45,183 nucleotides of DNA from Paracoccus sp. UBA889. GTDB taxonomy: Bacteria; Pseudomonadota; Alphaproteobacteria; Rhodobacterales; Rhodobacteraceae. Below the pieces are notes generated by a model. The model did not search any database, was not told where the DNA came from, and saw only the letters and a program-made list of their open reading frames with translations. Numbering within the stretch: the first letter of the stretch is position 1; the number at the start of each line of letters is the position of its first letter. Made by a program: the position numbers and the translations under genes. The DNA lies in NCBI GenBank assembly GCA_002294185.1, contig DBFD01000050.1:140215-185397 (forward strand). The letters are read 5' to 3'. This document shows positions 1 through 45,183 of the stretch, in pieces.

Positions 1-1
1 C

Positions 2-250
2 ATCCGCCAGAACCTGTTCTGGGCTTTCGGCTACAATGTCGCGCTGATCCCGGTCGCGGCGGGCGTGATCTATCCGGTATCGGGATTGCTGCTGTCGCCG
101 ATGCTGGCCGCCGGCGCCATGGCGCTGAGTTCGGTCTTTGTCCTGACCAACGCCTTGCGGCTGCGCCGGGTCCGTCCGGTCATGGAAGAGACCGGCAAGG
201 GTCCGGAAAGGTCGGGGTCGCCCACCGTTTCCCCGGTCGCCGCAGAATAG
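2..250 (+). CDS. Copper-translocating P-type ATPase, C-terminal fragment
   Basis: The reading frame is open from the window edge and ends with TAG at 248-250, giving about 82 residues. The segment [20 protein letters not shown] followed by a second hydrophobic stretch and [15 protein letters not shown] is the typical end of a heavy-metal (CopA-type) P1B ATPase: the last two membrane helices with the conserved MALSSVxVxxNALRL signature, then a short cytoplasmic tail. The family pumps Cu(I) out of the cytoplasm at the cost of ATP. The downstream neighbour is a CueR-type regulator only 13 nt away, which supports a copper rather than another metal assignment. The ATP-binding and CPC metal motifs lie outside the window, so the call rests on the C-terminus and context. 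Confidence 0.8.
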
Positions 251-263
251 AAAGGGCCACGAC

Positions 264-683
264 ATGAATATCGGAGATGTTGCCACCCTGTCCGGCCTGC
301 CGGCCAAGACGATCCGCTACTACGAGGATATCGGTTTCGTGAAGCCGCTTCGCAGCCAGAACGGCTATCGGATCTTCAGGGAAAGCGACGCGCACAAGCT
401 TGCCTTTCTCGGCCGTGCGCGCGCCCTGGGCTTTTCCATCGAGGATTGCCGCAATCTGCTTGCGCTCTACGAGGACGAAAGACGCGCAAGCGCCGAGGTG
501 AAGGATATCGCCGGCCAGCACCTGAAGCGGATCGACAGAAAGATCGCGGAACTTGTGGAAATGCGCGCGACCCTTGCGCATCTTTTCGAGGCCTGCGCCG
601 GAGACCACCGACCGGATTGTCCCATCCTCGCCGACCTTGCCACGAAAGGCCCGGACGGCGAGGTGCTGGACAGGACCGGCTGA
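264..683 (+). CDS. cueR: Cu(I)-responsive MerR-family transcriptional regulator CueR
   Basis: A 139-residue MerR-family protein. It has an N-terminal winged helix (MNIGDVATLSGLPAKTIRYY, residues 1-20), the wing GYRIFRESD, a long dimerisation helix (about 75-110) and a metal-binding loop with Cys111 and Cys119 (CAGDHRPDC). The C-x7-C spacing is that of E. coli CueR Cys112/Cys120, which binds a single Cu(I) in linear geometry. The family activates copA and cueO type promoters by distorting overlong 19-bp spacers. The ATG lies 13 nt after the stop of the copper ATPase, so the two are probably co-transcribed and the regulator is probably autoregulated through the upstream copA promoter, which is not in the window. 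Confidence 0.92.
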   Translation: MNIGDVATLSGLPAKTIRYYEDIGFVKPLRSQNGYRIFRESDAHKLAFLGRARALGFSIEDCRNLLALYEDERRASAEVKDIAGQHLKRIDRKIAELVEMRATLAHLFEACAGDHRPDCPILADLATKGPDGEVLDRTG

Positions 684-697
684 GGGAATCCGAGAAT

Positions 698-1114
698 TTG
701 GTCTGGTCCCTTTTTCTGGCGGTCGCCCTGTTCGGGCTGAGCGGGCTGGTTCATCTTCGCGCGATGAATCTGGTGATGAGATTCGGCGACAGCCCCGGAT
801 TGTCGGGATCGGGGCGGGTTCTGGTGGCACTCTATACGCTGGGGATCGCCCATGTCGTTGAAGCCGGCCTCTATGCGGTCGGCTTCAGCATGGGTGAGGC
901 ATTGGGCATCGGGGGTTTTGAACAGGATATCGTCGATTCGTTCATGGATGTCTTCTACTTCTCGCTCGTCAATTATTCGTCTCTTGGGCTGGGCGATATC
1001 TATCCCACCGGGCATTTGCGGTTCCTCGCCGGCATCGAGGCTTTGAACGGATTTCTTCTGATCAGCTGTTCGGCCTCGACGATTTTCCTGGTGGTGACCA
1101 AGCGCGGGAACTGA
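698..1114 (+). CDS. Small two-pore-type ion channel family protein
   Basis: About 138 residues. It shows three hydrophobic helices (roughly 1-25, 45-65 and 108-135) and, between the last two, a re-entrant pore-like segment with VNYSSLGLGDIYPTG. This resembles the P-loop of Ion_trans_2 potassium channels, in which TVGYGD is usual; here the filter is S-L-G-L-G-D, so ion selectivity may differ. No cytoplasmic regulatory domain is present. The start is uncertain: TTG at 698 (GAGG at 682-685 upstream) or GTG at 701 both keep the first helix, while an ATG near 764 would cut it. The gene begins 14 nt after cueR and may be read with it. The stop is followed by hairpins at 1137-1161 and 1220-1242. Confidence 0.65.
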   Translation: MVWSLFLAVALFGLSGLVHLRAMNLVMRFGDSPGLSGSGRVLVALYTLGIAHVVEAGLYAVGFSMGEALGIGGFEQDIVDSFMDVFYFSLVNYSSLGLGDIYPTGHLRFLAGIEALNGFLLISCSASTIFLVVTKRGN

Positions 1115-1219
1115 CGGATCGCACGTCCCTCGCTGTCTGGCGCCGGTCCGGGTCGGCGCAGTCTGCGCGCCTGGTTCCCAAGCTTGCGGACGACGAGGCT
1201 GGACCGGTTCATGCACTGC

Positions 1220-1242
1220 GCGCGCCCATCGTCAGGGCGCGC
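1220..1242 (+). terminator. Candidate intrinsic terminator after the copper/channel genes
   Basis: An 8-bp perfect stem (GCGCGCCC / GGGCGCGC) with a 7-nt loop is followed by TTTCGCCTTT. It stands about 105 nt after the channel stop codon. A weaker hairpin (CT-GCGCCG / CGGCGC-AG with one bulge) precedes it at 1137-1161. Confidence 0.55.
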
Positions 1243-1323
1243 TTTCGCCTTTCAGATTCCATCGCCGGCAGCGTCAATACCCATGCCGCAACCCGGCCGG
1301 ATTGCGGACCGGTGCGAAGCGGG

Positions 1324-1366
1324 TTGACCGGCTGCGGAATCATTCATTATACATAATACAAAATTA
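1324..1366 (+). promoter_or_regulatory. Promoter with overlapping GntR-type operator, TRAP/CoA-transferase operon
   Basis: A -35 like TTGACC (1324-1329), an 18-nt spacer and a -10 like TATACA (1348-1353) are visible. The -10 runs into the word ATACATAATACAAAATTA (1349-1366). The same word, with one change, overlaps the -10 of the aminotransferase promoter at 35080-35097. Position over the -10 and start site suits a repressor. The regulator is inferred to be an FCD-type GntR protein such as the one encoded at 31461-32138. Confidence 0.6.
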
Positions 1367-1394
1367 CGCCAGATTGTCGGAGGAGGGACATCGG

Positions 1395-1457
1395 GTGGTT
1401 CGCGCGGCCGAAATGGCGGTTACCCCACGGCGAATGCGGTGCGCTGTCCAGCCTTGA
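1395..1457 (+). CDS. Putative 20-codon leader peptide
   Basis: GTG at 1395 is preceded by GGAGGAGGG (1379-1387) at ideal spacing and opens a frame of 20 codons (MVRAAEMAVTPRRMRCAVQP) ending in TGA at 1455-1457. It starts about 35 nt after the predicted transcription start and ends 161 nt before the TRAP gene. No known leader-peptide family is recognised. It may be a chance frame in GC-rich DNA. The ribosome binding site is the main reason to list it. Confidence 0.25.
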   Translation: MVRAAEMAVTPRRMRCAVQP

Positions 1458-1618
1458 CGGGGGCGAGGCACGAAGCCGCCGCAACAGCGGCCGCGCGACC
1501 CAAGGATCTGGTTCAGGACTGCTTGCCATCATCCGGTCAGCGGTGCTTCCCGCCCCCGTCAGAGGAGGACGAGGGGCGGGCCAACAGGCGAAAACAACGC
1601 AAACAGGGAGGAGACAAG

Positions 1619-2596
1619 ATGAATATCAAGGGATTGCTGGCTGCCGCAGTCATGGCCGCCTTGGGCATGGCCACGCAGGCTGCCGCGCAGACCGAGATCA
1701 AGTTCGGCCATGTCGGCGAGCCGGGTTCGCTGATGGATCTCAGCGCCACCGAATTCGCCAAGCGCGCGAACGAGAAGCTGGGCGACAAGGCCAAGGTCGT
1801 GGTCTATGGATCCAGTCAGCTGGGCAACGACAAGGCAATGCTGCAGAAGATCAAGCTGGGCACCGTGGATCTGGCGCTGCCCTCGACCATCATGTCCTCG
1901 ATGGTGCCGATCTTCGGTCTGTTCGAGATGCCCTATCTGGTCCAGAACCGCGACCACATGAAGAAGATCCGCGACGAGATCCTGCTGCCGTCGATGGCGC
2001 CGCCGGCCGAGGATGCGGGCTACAAGATCATCGGCGTCTGGGAAAACGGCTTCCGGCAGATCACCAACAATGTCAGGCCCATCAACACGCCCGCCGACCT
2101 GGCCGGGATCAAGCTGCGGGTTCCCGGCGGCGAATGGCGGGTGAAGATGTTCCAGGCCTATGGCGCCAGCCCCAGCCCGATGGCCTTCTCCGAGGTGTTC
2201 GTGGCGCTGCAGACCGGAGTGATGGACGGGCAGGAAAACCCCTATGCCCAGATCTATCCGTCGCGCTTCTACGAGGTGCAGAAATACCTGTCGAAAAGCA
2301 ACCACGTCTATACGCCGGCCTATGTCGTGGCCGGACGGTCGTGGGGCAAGTTCGATCCCGAGGTGCAGCAGGTGCTGCAGGACACCGCCGTTGAAATGCA
2401 GGATGTCGTCTACGAGATCGCATCCGGCCTCGACACCGAATTGCTGCAGAAGCTGATCGACGAGGGGATGGAGGTGAACGAGGTCGATACCACCGCCTTC
2501 ATCGACGCCAGCAAGCCGATCTACGACGAATTCTCCCAATCGGTCGATGGCGCCGCCGAACTGATCAAGAAGGCGCAGGATCTGGCCGCCCAATAA
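1619..2596 (+). CDS. TRAP transporter substrate-binding protein (DctP family)
   Basis: 325 residues with a signal peptide (MNIKGLLAAAVMAALGMATQAAAQ, cleaved near residue 24) and the DctP fold. Diagnostic segments are FEMPYLV, the loop ENGFRQITNNVRPINTP, the substrate-carboxylate Arg in LRVPGGEWR, and MAFSEVFVALQTGVMDGQENP. The family captures organic acids (C4/C5 dicarboxylates, hydroxy acids, some sugars acids) in the periplasm for a Na+-driven permease. The ATG at 1619 is chosen because GGGAGGAGA sits just upstream; a longer in-frame opening to 1439 lacks a signal peptide. It is the first gene of a five-gene operon with dctQ, dctM, a CoA-transferase and a crotonase. The CoA enzymes make a monocarboxylic or dicarboxylic acid that enters metabolism as its CoA ester the likely cargo (inference). 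Confidence 0.9.
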   Translation: MNIKGLLAAAVMAALGMATQAAAQTEIKFGHVGEPGSLMDLSATEFAKRANEKLGDKAKVVVYGSSQLGNDKAMLQKIKLGTVDLALPSTIMSSMVPIFGLFEMPYLVQNRDHMKKIRDEILLPSMAPPAEDAGYKIIGVWENGFRQITNNVRPINTPADLAGIKLRVPGGEWRVKMFQAYGASPSPMAFSEVFVALQTGVMDGQENPYAQIYPSRFYEVQKYLSKSNHVYTPAYVVAGRSWGKFDPEVQQVLQDTAVEMQDVVYEIASGLDTELLQKLIDEGMEVNEVDTTAFIDASKPIYDEFSQSVDGAAELIKKAQDLAAQ

Positions 2597-2605
2597 GGGC
2601 CGCGA

Positions 2606-2636
2606 GGGCGGGCCGGACGGAACATCCGGCCCGCCC
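2606..2636 (+). terminator. Intercistronic hairpin (attenuator or mRNA stabiliser) after TRAP binding protein
   Basis: A perfect 12-bp stem (GGGCGGGCCGGA / TCCGGCCCGCCC) with a 7-nt loop fills most of the gap between the binding-protein gene and dctQ. It has no T-run. Such hairpins commonly stabilise the upstream message or end part of the transcripts, so that more binding protein than permease is made. Equivalent hairpins stand at 9483-9513 and 29523-29551. Confidence 0.6.
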
Positions 2637-2661
2637 GATCCGACATTCCGGGGAGATTTTC

Positions 2662-3252
2662 ATGACTTCGTTCACGCTTCGGCGGGGTTTCGAGACCCTG
2701 CTCGAGGTCATCACCGCGCTGATCGTGGCGGCCCTGACGGCCCTGATCGTGGCGGGAACGGCCTTTCGCTATTTCGGATCGGCGCTCAGCTGGTATGACG
2801 AGGTCGCCTCGATCGGACTGGTCTGGATGACCTATTTCGGCAGCGCGCTGGCGGCGCTGAAGGGCGCCCATATCGGCTTTCCCGGACTGGTCAACGCGAT
2901 GCCGGTCCGCTGGCGGGTCGCCGCGACGATCTTTTCGGAAATCTGCGTCTTCGGCTTCTTCGGGCTTCTGGCCTATGCCGGCTGGCAGGTTCTGATGATC
3001 CTCGAGGGCATGACGCTGGTCTCGCTGCCGAATGTCTCGGTCCAGCTGACGCAATCCATCATCCCGCTGGGCGCGGTGCTGTTCATGATCGCCGAGGCGG
3101 TGCGCCTGCCCGAACTGATGCGCGACGCGCGGGGCGGGGGCTTTGTCGATCACGAGATCAGGGAGGCGCTTGGCGACATCTCGAACACGCCGCTGGAACA
3201 GGACGATGCCAGCGTGCCGTCCCGTGCCCACGCCCATCGCGGAGAACGCTGA
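2662..3252 (+). CDS. TRAP transporter small permease (DctQ family)
   Basis: 196 residues with four predicted membrane helices (about 15-38, 50-70, 90-112 and 130-150) and the DctQ signature RYFGSALSWYDEVA followed by a hydrophobic helix. The protein forms the scaffold subunit that pairs with the large permease. The C-terminal 45 residues are hydrophilic and longer than usual. The ATG follows GGGGAG; the TGA overlaps the ATG of dctM by one base (TGATG), so the two subunits are probably translationally coupled. Confidence 0.9.
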   Translation: MTSFTLRRGFETLLEVITALIVAALTALIVAGTAFRYFGSALSWYDEVASIGLVWMTYFGSALAALKGAHIGFPGLVNAMPVRWRVAATIFSEICVFGFFGLLAYAGWQVLMILEGMTLVSLPNVSVQLTQSIIPLGAVLFMIAEAVRLPELMRDARGGGFVDHEIREALGDISNTPLEQDDASVPSRAHAHRGER

Positions 3253-4538
3253 TGACCATCGGATACATGCTTGTGGGAATGTTCGGTCTGGCGCTGCTGA
3301 ACGTGCCCATCGCGGTGGCGCTTGGCATCGTCGCCATCCTGGCCATCGTCATCGTGCAGGGCGCGGACATGCTGCCCAACCTTGCCCTGACCATGTTCGA
3401 GGGCGCCTCCAGCTTTCCGCTGCTGGCCATTCCGCTGTTCGTGCTGGCAGGGTCGATCATGAATGCCTCTTCGATCTCGCGCCGCCTGATCGCGCTGGCC
3501 TCGGCGCTGGTCGGCTTCGTGCGGGGCGGGCTGTCCTTTGTCGTCATCGGGGCGTCCATGTTCTTTGCCGAGATTTCCGGCTCGGCCGTGGCGGGTGTTG
3601 CGGCGCTTGGCTCGATCCTGATCCCCGCGATGCGCAAGAAGGGATATTCCAAGGAATTCTCGGCGGCGATCTGTTCGTCGGCCTCCAGCCTTGCGATCAT
3701 CCTGCCGCCGTCCATTCCGATGATCCTCTATGCGGTGATGGCGCAGCAATCGGTCGTCAAGATGTTCATCGCGGGCTTCGGCCCCGGCATCGTCGGCGCG
3801 ATCTGCCTGGCCGTTGCCGCCTATGTGCAGGCACGGCGCCACAATTTCCCGGTCGAGGAACGGTTCCAGCTGTCCAATGTCTGGCTGCGCTTCAAGGAGG
3901 CTGGCTGGGCGCTGCTGCTGCCGGTCATCATCCTGGGCGGCATCTTCGGCGGCATCGTCACCGCCACCGAGGGCGCGGCGCTGGCGGTCGTGGCGGCCTT
4001 GTTCATCTCGGGCGTGATCTATCGCGAATTCGATGTCCGCGCGCTTTACAAGTCGCTGGTCGACAGCGGGGTGCAGACGGCGGTGGTGATGCTGCTGGTC
4101 GCATCATCCTATCTGATCGGCGGCTTCCTGACCGAGGCGCAGCTGCCCCAGCAACTGGCCCGCGCCATCGGCGGGGTCACCGAGAACAAATACCTGATCC
4201 TGATGATGCTGAACGTGGCCTTCCTGATCCTGGGCATGTTCCTGCATTCGGCGGCGGCGATCATCCTGGTCGTGCCGATCGTGATGCCGATGGTGCTGGC
4301 GGCCGGGATCGACCCGGTTCACTTCGGGCTGGTGGTGACGCTGAACCTGGCCATCGGTCAGCAGACGCCGCCTGTGGCCTCGGTCCTGATTGCTGCCTGT
4401 TCCATCGCCAAGTCCGACATCTGGGAGACGACCAAGGTGAACCTGCCCTTCATCGGCGCGCTGCTGGCGCTGCTGCTGATCAGCACCTACCTGCCCGCGA
4501 TCTCGCTGCTGCCGGTCCGCCTGATCTACGGAGGTTAA
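3252..4538 (+). CDS. TRAP transporter large permease (DctM family)
   Basis: 428 residues of alternating hydrophobic helices. Typical DctM motifs are visible: SFPLLAIPLFVLAGSIM (about 55-71), FFAEISGSAVAGVAALGSIL (about 101-120), SSASSLAIILPPSIPMILY and NLAIGQQTPPVASVL near the C-terminus. The subunit carries out Na+-coupled uptake of the acid delivered by the binding protein. It overlaps the end of dctQ and ends 3 nt before the CoA-transferase gene, so transport and activation are encoded on one transcript. Confidence 0.95.
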   Translation: MTIGYMLVGMFGLALLNVPIAVALGIVAILAIVIVQGADMLPNLALTMFEGASSFPLLAIPLFVLAGSIMNASSISRRLIALASALVGFVRGGLSFVVIGASMFFAEISGSAVAGVAALGSILIPAMRKKGYSKEFSAAICSSASSLAIILPPSIPMILYAVMAQQSVVKMFIAGFGPGIVGAICLAVAAYVQARRHNFPVEERFQLSNVWLRFKEAGWALLLPVIILGGIFGGIVTATEGAALAVVAALFISGVIYREFDVRALYKSLVDSGVQTAVVMLLVASSYLIGGFLTEAQLPQQLARAIGGVTENKYLILMMLNVAFLILGMFLHSAAAIILVVPIVMPMVLAAGIDPVHFGLVVTLNLAIGQQTPPVASVLIAACSIAKSDIWETTKVNLPFIGALLALLLISTYLPAISLLPVRLIYGG

Positions 4539-4541
4539 GCC

Positions 4542-5711
4542 ATGTCCGACAAACCGCTGCCGCTGGAGGGAATCCGGGTTCTGGATGTCAGCCAGGTCAT
4601 GGCCGGGCCATTCTGCTGCATGTTGCTGGGCGACCTGGGCGCCGATGTGATCAAGGTGGAACCCCCCAGTGGCGATCAGACCCGCAGCGCGATGGGATTC
4701 AGGCTGAAGGGCGATGACAGCCTGGGTTTCCTGAACATGAACCGCAACAAGCGGTCCATCGCGCTGGACCTGAAATCCGACGAGGATCGGCGGATCTTTC
4801 TGGAACTGGCCAAGACCGCCGACGTGATCGTCGAGAATTATCGACCCGGCGTCGTGAAGAGGCTGGGCATCGATTACGACACGGTGGCGGCGATCAATCC
4901 GGGCATCATCTATGCCAGCATCTCGGGCTTCGGGCAGACCGGGCCGTGGTCGCAGCGGCCGGGTTTCGACCTGATGGCGCAGGCGGCATCCGGGATCATG
5001 TCGATCACCGGCCATCCCGATGGCCCGCCCGCGAAATCGGGCGGGCCGCTGGCCGATATCGGCTGTTCGCTGTTCACCGTCTACGCGATCCTCGCCGCCC
5101 ATATCGGCAAGCAGAAGACGGGCGAGGGGCAGTTCATCGACGCCTCGCTCTACGAGGCCGGGCTGTCCTTTGCCGTCTGGGACATCTGCGATTACTGGGG
5201 CACCGGCATCGTCCCCGGACGGATCGGCACCGCCAACCGCATGGCCGCGCCCTATCAGGCGGTCCGCGCCAAGGATGGCCATTTCGTGCTGGGCGCCAAC
5301 AACGACCGCCTGTATCGCCGCCTCTGCGAGACGATGGGCCGCGAGGATCTGACGGACCACCCCGATTACGCGACGAACGCGCTGCGGATGAAGAACCGCG
5401 ATGCGCTGATCGCGGATCTGGAAACGACGCTGGTGACGCGCACGCGCCAGGAATGGGTGCAGGCGCTGCTGGATGCAGGGATTCCCGCCGGCCCGATCCT
5501 CGATTACGCCGAGGCTCTGGGCAACGAACATGCCGACGCGCGCGACATGGTCATGCCGATCAACCACCCGATCGAAGGCGAGGTGAGGAATATCGGCTTT
5601 CCGGTCAAGCTGCGTGGCACGCCCCAGCGGGTGCGCCGCCATCCGCCACTGCTGGACGAACACCGCGCCGAATTGCTGCGCGAACTGGGTATCGAGGTCG
5701 CCAATGGCTGA
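4542..5711 (+). CDS. Family III (CaiB/BaiF) acyl-CoA transferase
   Basis: 389 residues, the usual family length. It contains the N-terminal VLDVSQVMAGPFCCMLLGDLG, the CoA-loop region NRNKRSIALDLKS, VIVENYRPGVVKRLGIDY and the catalytic region PGFDLMAQAASGIMSITG, where the Asp forms the aspartyl-CoA anhydride/thioester. The later GGPLADIGCSLFT block is also typical. Family III enzymes move CoA between carboxylic acids, for example succinyl-CoA to mesaconate, citramalate, carnitine or oxalate; the exact pair cannot be read here. It follows the TRAP genes by 3 nt and overlaps the next gene by 8 nt. The most likely role is activation of the imported acid using an internal CoA donor (inference). 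Confidence 0.92.
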   Translation: MSDKPLPLEGIRVLDVSQVMAGPFCCMLLGDLGADVIKVEPPSGDQTRSAMGFRLKGDDSLGFLNMNRNKRSIALDLKSDEDRRIFLELAKTADVIVENYRPGVVKRLGIDYDTVAAINPGIIYASISGFGQTGPWSQRPGFDLMAQAASGIMSITGHPDGPPAKSGGPLADIGCSLFTVYAILAAHIGKQKTGEGQFIDASLYEAGLSFAVWDICDYWGTGIVPGRIGTANRMAAPYQAVRAKDGHFVLGANNDRLYRRLCETMGREDLTDHPDYATNALRMKNRDALIADLETTLVTRTRQEWVQALLDAGIPAGPILDYAEALGNEHADARDMVMPINHPIEGEVRNIGFPVKLRGTPQRVRRHPPLLDEHRAELLRELGIEVANG

Positions 5712-6486
5712 TGCCGCCGGAAAAGGCGATGTCCATCTGCGCATCGAGGGCCCGGTCGCGCATGTCACCTTTGACCGGCCCGCCGCCCGCAACGCGATGA
5801 CCTTCGCAATGTATGCGCGGCTGGGCGAGGTCTGCGACCAGCTGGAGGCCCGCGACGATCTGCGCGTCATCGTCTTTCGCGGCGCGGGCGGGGCCTTTGT
5901 CGCCGGCACCGACATTTCCGAATTCACCGCCTTCGATGGCGGCGCGGACGGCGTCGCCTACGAAGACCGGATCGATGCCACGCTGGCCCGGCTGACGCAT
6001 CTGCCCGCGCCGACCTTGGCGGTGATCGAGGGCGCGGCCGTCGGCGGCGGGCTGGCCATCGCAGCCGCCTGCGATCTGCGGATCGTCACGCCCGAGGCGA
6101 AATTCGGCGTGCCGATCGCCCGCACGGTCGGCAACACGCTGTCGGCCGCCAATATCGCCCGGCTTGTCCGTGCCTTCGGCGATGGTCCGGTGCGTCGGAT
6201 GCTGCTGCTGTCGGAGTTTCTGGACGGCGAGACGGTCCACCGTCTGGGATTCTCCGGCGCCTGCGTGCCGCCCGACCGGATCGAGGCCGAGGCCGACCGC
6301 CAGATCCGCCGGCTGACCGAGGCCGCGCCGCTGACCGTCGCCGCCTGCCGCGACCTGTTCGGAAGGCTGGCCGATGCCGCCCCCGATGACCGCGACGTGA
6401 TCGCGCGCATCTATGGCAGCCGCGACTTCCGCGAGGGCGTCGGCGCGTTTCTGGCCAAGCGCAAACCGGAATGGAGCGGGACCTAG
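5704..6486 (+). CDS. Crotonase-fold (enoyl-CoA hydratase/isomerase family) protein with altered catalytic sites
   Basis: 260 residues with the crotonase fold: the first oxyanion-hole segment FVAGTDISEF (about 62-71) and the second IEGAAVGGGLAIAAACDLRI (about 103-122). The two Glu residues of classical enoyl-CoA hydratase are not in place. The first (GGGCE in rat hydratase) aligns with Ala in GGGLA, and the second (QPE) aligns with Ile in VPI. Chemistry is therefore probably not plain syn-hydration; isomerase, lyase, decarboxylase or hydrolase activity on a CoA ester is possible. ATG at 5704 is inside the end of the CoA-transferase gene (ATGGCTGA), giving coupling. Product of the CoA-transferase is the expected substrate. 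Confidence 0.85.
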   Translation: MADAAGKGDVHLRIEGPVAHVTFDRPAARNAMTFAMYARLGEVCDQLEARDDLRVIVFRGAGGAFVAGTDISEFTAFDGGADGVAYEDRIDATLARLTHLPAPTLAVIEGAAVGGGLAIAAACDLRIVTPEAKFGVPIARTVGNTLSAANIARLVRAFGDGPVRRMLLLSEFLDGETVHRLGFSGACVPPDRIEAEADRQIRRLTEAAPLTVAACRDLFGRLADAAPDDRDVIARIYGSRDFREGVGAFLAKRKPEWSGT

Positions 6487-6568
6487 GGCACCGGGCGTTG
6501 AACCTGGCAAATTGCTGCCCGTCGCGCAACCAGGGACGCGGCGCCGAACCGTGAAGGATCCCGATCCG

Positions 6569-7678
6569 TCAGGGCGCGCGCTCAAGCGCCCTGTAGAAGT
6601 CTTCGAAGATCGCATCGCGGTTGACGTCATAGGCTTCCAGCATCGGGTGGCGACCCGCGGGATGCTGCCAGTACAGTTCGGGATCCAGGACTGGCGAACG
6701 GGTCATGTGCGTCGAGACGTAGGTTGCGTCGAACAGCCATGCGACATTGATGATGTCCCACAGAACCCAGGTCTTCGTCTCGGGTTCGGTGATGACGTAT
6801 TTCTCGTGCAGCGGGTTGTGGGTGTAAAGATGGTGCAGATAGTCGCCGATCGACCCTTTGCCCTTCACGAACCGTTCCATCTCGGGCAGCGATATCCGAA
6901 GTTGCGCGCCGACATGGTATCCCGGCAGATAGACATGCGGCACGCCACAATCGAACAGCAGCCGCGAGGACAGCCTGTCCTGCACGAGGTTCAGCGACGG
7001 TGCGTTGCAGAACGGCGCGTAGGACGGGAAGGACGCCGTCCAGACCACGACGATGGTGTTGATGATGTCGGGCGCCATCAACAGGGCCGAGGCAATGTTG
7101 GTCAGCGCGCCCATCGCAAGGATATACAGCGGCTCGTCGGGTGCGGCACGTGCGCGGTCGATGATGAATCGTGCCGCCTCGGTGTCCAGCGGGCTGTCGA
7201 AATCGTCCAGATAGGCCGGCGATCCGCGATGGACCATGCCGTCGGGATCGACGCCGCAATGGCCGAACACCCGGATGATCTCGTGATAGGATTGTTCGGC
7301 GCCCTCGTCGGGCAGCACGAACTTGATGGATTCAGGGTCGGTGCCTGTCTCGACGATGCGTTGCGCCCAGCCGGCGAAGCCGCCCATGAACTTTTCTTCC
7401 TCGGCATTGCCCGGCCCGCCGCGCTTCAGGATCCGGACGCTGCGCAGCATGCCCTCGCGATGATGCGCGAAGGAATAGGGTTCGGCGGTCACGCCCTCCA
7501 GCTTCAGCCGGTCGGGCGACAACAGCGCCCAGGCCAGCGCATATTGATCGTCGATCTCGTTGGCGGTGTCGGTGTCGATGATCACCCGCGCCGGATTCTC
7601 TGGCCGTTGCAGGCGCGCCTTGACGAAATCGGGGTCCAGCCGCGGGAAACGGGCAAGCACCTGTTCGGGGATGGTCAT
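6569..7678 (-). CDS. Nucleoside hydrolase-like protein (inosine-uridine hydrolase superfamily)
   Basis: 369 residues, longer than the usual 310-330. The calcium-binding N-terminal motif of the superfamily appears as DTDTANEIDD (about 34-43) with the D-x-D and DD acids intact, although the normal DxDPGxDD spacing is altered by TANEI. Also seen are LAMGALTNIASAL (the LGPLTNIA segment) and WDIINVAWL, whose Asp fits the second metal-binding site. The family cleaves N-glycosidic bonds of ribonucleosides to base and free sugar. It is the last gene of an ABC importer operon and lacks a signal peptide, so it would act on the imported compound in the cytoplasm. A sugar-releasing role fits the sugar enzymes in the neighbouring operon. 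Base or sugar specificity is unknown, and it may act on another glycoside. Confidence 0.82.
   Translation of the reverse strand: MTIPEQVLARFPRLDPDFVKARLQRPENPARVIIDTDTANEIDDQYALAWALLSPDRLKLEGVTAEPYSFAHHREGMLRSVRILKRGGPGNAEEEKFMGGFAGWAQRIVETGTDPESIKFVLPDEGAEQSYHEIIRVFGHCGVDPDGMVHRGSPAYLDDFDSPLDTEAARFIIDRARAAPDEPLYILAMGALTNIASALLMAPDIINTIVVVWTASFPSYAPFCNAPSLNLVQDRLSSRLLFDCGVPHVYLPGYHVGAQLRISLPEMERFVKGKGSIGDYLHHLYTHNPLHEKYVITEPETKTWVLWDIINVAWLFDATYVSTHMTRSPVLDPELYWQHPAGRHPMLEAYDVNRDAIFEDFYRALERAP
6571..6592. terminator. Weak hairpin at the convergent gene ends
   Basis: A 7-bp stem (AGGGCGC / GCGCCCT, 8-nt loop) overlaps the last codons of the nucleoside-hydrolase-like gene and lies 84 nt after the crotonase stop. 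There is no T-run. It is the only visible candidate for ending these convergent operons. Confidence 0.25.
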
Positions 7679-7690
7679 GTGACGGGCTCC

Positions 7691-8551
7691 TTAATTGCCG
7701 AACCCCTTGCCGAACGCCTCTTCCTTGATGAAGCGCTCCGAGATGATCAGAAGGATGATCCCCGGCAAGGTGACGATGAGGGTGATCCCTGCCGCCGATG
7801 CATCCAGCGTGCCGCCCGCGATCTTCGAGAACAGCAGCGTCGGCAGGGTGATGATCTTGCCCTGACCCAGAAAGAAGGTCAGCAGGAAGATGTTGGTCGA
7901 GACGAGAAAGGTGAACAGCGCCCCGGCCACCACGCCGGGCAGCAGCATCGGCAGCGTCACAAGACGCAGCACCTGCCAGCGGCTGGCCCCGAGGATGATC
8001 GCCTGTTCCTCGAAATCGCGTCCCAGCCCCTGATAGACGGCGGTCAGCATGCGGACCATGTAGGGGATCGTGGGAATCAGGTGCGCGATGATGATACCGA
8101 AATAGCTGCCCGCCAGGTCCAGCCGGATGAACATCATCAGCAGCGCGATGCCGATGGCGGCCTCGGGCACGATCAGCGGCATCGACAGGAAGAACTCGAA
8201 CGCGCTTTTGCCGCGGAACCGTTCGCGGGCCAGCACCCGTGCCGCCGGCAGGCTGATCGCAAGGCAGATCACGGTCACGGCCAGTCCGATGCCCACGGTG
8301 TTCAACGTTGCTTCCCAGATGCGGCTGTAGGGCGACAGGACATAATCCCAGGCCAGCGGCATCATGGATTTGCCGCGCTGCTCCAGCCACCAGGTGCCGG
8401 GCAGCATGTCGGGCCAGGCCCACCGGAAGGCAAGGCTCTGGATGATCAGGGGAATGAAAGGGCCCAGAACGAAACCGGCGACGATGATCAGATAGAACTT
8501 CTGGAACGGCGACAGGCGAGATGCCAGGCTTTCGGTGCTTCTGCGGGCCAT
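7691..8551 (-). CDS. ABC transporter permease (second subunit)
   Basis: 286 residues, six predicted helices. It belongs to the binding-protein-dependent inner-membrane permeases; the cytoplasmic coupling loop is visible as EEQAIILGASRWQVLRLVTLP (about 184-204), the EAA motif that docks on the ATPase. Its start follows the first permease by one base and its stop is 12 nt before the hydrolase gene. Together with the partner permease it resembles the two halves of YnjC-like permeases. Confidence 0.9.
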   Translation of the reverse strand: MARRSTESLASRLSPFQKFYLIIVAGFVLGPFIPLIIQSLAFRWAWPDMLPGTWWLEQRGKSMMPLAWDYVLSPYSRIWEATLNTVGIGLAVTVICLAISLPAARVLARERFRGKSAFEFFLSMPLIVPEAAIGIALLMMFIRLDLAGSYFGIIIAHLIPTIPYMVRMLTAVYQGLGRDFEEQAIILGASRWQVLRLVTLPMLLPGVVAGALFTFLVSTNIFLLTFFLGQGKIITLPTLLFSKIAGGTLDASAAGITLIVTLPGIILLIISERFIKEEAFGKGFGN

Positions 8552-8552
8552 G

Positions 8553-9458
8553 TCAGTTCCGTCCCATCCGTTTTTCGAACCGTCGATACGCCGCGAGATA
8601 GCCGAACAGGATCACCCCGGCGATCAGCCCGATCGACACCACCGTCGCCATCCCCTGCAGCTGCAGCGTATAGTCGGCGTCGTTGAAATAGCGCCAGGCC
8701 ACCACCGGAAGCGTATCGGGAAAGCCGCCGCCCAGGATGAACGGCGCCTCGAACGCGCCCACGTTGAAGGCAAAGCAGATCAGCGTGGACGACACGATGC
8801 CGGGCAGGATCTGCGGCAGGGTCACCCGGAAGAAGATGGTGCGTCGCTTCGCACCCAGGATCGCCGCGGCCTCTTCGGTTTCGCGGCCGATGCCAAGCAG
8901 CACCGCATAGATCGCAAGGGTGATGAAGGGCAGCTGTTTCCAGACATAGACGGCGATGATGCCCCAGCCATAATGGGTCTTGAGGATCTGCGGAAACTGG
9001 CCCGGATCGTCGATCAGCCCGAACAGCGCCGCAAAGCGCGACAGCACGCCGCCATTGCCGAGCATCAGCACCGCCAGCGCGATCCCGACCGTGTAGGGGA
9101 TCATCAGCGGCAGCTTGTAGAGATACTTGTAGAGGGTCTTTCCGGGAAAGGTCTTGATAAGCGCCAGCGCAAGAAGGATGCCGCCCACGAGCGCAAGAAA
9201 GGTCGACACCGTGGCGTAATACATGGTCAGCCCCAGAGACTGCCAGAAGGACGGCGACGACCACAGCGCCCGGAAATAAGACAGGTCGGGAAAGGTGTTG
9301 ACGCCGAACCAGGGCGCATAGCCAAGCGACTGCACGATTGCCAGAACCAGCGCACCGCCGAACAGCAGGAAAAGGACCACCATGATCGGCGTCATCTGCA
9401 GGGCAAGAAACAGCCGTTCACGCCGCATGCTGCGCCTTCTTCTGATGTGCCTGTTCAT
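8553..9458 (-). CDS. ABC transporter permease (first subunit)
   Basis: 301 residues with a basic N-terminus (MNRHIRRRRSMRRER), six predicted helices and the EAA loop EEAAAILGAKRRTIFFRVTLP (about 195-215). The ATG at 9458 is favoured by GAGGGC just upstream; an internal ATG 30 nt later is the alternative. It forms the translocation pore with the next gene product. A strong hairpin (9483-9513) separates it from the binding-protein gene. Confidence 0.9.
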   Translation of the reverse strand: MNRHIRRRRSMRRERLFLALQMTPIMVVLFLLFGGALVLAIVQSLGYAPWFGVNTFPDLSYFRALWSSPSFWQSLGLTMYYATVSTFLALVGGILLALALIKTFPGKTLYKYLYKLPLMIPYTVGIALAVLMLGNGGVLSRFAALFGLIDDPGQFPQILKTHYGWGIIAVYVWKQLPFITLAIYAVLLGIGRETEEAAAILGAKRRTIFFRVTLPQILPGIVSSTLICFAFNVGAFEAPFILGGGFPDTLPVVAWRYFNDADYTLQLQGMATVVSIGLIAGVILFGYLAAYRRFEKRMGRN

Positions 9459-9482
9459 CGGCGCCCTCGTATCGGGATGTCG

Positions 9483-9513
9483 TGCCGCCGCCGGGAATGG
9501 CCCGGCGGCGGCA
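9483..9513 (-). terminator. Intercistronic 13-bp hairpin after ABC binding protein
   Basis: A perfect 13-bp stem (TGCCGCCGCCGGG / CCCGGCGGCGGCA) with loop AATGG starts 5 nt after the binding-protein stop. No T-run follows. It probably raises binding-protein output relative to the permeases by partial termination or protection from 3' exonucleases. Confidence 0.65.
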
Positions 9514-9518
9514 TGCGG

Positions 9519-10871
9519 TCACTTCGACAGATTGCCGGCGGCGCGGGTGACGATATCGGCGATCGGTGCCTGGCTGTCGCGTTCGATATATTCCAGCCAG
9601 GTCGCCTCGATCACATCGACCAGGGTGGCATTGGTATCGGGCGTCACGTTCGCGTCCAGTTCCTTTTGCGTCACGCCCACGGTGCCGGGCGACGCCTCGG
9701 CCAGGGCTGCGGCCTGTTCATCGGACAGTTTCCAGCCGTCGATGCCCGCCGGCATTCCCGCGAATTGCAGCTTCGAGGTCTGCGCCTCGGGCGAGGTCAT
9801 GTAATTGACGAAGACCATCGCCGCCGCCGGGTTGGGCGTGTTGCTGGGCACCGCGAGATAGTTCTTGTTCTTGATCATCCCGCCTTCGGGAAAGATCATC
9901 TGTTCGGCCGCTTCGGGATAGGTGCCGGTGGACAGGCCGACGGCGACGGCATAGAGGCCGAACTTGCAGTTGAAGTTGACTTCGCCGTTCAGGAACAATC
10001 CGTTCAGCGACGCCGCATCCTCGGGATACCGGGGCCGGCCGCTTTCGCCGCCCAGCAGCAGCGGTTGAAGATTCTTGAGGAATTTCATGCCAGGCTCGAT
10101 CAGGCGCGCCAGTTCCTCGGCCCCCAGTTCGTCAAGCGATTGCTGGAATGGCTCGGCGCCGTTACCATCGGGGTTGAACGCATAGACCACCGATTGAACG
10201 AAAGTGTTGCCCTCATAATCTGGCGGCTTGGTATAGATGAACTTGCCCGGGTTGCCCTCAAGATAGGTGCGCAGCGCCTCGAACGTCCAGGGGCGATCTG
10301 CCTCGGAAACTTGGTCGGCGTTGACGGCACAGACATATTGTTCGCCGGACCAGGGCATCTCCTTGCCCTCGGTCGGAACGCCGAAATCGCGCAGGTTCAA
10401 CAGCGACCGGGGATCGCTTTCGTCCCATTCGATGAACTCGGCATTCGGCAGTTTCCGGGCAAAGGCGCCGAACAGCGCGTCCTGACGCTTCAGCGTGCTG
10501 AAATTCTCGCCGTTCAGCCAGATCGCATCGACGCTGCCCGCGCCGGCCATCTTGCCGGCGTTCTTCTCGGCCAGAACCAGATCGACCGCATCCTTGGTGC
10601 CGGTGATCCGAACGGCGTTCAGCGTGATGCCTTCGCCGGCCATCGCCGGGGCCACGACGCTGTCCATCCAGACATTCAGATTGTCGTTGCCGCCCCAGTA
10701 ATACAGGTTGACCTGGCCTTCCTCGCGGGCGCGGGCCTGGACTTCCTCCCAGCTCAGATCGCCGGCAAGAAAGCTTTTCTGGAATGCTTCGCCTTCGGGG
10801 TCGATGGCCATGGCCGCCCCCCCCGTCAGCACCAACCCGGCCGTCAGGCCGGTCAACAGTAAGTGACGCAT
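9519..10871 (-). CDS. ABC transporter substrate-binding protein, YnjB-like
   Basis: 450 residues with signal peptide MRHLLLTGLTAGLVLTGGAAMA (cleavage near 22). The mature part begins with an EEVQARAREEGQVNLYYWGG segment and contains VDAIWLNGENFSTLKR and DFGVPTEGKEMPWSG, which I recognise from the YnjB group of uncharacterised ABC systems (COG4134). The E. coli YnjBCD substrate is not established. The ATG is preceded by GGGAGGAGAGG. It is second in an operon of ATPase, binding protein, two permeases and nucleoside-hydrolase-like enzyme; the last suggests a nucleoside or other glycoside as cargo (inference). Confidence 0.88.
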   Translation of the reverse strand: MRHLLLTGLTAGLVLTGGAAMAIDPEGEAFQKSFLAGDLSWEEVQARAREEGQVNLYYWGGNDNLNVWMDSVVAPAMAGEGITLNAVRITGTKDAVDLVLAEKNAGKMAGAGSVDAIWLNGENFSTLKRQDALFGAFARKLPNAEFIEWDESDPRSLLNLRDFGVPTEGKEMPWSGEQYVCAVNADQVSEADRPWTFEALRTYLEGNPGKFIYTKPPDYEGNTFVQSVVYAFNPDGNGAEPFQQSLDELGAEELARLIEPGMKFLKNLQPLLLGGESGRPRYPEDAASLNGLFLNGEVNFNCKFGLYAVAVGLSTGTYPEAAEQMIFPEGGMIKNKNYLAVPSNTPNPAAAMVFVNYMTSPEAQTSKLQFAGMPAGIDGWKLSDEQAAALAEASPGTVGVTQKELDANVTPDTNATLVDVIEATWLEYIERDSQAPIADIVTRAAGNLSK

Positions 10872-10911
10872 CTTCCTCTCCTCCCAAAAAGAATTCCGCT
10901 GGATGCCGTTT

Positions 10912-11961
10912 CTAGCCGGCCATCAGCCAGACCCGCTCGGCCGGAATATCCAGCCGGACTTCCATGCCGACATCCAGCAGCCTTCGCGATTGTTCGTTCA
11001 CGATGATCCGCTCGGCGCCGCATTCGACCACGTAATTCACCGTGGCCCCGAAGAAATCCCGTGCCGCGATCCGGCCGGCCACCATGTCGTCGCCGCCTTC
11101 GACATTGGCGGGATGAATGTCGATGCCCTCGTTGCGCAGCATGGCGTGAACGCGGCTGCCATCGGCCATCCCCGGTTGCGCGACCACGCTGAGCGTGCCA
11201 AAGCCCGTCTTTACCGCGTCCGTGCCGGTCATGGTGCCGGGAAAGATGTTCGACGCGCCCATGAAATCGGCGACGTCCACCGATACCGGTTGCCGGTAAA
11301 GATCCTCGGGCGGGCCGAACTGCGCCAGATGGCCGTTGAAAATCACCGCAATCCGGTCGGCCAGTTCCATCGCCTCGACCTGATCATGGGTCACGAAGAT
11401 CGTGGTGATTCCCAGTCGCTGCTGCAGGGTTCGGATGAACCGGCGCATTTCGCCGCGCAGCTTGGTGTCCAGGTTTGCCAGGGGTTCGTCCATCATCAGC
11501 ACGGAAGGTTTGGTGATCAGCGTCCGCGCGATCGCGACCCGCTGCATCTGCCCGCCGGACAATTGCGCCGGAAAGCGTTGCCGGAACGGGCCCAGTTGAA
11601 CCACGTCGATGATCTCGTCCAGGCGATCGCTGATCTCGGATCTGGGTGTTCCGCGCACCGACAGGCCGAAGGCGATATTCTTTTCCACAGTCATATGCGG
11701 AAACAGCGCATAGCGTTGAAACACCATGCCGACATTGCGGTCCTGCACCCGCAAATCCGAAACATCGCGATCGTCGAAATGGATTTCGCCGGTGGTCGGA
11801 TTTTCCAGTCCGGCGATCATCCGCAACGTCGTCGTCTTGCCGCAACCGGATGGACCCAGCAGCGCGACCAGCTCTCCGGACCGGATATCCAGATCGATAT
11901 TCTCGATCGCGGTGAACCCGCCGAACCGCTTGCTGATGGACCTGAGCTGCACTTGTGTCAC
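10912..11961 (-). CDS. ABC transporter ATP-binding protein (CUT/PotA-like, with TOBE domain)
   Basis: 349 residues. Walker A GPSGCGKTT (about 37-45), Q-loop FQRYALFPHMTV, signature LSGGQMQR (about 135-142), Walker B MMDEPLANLD and the H-loop TIFVTHD are intact. The C-terminal 110 residues form a TOBE-like regulatory domain. It energises the importer encoded downstream. The start is GTG at 11961, with only a weak ribosome binding site. The operator/promoter at 12000-12044 lies 38 nt upstream. Confidence 0.95.
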   Translation of the reverse strand: MTQVQLRSISKRFGGFTAIENIDLDIRSGELVALLGPSGCGKTTTLRMIAGLENPTTGEIHFDDRDVSDLRVQDRNVGMVFQRYALFPHMTVEKNIAFGLSVRGTPRSEISDRLDEIIDVVQLGPFRQRFPAQLSGGQMQRVAIARTLITKPSVLMMDEPLANLDTKLRGEMRRFIRTLQQRLGITTIFVTHDQVEAMELADRIAVIFNGHLAQFGPPEDLYRQPVSVDVADFMGASNIFPGTMTGTDAVKTGFGTLSVVAQPGMADGSRVHAMLRNEGIDIHPANVEGGDDMVAGRIAARDFFGATVNYVVECGAERIIVNEQSRRLLDVGMEVRLDIPAERVWLMAG

Positions 11962-11999
11962 GTCGTCTGACCCCCGTCCGGACCAAAATTGCTGCGGTC

Positions 12000-12044
12000 A
12001 AATTTGTAGATACAAATTTATGCGGTAAGCGCCCGATCTGTCAA
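12000..12044 (-). promoter_or_regulatory. Promoter and GntR/UTRA operator of the ABC/hydrolase operon (site A)
   Basis: On the minus strand a -35 TTGACA (12044-12039), an 18-nt spacer and a -10 TAAATT (12020-12015) are seen. A perfect 20-bp palindrome AAATTTGTAGATACAAATTT (12000-12019; 9-bp arms, 2-nt centre) covers the -10 and the start region. Related copies stand at 19092-19109 and 23521-23538. TGTA/TACA half-sites are usual for GntR-family proteins. The regulator gene at 13487-14224 lies one gene upstream. Confidence 0.75.
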
Positions 12045-12065
12045 CGGATATCTGTGCGATCGCGC

Positions 12066-13490
12066 CTATCGATCGGCCAGTCCCGCATGGGGCGCAATCA
12101 GCGCCAGCCGCTTCATGCCGGACCAGCCGCCGAATTCTTCGAACGCATCGCGCCAGCGGCCGGGCACCATGACGAAATGATGTTCCAGCCCGTGTTCCAT
12201 CACGCTGGTCACGACGGATGCGGCGCTTGCCCCGCCCGAGCGGTCCGAAAAGTTGCTGACCCAGCCCCGACATCCGGTGAAGCCGCTTTCCTCGGCGCGG
12301 ACGACATCGCCCTCGATGGCGAAGAACGCATCGCCATCGCGCGCGAGGCGCAGAACCGTCTGCGGCCCTTCGCCGAACTCGAAGTCGGCTATCGCGCCAA
12401 ATCTCGGCCCCTCGGCGGTGCCGCGTCCGATCATCGGGTGGTTGATCCATGCTGCGCGATCCCGCGCCATGTATAGCGGTCCGCCCCCGCCATGCCACAT
12501 CAGGATCCGGTCGCGGTCCATCTGCGGCGAGGTCATGTCCAACAGGCAGCCGACCCGCCCGGTCATCTCCCGGACCGCCATCTGCGTCACCGCGCCCATC
12601 ACGTCCCCTTCCGAGGCGACGGGCAGGTTGTCCTGTTCCTCGATCCAGCTGAACGCCGCACCCGGATGCATTCCCGGGGCTTGTTGCAATGCGGGCCAGT
12701 CCGAAACCGCCAGCGCGTCAAATCCGTGATCGCCCGCGATCGCGCGCAGCGCCAGCGCCGCCCGTGCCGTCAGCGCCATCTGGTCGTCGGACACGCCGCG
12801 AATCTCGGCCGCGGCTGCCATGTCAGCCACCTCCGCGCCGACTTCTGCGGCATCGGCGGCATCCATCCGCCCGGTCATCTCGTGCATGTCGACATGCGCG
12901 AACGCCACACCAAGCGCCGACATCAGCCCGGCCTGCGACACATCCATGTTGTAGAATGTCGGCGCCAGCCCGCCGACAAGCCCGACATGCGAGCCCTTCA
13001 GTCCGTGAGCCGTCCTGACCGCCATCAGGGTCTGCCGCAGCCGGGCCCGAAGTGCCGCGTCCGAGGGGGCGCCGAAATACCACTGCACCGGGGCATGGCG
13101 CAGATCACGCACCCCACGGGCAATCGACATCGTCATGTTCAGCGACACGAAACTGTTCAGCTGGATATCGCCTTCGTGGCTCGGTTCGGGCGTGGCCCAG
13201 ACGCCCATGGGAAGATCCGATGCCGCGATCTGGCGCGCGACATCGCCCATGGTGAACCCGCCATGCAGCAACAGGATGAATCCCGCGCCTTCGGCACGGC
13301 AATGATCGACCGCCTGCTGCGCCGCGCGGGCGTCCATCGGCAGGTCCGGGGCACTGACCAGGCCGATGCCCAGATCGGCGGTCAGATCGGCCAGCATCTT
13401 CTCGGCTGCTTCAAAGACACCGTGTCGCCGGGGGAAATAGCTGGGCAGGGAAGCGTTGATCAGGCCGATGCGAAACCGGACGTTCATCAT
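12066..13490 (-). CDS. L-fucose/L-arabinose isomerase superfamily protein
   Basis: 474 residues without signal peptide. The overall layout is that of FucI/AraA-type aldose-ketose isomerases: an N-terminal Rossmann-like half (LINASLPSYFPRR; FILLLHGGFTMGD), and a C-terminal half with the probable metal ligands Glu in ASEGDVMGAV (about 296-305), Asp in CLLDMTSP (about 320) and His in LMWHGGGGP (about 338), plus a later EHHFVMVPGRW. The family interconverts aldoses and ketoses with Mn2+ and an ene-diol intermediate. The start codon overlaps the end of the GntR gene. Within this operon it would supply a ketose to the 3-epimerase and kinase. The exact sugar is not predictable; sulfosugar isomerases also belong to this superfamily. 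Confidence 0.75.
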   Translation of the reverse strand: MMNVRFRIGLINASLPSYFPRRHGVFEAAEKMLADLTADLGIGLVSAPDLPMDARAAQQAVDHCRAEGAGFILLLHGGFTMGDVARQIAASDLPMGVWATPEPSHEGDIQLNSFVSLNMTMSIARGVRDLRHAPVQWYFGAPSDAALRARLRQTLMAVRTAHGLKGSHVGLVGGLAPTFYNMDVSQAGLMSALGVAFAHVDMHEMTGRMDAADAAEVGAEVADMAAAAEIRGVSDDQMALTARAALALRAIAGDHGFDALAVSDWPALQQAPGMHPGAAFSWIEEQDNLPVASEGDVMGAVTQMAVREMTGRVGCLLDMTSPQMDRDRILMWHGGGGPLYMARDRAAWINHPMIGRGTAEGPRFGAIADFEFGEGPQTVLRLARDGDAFFAIEGDVVRAEESGFTGCRGWVSNFSDRSGGASAASVVTSVMEHGLEHHFVMVPGRWRDAFEEFGGWSGMKRLALIAPHAGLADR

Positions 13491-14224
13491 TCGGACCTTT
13501 CCCGCCGCGACGCGCCGACCAGTTCGTAGGTGATCGGGGAATCGCGATATACTTCGTCATAGAAAACCGGCGCGCCGCTGTCGTCCAGGGCCGAACATGC
13601 CTGCGCCAGGATCGGCGTGTTCGGGGCCAGGCCCAACAGCCTGGCCACTTCGTCCGAGGCCAGCTGGGGGCGGATCGTCTCGCATGCGCTGCCCCATTCC
13701 AGGCCGAAGCGCCGGACCAGGATCCGCAGGATCGACTGGTTCGGCCCATCCTCGGGGAAATCCGCATCGGACAAATCCGGCACCAGGCGGGTCGGCACCC
13801 AGGTGTTCACAAGCATCCGCGGTTGCCCGTCCACCATGCGCAGCCGCTGGATCCGGACGACCGGCTCGTCGAACAGGGCCTGCACCGTCGCGGGCGCGTC
13901 GCCGTCGAAGCGGTCGATCCCGATCAGTCGCGCACCCGGCACGCGGCCGCTTTTCAGGATCGCATCGGTAAACGAGATCAGGCAGGTCGTCGATGGCGGC
14001 GACAGGGTGCTGACCGTGTAGCCGCTGCCTTGCCGTGAAATCAGGTAACCCGCGCTGACCAACATCTCGAGCGAGCGGCGCACCGTCACCCGACTGACAC
14101 CGAATGATTTCGCAAGCGCTTCTTCCGAGGGCAACCGTGTGCCGACCGAATACAGCCCCTGCTTCAACCGTGCCAGTATCTCTTCGTGGATGGTCTGATA
14201 TCGCGGCACATTCTGCTCGGCCAT
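13487..14224 (-). CDS. GntR-family transcriptional regulator, HutC/UTRA subfamily
   Basis: 245 residues. The N-terminal winged helix-turn-helix (YQTIHEEILARLKQGLYSVGTRLPSEEALAKSFGVSRVTVRRSLEMLVSAGYL, residues 9-61 with the recognition helix at SRVTVRRSL) is followed by a UTRA ligand domain (about 80-240). UTRA proteins are usually repressors released by a small metabolite such as a sugar phosphate or amino-acid breakdown product. It is sixth in a seven-gene operon, and the palindromes at 12000, 19092 and 23521 carry the TGTA-N2-TACA core expected of this family. It is therefore the best candidate to control all three operons including its own. A sugar phosphate intermediate of the pathway is a reasonable effector (inference). 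Confidence 0.92.
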   Translation of the reverse strand: MAEQNVPRYQTIHEEILARLKQGLYSVGTRLPSEEALAKSFGVSRVTVRRSLEMLVSAGYLISRQGSGYTVSTLSPPSTTCLISFTDAILKSGRVPGARLIGIDRFDGDAPATVQALFDEPVVRIQRLRMVDGQPRMLVNTWVPTRLVPDLSDADFPEDGPNQSILRILVRRFGLEWGSACETIRPQLASDEVARLLGLAPNTPILAQACSALDDSGAPVFYDEVYRDSPITYELVGASRRERSE

Positions 14225-14273
14225 GTGTCATCCTCTCCTTGCGATGGCAGCACTTTCCGTTGCACCGTCGCGG

Positions 14274-15746
14274 CTACACGCCTTGCCAAACCGATTTCGT
14301 CTGGCTGTAAAGCGCCAGTGCGTCGCGCCCCATCTCGCGGCCATATCCGCTTTGGCCCATGCCGCCAAAGGGCGAGGCCGCGTCGGTATCGCCCCAGCAA
14401 TTGATCCAGACCGTTCCGGCATGCAGGCCCGCGCCCATTCTTGCCACACGTCCAGCGTCCCGCGTCCAGCAACCCGCCGCAAGGCCATATTCGGTATCGT
14501 TCGCACGGGCCAGCACCTCGTCCTCGTCATCGAAGGTCAGGACAGACAGGACCGGGCCAAAGATTTCCTCGCGCGCAATGCGCATATCGTCGCGAACCCC
14601 GGTCAGGATCGTGGGCTGCACGAACCATCCGGCGTCGCCCCGCCGCGCGCCACCGGCCACGCATTCGGCGCCGGCATCGCGCCCATCGGCGATATAGCCC
14701 AGAACCTTGTCCATCTGCGGACGCGAAATCACCGGTCCAAGATCGTGGCCCCTGGCATCCATCCCCGGCCCGATCGACAGCCCGTCAGCCAGCTTGCGCA
14801 GCCCCTCCAGCACCCGATCATGCAGGCTGCGATGCACGAACAGCCGGGCGCCGGCGGTGCAGGATTGACCGTTATTGCCGAAAAGGGCCCAGAACGCGCC
14901 CGGGATCGCAAGTTCCAGATCCGCGTCGGCGAAGATGATGTTGGCGGCCTTGCCACCCAGTTCAAGCGAGACCTTCTTGAGGTTCCCTGCCGAAGCCCTG
15001 ACGATCTCGCGCCCGGTTGCCGTCGATCCCGTAAACCCGATCTTGTCGACGCCGGGATGTGACGCAAGCGCGGCGCCGGCATCGCGGCCCGATCCCGGAA
15101 CGACGTTCAGCACACCGGGCGGAAACCCGACCTCCAGTGCCAGATCGGCCAGATACAGGGCGCTGAGCGGGGTTTGTTCGGCGGGCTTCAACACGATGGT
15201 GTTGCCCGTCGCCAGGGCCGGGGCCAGCTTCCACGCGACCATCAGCGTCGGGTAGTTCCAAGGTGTGATCAGCCCGCAGACGCCCATCGGCTCGATCCGC
15301 GTGTGGTTCCGGCGACTGGGGGTGGATACGGGGATCGTGGCGCCTTCGATCTTGTCGGGCCAGCCCGCGAAATAGCGGAAATGCCGCGCCGACCAGACCG
15401 CGTCGACATCGCGCGCGATCGCGAAGGGCTTGCCATTGTCCAGCGCGTCAAGCTGACCGAAGACATCCTTGCGCTCCTCGATCGCGTCGGCCAGTTTCCA
15501 GATCAGCCGCCCGCGATCATGCGGCGTCAGTCGCGTCCACGGCCCTCCAAGCGCGGCGCGCGCGGCAGCCACCGCCATGTCGATCTGCGCGGGCTCCGCC
15601 GACGCGATCCGGCACAAGACCGCCCCGCTTGACGGGTCGAACACATCAAGTTCGGACGAGCCCGCGACCTCGGCCCCGTCGATACGCAGGGGTTGAACGC
15701 GCGACAGGAAGGTCCGGACCGCGGGAAGGCGGGGGATCAGGTTCAT
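14274..15746 (-). CDS. NAD(P)-dependent aldehyde dehydrogenase
   Basis: 490 residues, standard class length. Key features are TPWNYP (Asn of the oxyanion site, about 164), VLKPAEQTP (coenzyme-binding Lys), GFTGSTATGR (the Rossmann loop), LELGGKAANI (general-base Glu, about 260) and NNGQSCTAGAR (nucleophilic Cys, about 295). It oxidises an aldehyde to the carboxylate. ATG overlaps the aldolase stop (ATGA), so aldolase and dehydrogenase are translationally coupled; the aldehyde half-product of the LacD-type aldolase is the expected substrate. The acid so formed could be the substrate of the acyl-CoA synthetase of the co-regulated operon. Confidence 0.93.
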   Translation of the reverse strand: MNLIPRLPAVRTFLSRVQPLRIDGAEVAGSSELDVFDPSSGAVLCRIASAEPAQIDMAVAAARAALGGPWTRLTPHDRGRLIWKLADAIEERKDVFGQLDALDNGKPFAIARDVDAVWSARHFRYFAGWPDKIEGATIPVSTPSRRNHTRIEPMGVCGLITPWNYPTLMVAWKLAPALATGNTIVLKPAEQTPLSALYLADLALEVGFPPGVLNVVPGSGRDAGAALASHPGVDKIGFTGSTATGREIVRASAGNLKKVSLELGGKAANIIFADADLELAIPGAFWALFGNNGQSCTAGARLFVHRSLHDRVLEGLRKLADGLSIGPGMDARGHDLGPVISRPQMDKVLGYIADGRDAGAECVAGGARRGDAGWFVQPTILTGVRDDMRIAREEIFGPVLSVLTFDDEDEVLARANDTEYGLAAGCWTRDAGRVARMGAGLHAGTVWINCWGDTDAASPFGGMGQSGYGREMGRDALALYSQTKSVWQGV

Positions 15747-16663
15747 GCGACGGCCTCGGAGAGGCGTGCCAGACGACGGCGACCTTCATCGGCAAGCCAG
15801 GCTTCGGCGGCGGTGGGTCCGTCATTGCCGAAGATGGCGATGGCGTCGTTCCAGATCGCGCGACCGCACATGAAACCGGCGAATCCCGCGCCCGATTCGA
15901 CAGCCAGCTTCAGCGAGGATTCGAACCGTTCGAACGTGACCCCTGCGGACAGATACAAAAGCGGAATGTCCCCGGCGGCCTCGGCGGCGTGGCGCAGGGC
16001 GGCGGCGGCCTCGGGGCGGGTCATCGTCGGGGTGCCGAAACCCTCGACATGGGACAGGTTCAGCGGAATCTGGACCTTGAGGATATCGATCCCGAATTCC
16101 GGCGCGGCGAAAAGCCGGGTCGCCTCGGTCACGAGTCGGGGCTTCAGCCGGGCGAATTCCGCGCCGTCCTCGTCGGGCACGGCGCGGTCATAGACGATCG
16201 GCTCGAACAGGAAGGTGATGCCGTGTTCGCGGCATTCCGCGCCGATCCGGCGCACCCGTTCGAATTTCTGCGCATTGATCGGGGTCGGGTCGTTGGGGGC
16301 AAAATACAGAAAGAACTTCAGCACCCGGACCCCCAGCCCCGGATAATCCGCGATCCTGAGGTCTTCGGGCAGAACCGTCATCCGGTCCTCGTCCGCGATG
16401 CGATAGACATCGGCCTCGTAGGCCAGCATGCTTTCACAGCCCGGCGCGATCGAGGGCAGCAATTCGCGACCGTAATTCGCATCGACCAGCAAGGTGCTGG
16501 CCTCGGGGCTGAGCTGCTCGGCCACCAGTCGCTTGAACAGCAACAGGTCGCCTTTCCCGGCCTTGGCACCGCGTGCCTGGCGCAGCATCCGGGCCAGCCC
16601 GCTGCCCTGATCGACGGCAACTCCGCGGATCGGACGCATGCTCAGTGGTTCGGAACGGGTCAC
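15743..16663 (-). CDS. LacD-family class I aldolase (tagatose-1,6-bisphosphate aldolase-like)
   Basis: 306 residues. Segments matching LacD are GVAVDQGSGLARML (cf. ALAFDQRGALKRMM), LLVDANYGRELLP, VKFFLYF-like VLKFFLYFAPND, FLFEPIVYD, DILKVQIPLNLSHVEGFG with the Schiff-base Lys (about 195), and PLLYLSAGVTFERF. LacD cleaves ketose-1,6-bisphosphates to dihydroxyacetone phosphate and glyceraldehyde phosphate; YihT, the sulfofructose-1-phosphate aldolase, is in the same family. Here the neighbouring kinase is of DhaKL type, so a ketose monophosphate is the likely substrate. The start is GTG with AGGAGA upstream, overlapping the dhaK stop. The first residues differ from LacD, where the usual N-terminal helix is shorter here. 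Confidence 0.85.
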   Translation of the reverse strand: MTRSEPLSMRPIRGVAVDQGSGLARMLRQARGAKAGKGDLLLFKRLVAEQLSPEASTLLVDANYGRELLPSIAPGCESMLAYEADVYRIADEDRMTVLPEDLRIADYPGLGVRVLKFFLYFAPNDPTPINAQKFERVRRIGAECREHGITFLFEPIVYDRAVPDEDGAEFARLKPRLVTEATRLFAAPEFGIDILKVQIPLNLSHVEGFGTPTMTRPEAAAALRHAAEAAGDIPLLYLSAGVTFERFESSLKLAVESGAGFAGFMCGRAIWNDAIAIFGNDGPTAAEAWLADEGRRRLARLSEAVA

Positions 16664-17691
16664 TGGCTTTTCTCCTTTTCAGCATGCCGGATGGACGGAA
16701 AGAACGGCGTATCCGAGGGCGCGGTCCACAGCCGCAGCATGTCGCCCGCAGGCTCGAGCAGCGAAATCGAAAAGCCGCCCATTTCCTGCGTCGTCACGAA
16801 GGATCCGATCATGGGCGCGACCGCCGCGATGCCGCGCGCGGCCAGCGCGTGTCGGGTCTCGTTCCAGACGGTCAGAAGCTCCATCAGCGTGGTGCCGCCC
16901 ATGCCATTGACGATCACGGCGGCCTGTCCGCCTGACGCGATCGGGTAATCCCCCAGCAGCTTGTCGACGATCAGCGTGACGAGATCGCGTACCGGGCCGA
17001 CCCCCGTCCGCCCGATCCCCGGTTCGCCATGCACCCCCATGCCCAGATAGATTTCGTCGTCGGGCAGGTCGAACATCGGCTGGCCGGTCAGCGGCGAGAT
17101 GCCCGGCGACAGCGCCGCGGCCAGGGTCACGGTGCGCGCGCGGACGGCCCGGCCCAAGGTCATCAAATCGTCCAGCGGCATTCCTGCCTCGGCCGCGGCG
17201 CCGAGGATCTTGTAGATGAACATGGTGCCGGGGGCGCCGCGACGATCCTGGATGCGGTCGCGCGGTGCGGACGAGATGTCGTCATACATGGGCAGGGCGC
17301 GGACCCTCAGCCGCTCTTCCTCGGCCAGCATCACTGCCGCGCGGCCGTTGATCATGTCGCCGGAATGCTGCGAGATCAGAAGGATGCAGCCCGCCTTGCC
17401 CGATACCTCGCGGATGCCGTCAAGGATCAGATCGGCCGAGGGCGCGGCGAACACGTCGCCGACCACATTGGCATCCAGAAGGCCCGCCCCGACGAACCCC
17501 ATGGCAATCGGTTCGTGCCCCGAACCATTGCCGATCAGCAGCGTCACCTTTCGATCGGGATCCTTGCGGCCCTTCGCCCGCACCACGATGCGGGGATCCT
17601 GATGGCCCCGGACGACCTGTTCGAAAGCCGACACATAGCCGTCGATCATGTCGTCGACGATGCTTTCCGCCGCGTTCATCAGCTTTTTCAC
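16660..17691 (-). CDS. Dihydroxyacetone kinase-like subunit DhaK
   Basis: 343 residues, the size of a stand-alone DhaK. The substrate site shows GNGSGHEP (about 51-58, His56) and GMGVHGEPG (about 215-223) whose His binds the substrate carbonyl covalently as a hemiaminal. DhaK-type proteins therefore act on ketoses or hydroxyketones; members are known for dihydroxyacetone and for four-carbon erythruloses. The ATP-binding partner DhaL is encoded just upstream with a 4-nt overlap. No DhaM phosphotransferase gene is nearby, so ATP rather than PEP is likely to be the donor. GTG is the start codon. Confidence 0.92.
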   Translation of the reverse strand: MKKLMNAAESIVDDMIDGYVSAFEQVVRGHQDPRIVVRAKGRKDPDRKVTLLIGNGSGHEPIAMGFVGAGLLDANVVGDVFAAPSADLILDGIREVSGKAGCILLISQHSGDMINGRAAVMLAEEERLRVRALPMYDDISSAPRDRIQDRRGAPGTMFIYKILGAAAEAGMPLDDLMTLGRAVRARTVTLAAALSPGISPLTGQPMFDLPDDEIYLGMGVHGEPGIGRTGVGPVRDLVTLIVDKLLGDYPIASGGQAAVIVNGMGGTTLMELLTVWNETRHALAARGIAAVAPMIGSFVTTQEMGGFSISLLEPAGDMLRLWTAPSDTPFFPSIRHAEKEKSQ

Positions 17692-18233
17692 AGCGCGCTT
17701 TCCTTGCCTGCCAGGGTTTCAAGGATGATCACGACCGACACCGCGCCGGGATCGACATGGCCGCGTCCGCCATTCTCGACATATTGCGCGCGGCCCCTGC
17801 GTGCGCTCAGGTCGCGGGTGCGGTCGCGACCGGCGACGGCGGCATCGACGGCATCCTGCACCGTGCCCTCCGCCAGCGCGTGCGCCGCCGGCGCCAGCGC
17901 GTCGATCATGCTCTTGTCGCCCGTGGTCACCTGACCCAGATCCTTGATCCGCTCGCAGGCGCGTTGCAGGCCCTCGCCCAACGCGGCGTTTTCGTTCAGA
18001 TGCCGTTCGATCTCGATCAGGATCAGCCCGAACAACGTCCCCGATGCACCACCCGACGCCCGCATGAACGCCTTGGCCTGCGCGCCCCTGTCGGCCTGCG
18101 CCGCGCGGGTCAGGCCGCGCAGCATGGTCGCGCCATGATCGCCGTCTCCCAAGGCTGCATCCAGCCGGTTCAGCGCATCGGCATGGACCGCGATCCGGGC
18201 CTGAAGCGCCAAGAAGAATTCGGGCCCGGTCAT
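17688..18233 (-). CDS. Dihydroxyacetone kinase-like ADP/ATP-binding subunit DhaL
   Basis: 181 residues. LDAALGDGDHG (about 24-34) supplies the three Asp residues that hold the two Mg ions, and GGASGTLFG and TTGDKSMIDAL are the other nucleotide-binding segments. It forms the phosphoryl-donor half of the kinase with DhaK. ATG overlaps the epimerase stop (ATGA). Usual DhaL length is about 200-210, so this one is a little short at the C-terminus. Confidence 0.92.
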   Translation of the reverse strand: MTGPEFFLALQARIAVHADALNRLDAALGDGDHGATMLRGLTRAAQADRGAQAKAFMRASGGASGTLFGLILIEIERHLNENAALGEGLQRACERIKDLGQVTTGDKSMIDALAPAAHALAEGTVQDAVDAAVAGRDRTRDLSARRGRAQYVENGGRGHVDPGAVSVVIILETLAGKESAL

Positions 18234-19066
18234 CGCGCAAAGACCCGCTGCATGAAGTCCAGCGTCTGCCGCGCGGCCTCGGTCGGGTCGGGCTCGATCG
18301 CGCGCCAGACCTTCACATCCGCGCTGTTCGGGTTGGACGGCATCACGAACATTTCCGCGGTGATCCAGCCGTCATAGCCGATATCCGACAGCGCCGTGGC
18401 ACAATGTTCAAAATCGAAATGACCCGAGCCCGGCACACCCCTGTCGTTGTCCGAGACATGAAAATGCACCAGGGCGTCGCCGGTGGCGCGGATCGCGGCG
18501 GCCGGATCCTTCTCCTCGATGTTCATGTGAAACGTATCCAGCAGAACGCCCACATGCGCGGCCCCGGTGGCGCGGGCAATCGCCGTGGCATCGGCGGCGG
18601 TGCTGGTCAGATCGGTTTCGAACCGGTTCACGGCCTCGATCCCCAGGGTCACGCCATTCTGCGCAAGCACCGGTTCGATCCGGGCCAGGGTCCGTGCCGA
18701 TCGGTCGGCCCGATCCGAATCGCCCGGCGCAAAGACGCCCCATGGCGCGGCAACGACACCGGCCAGCGATCTTGCCCCCAGGGCAGCGGTGATTTCGATG
18801 GCCTCGGTCAGGACGGCAACGGCCCGTTCGCGCACGGCGACCTGCGGCGATGTCGGGTCAGCCTCGGCGCCCAGGCCGGTCGAACAGGTCAGGTCCAGCC
18901 CGCGTGCGGCGGCAGCCTTGCCGATGCCGCTGGCGCGGTCCATTCCGATCCCCAGCAACGAAAGCTCGACCCCGTCAAAGCCCAGATCGGCCGCGATGTC
19001 GAGAATCGGCAAGGGGTCGTCCTGCCACGCTTTCATCCACAATCCCGCATGAACGCCGAATTTCAT
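18230..19066 (-). CDS. Ketose 3-epimerase-like TIM-barrel protein (D-tagatose/D-psicose 3-epimerase family)
   Basis: 278 residues. The metal ligands of the D-tagatose/D-psicose 3-epimerase family are readable in order: Glu in LGIEAVNRFE (about 151), Asp in VLLDTFHMNIEE (about 184), His in VHFHVSDNDRG (about 210) and Glu in ITAEMFV (about 244). The segments NRFETDLTST and DTFHMNIEE are close to D-psicose 3-epimerases. The family moves the C3 hydroxyl configuration of free ketoses. It opens the seven-gene operon, 25 nt from operator site B. With the isomerase it would convert an unusual aldose into the ketose accepted by DhaKL. Confidence 0.88.
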   Translation of the reverse strand: MKFGVHAGLWMKAWQDDPLPILDIAADLGFDGVELSLLGIGMDRASGIGKAAAARGLDLTCSTGLGAEADPTSPQVAVRERAVAVLTEAIEITAALGARSLAGVVAAPWGVFAPGDSDRADRSARTLARIEPVLAQNGVTLGIEAVNRFETDLTSTAADATAIARATGAAHVGVLLDTFHMNIEEKDPAAAIRATGDALVHFHVSDNDRGVPGSGHFDFEHCATALSDIGYDGWITAEMFVMPSNPNSADVKVWRAIEPDPTEAARQTLDFMQRVFAR

Positions 19067-19090
19067 CTGCCATCCCTCGCTTGCCTCTAC

Positions 19091-19120
19091 ATATTAGTAG
19101 ATACAAATTAGTCAGGTCAA
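19091..19120 (-). promoter_or_regulatory. Promoter and GntR/UTRA operator of the epimerase-kinase-aldolase operon (site B)
   Basis: On the minus strand TTGACC (19120-19115), an 18-nt spacer and TAATAT (19096-19091) form a good promoter. The operator TATTAGTAGATACAAATT (19092-19109, plus-strand reading) matches site A at 16 of 18 positions and lies between -35 and -10. It is 25 nt before the epimerase ATG and begins beyond the end of the acyl-CoA synthetase gene, whose stop overlaps the -35. Confidence 0.7.
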
Positions 19121-20763
19121 TTACCTTCTGCCTGCCGCAGGGCCTTTCGGTTGATCTTGCCCGACGAGGTCATCGGGAATTCGTCCACATAGTCGATCTC
19201 TCGTGGCGCCTTGTAAGATGCGAGCTTGTTGCGGACATGGGCGCGCAATTCCTCGGTCAGCGACGCATCGCCGATGAATCCCGAGGCCAGACGCACGAAG
19301 GCCTTGACGATCGTGCCACGCTGGGCATCCGGCTTGCCGATCACGCCGGCTTCGGCCACGGCGGGGTGTGACAGCAGGCATTCCTCGATCTCGGTCGGGC
19401 CGATGCGGAATCCCGACGATTTGATCAGGTCGTCCGACCGGCCCTTGTACCAGAAATACCCGTCCGCATCGCGCACCGCCAGATCATGGGTGCGCAGCCA
19501 GTCGCCCAGCCGCAATTCGGCCTCTTTCCCGGCATTGTTCAGATAGCCAAGAAATCGCGTCGGCGATGTCGCAGGCGTCACGATTTCGCCCGGCTCTCCG
19601 TCCGCCACCTCGATTCCTTCGGCATCGACCAGCCGCACGTCGTGGCCGGGATAGGCCACGCCCATGGATCCGGGTCTTCGCGGATAAAGCCGCGAACAAT
19701 TGCCGATCAGATGGTTCACCTCGGTCATGCCGTAGAACTCGTTGCAGACCACGCCCAGCCTGTCCTCGGCCCAGACGAGGGTATCCGCCGCCAGGGCCTC
19801 GCCCCCGGTGCAGATCACCCGCAGCGACAGATCATGGCTGTCGCGCGGCTGGGCCGTCTGCGCCAGACGCTTGACCGCCGTGGGCGCCAGGAAGACATGC
19901 GTCACCTTGTGGCGGGCCATGAATTCATAGGCCCATTCTGCCGTGAAGCGCGCTTCCGAGGTGACGATCGGCCGCCCGGCCAGCCATGCGGGCATCATCA
20001 TGTCCAGCAAGCCGCCGACCCATGCCCAATCCGAGGGCGACCAGAACACCGCGTCCGCGTCCTGCAACGACAGGTTGTAGAACAGGTTGATCGAGGGGCG
20101 ATAGGCGGCCAGGATCCGGTGCCCGTGCAGGATGCCCTTGGGCATCCCGGTCGATCCCGACGTATACATCAGCAAGGCGGGATCATCGGGCCCGGTATAG
20201 TCCGGTTCGAATCCGGGCGGGGCGGCGCTGTCCAGAATGGCCCGCAGATCGGGCTCCGTCCCCGCGCTTTCGGAGACGAGGATATCGGTCAGATACCCGA
20301 ACCGCCCTGCTTCGTCCCGCAGGCTGGCCCAGGCGGCTTCGGTGGTCACAAGACAGCGCGCCTCGCAATCATTCAGCGCATGGGCCAGGGCATCCGACCC
20401 GTAAAGCTGCGACAGCGTCACCGCCGTTCCGCCCAGCTTGCACACGGCCATATGCCCGATGGCCGTTTCGGGGCGCATCCCGGTATGAAGACCGACCAGA
20501 TCGCCGCGGCCATAACCCAGTCCTCGCAGATGCGCGGCAAGGGTCGTTGCGGCCGCGTCGATCTGGGCGAAGCTCCAGGTTTCAAGGCGGCCGTCCGGCC
20601 GTTCGAACAGCATGGCCGGCCTGTCCGCGCCCTCCGGTCCCAGCTGCCGGCCCAGCGTCATGGAAAAGATGTTTGCATCCGCCGGAATGTCGATCGTCAC
20701 GGCCTCGCCGTCACGGCGCAGCCCGATCTCGGCAAGTTGCGCCTCTGTCCAGGTCTCAAGCAT
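19117..20763 (-). CDS. AMP-forming acyl-CoA synthetase
   Basis: 548 residues of the acetyl/medium-chain acyl-CoA synthetase type. The adenylation motifs are present: YTSGSTGMPKGILHGH (A3, about 200), NEFYGMTEVN (A5), GDWLRTHDLAVRDADGYFWY (A7), GRSDDLIKSSGFRIGP (A8) and SSGKINRKALR with the catalytic Lys near the C-terminus. It turns a carboxylic acid, ATP and CoA into acyl-CoA. ATG at 20763 is preferred over an ATG at 20781 because GGGAGA precedes it; it overlaps the DUF35 gene by 8 nt. The acid made by the aldehyde dehydrogenase is a candidate substrate, since both genes share the operator. Confidence 0.93.
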   Translation of the reverse strand: MLETWTEAQLAEIGLRRDGEAVTIDIPADANIFSMTLGRQLGPEGADRPAMLFERPDGRLETWSFAQIDAAATTLAAHLRGLGYGRGDLVGLHTGMRPETAIGHMAVCKLGGTAVTLSQLYGSDALAHALNDCEARCLVTTEAAWASLRDEAGRFGYLTDILVSESAGTEPDLRAILDSAAPPGFEPDYTGPDDPALLMYTSGSTGMPKGILHGHRILAAYRPSINLFYNLSLQDADAVFWSPSDWAWVGGLLDMMMPAWLAGRPIVTSEARFTAEWAYEFMARHKVTHVFLAPTAVKRLAQTAQPRDSHDLSLRVICTGGEALAADTLVWAEDRLGVVCNEFYGMTEVNHLIGNCSRLYPRRPGSMGVAYPGHDVRLVDAEGIEVADGEPGEIVTPATSPTRFLGYLNNAGKEAELRLGDWLRTHDLAVRDADGYFWYKGRSDDLIKSSGFRIGPTEIEECLLSHPAVAEAGVIGKPDAQRGTIVKAFVRLASGFIGDASLTEELRAHVRNKLASYKAPREIDYVDEFPMTSSGKINRKALRQAEGN

Positions 20764-21139
20764 GGTCCGTCTCCCGTTCATTCAGCCGCAGCCAAAGGCC
20801 GGGCCGAGGCCCGTTCGGCGCCATCAGCTGTCCCGTTTCGCCCCTTGCCTCGGGATTGCCCAGGGCGACCGTCGTCGCGCCATCCGCACCCTCGAACCGC
20901 GCCAGCGCAAAGGCCGCCGCCAGGGCGTCGGTGCGCAGAACCACGCGGGCGCGACCGGACAGACGCGCCCAGTCATGCGCCTCTGCACCGCACTCCGCGC
21001 AAACCAGCCGCGGCGGAAAGCTGATCCGTCCGCATCCCTTGCAACGCGACGCCAGGGCGACGCCGGCACGCAATGCGTCGAAATACGGGGCCATCCCGCC
21101 CTCGGGCAGCGTGTAGTCCAGGGCTATCGAAAATCTCAT
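20756..21139 (-). CDS. DUF35 / OB-fold acyl-CoA-associated zinc-ribbon protein
   Basis: 127 residues. A rubredoxin-like zinc ribbon with two CxxC pairs (RCKGCG and VCAECG, about 40-60) is followed by a small OB-fold. Such proteins bind tightly to thiolase-like enzymes; in the steroid side-chain aldolases Ltp2-DUF35 the two proteins form one active complex. ATG overlaps the thiolase stop (ATGA) and has GGAGG 6 nt upstream, so equimolar synthesis with the thiolase-like protein is likely. Confidence 0.88.
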   Translation of the reverse strand: MRFSIALDYTLPEGGMAPYFDALRAGVALASRCKGCGRISFPPRLVCAECGAEAHDWARLSGRARVVLRTDALAAAFALARFEGADGATTVALGNPEARGETGQLMAPNGPRPGLWLRLNERETDHA

Positions 21140-22308
21140 TCCACGCCTCCCAGAATGGTCACGGCGCACAAGGTCGCGATGCCGCCATGGGTATCGGCCA
21201 GCGCGAAACGCGGGGTAATCCGCGGCCCGAGACCCGCATAGCGCCCCTCCAGCTGGTGCGCGCAGGACACGATTTGCGCCACGCCGGTCGCGCCCACCGG
21301 CGCCCCCTGCCCAAGCAGGCCGCCCGACAGATTGGTCGGCACCGTGCCCGTCGCGTCGAACACGCCGCGTCGTTCTGCGGCAACGACGTCATCCGCCAGG
21401 CCCAACGCCTCCAGCGCTTGCAGCTGCGCGCCGGAATAGCTGTCATAGACCTCGGCCAGCCCGATCTGCGCCGGTGTGATCCCGGCGTGCGAATAGGCCT
21501 GCTGAGCGGCCAGGCGCTTGGCGGCGAATGTGCCCGGATCGGCGCGTTCGGCCAGGCGAACCCGGTCATTGGCCGAACCCATGCCGACGATCCGGGCGCG
21601 GCCCTTGCCGGTTCCCGGCAGGTTGCCGGGCTGAGACAGGATCACGCAGGCTGCCCCATCGCTGAGGGGAGAGCAGTCCAGCCGCCGATAGGGCGCGGCG
21701 ATCATCGTCGATGCCGCGACATCCTCCGGCGCGATGTCCAGCGGCAGATGCGCATTGGGATTGTGCCGCGCATTCTGCCTGTTTCGCACCGCGACGCGGG
21801 CAAAATCGCTGACGGTTGCATCCGTGCGGCGCATGAAGGCCAGGGCCGACATGGCATAGATCGAGGTTGAATCGATCCCCGTCATGCCGTCTGTCCAGGC
21901 GTCGAAGGACAGAGAATAAAGCGCGGCGACATCCGCGCCCGAAAGATGGGCGGCCGCAGGCTCCAATCCCAGCACGGCCACGCGCCGCGCCTGACCCGAG
22001 GAGACCAGCGCCGCCCCGGCCTGGACAGCAACCTGGCCCGACGCGCCGCCGCCCTCTGCCCGCATCACGCGGATACCGAAAAGACCCAGCTCATCCGCCA
22101 AGAGGCTGGCGGGGTTCAGTTGCAGGGTAAGGAAATCGCTTTCCGAGGCGACGATCAGCGCGTCGATATCGCGGCGCTGCAGGCCCGCATCGCGCAGGGC
22201 CGCCGCGAAAGCCTGCCGCGCCCAGTCGCGAAAGCTGCTGCCATCCTTGCGGCGGCCGAACCGGGTCAGCGCCCCGCCTGCGACCACCATGCCGATTTCG
22301 TTTGCCAT
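21136..22308 (-). CDS. SCP2-type thiolase-like protein, probably a non-thiolytic lyase
   Basis: 390 residues with the SCP2/lipid-transfer thiolase fold: ALIVASESDF, GQVAVQAGAALVSSG, EVYDSYSGAQLQALEALG and TNLSGGLLGQGAPVGATG. The thiolase nucleophile Cys is not present; the corresponding segment reads RAEGGGASG. The GHPxGATG His is also changed (GAPVGATG). Together with the coupled DUF35 protein this points to an Ltp2-like retro-aldolase on a 3-hydroxyacyl-CoA rather than to a thiolase, though this is inference. ATG at 22308 gives a normal N-terminus (MANEIGMVVAG); it lies 2 nt after the MFS stop. Confidence 0.83.
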   Translation of the reverse strand: MANEIGMVVAGGALTRFGRRKDGSSFRDWARQAFAAALRDAGLQRRDIDALIVASESDFLTLQLNPASLLADELGLFGIRVMRAEGGGASGQVAVQAGAALVSSGQARRVAVLGLEPAAAHLSGADVAALYSLSFDAWTDGMTGIDSTSIYAMSALAFMRRTDATVSDFARVAVRNRQNARHNPNAHLPLDIAPEDVAASTMIAAPYRRLDCSPLSDGAACVILSQPGNLPGTGKGRARIVGMGSANDRVRLAERADPGTFAAKRLAAQQAYSHAGITPAQIGLAEVYDSYSGAQLQALEALGLADDVVAAERRGVFDATGTVPTNLSGGLLGQGAPVGATGVAQIVSCAHQLEGRYAGLGPRITPRFALADTHGGIATLCAVTILGGVE

Positions 22309-22310
22309 CG

Positions 22311-23507
22311 TCACCGCTCTGCCCGTCGCGGAAGCGGGAACAACAGCAGGACACCGACCAGATTCATCGCCAGCAACAGCCACGCCAGAACCTGAAAGCC
22401 CGCCCCTTGCCATACGACCCCGCCGGCCGCCGGTCCAAGCGCCATCATCACCAGCCCGATCATGGCGATCAGGCCCAGATCGCGGCCCAGCCTGAACGGC
22501 GGCACATGGTTCCGCGTCAGAACCGGCCGCAGAATCGTATGCATCCCGTAGCCCGCCCCCTGAAGCAGCAGGATCGGCAGGATGGTTGTCGCCTGATAGG
22601 GTACGACGAGCAGCGCGAGCGGCGGCAACAGCATCACGCCAAAAACGCTGCGCGCCAGCAGAACAGGATCGAAAAGCCGGATCAGTGGCGCGCAGACCAG
22701 CCGTCCGAAAATCTGCGCAGGGCCCAGCAGCGCCGGAAGGATCAGCGCGAAATCGGCGGTTTCGGGCAGTTTTCGCAGATGCAGGGGCAGGATGAACAGC
22801 AGGGCCGCGTGGCTGAACATCAGCGTGGCGAAGGACAGCCCGATCAGCAGCACCGTCGGCGAGGCGCGACCGCGGGGCATGTCATGGCGCGACCGGTCCG
22901 CCGGGCGGGCCGCGCCTTCGGACGGTATCAGCACCGCCGCAGCCAGGACCAGGGCCGCAGCGGCAAGCATTACCGTGCGCCAGTCCGTGACTTGCAGCAG
23001 CCACCCCACCATCGGAAAGGTCAGAAGCGTGGCGAACCCGGCCACCAGGGTCACGGTCGCGACCGGACTGGCTGCGGAGGCGCCGAACCGACGCAGCAGG
23101 ATGGCGAAGCACGGATCATAGAGGGTGGCTGCCATCGACGCCCCCAGCAGCACCATCAGCGGGGCAAAAACGGCAAGCGTCTGTGCTTGCGACATGGCCA
23201 CGAGCAGGCTGGCACCGACCAGCGCTCCGCAGCGCATCGCCACTATTCCATGACCGATGTCGATCGTCCGACCCACCAGCGGCGAGGAAAACGCCCAGAG
23301 CAGGAAACCGGCCGTATAGGACGCGGTGAGGATGCTTGCCGACCACCCCGTCTCGGCCAGGATACGCCCCGTCAGTGCTGGAAAAAGGTAGTAAAGCCCC
23401 GACCACAGCATCAGCTGCGCGACCGCATGACGCCCGACCAGACTGGCCCGTCCCCGCGTCAATGCGGGCTCGATCCGGGCCATGGCCTTGGATGGTGGAA
23501 GGGACAC
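22311..23507 (-). CDS. Major facilitator superfamily transporter
   Basis: 398 residues, twelve predicted helices with a polar central loop near residues 200-220 (RPADRSRHDMPRGR). The motif between helices 2 and 3 is SSPLVGRTIDIG, a form of the MFS motif A. Close relatives are oxalate/formate-like or monocarboxylate MFS carriers, but I cannot assign a substrate. The start is GTG with CGGAG 6 nt upstream. It is the first gene of the operon, 13 nt from operator site C. It could import a second form of the substrate or export an intermediate. Confidence 0.88.
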   Translation of the reverse strand: MSLPPSKAMARIEPALTRGRASLVGRHAVAQLMLWSGLYYLFPALTGRILAETGWSASILTASYTAGFLLWAFSSPLVGRTIDIGHGIVAMRCGALVGASLLVAMSQAQTLAVFAPLMVLLGASMAATLYDPCFAILLRRFGASAASPVATVTLVAGFATLLTFPMVGWLLQVTDWRTVMLAAAALVLAAAVLIPSEGAARPADRSRHDMPRGRASPTVLLIGLSFATLMFSHAALLFILPLHLRKLPETADFALILPALLGPAQIFGRLVCAPLIRLFDPVLLARSVFGVMLLPPLALLVVPYQATTILPILLLQGAGYGMHTILRPVLTRNHVPPFRLGRDLGLIAMIGLVMMALGPAAGGVVWQGAGFQVLAWLLLAMNLVGVLLLFPLPRRAER

Positions 23508-23520
23508 GCCAGCTCCGGAA

Positions 23521-23566
23521 AATTTGTTAATACAAATTATCTAAGACATTTGACGTGAGAAGGCAA
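23521..23566 (-). promoter_or_regulatory. Promoter and GntR/UTRA operator of the MFS-thiolase-synthetase operon (site C)
   Basis: On the minus strand TTGCCT (23566-23561), a 17-nt spacer and TAGATA (23543-23538) make a promoter. The operator AATTTGTTAATACAAATT (23521-23538, plus-strand reading) abuts the -10 and would cover the transcription start. It matches site A at 16 of 18 positions. The MFS GTG lies 13 nt further on, so the leader is very short. Confidence 0.72.
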
Positions 23567-23843
23567 GAATGGATCGCGTCGGTGCCGCCTTCAAGCAGGC
23601 GCGCGCAAGCGGGCTCCGGCGATGCTGAGGTCCCTGTCGAGGCCCTGTCGCCCAAGCGCATTCCCGGCAGTTCGCGGTGCTGCGGCGGCATCGGATCGCT
23701 GGCGCTACCGGCCGTCCCTGCTGCGAAGTTCCGCGTCCTTGCCGTGGCCTGACAGGCCACGGTATCGGCGCGTTCTTCATCGCCGTGACGGATGAGCCGC
23801 AGGGAAACGGTTGGTTCGGCCTGGTCAGCGCAGGCTTCCGCCG
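23539..23843. other. 305-bp region between two minus-strand operons
   Basis: No gene is supported. It holds the promoter of the MFS operon at its left end and a hairpin at 23742-23762. Short frames on both strands have neither ribosome binding sites nor recognisable products. Confidence 0.5.
23742..23762 (-). terminator. Hairpin after the PdxA2 operon
   Basis: CCGTGGCC-TGACA-GGCCACGG: an 8-bp perfect stem, extendable to 10 bp with a one-base loop, 82 nt after the pdxA2 stop codon. There is no T-run on the minus strand, so it may be a Rho-dependent 3' end hairpin rather than an intrinsic terminator. Confidence 0.4.
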
Positions 23844-24884
23844 TCAGCGTACGGGGTCGGTCGCCCAATTGTCGGCGAGGTGGCCTGTGCCGGAACGGCC
23901 GGGATTCAACCTGGCCAGCGCCAGGCCGAGCCGCGCCGCTGCCAGCGTCGCCCCAAGATCGGCCTTGCCGCGTCCGGCGATGTCGTAGGCGGTGCCATGC
24001 GCGGGGGTCACGATCGGAAAGCCGTAGCCCGCGATCAGGGTCACGCCACGATCAAAGCCCATCAGCTTCATCGCGATCTGGCCCTGGTCATGATACATCG
24101 TCAGCACCGCATCGAATTCGCCCCGCGTCGCCCGCACGAACACTGTGTCCGACGGTATCGGACCGGCGACATCCAGCCCCTCGGCCCGCGCCGCCTCGAT
24201 GGCGGGGGCGATGATATCCTCGTCCTCTTCGCCGAAATTGCGTCCGTCGCCCGCATGGGGGTTCAGCGCGGCGACGCCGATGCGCGGGGCCGGCTTTCCG
24301 GCGCCCTCCATCACCGTGACGGTCAGGCGGATGCTGGACAGGATGCGCTCGGCGCTGAGGCTGGCCGCAACCTCGCGCAGCGGAATATGAGAGGTGACGC
24401 GGGCGTTCCACACCTCTTCCAGCACGTTGAATTCGCGCCCGCTGCGATCCGCCCCCAGCGTCGCGTCGATAAAACCGATCTCATCGACATAGGCGGGCCG
24501 CGCCAGTCGCATCGAATGCTTGTTGAAGGGCGTGAACATCGCCGCATCCGCCACGCCCGCCTGCGCCAGACGCAGGGCCGCGGCGAAATTCTGCAGCGAG
24601 GCCGCCCCGGCCCCTTGGCTCGAGCGCCCCAGCGTCAGATCGCCCGGCGGACAATTCCCCAGATCGACCATGACCTTTCCCGCGGGCAGTCGATCGGGCA
24701 GGTCCGCCGCCGCGACAGTCGGCAGATCAAGGTCGAGGCCCCCGTGCCGCGCGCCCAAGCCCAGCAGCCGCGCGTCGCCCAGCACGATCACGTCCCGATC
24801 CCGCATGTCCTGGTGGGTCAACAGTTTCGCGGCCAGTTCCGGCCCCACGCCCCCCGCATCTCCGATCGCCAATGCCAGCCGCAT
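23844..24884 (-). CDS. PdxA2-type 4-phosphoerythronate/4-phosphothreonate dehydrogenase
   Basis: 346 residues of the PdxA family. The divalent-metal His residues are visible in RVTSHIPL (about 165), AALNPHAGD (about 209) and TMYHDQGQIAMKLMG (about 264), followed by the conserved GYGFPIVTPAHGTAYDIAG. PdxA itself acts in pyridoxal phosphate synthesis; the PdxA2 branch oxidises 4-phospho-D-threonate or 4-phospho-D-erythronate, with decarboxylation to dihydroxyacetone phosphate. Its place in a TRAP/kinase operon rather than beside ksgA or pdxJ favours the catabolic role. No DUF1537 acid-sugar kinase, the usual partner, is in the window; the only kinase in the operon is the DhaK-DhaL fusion, 102 nt upstream. 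Confidence 0.88.
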   Translation of the reverse strand: MRLALAIGDAGGVGPELAAKLLTHQDMRDRDVIVLGDARLLGLGARHGGLDLDLPTVAAADLPDRLPAGKVMVDLGNCPPGDLTLGRSSQGAGAASLQNFAAALRLAQAGVADAAMFTPFNKHSMRLARPAYVDEIGFIDATLGADRSGREFNVLEEVWNARVTSHIPLREVAASLSAERILSSIRLTVTVMEGAGKPAPRIGVAALNPHAGDGRNFGEEDEDIIAPAIEAARAEGLDVAGPIPSDTVFVRATRGEFDAVLTMYHDQGQIAMKLMGFDRGVTLIAGYGFPIVTPAHGTAYDIAGRGKADLGATLAAARLGLALARLNPGRSGTGHLADNWATDPVR

Positions 24885-24986
24885 CTTCGGCCCCTTCTCA
24901 TGTTGACGCGCGTTTCACCGCGCGCGGATGTCGTCTTCGCAGGGGCCGCCACGGGCGCCGGCCCGATCCCTGTCTTTCCGTCGCTG

Positions 24987-26705
24987 TCAGACTTGCCGAC
25001 GGCGGGTCGAAAGCCGGTCCGCGACGACCCTTGCACACAGCGCCAGCGAGGTTGCGCCCGCGTCGGGATGACCCAGGCTGCGTTCGGCCAGCGGACGCGC
25101 GCGGCCCAGCCTTGGGCGCAGCTTCGCAGTGCCCTCGGCGGCAAGGGTTGCGCGGTCCGCCGCCTTCGACCATGCTTGGGCAAGGTCCAGCCCTGCCGTG
25201 ATGCCGGCGCCCAAAGCCTCGACGAAGGGCACCATGGCGTCGACCAGCGTCTTGTCGCCCGGCCGGGCCCCGCCCAGATCGGTGATCGCCGTCAGCGCGG
25301 CCTCGGCGCCCCGGCCCACATCGGCCGCGCGGGCCGCATCCGCATCGCCAAGGGCAGAGCCCCAGGCCCGCAAGGCCACGCCCCACAGCGCCCCCGACGT
25401 GCCGCCGGCGCGATCCGCCCAGGCGTCGCCGGCAAGGCCCAGTGTCGTGGCGGCGCCGGCACCGGAAGCCGCGGCGTGGCGCGCGGCGCTGGCCGCGGCC
25501 CGCGACCCGCGCGCCATGCCCTGCCCGTGATCGCCGTCGCCGGCCTGCGCGTCGATGCGGCCCAGCATTTCTTCCGCTTCGGCCAGAGACGCGGCCAGCG
25601 CCTCGATCAGGTCGGCTATGCAGACGGCCGTGCCCCGCGATGCGGTCCCGCCCTGCGGAATCTCGCGCATAATGTCGGCGACAACCGGCGCCTCGGCACG
25701 ACGCGGTTCGACCGCGCCCTTGCGAAAGGCCGGGGCGTCGGCCGGGGCGCGCCACAGCCGTTCCAGATCATCGTCCAGCCAGGTGATCGACAGCGAACAG
25801 CCGGCCATGTCGAGGCTGGTCACGAATTCGCCGACCTCGGGTTCGACGATGGCCAGCCCTTCTTGCTGCATCAGGCCCGAGAGATGATGCCAGATCACGA
25901 ACAGTTCTTCGTATTTGGTCGAACCCAGCCCGTTCAGGACGACGGCGACGCGCCCGTCATGCCCGTCCGGGCGTTCGGCCAGCAGCGGCGTCAGCAGCAT
26001 CCGGGCCAGATCGGCCGCCGCAACCATGGCTTCGGTGCGGGTGCCGGGTTCTCCGTGGATGCCGAGGCCAAGGGCCACGAAACCGTCATCGACGGTGAAC
26101 AGCGGCCCTGGTTGACCCGGCAGCGTGCAGCCGGCGAAGGCCATGCCGAACGAGACCGTGGCGGCATTCGCGGCCTGTGCCACGGAAACCACGGCGTCGA
26201 TATCCATGCCTTCCTCCGCGGCCGCCCCCGCGATCTTGAAGACCGGAAGATCGCCCGCCACGCCGCGCCGCTTGTCGCGCTGATCCGCGGGGGCGCTGGC
26301 CACGTCGTCGGTGACGGCAAGGATGCGCGCGTCGATGCCCTCGTCCTGCAACCGCCGGGCGGCGGCGCCGAAATTCAGCACATCGCCCGCATAATTCCCA
26401 AAGCCCAGGATCACGCCGCCGCCACGATCGGCAGCGCGCGCCACGCCCGCCACGGCGCTGGTCGAGGGCGAGGCGAAGACGTCGCCGGCGACCGCGGCAT
26501 CGGCAAGGCCGGCGCCCACATATCCCAGAAAGGCCGGGTAATGGCCGGAGCCGCCGCCGATCACCAGCGCCACCTTGCCCTCGGCGCCCGGCGCGGCCCG
26601 CACCGCGCCATGCGGCACCGCCGCCACGCGGTCGCGATTGGCCGAACAGAAACCTGCCAGCGCGGTTGCCGCGAAGTCTTCGGGGTCGTCAAAGATCCTT
26701 GTCAT
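24987..26705 (-). CDS. Fused dihydroxyacetone kinase-like protein (DhaK-DhaL, ATP type)
   Basis: 572 residues, a single-chain kinase. The N-terminal DAK1 domain (1-330) has IGGGSGHYP (about 48-56) and GLGIHGEPG with the covalent His near 216; the C-terminal DAK2 domain (about 365-565) has DAQAGDGDHG with the Mg-binding Asp residues, and GGTSGALWG. Such fusions use ATP and phosphorylate dihydroxyacetone, or in several catabolic clusters L- or D-erythrulose. It overlaps the TIM-barrel gene by 17 nt and precedes pdxA2. It is clearly different from the split DhaK and DhaL at 16660-18233, so the two kinases probably serve different ketoses. Confidence 0.93.
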   Translation of the reverse strand: MTRIFDDPEDFAATALAGFCSANRDRVAAVPHGAVRAAPGAEGKVALVIGGGSGHYPAFLGYVGAGLADAAVAGDVFASPSTSAVAGVARAADRGGGVILGFGNYAGDVLNFGAAARRLQDEGIDARILAVTDDVASAPADQRDKRRGVAGDLPVFKIAGAAAEEGMDIDAVVSVAQAANAATVSFGMAFAGCTLPGQPGPLFTVDDGFVALGLGIHGEPGTRTEAMVAAADLARMLLTPLLAERPDGHDGRVAVVLNGLGSTKYEELFVIWHHLSGLMQQEGLAIVEPEVGEFVTSLDMAGCSLSITWLDDDLERLWRAPADAPAFRKGAVEPRRAEAPVVADIMREIPQGGTASRGTAVCIADLIEALAASLAEAEEMLGRIDAQAGDGDHGQGMARGSRAAASAARHAAASGAGAATTLGLAGDAWADRAGGTSGALWGVALRAWGSALGDADAARAADVGRGAEAALTAITDLGGARPGDKTLVDAMVPFVEALGAGITAGLDLAQAWSKAADRATLAAEGTAKLRPRLGRARPLAERSLGHPDAGATSLALCARVVADRLSTRRRQV

Positions 26706-27666
26706 CGCGGCGCCTCCTCTCGGTCAGAATGTCGCGGATATAATCCCGGTTGCGTGCGCAGATCCAAAGCCCGTCGCCGCCGTAATGTTCGACCAGAAAC
26801 GGGCTGTCGAAACCCAGATCCAGCGCCATGTTGATTGCCGCCCGCCAGTTGATCGTGCCGCCCAGCAACGGCGCCGGATGGCTCATGGCCCGACCGGTGG
26901 CGCTGTCTTCCATGCGGTAGTAGTTCTTGACATGCCAATAGCCCGCGAAGGGGGCGCATCGCGCGATCATCCGGGTCCAGGGCTCGACCGGGCGATGCAG
27001 GCGGACCAGATTTCCGATGTCGATGTTCAGCCTCGCGGCCGGATGATCGAGATCGGTCATGAAGCGCGCGGCGCCTTCGCCGGTGCCCAGATAGGTATCC
27101 TCATACATCTCCAGCGACAGCTGGATGCCGCTGCGCCCGGCGTGACCCGCCAGCTCGCGCACACGATCCAGCGCCAGCCGGTAGGTTTCGGGATCGGCCG
27201 GGTTGCGGGGGCCGGGCTGGGTCCAGAACCATGTCGCGTCCTGCTGCGCCCGTGTCAGCGGGCCGAACAGGCCGATACTGACCCAGCCCGCGCCCAGTTC
27301 CGCCGCCGTGTCGATGACGCGGTGGCAATAGGCCAGATTCGCGTCACCGTGATCGGGGTCGATCACGCTGCGGCGCGCGGTCGAGATGGCGGGCACAGCC
27401 AGACCAAGACCGCGGCAGATCGCCATGAACTCGGCGCGCATGGGCGCCTCCAGATCGGCAACGCGCAGCCACGAATCCGTCGGATCGACGGCGACGAAGC
27501 CTGCGTCCGCGACCTCGGACAGGCTGGCCGCCCAGGCAACGGGGCCCGCCTCCTGCACCGATCGCCCGTCCGGCAGCGTCGCGGGAAACGGGATCATCGC
27601 GGCGGCGATGGGCCAGTCCGAAGGTGACCAGCGCGGCCGGCCGGTCTGCAGGATTGCGGAGGTCAT
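26689..27666 (-). CDS. Sugar phosphate isomerase/epimerase family TIM-barrel protein
   Basis: 325 residues of the xylose-isomerase-like TIM-barrel family. Likely metal ligands are Glu in LSLEMYED (about 183), Asp in LNIDIGN (about 217), His in GYWHVKN (about 245) and Glu in FLVEHYG (about 302). The family includes hydroxypyruvate isomerase, 2-dehydrotetronate isomerase and ketose epimerases. The start ATG overlaps the stop of the TRAP large-permease gene (ATGA); a longer in-frame opening reaching 28323 runs over that gene and is not real. In this operon an isomerase step between imported substrate and kinase is the likely role. Confidence 0.85.
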   Translation of the reverse strand: MTSAILQTGRPRWSPSDWPIAAAMIPFPATLPDGRSVQEAGPVAWAASLSEVADAGFVAVDPTDSWLRVADLEAPMRAEFMAICRGLGLAVPAISTARRSVIDPDHGDANLAYCHRVIDTAAELGAGWVSIGLFGPLTRAQQDATWFWTQPGPRNPADPETYRLALDRVRELAGHAGRSGIQLSLEMYEDTYLGTGEGAARFMTDLDHPAARLNIDIGNLVRLHRPVEPWTRMIARCAPFAGYWHVKNYYRMEDSATGRAMSHPAPLLGGTINWRAAINMALDLGFDSPFLVEHYGGDGLWICARNRDYIRDILTERRRRDDKDL

Positions 27667-28943
27667 TTGATATACTCTGTCAGGGCCAGCGATACCGACG
27701 GGACATAGGTGACCAGCAGCAGGACGAAGGCCAGCACGCCGATGAAGGGCAGGTTCGTGCGCGAGGTTTCCCAGATGCCAGACCTGGCGATCGAGCAGGA
27801 GGTGATCAGGACCGATGCGACCGGCGGCGTCTGCTGGCCGATGGCAAGGTTCAGCGTCACCATGATGCCGAAATGGACCGGATCGATCCCCACGGCGTTG
27901 ACCAGCGGCATGACCACGGGCACGACGAGGATGATCGCGGCCGCGCCATGCAAAAACATCCCCAGCACCAGCAGCAGCAGGTTCAGCAGCGCCAGAACGA
28001 TCAGCGGATTTGTCGTCATCTGCGTGATCTGCGCCGCCAGTTGCTGTGGCACCTGCGCCTGGGTCAGAAACAGCCCCAATGCCGCCGAGGTGGCGACCAG
28101 CAGCATGACCACGCCGGTCTGGCTGACCCCTTCCAGCATCGTGCTGCGCAACCTTTTCAGGTCCAGATCGCGATAGATGAAGATGCCGATGATCAGCGCG
28201 GCAAGAACGGCCAGTCCGGCCCCCTCGGTCGCCGTCACCACGCCCGAGAAGATGCCGCCCAGAATGATGACCGGCATGGTCAGCGCCCAGAAGGCCTCTT
28301 TCAAGCTTTTCCAGACGTGACACGGATCAAAGCCCTCGGCGCGCGGCAGGTCGTAGCGGATCGCCAGGATATAGGTGACCAGCATCAAAAGCCCGCCGCC
28401 CAGGATGCCGGGAACGATACCTGCGACGAACAGCTTCAGCACCGAGGTCTCGGCGATGGCGCCGTAAAGGATCATCGGGATCGAGGGCGGAATGATGATT
28501 GCCAGCGAGGCCGAGGACGAGGTGATCGCCGCCGCCAGCGTGCGGGAATAGCCGCGTTTCTTCATCTCGGGGATGAGCACGGTGCCGGTCGCCGCCACAT
28601 CGGCGACAGCCGATCCCGAAATCTCGGCGAAGACCATCGAGACGCCGATATTGACCATGCCCAGCCCGCCGCGCACGAAGCCGATCAGCGCGGTGACGAA
28701 GTTGATCAGCCGGACCGAGATGCCCGATGTGTTCATCAGGTTGCCCGCCAGGATGAACAGCGGGATCGCGATCAGCGGAAACGAGGTTGCGCCAGAATAC
28801 AGCGCGATCGCCATGTCGTAGAAACGGGCGCTGCCCGAGGTCAGGTAGAAGCCGCCGACGGACACGATGCCGATGGCGATCGCGATGGGCACGTTGATCA
28901 GGATCAGCAAGATCAGGGCGGCGGTGGTCAGAAGCAGGGTCAC
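27663..28943 (-). CDS. TRAP transporter large permease (DctM family), second system
   Basis: 426 residues of hydrophobic helices with DctM motifs SFPLIAIPLFILAGNLMN, VFAEISGSAVADVAATGT, SSSASLAIIIPPSIPMILYG and NLAIGQQTPPVASVL. The start is GTG at 28943 with AAGGAGGA upstream, overlapping the small-permease stop (GTGA). It differs enough from the DctM at 3252-4538 to be a separate uptake system rather than a recent duplicate. Confidence 0.94.
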   Translation of the reverse strand: MTLLLTTAALILLILINVPIAIAIGIVSVGGFYLTSGSARFYDMAIALYSGATSFPLIAIPLFILAGNLMNTSGISVRLINFVTALIGFVRGGLGMVNIGVSMVFAEISGSAVADVAATGTVLIPEMKKRGYSRTLAAAITSSSASLAIIIPPSIPMILYGAIAETSVLKLFVAGIVPGILGGGLLMLVTYILAIRYDLPRAEGFDPCHVWKSLKEAFWALTMPVIILGGIFSGVVTATEGAGLAVLAALIIGIFIYRDLDLKRLRSTMLEGVSQTGVVMLLVATSAALGLFLTQAQVPQQLAAQITQMTTNPLIVLALLNLLLLVLGMFLHGAAAIILVVPVVMPLVNAVGIDPVHFGIMVTLNLAIGQQTPPVASVLITSCSIARSGIWETSRTNLPFIGVLAFVLLLVTYVPSVSLALTEYIK

Positions 28944-29503
28944 GGCCTGTCCTCCTTGCGGGACAGGGCCTCGGCTTCCTTCTCGGCCTCGGCGATGGCA
29001 TGTTCGATCTCGGCGTGTTCGCGGTCGATGCCGCGTGCCGCATCGCGGATCGCGCGCGGCATCGTCATCAGGGTGCCAAGGATCATCAGCACGGCGGAAA
29101 TCGGGATGACGGATTGCACGATATCCAGCGTCAGCCATGGCAGGCTGAGCAGCGAATCGAAGGCCGCGACCCTCAGCACCGCATAGCCGTACCATGCGAC
29201 AAGCGCGAAGAAGGCGACCACCAGCATTTCCGACAGGATGGCCAGCGCCACGGCAGGCCCGCGCGGCAATGCAGCGACCAGCCCTGCAAAGCCCATATGC
29301 GACCGCGTGAACACGGCATAGGTGGCGCCGAAATAGGTCAGCCATGCCAGCAGCACGCTTGCGACCTCGTCATACCACGAGGGTGACGAGCCCAGATAGC
29401 GCATGGTGGTCGAATAGACGACGGCGACGGCCAGCACGACCAACAGGACAAGGCAGATCGACTCGATCAGCCGGAGCAGGATCTTCTCTGTCTGGACAAT
29501 CAT
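28940..29503 (-). CDS. TRAP transporter small permease (DctQ family), second system
   Basis: 187 residues, four helices, with the DctQ segment MRYLGSSPSWYDEVASVLLAW (about 33-53). The C-terminal 40 residues are highly charged (EHAEIEHAIAEAEKEAEALS) and likely helical or coiled-coil. ATG at 29503 is chosen for the AGGAG upstream. Overlap with the large subunit predicts coupling. Confidence 0.9.
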   Translation of the reverse strand: MIVQTEKILLRLIESICLVLLVVLAVAVVYSTTMRYLGSSPSWYDEVASVLLAWLTYFGATYAVFTRSHMGFAGLVAALPRGPAVALAILSEMLVVAFFALVAWYGYAVLRVAAFDSLLSLPWLTLDIVQSVIPISAVLMILGTLMTMPRAIRDAARGIDREHAEIEHAIAEAEKEAEALSRKEDRP

Positions 29504-29522
29504 GGGGTGCTCCTGCGCGAGA

Positions 29523-29551
29523 CGGTCGGCACGACAGCCGCGCGCCGACCG
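29523..29551 (-). terminator. Intercistronic hairpin after second TRAP binding protein
   Basis: An 8-bp stem (CGGTCGGC / GCCGACCG, 13-nt loop) in the 58-nt gap between the binding-protein stop and dctQ. A competing small hairpin GACCGC-GAG-GCGGTC overlaps it. The position mirrors the hairpins in the other two transporter operons. Confidence 0.45.
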
Positions 29552-29561
29552 CGAGGCGGTC

Positions 29562-30542
29562 CTACTTGGCCAGCGCCTGTGCCTTCGAGACCAGATCGGC
29601 CCCACCCGGAACCTGCTGAGCGAAAGCATCGTAGATCGGTTGCGAGGCCGCGACGAAAGCGGCCTTGTCGGCGTCGTTCACCTCGACCCCCGCCGCCTTG
29701 ACCTTCTCGACCAGCGTGCCATCCGCCTTCTCGCCCTCGGCGAGCGACCAATCCTGGACCTCGTCCGCGATTTCGGACACGGCCGTTTTCACGTCGTCGG
29801 GCAGGCCCGCCCATGTCTCGGCCCCGCTGGTCAGATAAGTGGGCGAATAGACGTGGTCCGTGAGGCTGAGATATTTCTGCACCTCCTGAAAATTCGCGCC
29901 GACGATGTTGGTCAAAGGGTTTTCCTGACCGTCCATCGTTCCGGTCTGCAGGGCGACGAACACCTCGGAGAAGGCCATCGGCGTCGGGTTCGCGCCCCAT
30001 TCCTTGAACATCGCGACCCGCCATTCCGACGACGGCGTGCGGATCTTCAGTCCCGCAAGATCCTCGGGGGTGTTGATCGGCCGCGTGTTGTTGGTGATCT
30101 GGCGAAAACCGTTCTCCCATGTCGAAATCAGGTGCAGGCCTTTCTCGTCAAGCTTCGGCGCCAAATCGGGTTGGATGATCTGGGCGTCGATGGCCCTCAG
30201 ATGGGCCCGGTCCCGAACCAGGAACGGCATGTCGAACAATGCGAATTCCGGCAAGAAATTGGTCATGATCGACGATACCAGCGTGAACTGCACCGTGCCC
30301 AGCCGCAGCTTCTGGACCAGTTCCTTCTCGTCGCCCAGCTGGCCGTCGGCATAGAATTCGACCTTGTCGGCATCACCCAGCCGGGCCTGCAGATCCTCGG
30401 CGAACTTCGCCGCGCTGCGACCCTGCAAGCTGTTCGAGGCGGCCCCCACCGCCACGATGTAGGTCTCGGCCGCGACCGGTGCCGCGGCCATCGTCACGGC
30501 GCAAACCATCAGGCCGGCGGCGCTTTTCCGAAAGGTTTTCAT
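29562..30542 (-). CDS. TRAP transporter substrate-binding protein (DctP family), second system
   Basis: 326 residues with signal peptide MKTFRKSAAGLMVCAVTMAA up to about residue 25 (ending AAPVAAE). It has the DctP segments FDMPFLVRD, ENGFRQITNNTRPINTP, the carboxylate-binding Arg in LKIRTPSSEWR and MAFSEVFVALQTGTMDGQENP. It is related to the protein at 1619-2596, as the shared motifs show. The ATG has a GGAGGAGGAGA ribosome binding site. First gene of the operon with dctQ, dctM, isomerase, DhaKL fusion and pdxA2, so a four-carbon sugar acid or related polyol acid is the likely cargo (inference). Confidence 0.92.
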   Translation of the reverse strand: MKTFRKSAAGLMVCAVTMAAAPVAAETYIVAVGAASNSLQGRSAAKFAEDLQARLGDADKVEFYADGQLGDEKELVQKLRLGTVQFTLVSSIMTNFLPEFALFDMPFLVRDRAHLRAIDAQIIQPDLAPKLDEKGLHLISTWENGFRQITNNTRPINTPEDLAGLKIRTPSSEWRVAMFKEWGANPTPMAFSEVFVALQTGTMDGQENPLTNIVGANFQEVQKYLSLTDHVYSPTYLTSGAETWAGLPDDVKTAVSEIADEVQDWSLAEGEKADGTLVEKVKAAGVEVNDADKAAFVAASQPIYDAFAQQVPGGADLVSKAQALAK

Positions 30543-30588
30543 GTGCTGTCTCCTCCTCCCAGAACATGCAGAACTGCATATTCGATCG

Positions 30589-30626
30589 ATGTATTTTGTA
30601 TACATGCGCAAGGTATCGACCAGCAA
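30589..30626 (-). promoter_or_regulatory. Promoter and inverted-repeat operator of the second TRAP operon
   Basis: On the minus strand TTGCTG (30626-30621), an 18-nt spacer and TATACA (30602-30597). The inverted repeat ATGTAT-N5-ATACAT (30589-30605) overlaps the -10. It lies in the 154-nt gap to the divergent FCD-type GntR gene at 30697, which is the likely regulator and could be autoregulated from the same site. Confidence 0.6.
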
Positions 30627-30696
30627 TCCTTTTCTTGCTACACTGCGCCATGATCTCATAAGCCTTTGAAATTCAGGAAAAGGTGAAGGTTCCAGG

Positions 30697-31350
30697 ATGA
30701 CGGCCAACATCGCGATCACAAATCGTTCTCTTCACGATCAGGTCGTCAGTCGGGTGCGGGACCTGATCATCGAGGGCGTTCTGGAGCCCGGCAGCCGAAT
30801 CGACGAGGCCCGTCTGATCGAGGAACTGGAGGTCTCTCGCACGCCGTTCCGCGAAGCCCTGCGCACACTCGCCGCCGAGGGGCTGGTGATCGTTCGCCCG
30901 TCGAAAGGCAGCATCGTGCGCAAGCTGACGCGCGAGGATGTCTTTTCGATGCTGGAGGTGCTGGCGCATCTTGAACGGCTGGCCGGCGAACTGGCCTGTG
31001 CGCGGGCCGGCGACGAACAGATCCAGGCGCTTGTGGATCTGCACCAGCGGATGATGGAATGTTACCGCCAGCGCGACCGTCTGCCTTATTACAAGCTGAA
31101 CCAGGAATTTCACTCGCGGCTGGCCGAACTGTCGAAAAACACGACGCTGCAGGACATGCAGGCCAATATCCAGGCACGGCTGAAGCGCATCCGCTATATC
31201 GGCAACCAGAAACCGGAATCATGGGCCGGCGCGGTTGCCGATCACGAAGAGATGGTCGCGGCGTTGAAGGATCGGGACGGCAAGCGGCTTGGCGACGCCA
31301 TGTCCGACCATCTCGGCCGGACGTGGGAGCGCGTCAAGGACAGCATATAG
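30697..31350 (+). CDS. GntR-family transcriptional regulator, FCD subfamily
   Basis: 217 residues. N-terminal winged helix-turn-helix with SRTPFREALRTLAAEGLV (about 48-65), then an all-helical FCD ligand domain (about 85-210) with putative metal ligands in YKLNQEFHSRL (about 130-140), DHEEM (about 183) and DHLGRTW (about 206). FCD regulators respond to carboxylates or sugar acids and usually repress the adjacent catabolic operon. It is divergent from the TRAP/DhaKL/PdxA2 operon and faces another FCD-type GntR gene tail to tail. Confidence 0.92.
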   Translation: MTANIAITNRSLHDQVVSRVRDLIIEGVLEPGSRIDEARLIEELEVSRTPFREALRTLAAEGLVIVRPSKGSIVRKLTREDVFSMLEVLAHLERLAGELACARAGDEQIQALVDLHQRMMECYRQRDRLPYYKLNQEFHSRLAELSKNTTLQDMQANIQARLKRIRYIGNQKPESWAGAVADHEEMVAALKDRDGKRLGDAMSDHLGRTWERVKDSI

Positions 31351-31460
31351 ACCAGATCATTGGACCCGTTATCGCTGCCCCGCCGAAACCTGCGATCCGT
31401 TCACGCCGCGTGGACGGACCGAGAGCCGGTCATGGTCCCGGGTTCGAAGATGCGGGTGCC

Positions 31461-32138
31461 CTAACCCTCGTCGGGCGAAGACAGCAGCCATTCGCGCAGG
31501 GTCACGCTGGTCTTTTCCATATGCTCGCGCAGGATCACCGCCAGCCGCCCGCCGTCGCGGGCCTGAAGTGCGTCCAGAATGTCCTCGTGTTCCTTCATGG
31601 CCTGATCCCAGCGTTCGCGGGTCATGTTGGCCATGTAACGTCCACGTCGCACCCGCGCTGCCAGGGTGCCATACTGCACCGTCAGCGTGGCGTTGCGGGC
31701 GGCCGCCAGGATCGTCTCATGGATCTGCTGGTTCAGCTTGAAATAGGCCTCAAGCTCGCGCGCCGTGTAATGGGCGAACATCCGGTCGTGCAGGGCGCGG
31801 ACCTGCGCGATCTCGTCGTCGGTAATGTGCTTGCAGGCCAGTTCGCCCGCCAGCGCCTCCAGCGCGCCCATGACCGGGAACAATTCGTCCAGTTCCTCGA
31901 CCGTGATGCGGCTGACCCAGGCGCCGCGATTGGGTTCCAGATTGACCAGCCCGTCGGTCGCCAGCACCTTCAGCGCCTCGCGCAGGGGCGTCCGCGAGAC
32001 GCCGTAAAGCTCGCATAATTCCTTTTCGGGCACTTTGCGGCCGGGCTGCAACTCGCCCGACACGATCAGCTTTCGCAGCGATTCGGTCAGTTCCTCGTGC
32101 AGCGGGCGACGCTTCAACTGGGTCGCGGAAAGGTTCAT
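31461..32138 (-). CDS. GntR-family transcriptional regulator, FCD subfamily (second copy)
   Basis: 225 residues. HTH with SRTPLREALKVLATDGLV, FCD domain with YFKLNQQIHETI, KEHEDIL and REHMEKT supplying likely metal ligands. It begins 2 nt after the FAD/Fe-S dehydrogenase stop, so the two are co-transcribed. The divergent promoter at 35033-35142 carries the 18-bp operator word that also occurs at 1349-1366; this protein is the best candidate for both sites. It is paralogous to the regulator at 30697 but not nearly identical. Confidence 0.92.
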   Translation of the reverse strand: MNLSATQLKRRPLHEELTESLRKLIVSGELQPGRKVPEKELCELYGVSRTPLREALKVLATDGLVNLEPNRGAWVSRITVEELDELFPVMGALEALAGELACKHITDDEIAQVRALHDRMFAHYTARELEAYFKLNQQIHETILAAARNATLTVQYGTLAARVRRGRYMANMTRERWDQAMKEHEDILDALQARDGGRLAVILREHMEKTSVTLREWLLSSPDEG

Positions 32139-32140
32139 CG

Positions 32141-35032
32141 TCAACGCGCCTCCTGGAGCGCAAGTTCGAAAAGCCGGGCGACGTGAATCGCCCTGCGCCC
32201 GGTCCCGTCCGCGATCTGGTGGCGGCACGAGGTGCCGTCCGCCACGATGATCGCATCCCCGGGCGCGGCGCGGATGGCGGGAAACAGGCTCAGTTCCCCC
32301 ATCTGGCGCGAGATCGCCTCGGTTTCCAGTCCATAGCCGAAGGATCCGGCCATGCCGCAGCAGCTGGTCTCGATCAATTGAATATCGGTTTCGGGCAGCA
32401 AAGCCAGCGCTTTGTGGATCGCGGGCATGACATCCAACGCCTTCTGATGGCAATGGCCGTGCAGCAGGACCGGAACACCGGGCGGGCGCAGCGGCAGACT
32501 CCACCGCCCGGCCTCGTGTTCGGCGGCAACATATTCCTCGAACATCAGCGCGGCGCCGGCGATCTGTGCCGTGTCGTCGCCCGGCAGCATCGCGGGAATT
32601 TCGTCGCGCAGCGTCAGCAGGCTGGACGGCTCCAGCCCGACGATGCTGCGCCCGGCACGGATATGGGGCAACAGCGCGTCGATCAGTCGGCGGGCCTCGG
32701 TCCGGGCCTCGTCGACCAGTCCGGCCGACAGCAGCGTGCGGCCACATTGCAGCGGCGGTCCGCCATCCAGCGGCCGGGCCACCGTCACGCGCCTGCCGGC
32801 CGCGTTCAGAACCCGGACCGCGGCACGCAGGTTCTCGGGCTCGAACCAGCGATTGAACGGATCGGCGAACAGCACGATATCGGCATCCGCCCCTTGCGCC
32901 TCGGCATCGCGGAAGGGGCGAGCGGACCAGTGGGGCAGGGCGCGCGCGGCGGAAAAGCCGGTCGGCCGCTGCATCAGCCGCGCCAGCAGCGGCAGGCGGT
33001 TGCGCAGGTTCATCAGCCAGTGCAGCCGCGCGGCCACCGGCGCATAGCGCGGCAGATAGGCCACCAGCCGGTCATGCAGCGTCAGACCGTTGCTGCGGGC
33101 GCGGGCGGCGAGAACCTCGATCTTCATGCGGGCCATGTCAACGCCGGTCGGGCATTCGCGCTTGCAGCCCTTGCAGGACACGCACAGGGCCAGCGTATCG
33201 GCCATCGCGTCCGATGTCAGCGCATCGGGGCCAAGCTGGCCCGAGATCGCCAGCCGCAGCGTGTTGGCCCGACCGCGAGTCACGTCGCGTTCGTGACGGG
33301 TGACGCGATAGGACGGACACATCGTCCCGCCCGCCAGCTTGCGGCAGGCGCCGTTGTTGTTGCACATCTCGACCGCGCCCTGAAACCCGCCGCCGGCGCC
33401 GGGCCATGCCGACCAGTCGAATTCGGTCTTCAGCGGCGCCACCGTATAGCCGGGCGTAAAGCGGAACAGGCGGCGGTCATCCATCTTCGGCGCATCGACG
33501 ATCTTGCCGGGATTGAAGCGGCGATCCGGGTCGAACCGGTCCTTGACCTCGCGGAACAGCGTGGTGATTTCGGTCCCGAACATGCGCTCGTGAAATTCCG
33601 ACCGCACGATCCCGTCGCCATGTTCGCCCGAATGCGACCCCTTGTATTTCGATACCAGCGCAAAGGCTTCCTCGGCGATCGCGCGCATCCGTTTGACATC
33701 GGCGTCCAGTTTCAGGTTCAGCACCGGCCGCACATGCAGGCAGCCGACCGAGGCATGGGCATACCACGTTCCCCTGGTGCCGTGGCGTTCGAAGACCGCG
33801 CTCAGCTCGCGCGTGTATTCCGCCAGATCGGGCAGTTCGACGGCGCAATCCTCGACGAAGGAGACGGGCTTGCCCTCTTGCTTCATCGACATCATGATGT
33901 TCAGCCCGGATTTGCGGACCTCGGCGATCTGGCCCTGAAGGCGCTGGTCGGCGATCGGGACCACGCCGCCCCAGCCCTTGCCCTCGGCGCGCCAGTCAAA
34001 GCCCAGATCGGCCATGCGTTCGTCCAGCAGCCGCAGCTTTTCGGCATTGGCGGCGGCGTCGCCTTCGTCGAATTCGACCAGCAGCAGGGCGGCGGGATCG
34101 CCCTTGACGAATTGCTCGATGGTGGGACGGAACATCGGGATCTGCCGTGACAGGCCGATCATCGTGTTGTCCACCAGCTCGACCGATAGCGGGTTCAGCG
34201 CAACCAGATGCTGGGTGGCGTCCATCGCCTGATAGAAGCTGGGGAAATGGCACACGCCCAGCACGCGCTGGCCAACCAGCGGCCACAACTTCAGTTCGAT
34301 CCGGGTGAAATAGGCCAGCGTGCCCTCGCTGCCGACCAGCAGGTGGGACAGGTTGACGGGTCGGTTCTTGGGCACCAGTGCATCGATGTTGTAGCCGCCG
34401 ACCCGCCGGGTCAGTTTCGGAATCCGCGCCTCGATCAGCGCCGCATGGTCGCGACCCATCGCCAGAAGCGGATCCACCAGCGCGTCGGACGGCCCGCCCC
34501 TCGGCCCGACCGGCCCGAACTGCGCCAGGGTGCCGTCGGCCATGATCGCCTCGATCGAGATCACGTTGTCGCGCATCGTGCCGTATCGCAGCGACCGCCC
34601 GCCGCAGGAATTGTTGGCCGCCATCCCGCCGATCGTGGCGCGCGATGCGGTCGAGACATCGACCGGAAACCACAGCCCGTGCGGTTTCAGCGCCCGGTTC
34701 AGATCGTCCAGAACGATGCCCGGTTCCACCACGACGCGGCGGTTCGCGGGATCCAGTTCCAGGATGCGGTTGAAATGCACCGAATTGTCGAGGATCAGCC
34801 CCGAATTGATCGTCTGCCCGCATTGCGAGGTGCCGCCGCCGCGTCCGGTGACCGGCACATCGGCATCGCGGGCGACGGCCAGCGCGGCCTCGACATCCGC
34901 AAACCCGCGCGGGATCGCCACGCCCTGCGGCATGATCTGGTAGAAGGACGCATCGGTGGAATAGCGGCCGCGCGAAAACGTGTCGAACAGGATTTCGCCC
35001 GAAAACTCCCTGCGCAGCGCCTGATCCAGCAT
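32141..35032 (-). CDS. FAD-linked 2-hydroxyacid dehydrogenase with Fe-S and CCG domains (YdiJ-like)
   Basis: 963 residues. An FAD-binding type 4 domain (VPVTGRGGGTSQCG, about 60-73; SRATIGGMAANNSCGGRSLRYG) is followed by the FAD-oxidase C-terminal domain, a CNNNGACRK...GTMCPSYR segment, a 4Fe-4S binding CVSCKGCKRECPTG (about 617-630) and a C-terminal CCG domain (LHGHCHQKAL, about 860; ETSCCGMAGSFGY, about 889). This layout matches E. coli YdiJ, a D-2-hydroxyglutarate dehydrogenase, and fused glycolate or D-lactate dehydrogenases. It oxidises a 2-hydroxyacid to a 2-oxoacid and passes electrons through the cluster to the respiratory chain. Divergent from a glyoxylate-type aminotransferase, so glycolate or another 2-hydroxyacid whose product is an amino acceptor is plausible. 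Confidence 0.9.
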   Translation of the reverse strand: MLDQALRREFSGEILFDTFSRGRYSTDASFYQIMPQGVAIPRGFADVEAALAVARDADVPVTGRGGGTSQCGQTINSGLILDNSVHFNRILELDPANRRVVVEPGIVLDDLNRALKPHGLWFPVDVSTASRATIGGMAANNSCGGRSLRYGTMRDNVISIEAIMADGTLAQFGPVGPRGGPSDALVDPLLAMGRDHAALIEARIPKLTRRVGGYNIDALVPKNRPVNLSHLLVGSEGTLAYFTRIELKLWPLVGQRVLGVCHFPSFYQAMDATQHLVALNPLSVELVDNTMIGLSRQIPMFRPTIEQFVKGDPAALLLVEFDEGDAAANAEKLRLLDERMADLGFDWRAEGKGWGGVVPIADQRLQGQIAEVRKSGLNIMMSMKQEGKPVSFVEDCAVELPDLAEYTRELSAVFERHGTRGTWYAHASVGCLHVRPVLNLKLDADVKRMRAIAEEAFALVSKYKGSHSGEHGDGIVRSEFHERMFGTEITTLFREVKDRFDPDRRFNPGKIVDAPKMDDRRLFRFTPGYTVAPLKTEFDWSAWPGAGGGFQGAVEMCNNNGACRKLAGGTMCPSYRVTRHERDVTRGRANTLRLAISGQLGPDALTSDAMADTLALCVSCKGCKRECPTGVDMARMKIEVLAARARSNGLTLHDRLVAYLPRYAPVAARLHWLMNLRNRLPLLARLMQRPTGFSAARALPHWSARPFRDAEAQGADADIVLFADPFNRWFEPENLRAAVRVLNAAGRRVTVARPLDGGPPLQCGRTLLSAGLVDEARTEARRLIDALLPHIRAGRSIVGLEPSSLLTLRDEIPAMLPGDDTAQIAGAALMFEEYVAAEHEAGRWSLPLRPPGVPVLLHGHCHQKALDVMPAIHKALALLPETDIQLIETSCCGMAGSFGYGLETEAISRQMGELSLFPAIRAAPGDAIIVADGTSCRHQIADGTGRRAIHVARLFELALQEAR

Positions 35033-35055
35033 GGGCGACCCTTTCGACTTGGTTA

Positions 35056-35097
35056 TTGACTTCGGGCTACCCGAATTGGATACATAATGCAAAATTA
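35056..35097 (+). promoter_or_regulatory. Divergent promoter region with FCD-GntR-type operator
   Basis: On the plus strand TTGACT (35056-35061), a 17-nt spacer and GATACA (35079-35084) serve the aminotransferase gene. The word ATACATAATGCAAAATTA (35080-35097) overlaps the -10, as at 1349-1366 (17 of 18 identical). On the minus strand CATTAT (35089-35084) could be the -10 of the dehydrogenase gene, with TTCCAA 17 nt upstream, so one bound repressor could block both directions. Confidence 0.6.
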
Positions 35098-35142
35098 AAA
35101 AGGCATTTGGAAGCGGCAGGATGCCGCGAAGGGAGAAAACGC

Positions 35143-36333
35143 ATGTCACATCGCGCAGGACGCCATTTTCTGCAGATTCCGGGCCCCAGCCCGGTCCCCG
35201 ACCGCGTGTTGCGCGCGATTTCCGCCCAGGTGATCGACCATCGCGGCCCCGATTTCGCCGCTGTCGGACAGGCGGCGCTGGAGGGAATGAAATGGGTATT
35301 CAAGACCGCACAGGATGTCGTCATCTATCCATGTTCGGGCACCGGCGCATGGGAGGCGGCCCTGGTCAATGTCCTGGCCAAAGGCGACCGGGTGCTGATG
35401 TATGAAACCGGTCATTTCGCCGCGATGTGGAAGAAGATGGCCGAAAAACTGGGCCTGCGCCCCGAATTCATCGAGGGCGACTGGCGCGGCGGCGCCGATC
35501 CCGAGGCGATCGAGGCGCATCTGCGCAGGGACAAGGCGCACGAGATCAAGGCCGTCTGCGTCGTCCACAACGAGACCTCGACGGGCTCGGTCTCGCCGAT
35601 CGCGCAGGTGCGGGCGGCCATCGACGCGGCGGGGCATCCGGCGCTGCTGATGGTCGATACGATCTCGGGGCTGGCCTCGATCGATTTCCGCTTTGACGAA
35701 TGGGGCGTCGACGTGGCGGTGTCGGGTTCGCAGAAGGGGCTGATGCTGCCGCCGGGCATCGCCTTCAACGCGGTCAGCGCCAGGGCGATGGCAGTGTCCG
35801 AGACGGGCGGGATGCCACGATCCTACTGGGATTGGCGCGACATGAAGGCCAGCAACGCGACCGGCTATTTCCCCTATACGCCGGCGACGAACATGCTGTT
35901 CGGGCTGAACGAGGCGATCTCGATGCTGCGCGACGAAGGGCTGGAAAACGTCTTTGCCCGCCATCAACGGCACGGCGCGGCGACCCGCGCGGCGGTGCGC
36001 CACTGGGGGCTGGAGGTGCTGTGCCGCCAGCAGGGGCAGGAAAGCGGTGTGCTGACCGCCGTGATGATGCCCCAGGGCCACAGCGCCGATGCCTTCCGCA
36101 AGGTGGCGCTGAAACATTACGACATCTCGCTGGGCAACGGCTTGTCCAGGGTCGCCGACAAGGTGTTCCGGATCGGCCATCTGGGCGATTTCAACGACCT
36201 GACGCTGGCGGGAACCCTGACCGGGGTCGAACTGGGCCTGCGCAAGGCAGGGGTGCCGCATCGCGATGGCGGGGTCGAGGCCGCGATGGCGGTTCTGGAC
36301 GATCTGGCGGCGCCCGGTATCGCCGCCGAATAG
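35143..36333 (+). CDS. Class V PLP-dependent aminotransferase (serine/aspartate/alanine--glyoxylate type)
   Basis: 396 residues of the SgaA/BhcA-like class V family. Features: IPGPSPVPDRV at the N-terminus, PCSGTGAWEAA (PLP-phosphate contact, about 64-74), VVHNETSTGSVSPI, LLMVDTISGLAS (the Asp that holds the pyridine N, about 169), and GSQKGLMLPPG with the Schiff-base Lys (about 197). The family transfers an amino group from serine, aspartate or alanine to glyoxylate, giving glycine. The ATG at 35143 is preceded by GGGAG. The P. denitrificans BhcA partners BhcB, BhcC and BhcD are not nearby, so a stand-alone role with the divergent 2-hydroxyacid dehydrogenase is more likely. Confidence 0.87.
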   Translation: MSHRAGRHFLQIPGPSPVPDRVLRAISAQVIDHRGPDFAAVGQAALEGMKWVFKTAQDVVIYPCSGTGAWEAALVNVLAKGDRVLMYETGHFAAMWKKMAEKLGLRPEFIEGDWRGGADPEAIEAHLRRDKAHEIKAVCVVHNETSTGSVSPIAQVRAAIDAAGHPALLMVDTISGLASIDFRFDEWGVDVAVSGSQKGLMLPPGIAFNAVSARAMAVSETGGMPRSYWDWRDMKASNATGYFPYTPATNMLFGLNEAISMLRDEGLENVFARHQRHGAATRAAVRHWGLEVLCRQQGQESGVLTAVMMPQGHSADAFRKVALKHYDISLGNGLSRVADKVFRIGHLGDFNDLTLAGTLTGVELGLRKAGVPHRDGGVEAAMAVLDDLAAPGIAAE

Positions 36334-36364
36334 CACGCGCGTCCGGGGAGTTCGGGGGCGCCGC

Positions 36365-36431
36365 CGGGTCCCTGAACCTCGCCGGACCCGCGAACCGGAG
36401 GCCGGTATCCACGACAGGATCCGCCCTCCGG
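36365..36431. terminator. Hairpins between convergent aminotransferase and nuclease genes
   Basis: Two stems occupy the 120-nt convergent gap: CGGGTCC / GGACCCG (36365-36371 with 36384-36390) and CCGGAGG / CCTCCGG (36395-36401 with 36425-36431, with a short inner ATCC/GGAT pairing). TTTTCC follows the second on the plus strand. They may end transcription from both sides. Confidence 0.4.
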
Positions 36432-36453
36432 CTGTGCCGTTTTCCGGTTCCGG

Positions 36454-39400
36454 TCAGACGAAATCGAAGCTGTCATCCTCGATCCGGGCCATGTCGATTC
36501 CCGCGATCTCGAAACCCAGCTTGCCCGTCGCCGACAGGACCACCTCGTCAAAGGCGGCCGCTGCCTCGTAATCGATCCGGTCGGCCGGCTTCAGCAGGAT
36601 TTCGTCGACCGCCGCACCGTCGTCGTAGAAGGCAAGCCGTATCTGGCCCCTGCCGCCGAAACCCGTCAGATCCAGCGCGATTCCGGTCGCGTCGGTCAGG
36701 CGGCCGCCGTCATCCATGCTGACACGCAGCGCCTCGGGTCCGTCGATGCGGTGGGCCTCGGATTTCCAGATCCGATCCGACAGCGGCGCATAGATGCCCA
36801 GCCCCTCGCCGGCGAAAGTCAGCAGGCCGAACCTGGTTCCCTCGGCCGAGATGGAGATGTCCGAACCCTTGATGTCGAGGCCGCGGGCGATGGGTGGCAC
36901 GACCTGGCGGGCGACGGTTTCGCCGTCCTCGGAATAGGAGATTCGATCGAAGAACCGCCAGCCGCCGCCGAAATCGACGCCCGTGACGACGGTCCGGACG
37001 GGCTTGTCCAGCGTCACGCCGACCAGGATCGGCTCGTGATCGGATACCGCGAAGGGATCGGCATTGTAGAAGCCGGCGTTGTTGAAGGCCGAGGAATAGG
37101 AAAAGAGATCGGGCTCGTCGGCGTTGATATGCCATTCGGCGACGCCGGTGACATTGTCCAGCAACCCCTGCGAGGCCAGCCCGTAATCCAGCGTGCCGCG
37201 CTGGCCGTCGAAGACGTAGGAATAAGCCTCCTGGCCCAGATATGCGCCGGCGAGATCGGTCAGACCGGCCTGTTTCAGCGCCTGAACCGGGTCTTCCATG
37301 GCGTAGGAATTCAGATCACCCAGCAGCAGCACGTTTTCGATGCTGCCGGCGCCGGTCGGATCGGTGGCGATCCAGCGCGTCAGCTCTGCCGCGGCCTCTT
37401 GGCGAACGCCGTTCCAGAAGCCCTGGCCGTCGCCCTGATCGAAATTCGGATCGTTGCGCAGTGCCTCGATCAGCGCGGGATCGACATCGGCCGCCATCGC
37501 CGCGTCCAGCAGGCTGTCGAGACCGCTGGCGCCCTTGGATTTGAGGTGGTTCGCGACCACCGTGATCCCGCCGCCATCCGCGGCCTCGAAACTGGCGGCC
37601 ATCGAGGGGCGGTTGCGGTCGAAATCGCCGACGAAATCGCCGGTGCTTTCCTGGATCTGGCGGACGATATCCCACGTCGTCGCGGCGGTGGATTCGGTGT
37701 AATCCAGCACGGCCGAGCCTTTCAGCGCAACCTGATCGGCACGATAGATGATGCCGGTGGTGATCGCATCGGTGCCCACGAAGCCGGTGCCGGGATCGAC
37801 GAAGGCCCAGACATCCGCGCCCTCGGCCCGGTTCAGCGCATCGACCAGCGTGGCGATGGCGCTTTCCTCGCCAAAGCCGTTATTCTCGATCTCCTGAAGG
37901 GCCAGGACCTCGGCATCCATCCGGGTGATCGCGGCGACCAGCTTGTCGGTCTGGCGGACCAGATCCTCGGCCGTGGTCGCACCGCGGGGGTCCAGGTCGC
38001 CGTTCGGCCCGGTGCCCGCGCCTGCCACATCCAGCGTGGTGAAATAGTTCAGCACGTTGAAGCTGGCCATCTGAAGGTCGCCGCCGACATCGGGCCGCTC
38101 GGCCGGGCGCTGACCCGTGTCCGCGATCACCTGCAGCGGCGCATCCACCTGGATGCGATAGCCGCCGTAGCGTTCATCCATGATCCCGGTGACATCGGGC
38201 AACTGGCTGCCCAGTCGCAGCGTCGGCCCCTCTGCGGTCAGCGGATCGGCCGCCGTCAGCGGCGTGCCGTCGCCGGAATCGATCATCGTGATCGTGTCGC
38301 GGTTCTGCGCGGTCGAGCTGTCGTCGATGGTCAGGCGCCCGGCGGCGTTTGCGCGGGCCAGCGCCTCGATCTCGGCGGCCTGGGTCTGGGCGTCGTAGAT
38401 CTGCGTCGGCTGGACCAGATTGCCCTCGGCCACCTGGATCTCGCCAAAGCGGTCGAGATTGAAGTTCGTGACCACCGTCAGCGGATCCTCCGAGCCGGTG
38501 ACAAGCTGGACCCGCATCCCCTCATAGGCCTCGAAACCGGCGCTCATCCCCAGCGTGATCAGGGTGACGGCGGGCAGCGGAACGCCGGTTTGCAGCACCG
38601 CGAGGTCGCGGACATTGCTCAGTTCGGTCAGGCCCGAGAATTCCGACACATCCGCCGTCAGCCGAAGCTGCTGACCCACCGCGACCGGCTGGCCGGAATA
38701 GACATAGATTCCCTCCGAGGTCGCGGCGTCGCCGTCGCTGTCGCCGTCTTCCTCTTGCAGATAATAGCCGACCTGCGCGCCGGCGGCGTTGGTGATGATA
38801 CCGGTCACGACCGCCTCGACGGTGACCTCCGCGCCGGGCATTCCGGTGGCTGCACCGCTGCCCTGAATGGCTGAAATCCGCGTGATCGTGGTGTCGTCGT
38901 CTTCGACCGCGACGCTCAGATCCGCGATCGTCAGCCCGTCATAGGCCGGATCGGCGCTGGCGACGGTGAAACCCAACGCCCCGGAATGGGTCGCGGCCTC
39001 GTCGATGGTGTCGTCGACGGCGCGCACGATCACCTCGACCGGGTCGGTGCCGCCGAGGATCGCGGTTGCGGAGGCGCCGAAGGTCCTGCCGTCCAGGCTG
39101 ATCTCGCCTTGCCCGTCCGCTGCCTCGATGGTGACCTCGACCGGCGCCGCGGGCATGGTCGCCAGTTCCAGCGTGAAGCTGTCGGTGGTGGGTCCGGCTT
39201 CGGATACCGACAGCCCATCGCCCGCCCGCGCGATCACGGCCGGGCCGGCATTGCCGCCCGAGGTGCCGATGACGCGGAAATCGTCCACCGCGAAATCCTC
39301 GTCGCCCGCGTCCAGGCTGGCGGTGAAGCGCAGGTCCATGACGCTGCCGGTGCCGGCGATGGCGGCGGTGAATTGCTGGAAGGCGTCGGCCAGCACGGCG

Positions 39401-39969
39401 CCGTCGCCGCTGCCGTCCAGATCGGTGTCCTGCCGGAAATTGCCGTTGAAGCTGCCCGAGGTGAAGTCCGAGCCGACGAAAGCCAGCAAAGTCTGCCACG
39501 CTCCGCCGTCGATGCGCGCCTGCACCATCAGCAGATCGCCCGCGTCGATATCGCCCGGAGTGTCGAAGAACTCCGCGAATCTGCCCTGGAAGGTCAGATC
39601 CGACAGGCCGGAAATGTCGATGCCGGACCATTCCGCGGTGATCGGCAGCACAGCCCCTTCGCCGTCCAGATCCATCCCGGTCAGGTGGCTGCCATCGGCC
39701 CCGGCATAGGTCTTCAGCGCCGAAGGCGTCGGGTCCGTGCCGAAATCGGCGACGGTTCCGGCAATGCCGAAGTAATCGCCCAAGCCATCCGAAAAGAACG
39801 GCGCCGAGGTGGAAAAGCCCGCGCCGCTGTCAAAGGTCTCGTTCAGCGCGACCACTTGGGCCGCGGCGGCCGCGTCGCCGAAAGCACCGGCGAATTCCGC
39901 CGCCAGCGCCGCGTCGCGGCTGCCGATAGGGTCGGCGTCGAAATCTTTTTCGTGAGGTATGGTGGCCAT
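36454..39969 (-). CDS. ExeM/NucH-family secreted nuclease with Calx-beta, OB-fold and EEP domains
   Basis: 1171 residues. In order: an N-terminal segment (about 40-235) with a lectin-like look (LNETFDSGAGF to DDFRVIG), a Calx-beta-like repeat (about 245-358, ending AVEDDD), a YhcR-type OB-fold (about 365-456, ISAIQGSG, GYYLQEEDGDSDGD), and an endonuclease/exonuclease/phosphatase domain (about 636-980). EEP catalytic residues are seen in ASFNVLNYF, LALQEIENN, VVANHLKSKG, LGDLNSY and SDHEPILVGV. The last 190 residues have no known domain and end in DDSFDFV, an acidic/aromatic tail as in type I secretion substrates. There is no N-terminal signal peptide. Role: degradation of extracellular DNA, perhaps for phosphate. 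ATG at 39969 follows AGGGAA; a reading frame open to 42000 overlaps real genes and is not used. Confidence 0.88.
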   Translation of the reverse strand: MATIPHEKDFDADPIGSRDAALAAEFAGAFGDAAAAAQVVALNETFDSGAGFSTSAPFFSDGLGDYFGIAGTVADFGTDPTPSALKTYAGADGSHLTGMDLDGEGAVLPITAEWSGIDISGLSDLTFQGRFAEFFDTPGDIDAGDLLMVQARIDGGAWQTLLAFVGSDFTSGSFNGNFRQDTDLDGSGDGAVLADAFQQFTAAIAGTGSVMDLRFTASLDAGDEDFAVDDFRVIGTSGGNAGPAVIARAGDGLSVSEAGPTTDSFTLELATMPAAPVEVTIEAADGQGEISLDGRTFGASATAILGGTDPVEVIVRAVDDTIDEAATHSGALGFTVASADPAYDGLTIADLSVAVEDDDTTITRISAIQGSGAATGMPGAEVTVEAVVTGIITNAAGAQVGYYLQEEDGDSDGDAATSEGIYVYSGQPVAVGQQLRLTADVSEFSGLTELSNVRDLAVLQTGVPLPAVTLITLGMSAGFEAYEGMRVQLVTGSEDPLTVVTNFNLDRFGEIQVAEGNLVQPTQIYDAQTQAAEIEALARANAAGRLTIDDSSTAQNRDTITMIDSGDGTPLTAADPLTAEGPTLRLGSQLPDVTGIMDERYGGYRIQVDAPLQVIADTGQRPAERPDVGGDLQMASFNVLNYFTTLDVAGAGTGPNGDLDPRGATTAEDLVRQTDKLVAAITRMDAEVLALQEIENNGFGEESAIATLVDALNRAEGADVWAFVDPGTGFVGTDAITTGIIYRADQVALKGSAVLDYTESTAATTWDIVRQIQESTGDFVGDFDRNRPSMAASFEAADGGGITVVANHLKSKGASGLDSLLDAAMAADVDPALIEALRNDPNFDQGDGQGFWNGVRQEAAAELTRWIATDPTGAGSIENVLLLGDLNSYAMEDPVQALKQAGLTDLAGAYLGQEAYSYVFDGQRGTLDYGLASQGLLDNVTGVAEWHINADEPDLFSYSSAFNNAGFYNADPFAVSDHEPILVGVTLDKPVRTVVTGVDFGGGWRFFDRISYSEDGETVARQVVPPIARGLDIKGSDISISAEGTRFGLLTFAGEGLGIYAPLSDRIWKSEAHRIDGPEALRVSMDDGGRLTDATGIALDLTGFGGRGQIRLAFYDDGAAVDEILLKPADRIDYEAAAAFDEVVLSATGKLGFEIAGIDMARIEDDSFDFV

Positions 39970-40314
39970 GCGTCTTTTCCCTGTCAGCCCATCGGTTGCC
40001 CGCGCAGGCCGAACGCTAGCAGTTCTGTGCAACCGTCTCGTGACGCGGCAGGCCGGCAGCCCGATCTCCGCGGCCGGTCCGGCCATGCGCGAGAGACCGA
40101 GCTTATGGCTCGCCGTGCGGATGGCAACATCTTTCGCATCCCAACCAGCGGTTGTCCGCGCCCCCGCCCCGGGGCGCCATCGGCCCGCCGCGGGATTGTG
40201 CAGGAATGTCGAACACAGAGCGCGACCGATCGGGCCTAATTCCGCGGACGGGAGAGGCCTATCTGATCTGGCAGAGGACGCGGAAGATGCCGCGCCAATC
40301 GAAAGGACATGACC
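39970..40314. other. 345-bp divergent intergenic region
   Basis: Upstream region shared by the nuclease gene (minus) and the small exported protein gene (plus). I see no gene here and no convincing -35/-10 pair or Pho box. Only the ribosome binding sites at the two ends are clear (AGGGAA for the nuclease, AAAGGA for the small gene). Confidence 0.4.
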
Positions 40315-40569
40315 ATGAAAAAATTCTTTGTTGCATTGATCGCCGCCACCCTGGCAACCGGCGCCGCACAGGCCGCCAATATCGGTCAGAACGAACGTCC
40401 GGGCTCGGCCGCCAGCCCCGCCCAGGCCGTCCAGACCGCCGAGGTCAAGGCCGACGAGGTGCTGTCGTCGCGCGAACTCAGCCATCGCGGGATTCCCGAC
40501 GACACGATCCTGACCGTCACCAGCTTCCCCACTTCGGACGCAGCGCCGGTCGGCAACAGCGACCGCTGA
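40315..40569 (+). CDS. Small exported protein of unknown function
   Basis: 84 residues with a clear Sec signal peptide MKKFFVALIAATLATGAAQA (cleaved near 20/21). The mature 64 residues are hydrophilic, rich in Ala, Ser and Pro, without Cys or a recognisable domain. The second of two in-frame ATGs (40309 and 40315) is preferred because AAAGGA is 7-8 nt before it. A strong terminator follows at 40593-40618. I cannot assign a function. Confidence 0.75.
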   Translation: MKKFFVALIAATLATGAAQAANIGQNERPGSAASPAQAVQTAEVKADEVLSSRELSHRGIPDDTILTVTSFPTSDAAPVGNSDR

Positions 40570-40592
40570 TCGCCGTTTCAGACGGATCCAGG

Positions 40593-40618
40593 GCCGCCCT
40601 TGCCGATGCAGGGGCGGC
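40593..40618 (+). terminator. Intrinsic terminator after the small exported protein gene
   Basis: An 11-bp stem (GCCGCCCTTGC / GCAGGGGCGGC, one G-T pair) with loop CGAT is followed by TTTCT. It stands 23 nt after the stop codon and separates this gene from the LysR gene 50 nt further on, so the LysR gene probably has its own promoter. Confidence 0.75.
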
Positions 40619-40668
40619 TTTCTACATGTCTGCCTCGACCATGTGGCAATCGGGGGCAGAACAAGATC

Positions 40669-41550
40669 ATGGACATCGCCATCCTGCGCACATTCGTCGC
40701 GATCATCGACGAGGGCAGCTTTGCCGCCGCGGCGCGGCGGATGTCGATCTCCAAAAGCCTGTGCAGCAAGCATGTCTCTGATCTGGAGGCGGATCTGGGC
40801 GCGCGGCTGCTGCACCGGACCACGCGATCGGTGACGCCGACCGCCGCCGGTCAGTGCTATGCCAACCGCGTCCGCGACGTTCTGGCCCGGCTCGACGAGG
40901 CCAGCGAGGCCGTGCGCGCCCTGTCGGATCATCCCGTCGGTCCGCTGAAGATCGGCTCTCCCATCGTGTATACGCTGAACGTGTTGCGGCCGCATCTGCT
41001 GCGCTTCATCGAGAGCAATCCCCATGTGCAACTGGAGGTGATGCTGGACGACGGCCGGTCCGACATCATCGCGGGCGGATTCGATGCGGTCATCCGGATC
41101 GGCCATCTTCCGGATTCCGCCCTGACCGCGCGCAAGCTTCACGAGGCCAGGATCGTGATGGTCGCGTCGCCAGGCTATGTCGCCGAACATGGCGCGCCCG
41201 AGGTTCCGGCAGATCTGACCCGGCACCGCTGCCTGCACTACTCGAACCTGCCCGGCAGCGGCACCTGGCCGCTGCAACAGGGCAAGGTCCTGATCCACCA
41301 GCGGGTCCGGATCGCCTTTGCTTCCAACAACAGCGAATTGCTGCGAATGATGGCGATCGAGGGGCGGGGAATCGCGTTGCTGCCGCTGTTCGCACTTGGC
41401 GACGAACTGGAAACCGGGGCGCTGGTGCCGCTGATGCCTGATCATGCCCTGCCCGATGTTCCCGTTTCGCTGGTCTATCCTTCGCGCCGGTTGCTGACCG
41501 CTGCGATGCGCAGCTTCCTGGATTTCACCGCGTCGCTGCGGCTGGTCTAG
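40669..41550 (+). CDS. LysR-family transcriptional regulator
   Basis: 293 residues. N-terminal HTH: MDIAILRTFVAIIDEGSFAAAARRMSISKSLCSKHVSDLEADLGARLLHRTTRSV (1-55), with the unusual Ser-Lys-Ser-Leu-Cys-Ser in place of the common SQPAVSRQI. The C-terminal periplasmic-binding-like domain (about 90-290) resembles the CrgA-type group (DAVIRIGHLPDSAL, LHYSNLPGSGTWPL). The target is not evident; no divergent partner exists, since the upstream small gene runs in the same direction and has its own terminator. It might control the phosphate transporters downstream or distant genes. Confidence 0.9.
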   Translation: MDIAILRTFVAIIDEGSFAAAARRMSISKSLCSKHVSDLEADLGARLLHRTTRSVTPTAAGQCYANRVRDVLARLDEASEAVRALSDHPVGPLKIGSPIVYTLNVLRPHLLRFIESNPHVQLEVMLDDGRSDIIAGGFDAVIRIGHLPDSALTARKLHEARIVMVASPGYVAEHGAPEVPADLTRHRCLHYSNLPGSGTWPLQQGKVLIHQRVRIAFASNNSELLRMMAIEGRGIALLPLFALGDELETGALVPLMPDHALPDVPVSLVYPSRRLLTAAMRSFLDFTASLRLV

Positions 41551-41814
41551 CGGCAAGCGCGGGTCCGGCCGTCTTCGGTCGCATGGCGCCGCGGTTCCGG
41601 CCGCTGATCCCGTGGGCACGATACCGGCGTGGTGCCGGCACGACCCGAACCGGTCCGCCGCTATCCTGCGGTCGGGATCAATCCGTCCGAAACTGCGCCA
41701 GGCCATCCGGCGTTGATTGCGTATGCCGCGCGAAACGGCGACACTTGCTGCCGGACGGGCCGTTCGCCGCGTTTCGGCGCCGACCGGCCGGTCCGAAGGA
41801 AAGGTTTCGTGCAG

Positions 41815-43443
41815 ATGGATTCGTTCATCGTCTTCTTCCGGCTTGCCGGCGCGGTCGCCTTGCTGCTGTTCGCGCTGCGGCTGGTGGGCAAGGGGATGAC
41901 CGACGCCTTCGGCGTGCGGCTGAAGATGGTGCTGGGACTGGGCACGCGCACCGGCCCGCGCGCCTTCTTCTCTGGCCTCGTCGCCACGCTGGCGCTGCAA
42001 TCCTCGACGGCGACCGCGCTGATGACCGCATCCTTCGTCGAACGCGATCTGGTGCGCGGACGCATGGCGCAGATCGCCCTTCTGGGCGCGAATGTCGGCA
42101 CCGCCCTGACTGCCTGGATCGTGGCCACGGGGATCGAGGCCCTGTCGCCGCTGCTGTTGCTGATCGGCTATGTGATGCGGCGGCAGAGATTGCCGGCCAT
42201 TTCGGGCACGGGTCTTGCACTGATCGGCGTCGGGCTGATGCTGTTGTCGCTGACGCTGCTGAACAATGCGACCTCACCGCTGCGCGATTCTCCGACGATG
42301 GGCGCCTTCCTGACGATGCTGGACGGTGCCTGGCCCGTGGCCGTGGTCATCGCGGCGGCTCTTGCGGCGGTCTGCGCCTCGTCGCTGGCGGCGATCATGC
42401 TGATCCTGACACTGGGGCTGTCGCCCGGCCTGACCGTCGCGATGGTGCTGGGGGCCAATCTGGGCGGCGCGATCCCGCCGGTACTGGCGACGCTGGCATC
42501 GCGGACAGCCGCCCGGCGCGTGACCGCCGGAAACCTTGTCGTGCGCGCCCTGGGCTGCGTGGCGATCCTGCCCTTCGCGGGTCCGGTCGGCAGGGCGCTG
42601 GAACGCCTGCCGCTGCCGCAGACCGGCCTTGCGGTCGAGGCGCATCTGCTGCTGAATATCGCCCTGGCGGCGGTGATCTGGCCGTTCAGCGGCCTGATCT
42701 GGTCCGCCGTCAGCCGTCTGCTGCCGGACAAGCCGGACGAGGACGCCGACCGCACGCGATGGCTGACCGAGGCCGCGCTGGAAACCCCGGCGCTGGCGCT
42801 GGCGGGCGCCAGCCGCGAGGCCCTGGCGATCGGCGACATTGTCCAGCGGATGCTGGTCCAGACACATAACGCCTTTTCGACCAGCGACACGGCACCGCTG
42901 GCCGAGGTCAAGGCGCTGGACGATCGCGTCGATCGCCGGCAGCAGGAGGTCAAGACCTATCTCAGCCGCCTGGGGCAAAACGCGACCGAACAAGAGCGGC
43001 GTCGATCGCTCAACATCATCGATTACGTGGTCAACCTCGAACATGTCGGCGACATCATCGACCGGAATCTCGCGGCGGAATTGCGCAAACGCTCCGGTCT
43101 TGGCCTGCGATTCTCCGATGCGGGCTACAAGGAACTGGAATCGCTGTTCCTTCTGACACTGGAAAATCTTTCTACCGCGCAGACCGTCTTCATGACCGGC
43201 GATCGCGCGCTGGCGCGGCAATTGATGGAGGTCAAGGTCGATATCCGCAACATGGAGCGGCAATCGGCGCAGCGGCATCTGATCCGCCTGCGTGAGGGCC
43301 ACGAGCAGAGCCGGCAGACCTCGTCGCTGCATCTGGACATCCTGCGCGACCTCAAGCGGATCAACGCCCATCTCGTCGCCGTGGCCCATCCGATCCTCGA
43401 CGAAGAGGGCCTGCTGATCGACAGCCGACTCAAGACCGGCTGA
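41815..43443 (+). CDS. Na+/phosphate cotransporter family protein with PhoU-like domain (NptA type)
   Basis: 542 residues. The N-terminal half has two Na/Pi-cotransporter repeats with the QSST signature (TLALQSSTATALMTASFV, about 62-79) and GANVGTALTAW, then AAVCASSLAAIMLILTLG and GANLGGAIPPVLATLAS as the second, degenerate repeat where QSS is SS. The C-terminal third (about 330-540) is a PhoU-like helical bundle (IIDYVVNLEHVGDIIDRNL). The family takes up phosphate with sodium. Start: ATG at 41815 or GTG at 41809; both share the AAGGAAAGG site. Ends 70 nt before a PiT gene, so a phosphate-uptake pair is likely. Confidence 0.9.
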   Translation: MDSFIVFFRLAGAVALLLFALRLVGKGMTDAFGVRLKMVLGLGTRTGPRAFFSGLVATLALQSSTATALMTASFVERDLVRGRMAQIALLGANVGTALTAWIVATGIEALSPLLLLIGYVMRRQRLPAISGTGLALIGVGLMLLSLTLLNNATSPLRDSPTMGAFLTMLDGAWPVAVVIAAALAAVCASSLAAIMLILTLGLSPGLTVAMVLGANLGGAIPPVLATLASRTAARRVTAGNLVVRALGCVAILPFAGPVGRALERLPLPQTGLAVEAHLLLNIALAAVIWPFSGLIWSAVSRLLPDKPDEDADRTRWLTEAALETPALALAGASREALAIGDIVQRMLVQTHNAFSTSDTAPLAEVKALDDRVDRRQQEVKTYLSRLGQNATEQERRRSLNIIDYVVNLEHVGDIIDRNLAAELRKRSGLGLRFSDAGYKELESLFLLTLENLSTAQTVFMTGDRALARQLMEVKVDIRNMERQSAQRHLIRLREGHEQSRQTSSLHLDILRDLKRINAHLVAVAHPILDEEGLLIDSRLKTG

Positions 43444-43513
43444 GGCGGTGCGACAAGCTTGATCTGGCCCGCAAAGCCCCCTAGGCAGCCCGCGACAACC
43501 GGAAAGGCACGGC

Positions 43514-44995
43514 ATGGCCGACAAGGATTTCGAAGCGCGCCACCTCGAGACACTGGACCGCGATCTGGGCCGGTTCTCGAATCTGGAACTGGCCACGGCC
43601 TATGTCGCGCGCCCGCTTGTCGGGCCCGGTATCGCGCTGGTCTTCATCATGCTGGCCGGACTGGCCGCAGCACTGTTTCTGGGCCAGTCCAGTCAGGGCC
43701 TGATCGTGGTGCTGGCGGCGGTCTTCGGCGCCTATATGGCGCTGAATATCGGGGCCAACGACGTCGCAAACAACATGGGCCCCGCGGTCGGTGCCAATGC
43801 CCTGACCATGGGCGGCGCGATCATCATCGCCGCCATTTTCGAAAGCGCCGGCGCGCTGATCGCGGGCGGCGATGTCGTTTCGACCATCGCAAAGGGCATT
43901 ATCGCCCCCGAGGTGCTGGGCGATACCACGATCTTCATCTGGGCCATGATGGCGGCGCTGCTGTCCTCGGCGCTCTGGGTGAACCTGGCCACCTGGATCG
44001 GCGCGCCGGTCTCGACCACGCATTCCGTCGTCGGCGGCGTCATGGGCGCGGGCATCGCCGCCGCCGGTTTTGCCGCCGTAAACTGGATGCTGGTCGGCAC
44101 GATTGCGGCAAGCTGGGTCATCTCGCCCTTGCTGGGCGGGCTGATCGCGGCCGCGTTCCTGTGGTTCATCGAGGCCCGGATCATCCATCAGCCCGACAAG
44201 GTTGCGGCCGCACGCCGCTGGGTGCCCGGCCTTGTCGGCATCATGGCCGGCACCTTTGCCGCCTACCTGGCGCTGAAAGGGCTGAAACATCTGTTCGACG
44301 TGTCGCTGGGTCTTTCGATCGTGATCGGGCTGGCCATCGGGATCGTGACCTGGCTGGCGATGATCCCGGTGATCGCCCGCCAGTCGCGGGGCCTCGAGAA
44401 CCGCAACAAGTCGCTGAAGGTCCTGTTCGCGATCCCGCTGGTCGTCTCGGCCGCGCTGCTCAGTTTCGCGCATGGAGCCAATGACGTGGCCAATGCCGTC
44501 GGTCCCTTGGCCGCGATCGTGCAGACCGTCGCCTCGGGCAGCGTCGGGCAGTCGTTCACCATTCCCATCTGGGTCATGCTGATCGGCGCCTTCGGAATCA
44601 GCTTCGGGCTGTTCCTGTTCGGCCCCAAACTGATCCGCATGGTGGGCAGCGAGATCACCAGGCTGAATCCGATGCGGGCCTATTGCGTGGCGCTGTCGGC
44701 CGCGATTACCGTCATCATCGCCAGCTGGCTGGGTCTGCCGGTCAGTTCGACCCATATCGCGGTGGGCGCGGTCTTCGGCGTGGGCTTCTTTCGCGAATGG
44801 GATGCGGAACGCCGCGCCCGGATCGCACGGCTGGCAGTGGACGCGCCGCTGGTCAACCCCGAGGAACGGCGTCGTCGCAAGCTGGTTCGCCGGGCGCATG
44901 TTCTGACCATCGGTGCCGCCTGGGTGGTGACGGTTCCCGCCGCGGCCCTGCTGTCGGCGATCATCTTCTACGTGATGCGCACCATCAACGGCTGA
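43514..44995 (+). CDS. Inorganic phosphate transporter, PiT family
   Basis: 493 residues. The two PiT signature repeats are complete: GANDVANNMGPAVG with GAPVSTTHSVVGGVMG in the first half, and HGANDVANAVGPLAA with GLPVSSTHIAVGAVFG in the second. About ten to twelve membrane helices are predicted. It is a low-affinity proton- or sodium-coupled phosphate (metal-phosphate) importer. The N-terminus carries a 35-residue hydrophilic extension, common in alphaproteobacterial PiT proteins. Ribosome binding site GGAAAGG precedes the ATG. Confidence 0.93.
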   Translation: MADKDFEARHLETLDRDLGRFSNLELATAYVARPLVGPGIALVFIMLAGLAAALFLGQSSQGLIVVLAAVFGAYMALNIGANDVANNMGPAVGANALTMGGAIIIAAIFESAGALIAGGDVVSTIAKGIIAPEVLGDTTIFIWAMMAALLSSALWVNLATWIGAPVSTTHSVVGGVMGAGIAAAGFAAVNWMLVGTIAASWVISPLLGGLIAAAFLWFIEARIIHQPDKVAAARRWVPGLVGIMAGTFAAYLALKGLKHLFDVSLGLSIVIGLAIGIVTWLAMIPVIARQSRGLENRNKSLKVLFAIPLVVSAALLSFAHGANDVANAVGPLAAIVQTVASGSVGQSFTIPIWVMLIGAFGISFGLFLFGPKLIRMVGSEITRLNPMRAYCVALSAAITVIIASWLGLPVSSTHIAVGAVFGVGFFREWDAERRARIARLAVDAPLVNPEERRRRKLVRRAHVLTIGAAWVVTVPAAALLSAIIFYVMRTING

Positions 44996-45046
44996 TATGT
45001 TGGCGGTGCCCGCGACATTCTTCGCGGTCGCCGCCGAAACCGATCA

Positions 45047-45071
45047 GCGCCCGCGTCATGTCCGCGGGCGC
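45047..45071. terminator. Hairpin after the PiT gene, between convergent genes
   Basis: A perfect 9-bp stem (GCGCCCGCG / CGCGGGCGC) with a 7-nt loop, 52 nt after the PiT stop. No long T-run follows on either strand. It may serve the convergent gene that ends at 45132 as well. Confidence 0.45.
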
Positions 45072-45131
45072 CGAAATTGCCGAAGGCCGGAAAAGGTCGC
45101 TGATGCGTTTTCCCGTGCGTGATCCGGAACC

Positions 45132-45182
45132 CTAGTTGGATTTCTGATCCGTCGCGCCGCCATTCATGCCGTCGCCCATCAT
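45132..45182 (-). CDS. Possible C-terminus of a minus-strand gene at the window edge
   Basis: Read on the minus strand, the window edge is open and gives MMGDGMNGGATDQKSN then TAG (45134-45132). The 16 residues are hydrophilic and Gly/Met-rich. Too little is visible to name a family or to exclude a chance frame. Confidence 0.3.
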   Translation of the reverse strand: MMGDGMNGGATDQKSN

Positions 45183-45183
45183 G

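Follow-up and report, generated by a model that had tools for sequence, protein, structure and literature searches.

Three promoters sharing one palindromic operator mark a probable sixteen-gene GntR/UTRA regulon in Paracoccus sp. UBA889

In a 45,183-nucleotide stretch of the Paracoccus sp. UBA889 genome, here called the window, the palindromic core TTTGT-N4-ACAAA occurs three times (12001-12018, 19092-19109 and 23521-23538), about 39, 25 and 13 nt 5′ of the genes that open three minus-strand units, A, B and C, which hold 16 genes altogether. We consider it very likely that they constitute a local regulon in which the protein encoded at 13487-14224, within unit B, is an autoregulated GntR/UTRA repressor acting at all three promoters. 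Very probably, a whole nutrient-breakdown pathway is turned on together under the control of a single repressor gene. The regulatory design is of an ordinary, already-known kind. A sequence-only reading of this DNA had placed three related sites here, 13 to 38 nt before the first starts of minus-strand operons, and had counted 14 to 16 genes; all three sites are present, the window search finds only these, and the distances and gene number agree.

Operator A (12001-12018, AATTTGTATCTACAAATT on the minus strand) lies 39 nt 5′ of the start of the ABC transporter ATPase gene (ATP), or 38 nt if measured from the 20-mer of the sequence-only reading, and it overlaps and follows the -10 of a promoter-like TTGACA-18-TAAATT (12015-12044, minus strand), a consensus match only, from a promoter scan. 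Operator B (19092-19109, AATTTGTATCTACTAATA on the minus strand), 25 nt 5′ of the EPIM start, deviates at a single half-site base (TTAGT instead of TTTGT); it fills the -35/-10 spacer and covers the -10 of TTGACC-18-TAATAT (19091-19120, minus strand), found by the same scan, whose TTGAC is largely kept among 26 EPIM promoters, that of the window counted in. At operator C (23521-23538, AATTTGTATTAACAAATT on the minus strand), 13 nt 5′ of the MFS transporter gene, nothing passed the promoter scan, and there is no clear -35/-10 pair. By eye one can pick out TTGCCT-19-GATAAT, which matches 9 of 12 consensus bases but has a 19-base spacer, and the operator overlaps the sole -10-like word found in this way. 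Good -35 and -10 elements, claimed earlier for every site, are thus present at units A and B and missing at unit C.

The sites are rare. A search of the window with AATTTGTNNATACAAATT, allowing three mismatches, finds three places only, each matching on both strands, and the same search of 100 dinucleotide shuffles of the window gives no match; with TTTGTNNNNACAAA and up to two mismatches, positions 6000-24000 yield operators A, B and C alone. In the rest of the genome, a 3.24 Mb draft in 79 contigs, the 18-mer at three mismatches or fewer adds to the three operators a single three-mismatch place on another contig, between puuE-like and permease genes (named by eye). The 16-mer WTTTGTNNNNACAAAW is found at 7 places with at most one mismatch (its backwards control at 2): exactly at operators A and C only, and with one mismatch at operator B and four other places. 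Matches to ATTTGTWNNWACAAAT within one mismatch occur in 9 of 61 genomes of the genus, own genome included, and exact copies, among the matches listed, only in the window's genome. The word is therefore not spread over many unrelated promoters in this genome or genus, an outcome named beforehand as speaking against the regulon. A strict operator pattern matched the own genome alone out of 198, a result that carries no further weight.

In six cluster-bearing relatives of other genera, the looser 16-mer is less selective, with 5-40 places each vs 3-27 for the backwards control, and exact 16-mer places lie outside the cluster in three relatives' genomes (one in G298, three in G393, at least one in G144). 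We inspected four other own-genome places (C5:20724, C41:121274, C60:86709 and C60:20780) and the unlinked exact place in G298, which has one mismatch in G280. Judged by eye from translations, they fall within or next to an ORF resembling a sulfotransferase, a gene for a GntR-type regulator, an ORF without assignment, the puuE-like/permease gap and the space separating CCA-adding-like and ABC-exporter-like genes; we reject a wider regulon beyond the cluster, as these five places show no consistent extra target.

The same arrangement recurs in relatives. Among 33 relatives' loci, the site precedes 71 of 78 unit-first promoters at two or fewer mismatches of 10 (ten of these with exactly 2) and 61 of 78 at one or fewer, vs 23/325 and 0/325 for other gene starts. 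In 3100 shuffled ATP and EPIM upstream regions the rates are 7.0% and 0.5%, a control slightly generous to chance because the shuffles keep the operators' own base content; at two mismatches, chance matching is not negligible (7% of controls). These counts are not independent, since the loci are mutually related and all came from a search with one gene, and starts were sorted into unit-first and internal after the sites had been seen. Left out were an ATP match in L073 (a 30% paralogue with no site), a two-mismatch match before THIO in L056, and starts with upstream DNA truncated at the locus end. Of the loci with ATP at the head of its unit, 21 of 22 have the site, as do 25/25 of those with EPIM at the head and 13/13 of those with readable DNA upstream of MFS; together with 12 of 18 THIO-first units, the latter bring the unit-C promoters with a site to 25 of 31. 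Half-sites carry 1.8-1.9 bits of information vs 0.4-0.8 in the flanks, and the centre is variable too.

Site presence tracks operon layout. Where operons are fused, so that ATP (9/9 loci) or EPIM (5/5) is internal, the site is absent before that gene, and of the five EPIM-internal loci three carry a site about 150 bp before the solute-binding protein gene (SBP) and the other two one at 0.8-0.9 kb before its matched part. Locus L059 offers a natural test: it retains EPIM, kinase, isomerase and importer but lacks the site at the ATP promoter, and its genome gives a best regulator match of 30% identity over most of the regulator length (short pieces reach 40%), vs 49-62% in the other 7 genomes of that search. 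Regulator and site are thus missing together, and the absence of the regulator could be a metagenome assembly gap.

The gene at 13487-14224 (minus strand) lies inside the middle operon, as the sequence-only reading had it, and encodes a HutC-subfamily protein, presumed to be a repressor, with an N-terminal GntR winged helix (PF00392, 4.1e-19) and a C-terminal UTRA domain (PF07702, 1.3e-22). The residues SRVT.R of its DNA-reading helix are invariant across 24 aligned regulators, the window's included. We infer which protein binds, that it represses, and to what it responds, as well as the pathway chemistry given below. A dimer would bind the palindrome at the three promoters and block RNA polymerase at units A, B and C; such a block is to be expected since operators A and B overlap the -10, and C overlaps only a -10-like word. 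A small molecule equal to, or derived from, the imported substrate may bind the UTRA domain, whereupon the regulator would release the DNA and the three units would be switched on together. At three mismatches or fewer, no operator is found near the regulator gene itself (14150-14330); in six relatives (L037, L058, L061, L069, L071, L074) two-mismatch boxes stand 28-75 bp before it, near the control rate. Since the gene sits in unit B and has no nearby site of its own, it would be autoregulated through operator B.

Could another protein read these palindromes, either another UTRA regulator or some other GntR-type protein, with the in-cluster GntR as passenger or partial player? The genome holds three further UTRA regulators, four in total, and TTTGT-N4-ACAAA fits a generic consensus, GT-N4-AC, which the available text of a family report describes as common to most of the HutC subfamily (PMC4494728). 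We regard this as quite improbable, since the 16 genes include no regulator other than the in-cluster one, which was detected in 30 loci out of 33 (the exceptions being L059, L070 and L073), remains linked to the cluster where the layout is rearranged and is missing from L059 along with the site; in addition, both exact 16-mer sites of the genome lie in this cluster. Hardly more probable is an activating or dual role for the protein at some promoters, given that operators within the spacer or over the -10 fit steric repression and that NagR and DasR of the same subfamily are described, in the portions available of the reports, as repressors (PMC4333415, PMC4918961). Least credible are chance matches in promoter regions that are AT-rich in any case: half-sites are conserved while centre and flanks vary, and the window shuffles and gene-start controls rule chance out.

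An autoregulated repressor at three promoters is our preferred reading, and a narrower form of it has more weight than these alternatives, though we think it unlikely: the core regulon would be units A and B, the unit-C site having been recruited in some lineages, with the CoA unit doing a different job. Six Silicimonas/Boseongicola loci (L049, L052, L056, L057, L063, L072) retain the regulator as well as the sites at EPIM and ATP and have no site at one mismatch or fewer before the CoA unit; therefore unit C is not always part of the regulon. Against a two-unit core stand the 25 of 31 unit-C promoters with a site and the proximity of THIO, ZnR and LIG to the sugar genes, seen in most loci. 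The loss of palindromes where the regulator is kept had been named as evidence against the regulon; palindromes are kept in orthologous loci, the unit-C site of those six excepted. The proposal that importer, sugar and CoA operons form one regulon is supported, with this GntR/UTRA protein as the probable binder. In bacteria of the Rhodobacteraceae and Rhizobiaceae type, the conserved operator gives a functional unit of 16 genes a well-supported boundary; it shows which genes to test together, and the three promoters could serve as a reporter for the inducer, hence for the substrate.

All genes are on the minus strand. Unit A begins with ATP (10912-11961) and continues with SBP (9519-10871), two ABC permeases (8553-9458 and 7691-8551) and a nucleoside-hydrolase family protein (PF01156, 6569-7678). 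Unit B begins with EPIM (18230-19066), a xylose-isomerase-like TIM barrel whose nearest NCBIfam model is D-psicose 3-epimerase (NF051856, 191.2 bits, below the curated cut-off of 300), followed by DhaL-like (Dak2, 17688-18233) and DhaK-like (Dak1, 16660-17691) kinase subunits, a LacD/DeoC-family aldolase related to YihT (PF01791, 15743-16663), an aldehyde dehydrogenase (14274-15746), the regulator and, last, ISO (12066-13490), a sugar isomerase. ISO clearly has the arabinose/fucose-isomerase fold; its sequence found no match in the PDB at 0.001, and it reaches 94.9 bits with the sulfoquinovose isomerase SftI model NF048012, short of the curated cut-off of 700. Unit C consists of the MFS transporter (22311-23507), the thiolase-fold protein THIO (21136-22308, its start moved from that of the listed ORF to the internal ATG at which homology sets in), the ChsH2/DUF35-type zinc-ribbon protein ZnR (20756-21169) and the AMP-forming acyl-CoA ligase LIG (19117-20781).

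The most unusual element is a thiolase-fold protein without catalytic Cys inside a sugar regulon. In THIO a Gly aligns to the nucleophilic Cys of thiolase 6esq, and all 21 aligned sequences share this G87; because Cys and His are both replaced, a classical thiolase function is unlikely. Y287-D288 are likewise invariant (21/21), in the forms YDSY, YDAY, YDSF and one YDPY, which is the YDxF/Y motif that holds the catalytic Tyr in Ltp2/Sal-type, DUF35-dependent acyl-CoA aldolases. In Sal, a Gly reportedly stands in place of the nucleophilic Cys, and the general acid of the Ltp2/Sal type is said to be the second Tyr in TcLtp2 and Cys304 in CtSal. ZnR adjoins THIO and is a candidate DUF35 partner (PF12172, 1.7e-9, zinc-ribbon part alone matched). 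The fold search with THIO gave by itself no preference for the aldolase reading.

It is possible, though rather doubtful as a whole, that these genes encode a not-yet-described catabolic pathway with a sugar arm and an acyl-CoA arm, both run by one GntR/UTRA repressor. An imported nucleoside-like or glycosyl compound would be cleaved by the PF01156 protein, and the freed sugar isomerised, perhaps epimerised, and then phosphorylated at C1 by the DhaK/DhaL-type ketose kinase. The LacD-type aldolase would split the phosphorylated sugar into DHAP and an aldehyde, the latter then being oxidised; an acid would be activated to its CoA thioester and cut by the thiolase-fold enzyme, reworked as an acyl-CoA aldolase. 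Among the matches listed in a literature search, we recognised no paper describing this gene cluster.

Known pathways resemble parts of it. The DHAP shunt for 5′-deoxynucleosides uses an MtnK/MtnA/Ald2-type kinase, isomerase and aldolase, and the families of unit B are not of these types. According to the part of the shunt report available (PMC12632272), isomerase, kinase and aldolase genes likewise stand together, and the E. coli repressor MtnR may have a semi-palindromic site overlying the -10; a nucleoside substrate is a further possible likeness. MtnR is of the DeoR family vs GntR/UTRA here, and an importer and a CoA unit are added. Because its kinase is Dak1/Dak2, its aldolase PF01791 (LacD/DeoC) and its isomerase of the arabinose/fucose fold, the cluster at most works like the shunt. 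Sulfosugar pathways share the remote SftI similarity of ISO, a YihT-related aldolase and an ABC importer. The sulfofucose pathway of Paracoccus wurundjeri, described in the available text as oxidative, with dehydrogenase, lactonase, dehydratase and aldolase (PMC12421959), is rejected as the identity of the cluster because the chemistry is different; in Pfam searches of all 16 genes we recognised no sulfite-releasing family. The deoxyribonate acyl-CoA pathway of Klebsiella michiganensis, as far as the accessible account goes (PMC6365646), also pairs an enzyme of the thiolase family with a CoA ligase that is proposed to act on a sugar acid. By contrast, THIO is without the catalytic Cys, and the Pfam searches of the 16 genes found no hydroxyacyl-CoA dehydrogenase, CoA-transferase or glycerate kinase family.

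In its regulation, the cluster resembles the local regulons of NagR and DasR, and HutC and TreR are further GntR/HutC-type examples. Shared with NagR and DasR are the winged helix with UTRA domain, the GT-N4-AC palindrome and a regulator gene within the regulated locus; what differs is the operator letters, TTTGT-N4-ACAAA, and the gene content. The available portion of the family report (PMC4494728) also describes additional weaker boxes near the main site, lying 7-12 nt away from its centre. In the EPIM promoter set, weaker boxes flank operator B, 14 bp to either side.

Units A, B and C, three neighbouring minus-strand gene groups, very probably form one local regulon, and the proposal of the sequence-only reading that three operons share one operator is well supported by comparative evidence. 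Unit A encodes an ABC ATPase (ATP), a solute-binding protein (SBP), two permeases and a PF01156 nucleoside-hydrolase-family protein (NH). Unit B encodes a TIM-barrel epimerase/isomerase-like protein (EPIM), DhaL-like DAK2, DhaK-like DAK1, a LacD/DeoC aldolase (ALDO), an aldehyde dehydrogenase (ALDH), the GntR/UTRA regulator (13487-14224) and an isomerase (ISO), and unit C an MFS transporter, a thiolase-fold protein (THIO), a zinc-ribbon protein (ZnR) and an acyl-CoA ligase (LIG). These are 16 genes, in line with the 14-16 proposed. In THIO (21136-22308), which bears a YDxY/F motif, the catalytic Cys is Gly and the GHP/GHA His is Ala in 21/21 aligned sequences; judged from these residues, it likely lacks thiolase function.

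All three palindromic words of the earlier reading are present, at 12001-12018 (operator A), 19092-19109 (B) and 23521-23538 (C), lying 39, 25 and 13 nt, respectively, before the first start codon. Good -35/-10 elements had been claimed at each; hexamers resembling a promoter overlap operators A and B, but the promoter scan passed no -35/-10 pair at C. The 18-base pattern AATTTGTNNATACAAATT at ≤3 mismatches matches the window at these three places only and has 0 matches in 100 dinucleotide-preserving window shuffles. In the organism's own genome (a 3.24 Mb draft of 79 contigs), the same search finds one further place, with 3 mismatches, in the gap separating a puuE-like gene from one for a permease, both named by eye (L004 1501-1518, contig C60). 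A pattern scan of this genome finds the 16-base WTTTGTNNNNACAAAW at ≤1 mismatch at 7 places, versus 2 for a backwards control: operators A and C are exact, and operator B and four other places have 1 mismatch. In six cluster-carrying relatives of other genera it occurs at 5 to 40 places each, versus 3 to 27 for the backwards version, which makes the pattern less selective in those genomes. ATTTGTWNNWACAAAT at ≤1 mismatch is present in 9/61 genomes of the genus, the own genome included, with exact copies in the own genome only, among the matches listed. A different palindrome, TTGTGTATACACAA, adjoins a GntR-type regulator gene at L079 ~1475 (own genome C41:121274).

Isomerase relatives at 54-70% identity gave 33 loci from two sources. 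One is a 390-genome sample of the order, in which 34 other genomes match the isomerase and 6 were used, the other 28 (≤35% identity) lying outside the site scan; the second is 27 named loci from a genome collection, including Paracoccus onchidii, Nitratireductor, Monaibacterium, Marinovum, Halovulum, Yoonia, Ruegeria, Hoeflea and Silicimonas. The cluster is mostly retained in most loci; L070 keeps the isomerase with THIO, ZnR and LIG, and L073 the isomerase alone. A variant cluster, L039, has an extra nucleoside-phosphorylase-family gene and a short-chain dehydrogenase (14573-15346 and 18617-19381).

Comparison of these orthologous loci, as the sequence-only reading had suggested, bears out conservation of the palindrome. 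TTTGTNNNNACAAA (10 fixed bases) was sought within 200 bases upstream of every gene start, starts with upstream DNA cut by a locus end being left out of the counts, as was the L073 ATP match, a 30% paralogue without a site. At ≤2 mismatches (≤1 in brackets), the site precedes ATP heading its unit in 21/22 (20/22), EPIM heading its unit in 25/25 (18/25), MFS in 13/13 (11/13; three starts from the main upstream scan and ten from additionally retrieved loci) and THIO without a preceding same-strand cluster gene in 12/18 (12/18), the last excluding a chance-like 2-mismatch match 139 bp before THIO in L056. Summed, 71 of the 78 unit-first promoters have it (61 at ≤1). Eleven further genes of the set provide 325 control starts, of which 23 have a site at ≤2 mismatches and 0 at ≤1; 3100 shuffles of 62 ATP and EPIM upstream regions give 7.0% and 0.5%.

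Site placement follows operon layout. Where ATP starts 12-18 bases past the isomerase (L060, L062, L064, L075), no site precedes it. Five rearranged clusters place ATP and EPIM at internal positions, neither with a site; there THIO has one in 5/5, and so does SBP, at about 150 bp upstream in three clusters and, in the remaining two, 0.8-0.9 kb ahead of the part of SBP that was matched.

Information content across 21 distinct ATP promoters, counting that of the window, is 1.9 bits per base in the half-sites, 0.7 in the centre and 0.4-0.6 in the flanks; the values for 26 EPIM promoters are 1.8, 0.9 and 0.5-0.8. Most EPIM promoters keep a TTGAC ahead of the operator as well as a TAAT at its end, so that the operator occupies the -35/-10 spacer. 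Weaker operator copies lie 14 bases to each side in the EPIM set (on average 6.4 and 6.0 of the 10 bases match, versus 2.2 at random positions). A GntR-family survey (PMC4494728) gives GT-N4-AC as the HutC-type consensus and reports extra boxes near the main site, so both palindrome and side boxes are already known for the family.

The regulator has domains PF00392 and PF07702 (Pfam), its best solved relatives are YvoA/NagR and DasR, and helix residues SRVT.R are common to 24 aligned regulator sequences. Its gene is present in 30/33 loci. Because the own genome encodes four UTRA proteins, it is linkage, the consensus and the shared absence from L059 that point to the 13487-14224 protein as the predicted binder of the operators. 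L059, a metagenome-assembled "Rhodobacter sp." that retains EPIM, kinase, isomerase and importer, is a natural test of the pairing: its cluster lacks the regulator, and no operator precedes ATP (3871-3990). Along most of the regulator, its genome offers no match better than 30% identity, with up to 40% in short pieces; seven other genomes in the same search have one of 49-62%. In two of the seven, G449 and G450, the genomes behind L070 and L073, the regulator lies elsewhere in the genome, adjoining cluster genes and with a matching site. Site position and family suggest that it would act by repression. Regulatory novelty is low; the more interesting question is the pathway that the operator delimits.

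Three more regulator paralogues (45-47% identical) are clustered together in G450 C1 (L085, L086), with nearby palindromes at 2 mismatches only; one adjoins an acyl-CoA ligase 66% identical to that of the window. Upstream in the window, 23844-30719 holds a second sugar-type cluster with a PdxA-like protein, a fused DhaK-DhaL, a TIM barrel and TRAP transporter parts, within which no operator of the TTTGT-N4-ACAAA type was found. Its PdxA-like and TIM-barrel proteins have no match in the orthologous loci, among the matches listed; its fused kinase would be masked by DAK1/DAK2 in that comparison. The plus strand of 1439-5711 carries genes of a TRAP transporter and one for a family III CoA-transferase, and the 1848-residue ORF at 36454-42000 has a single endonuclease/exonuclease/phosphatase domain match, located in its final third.
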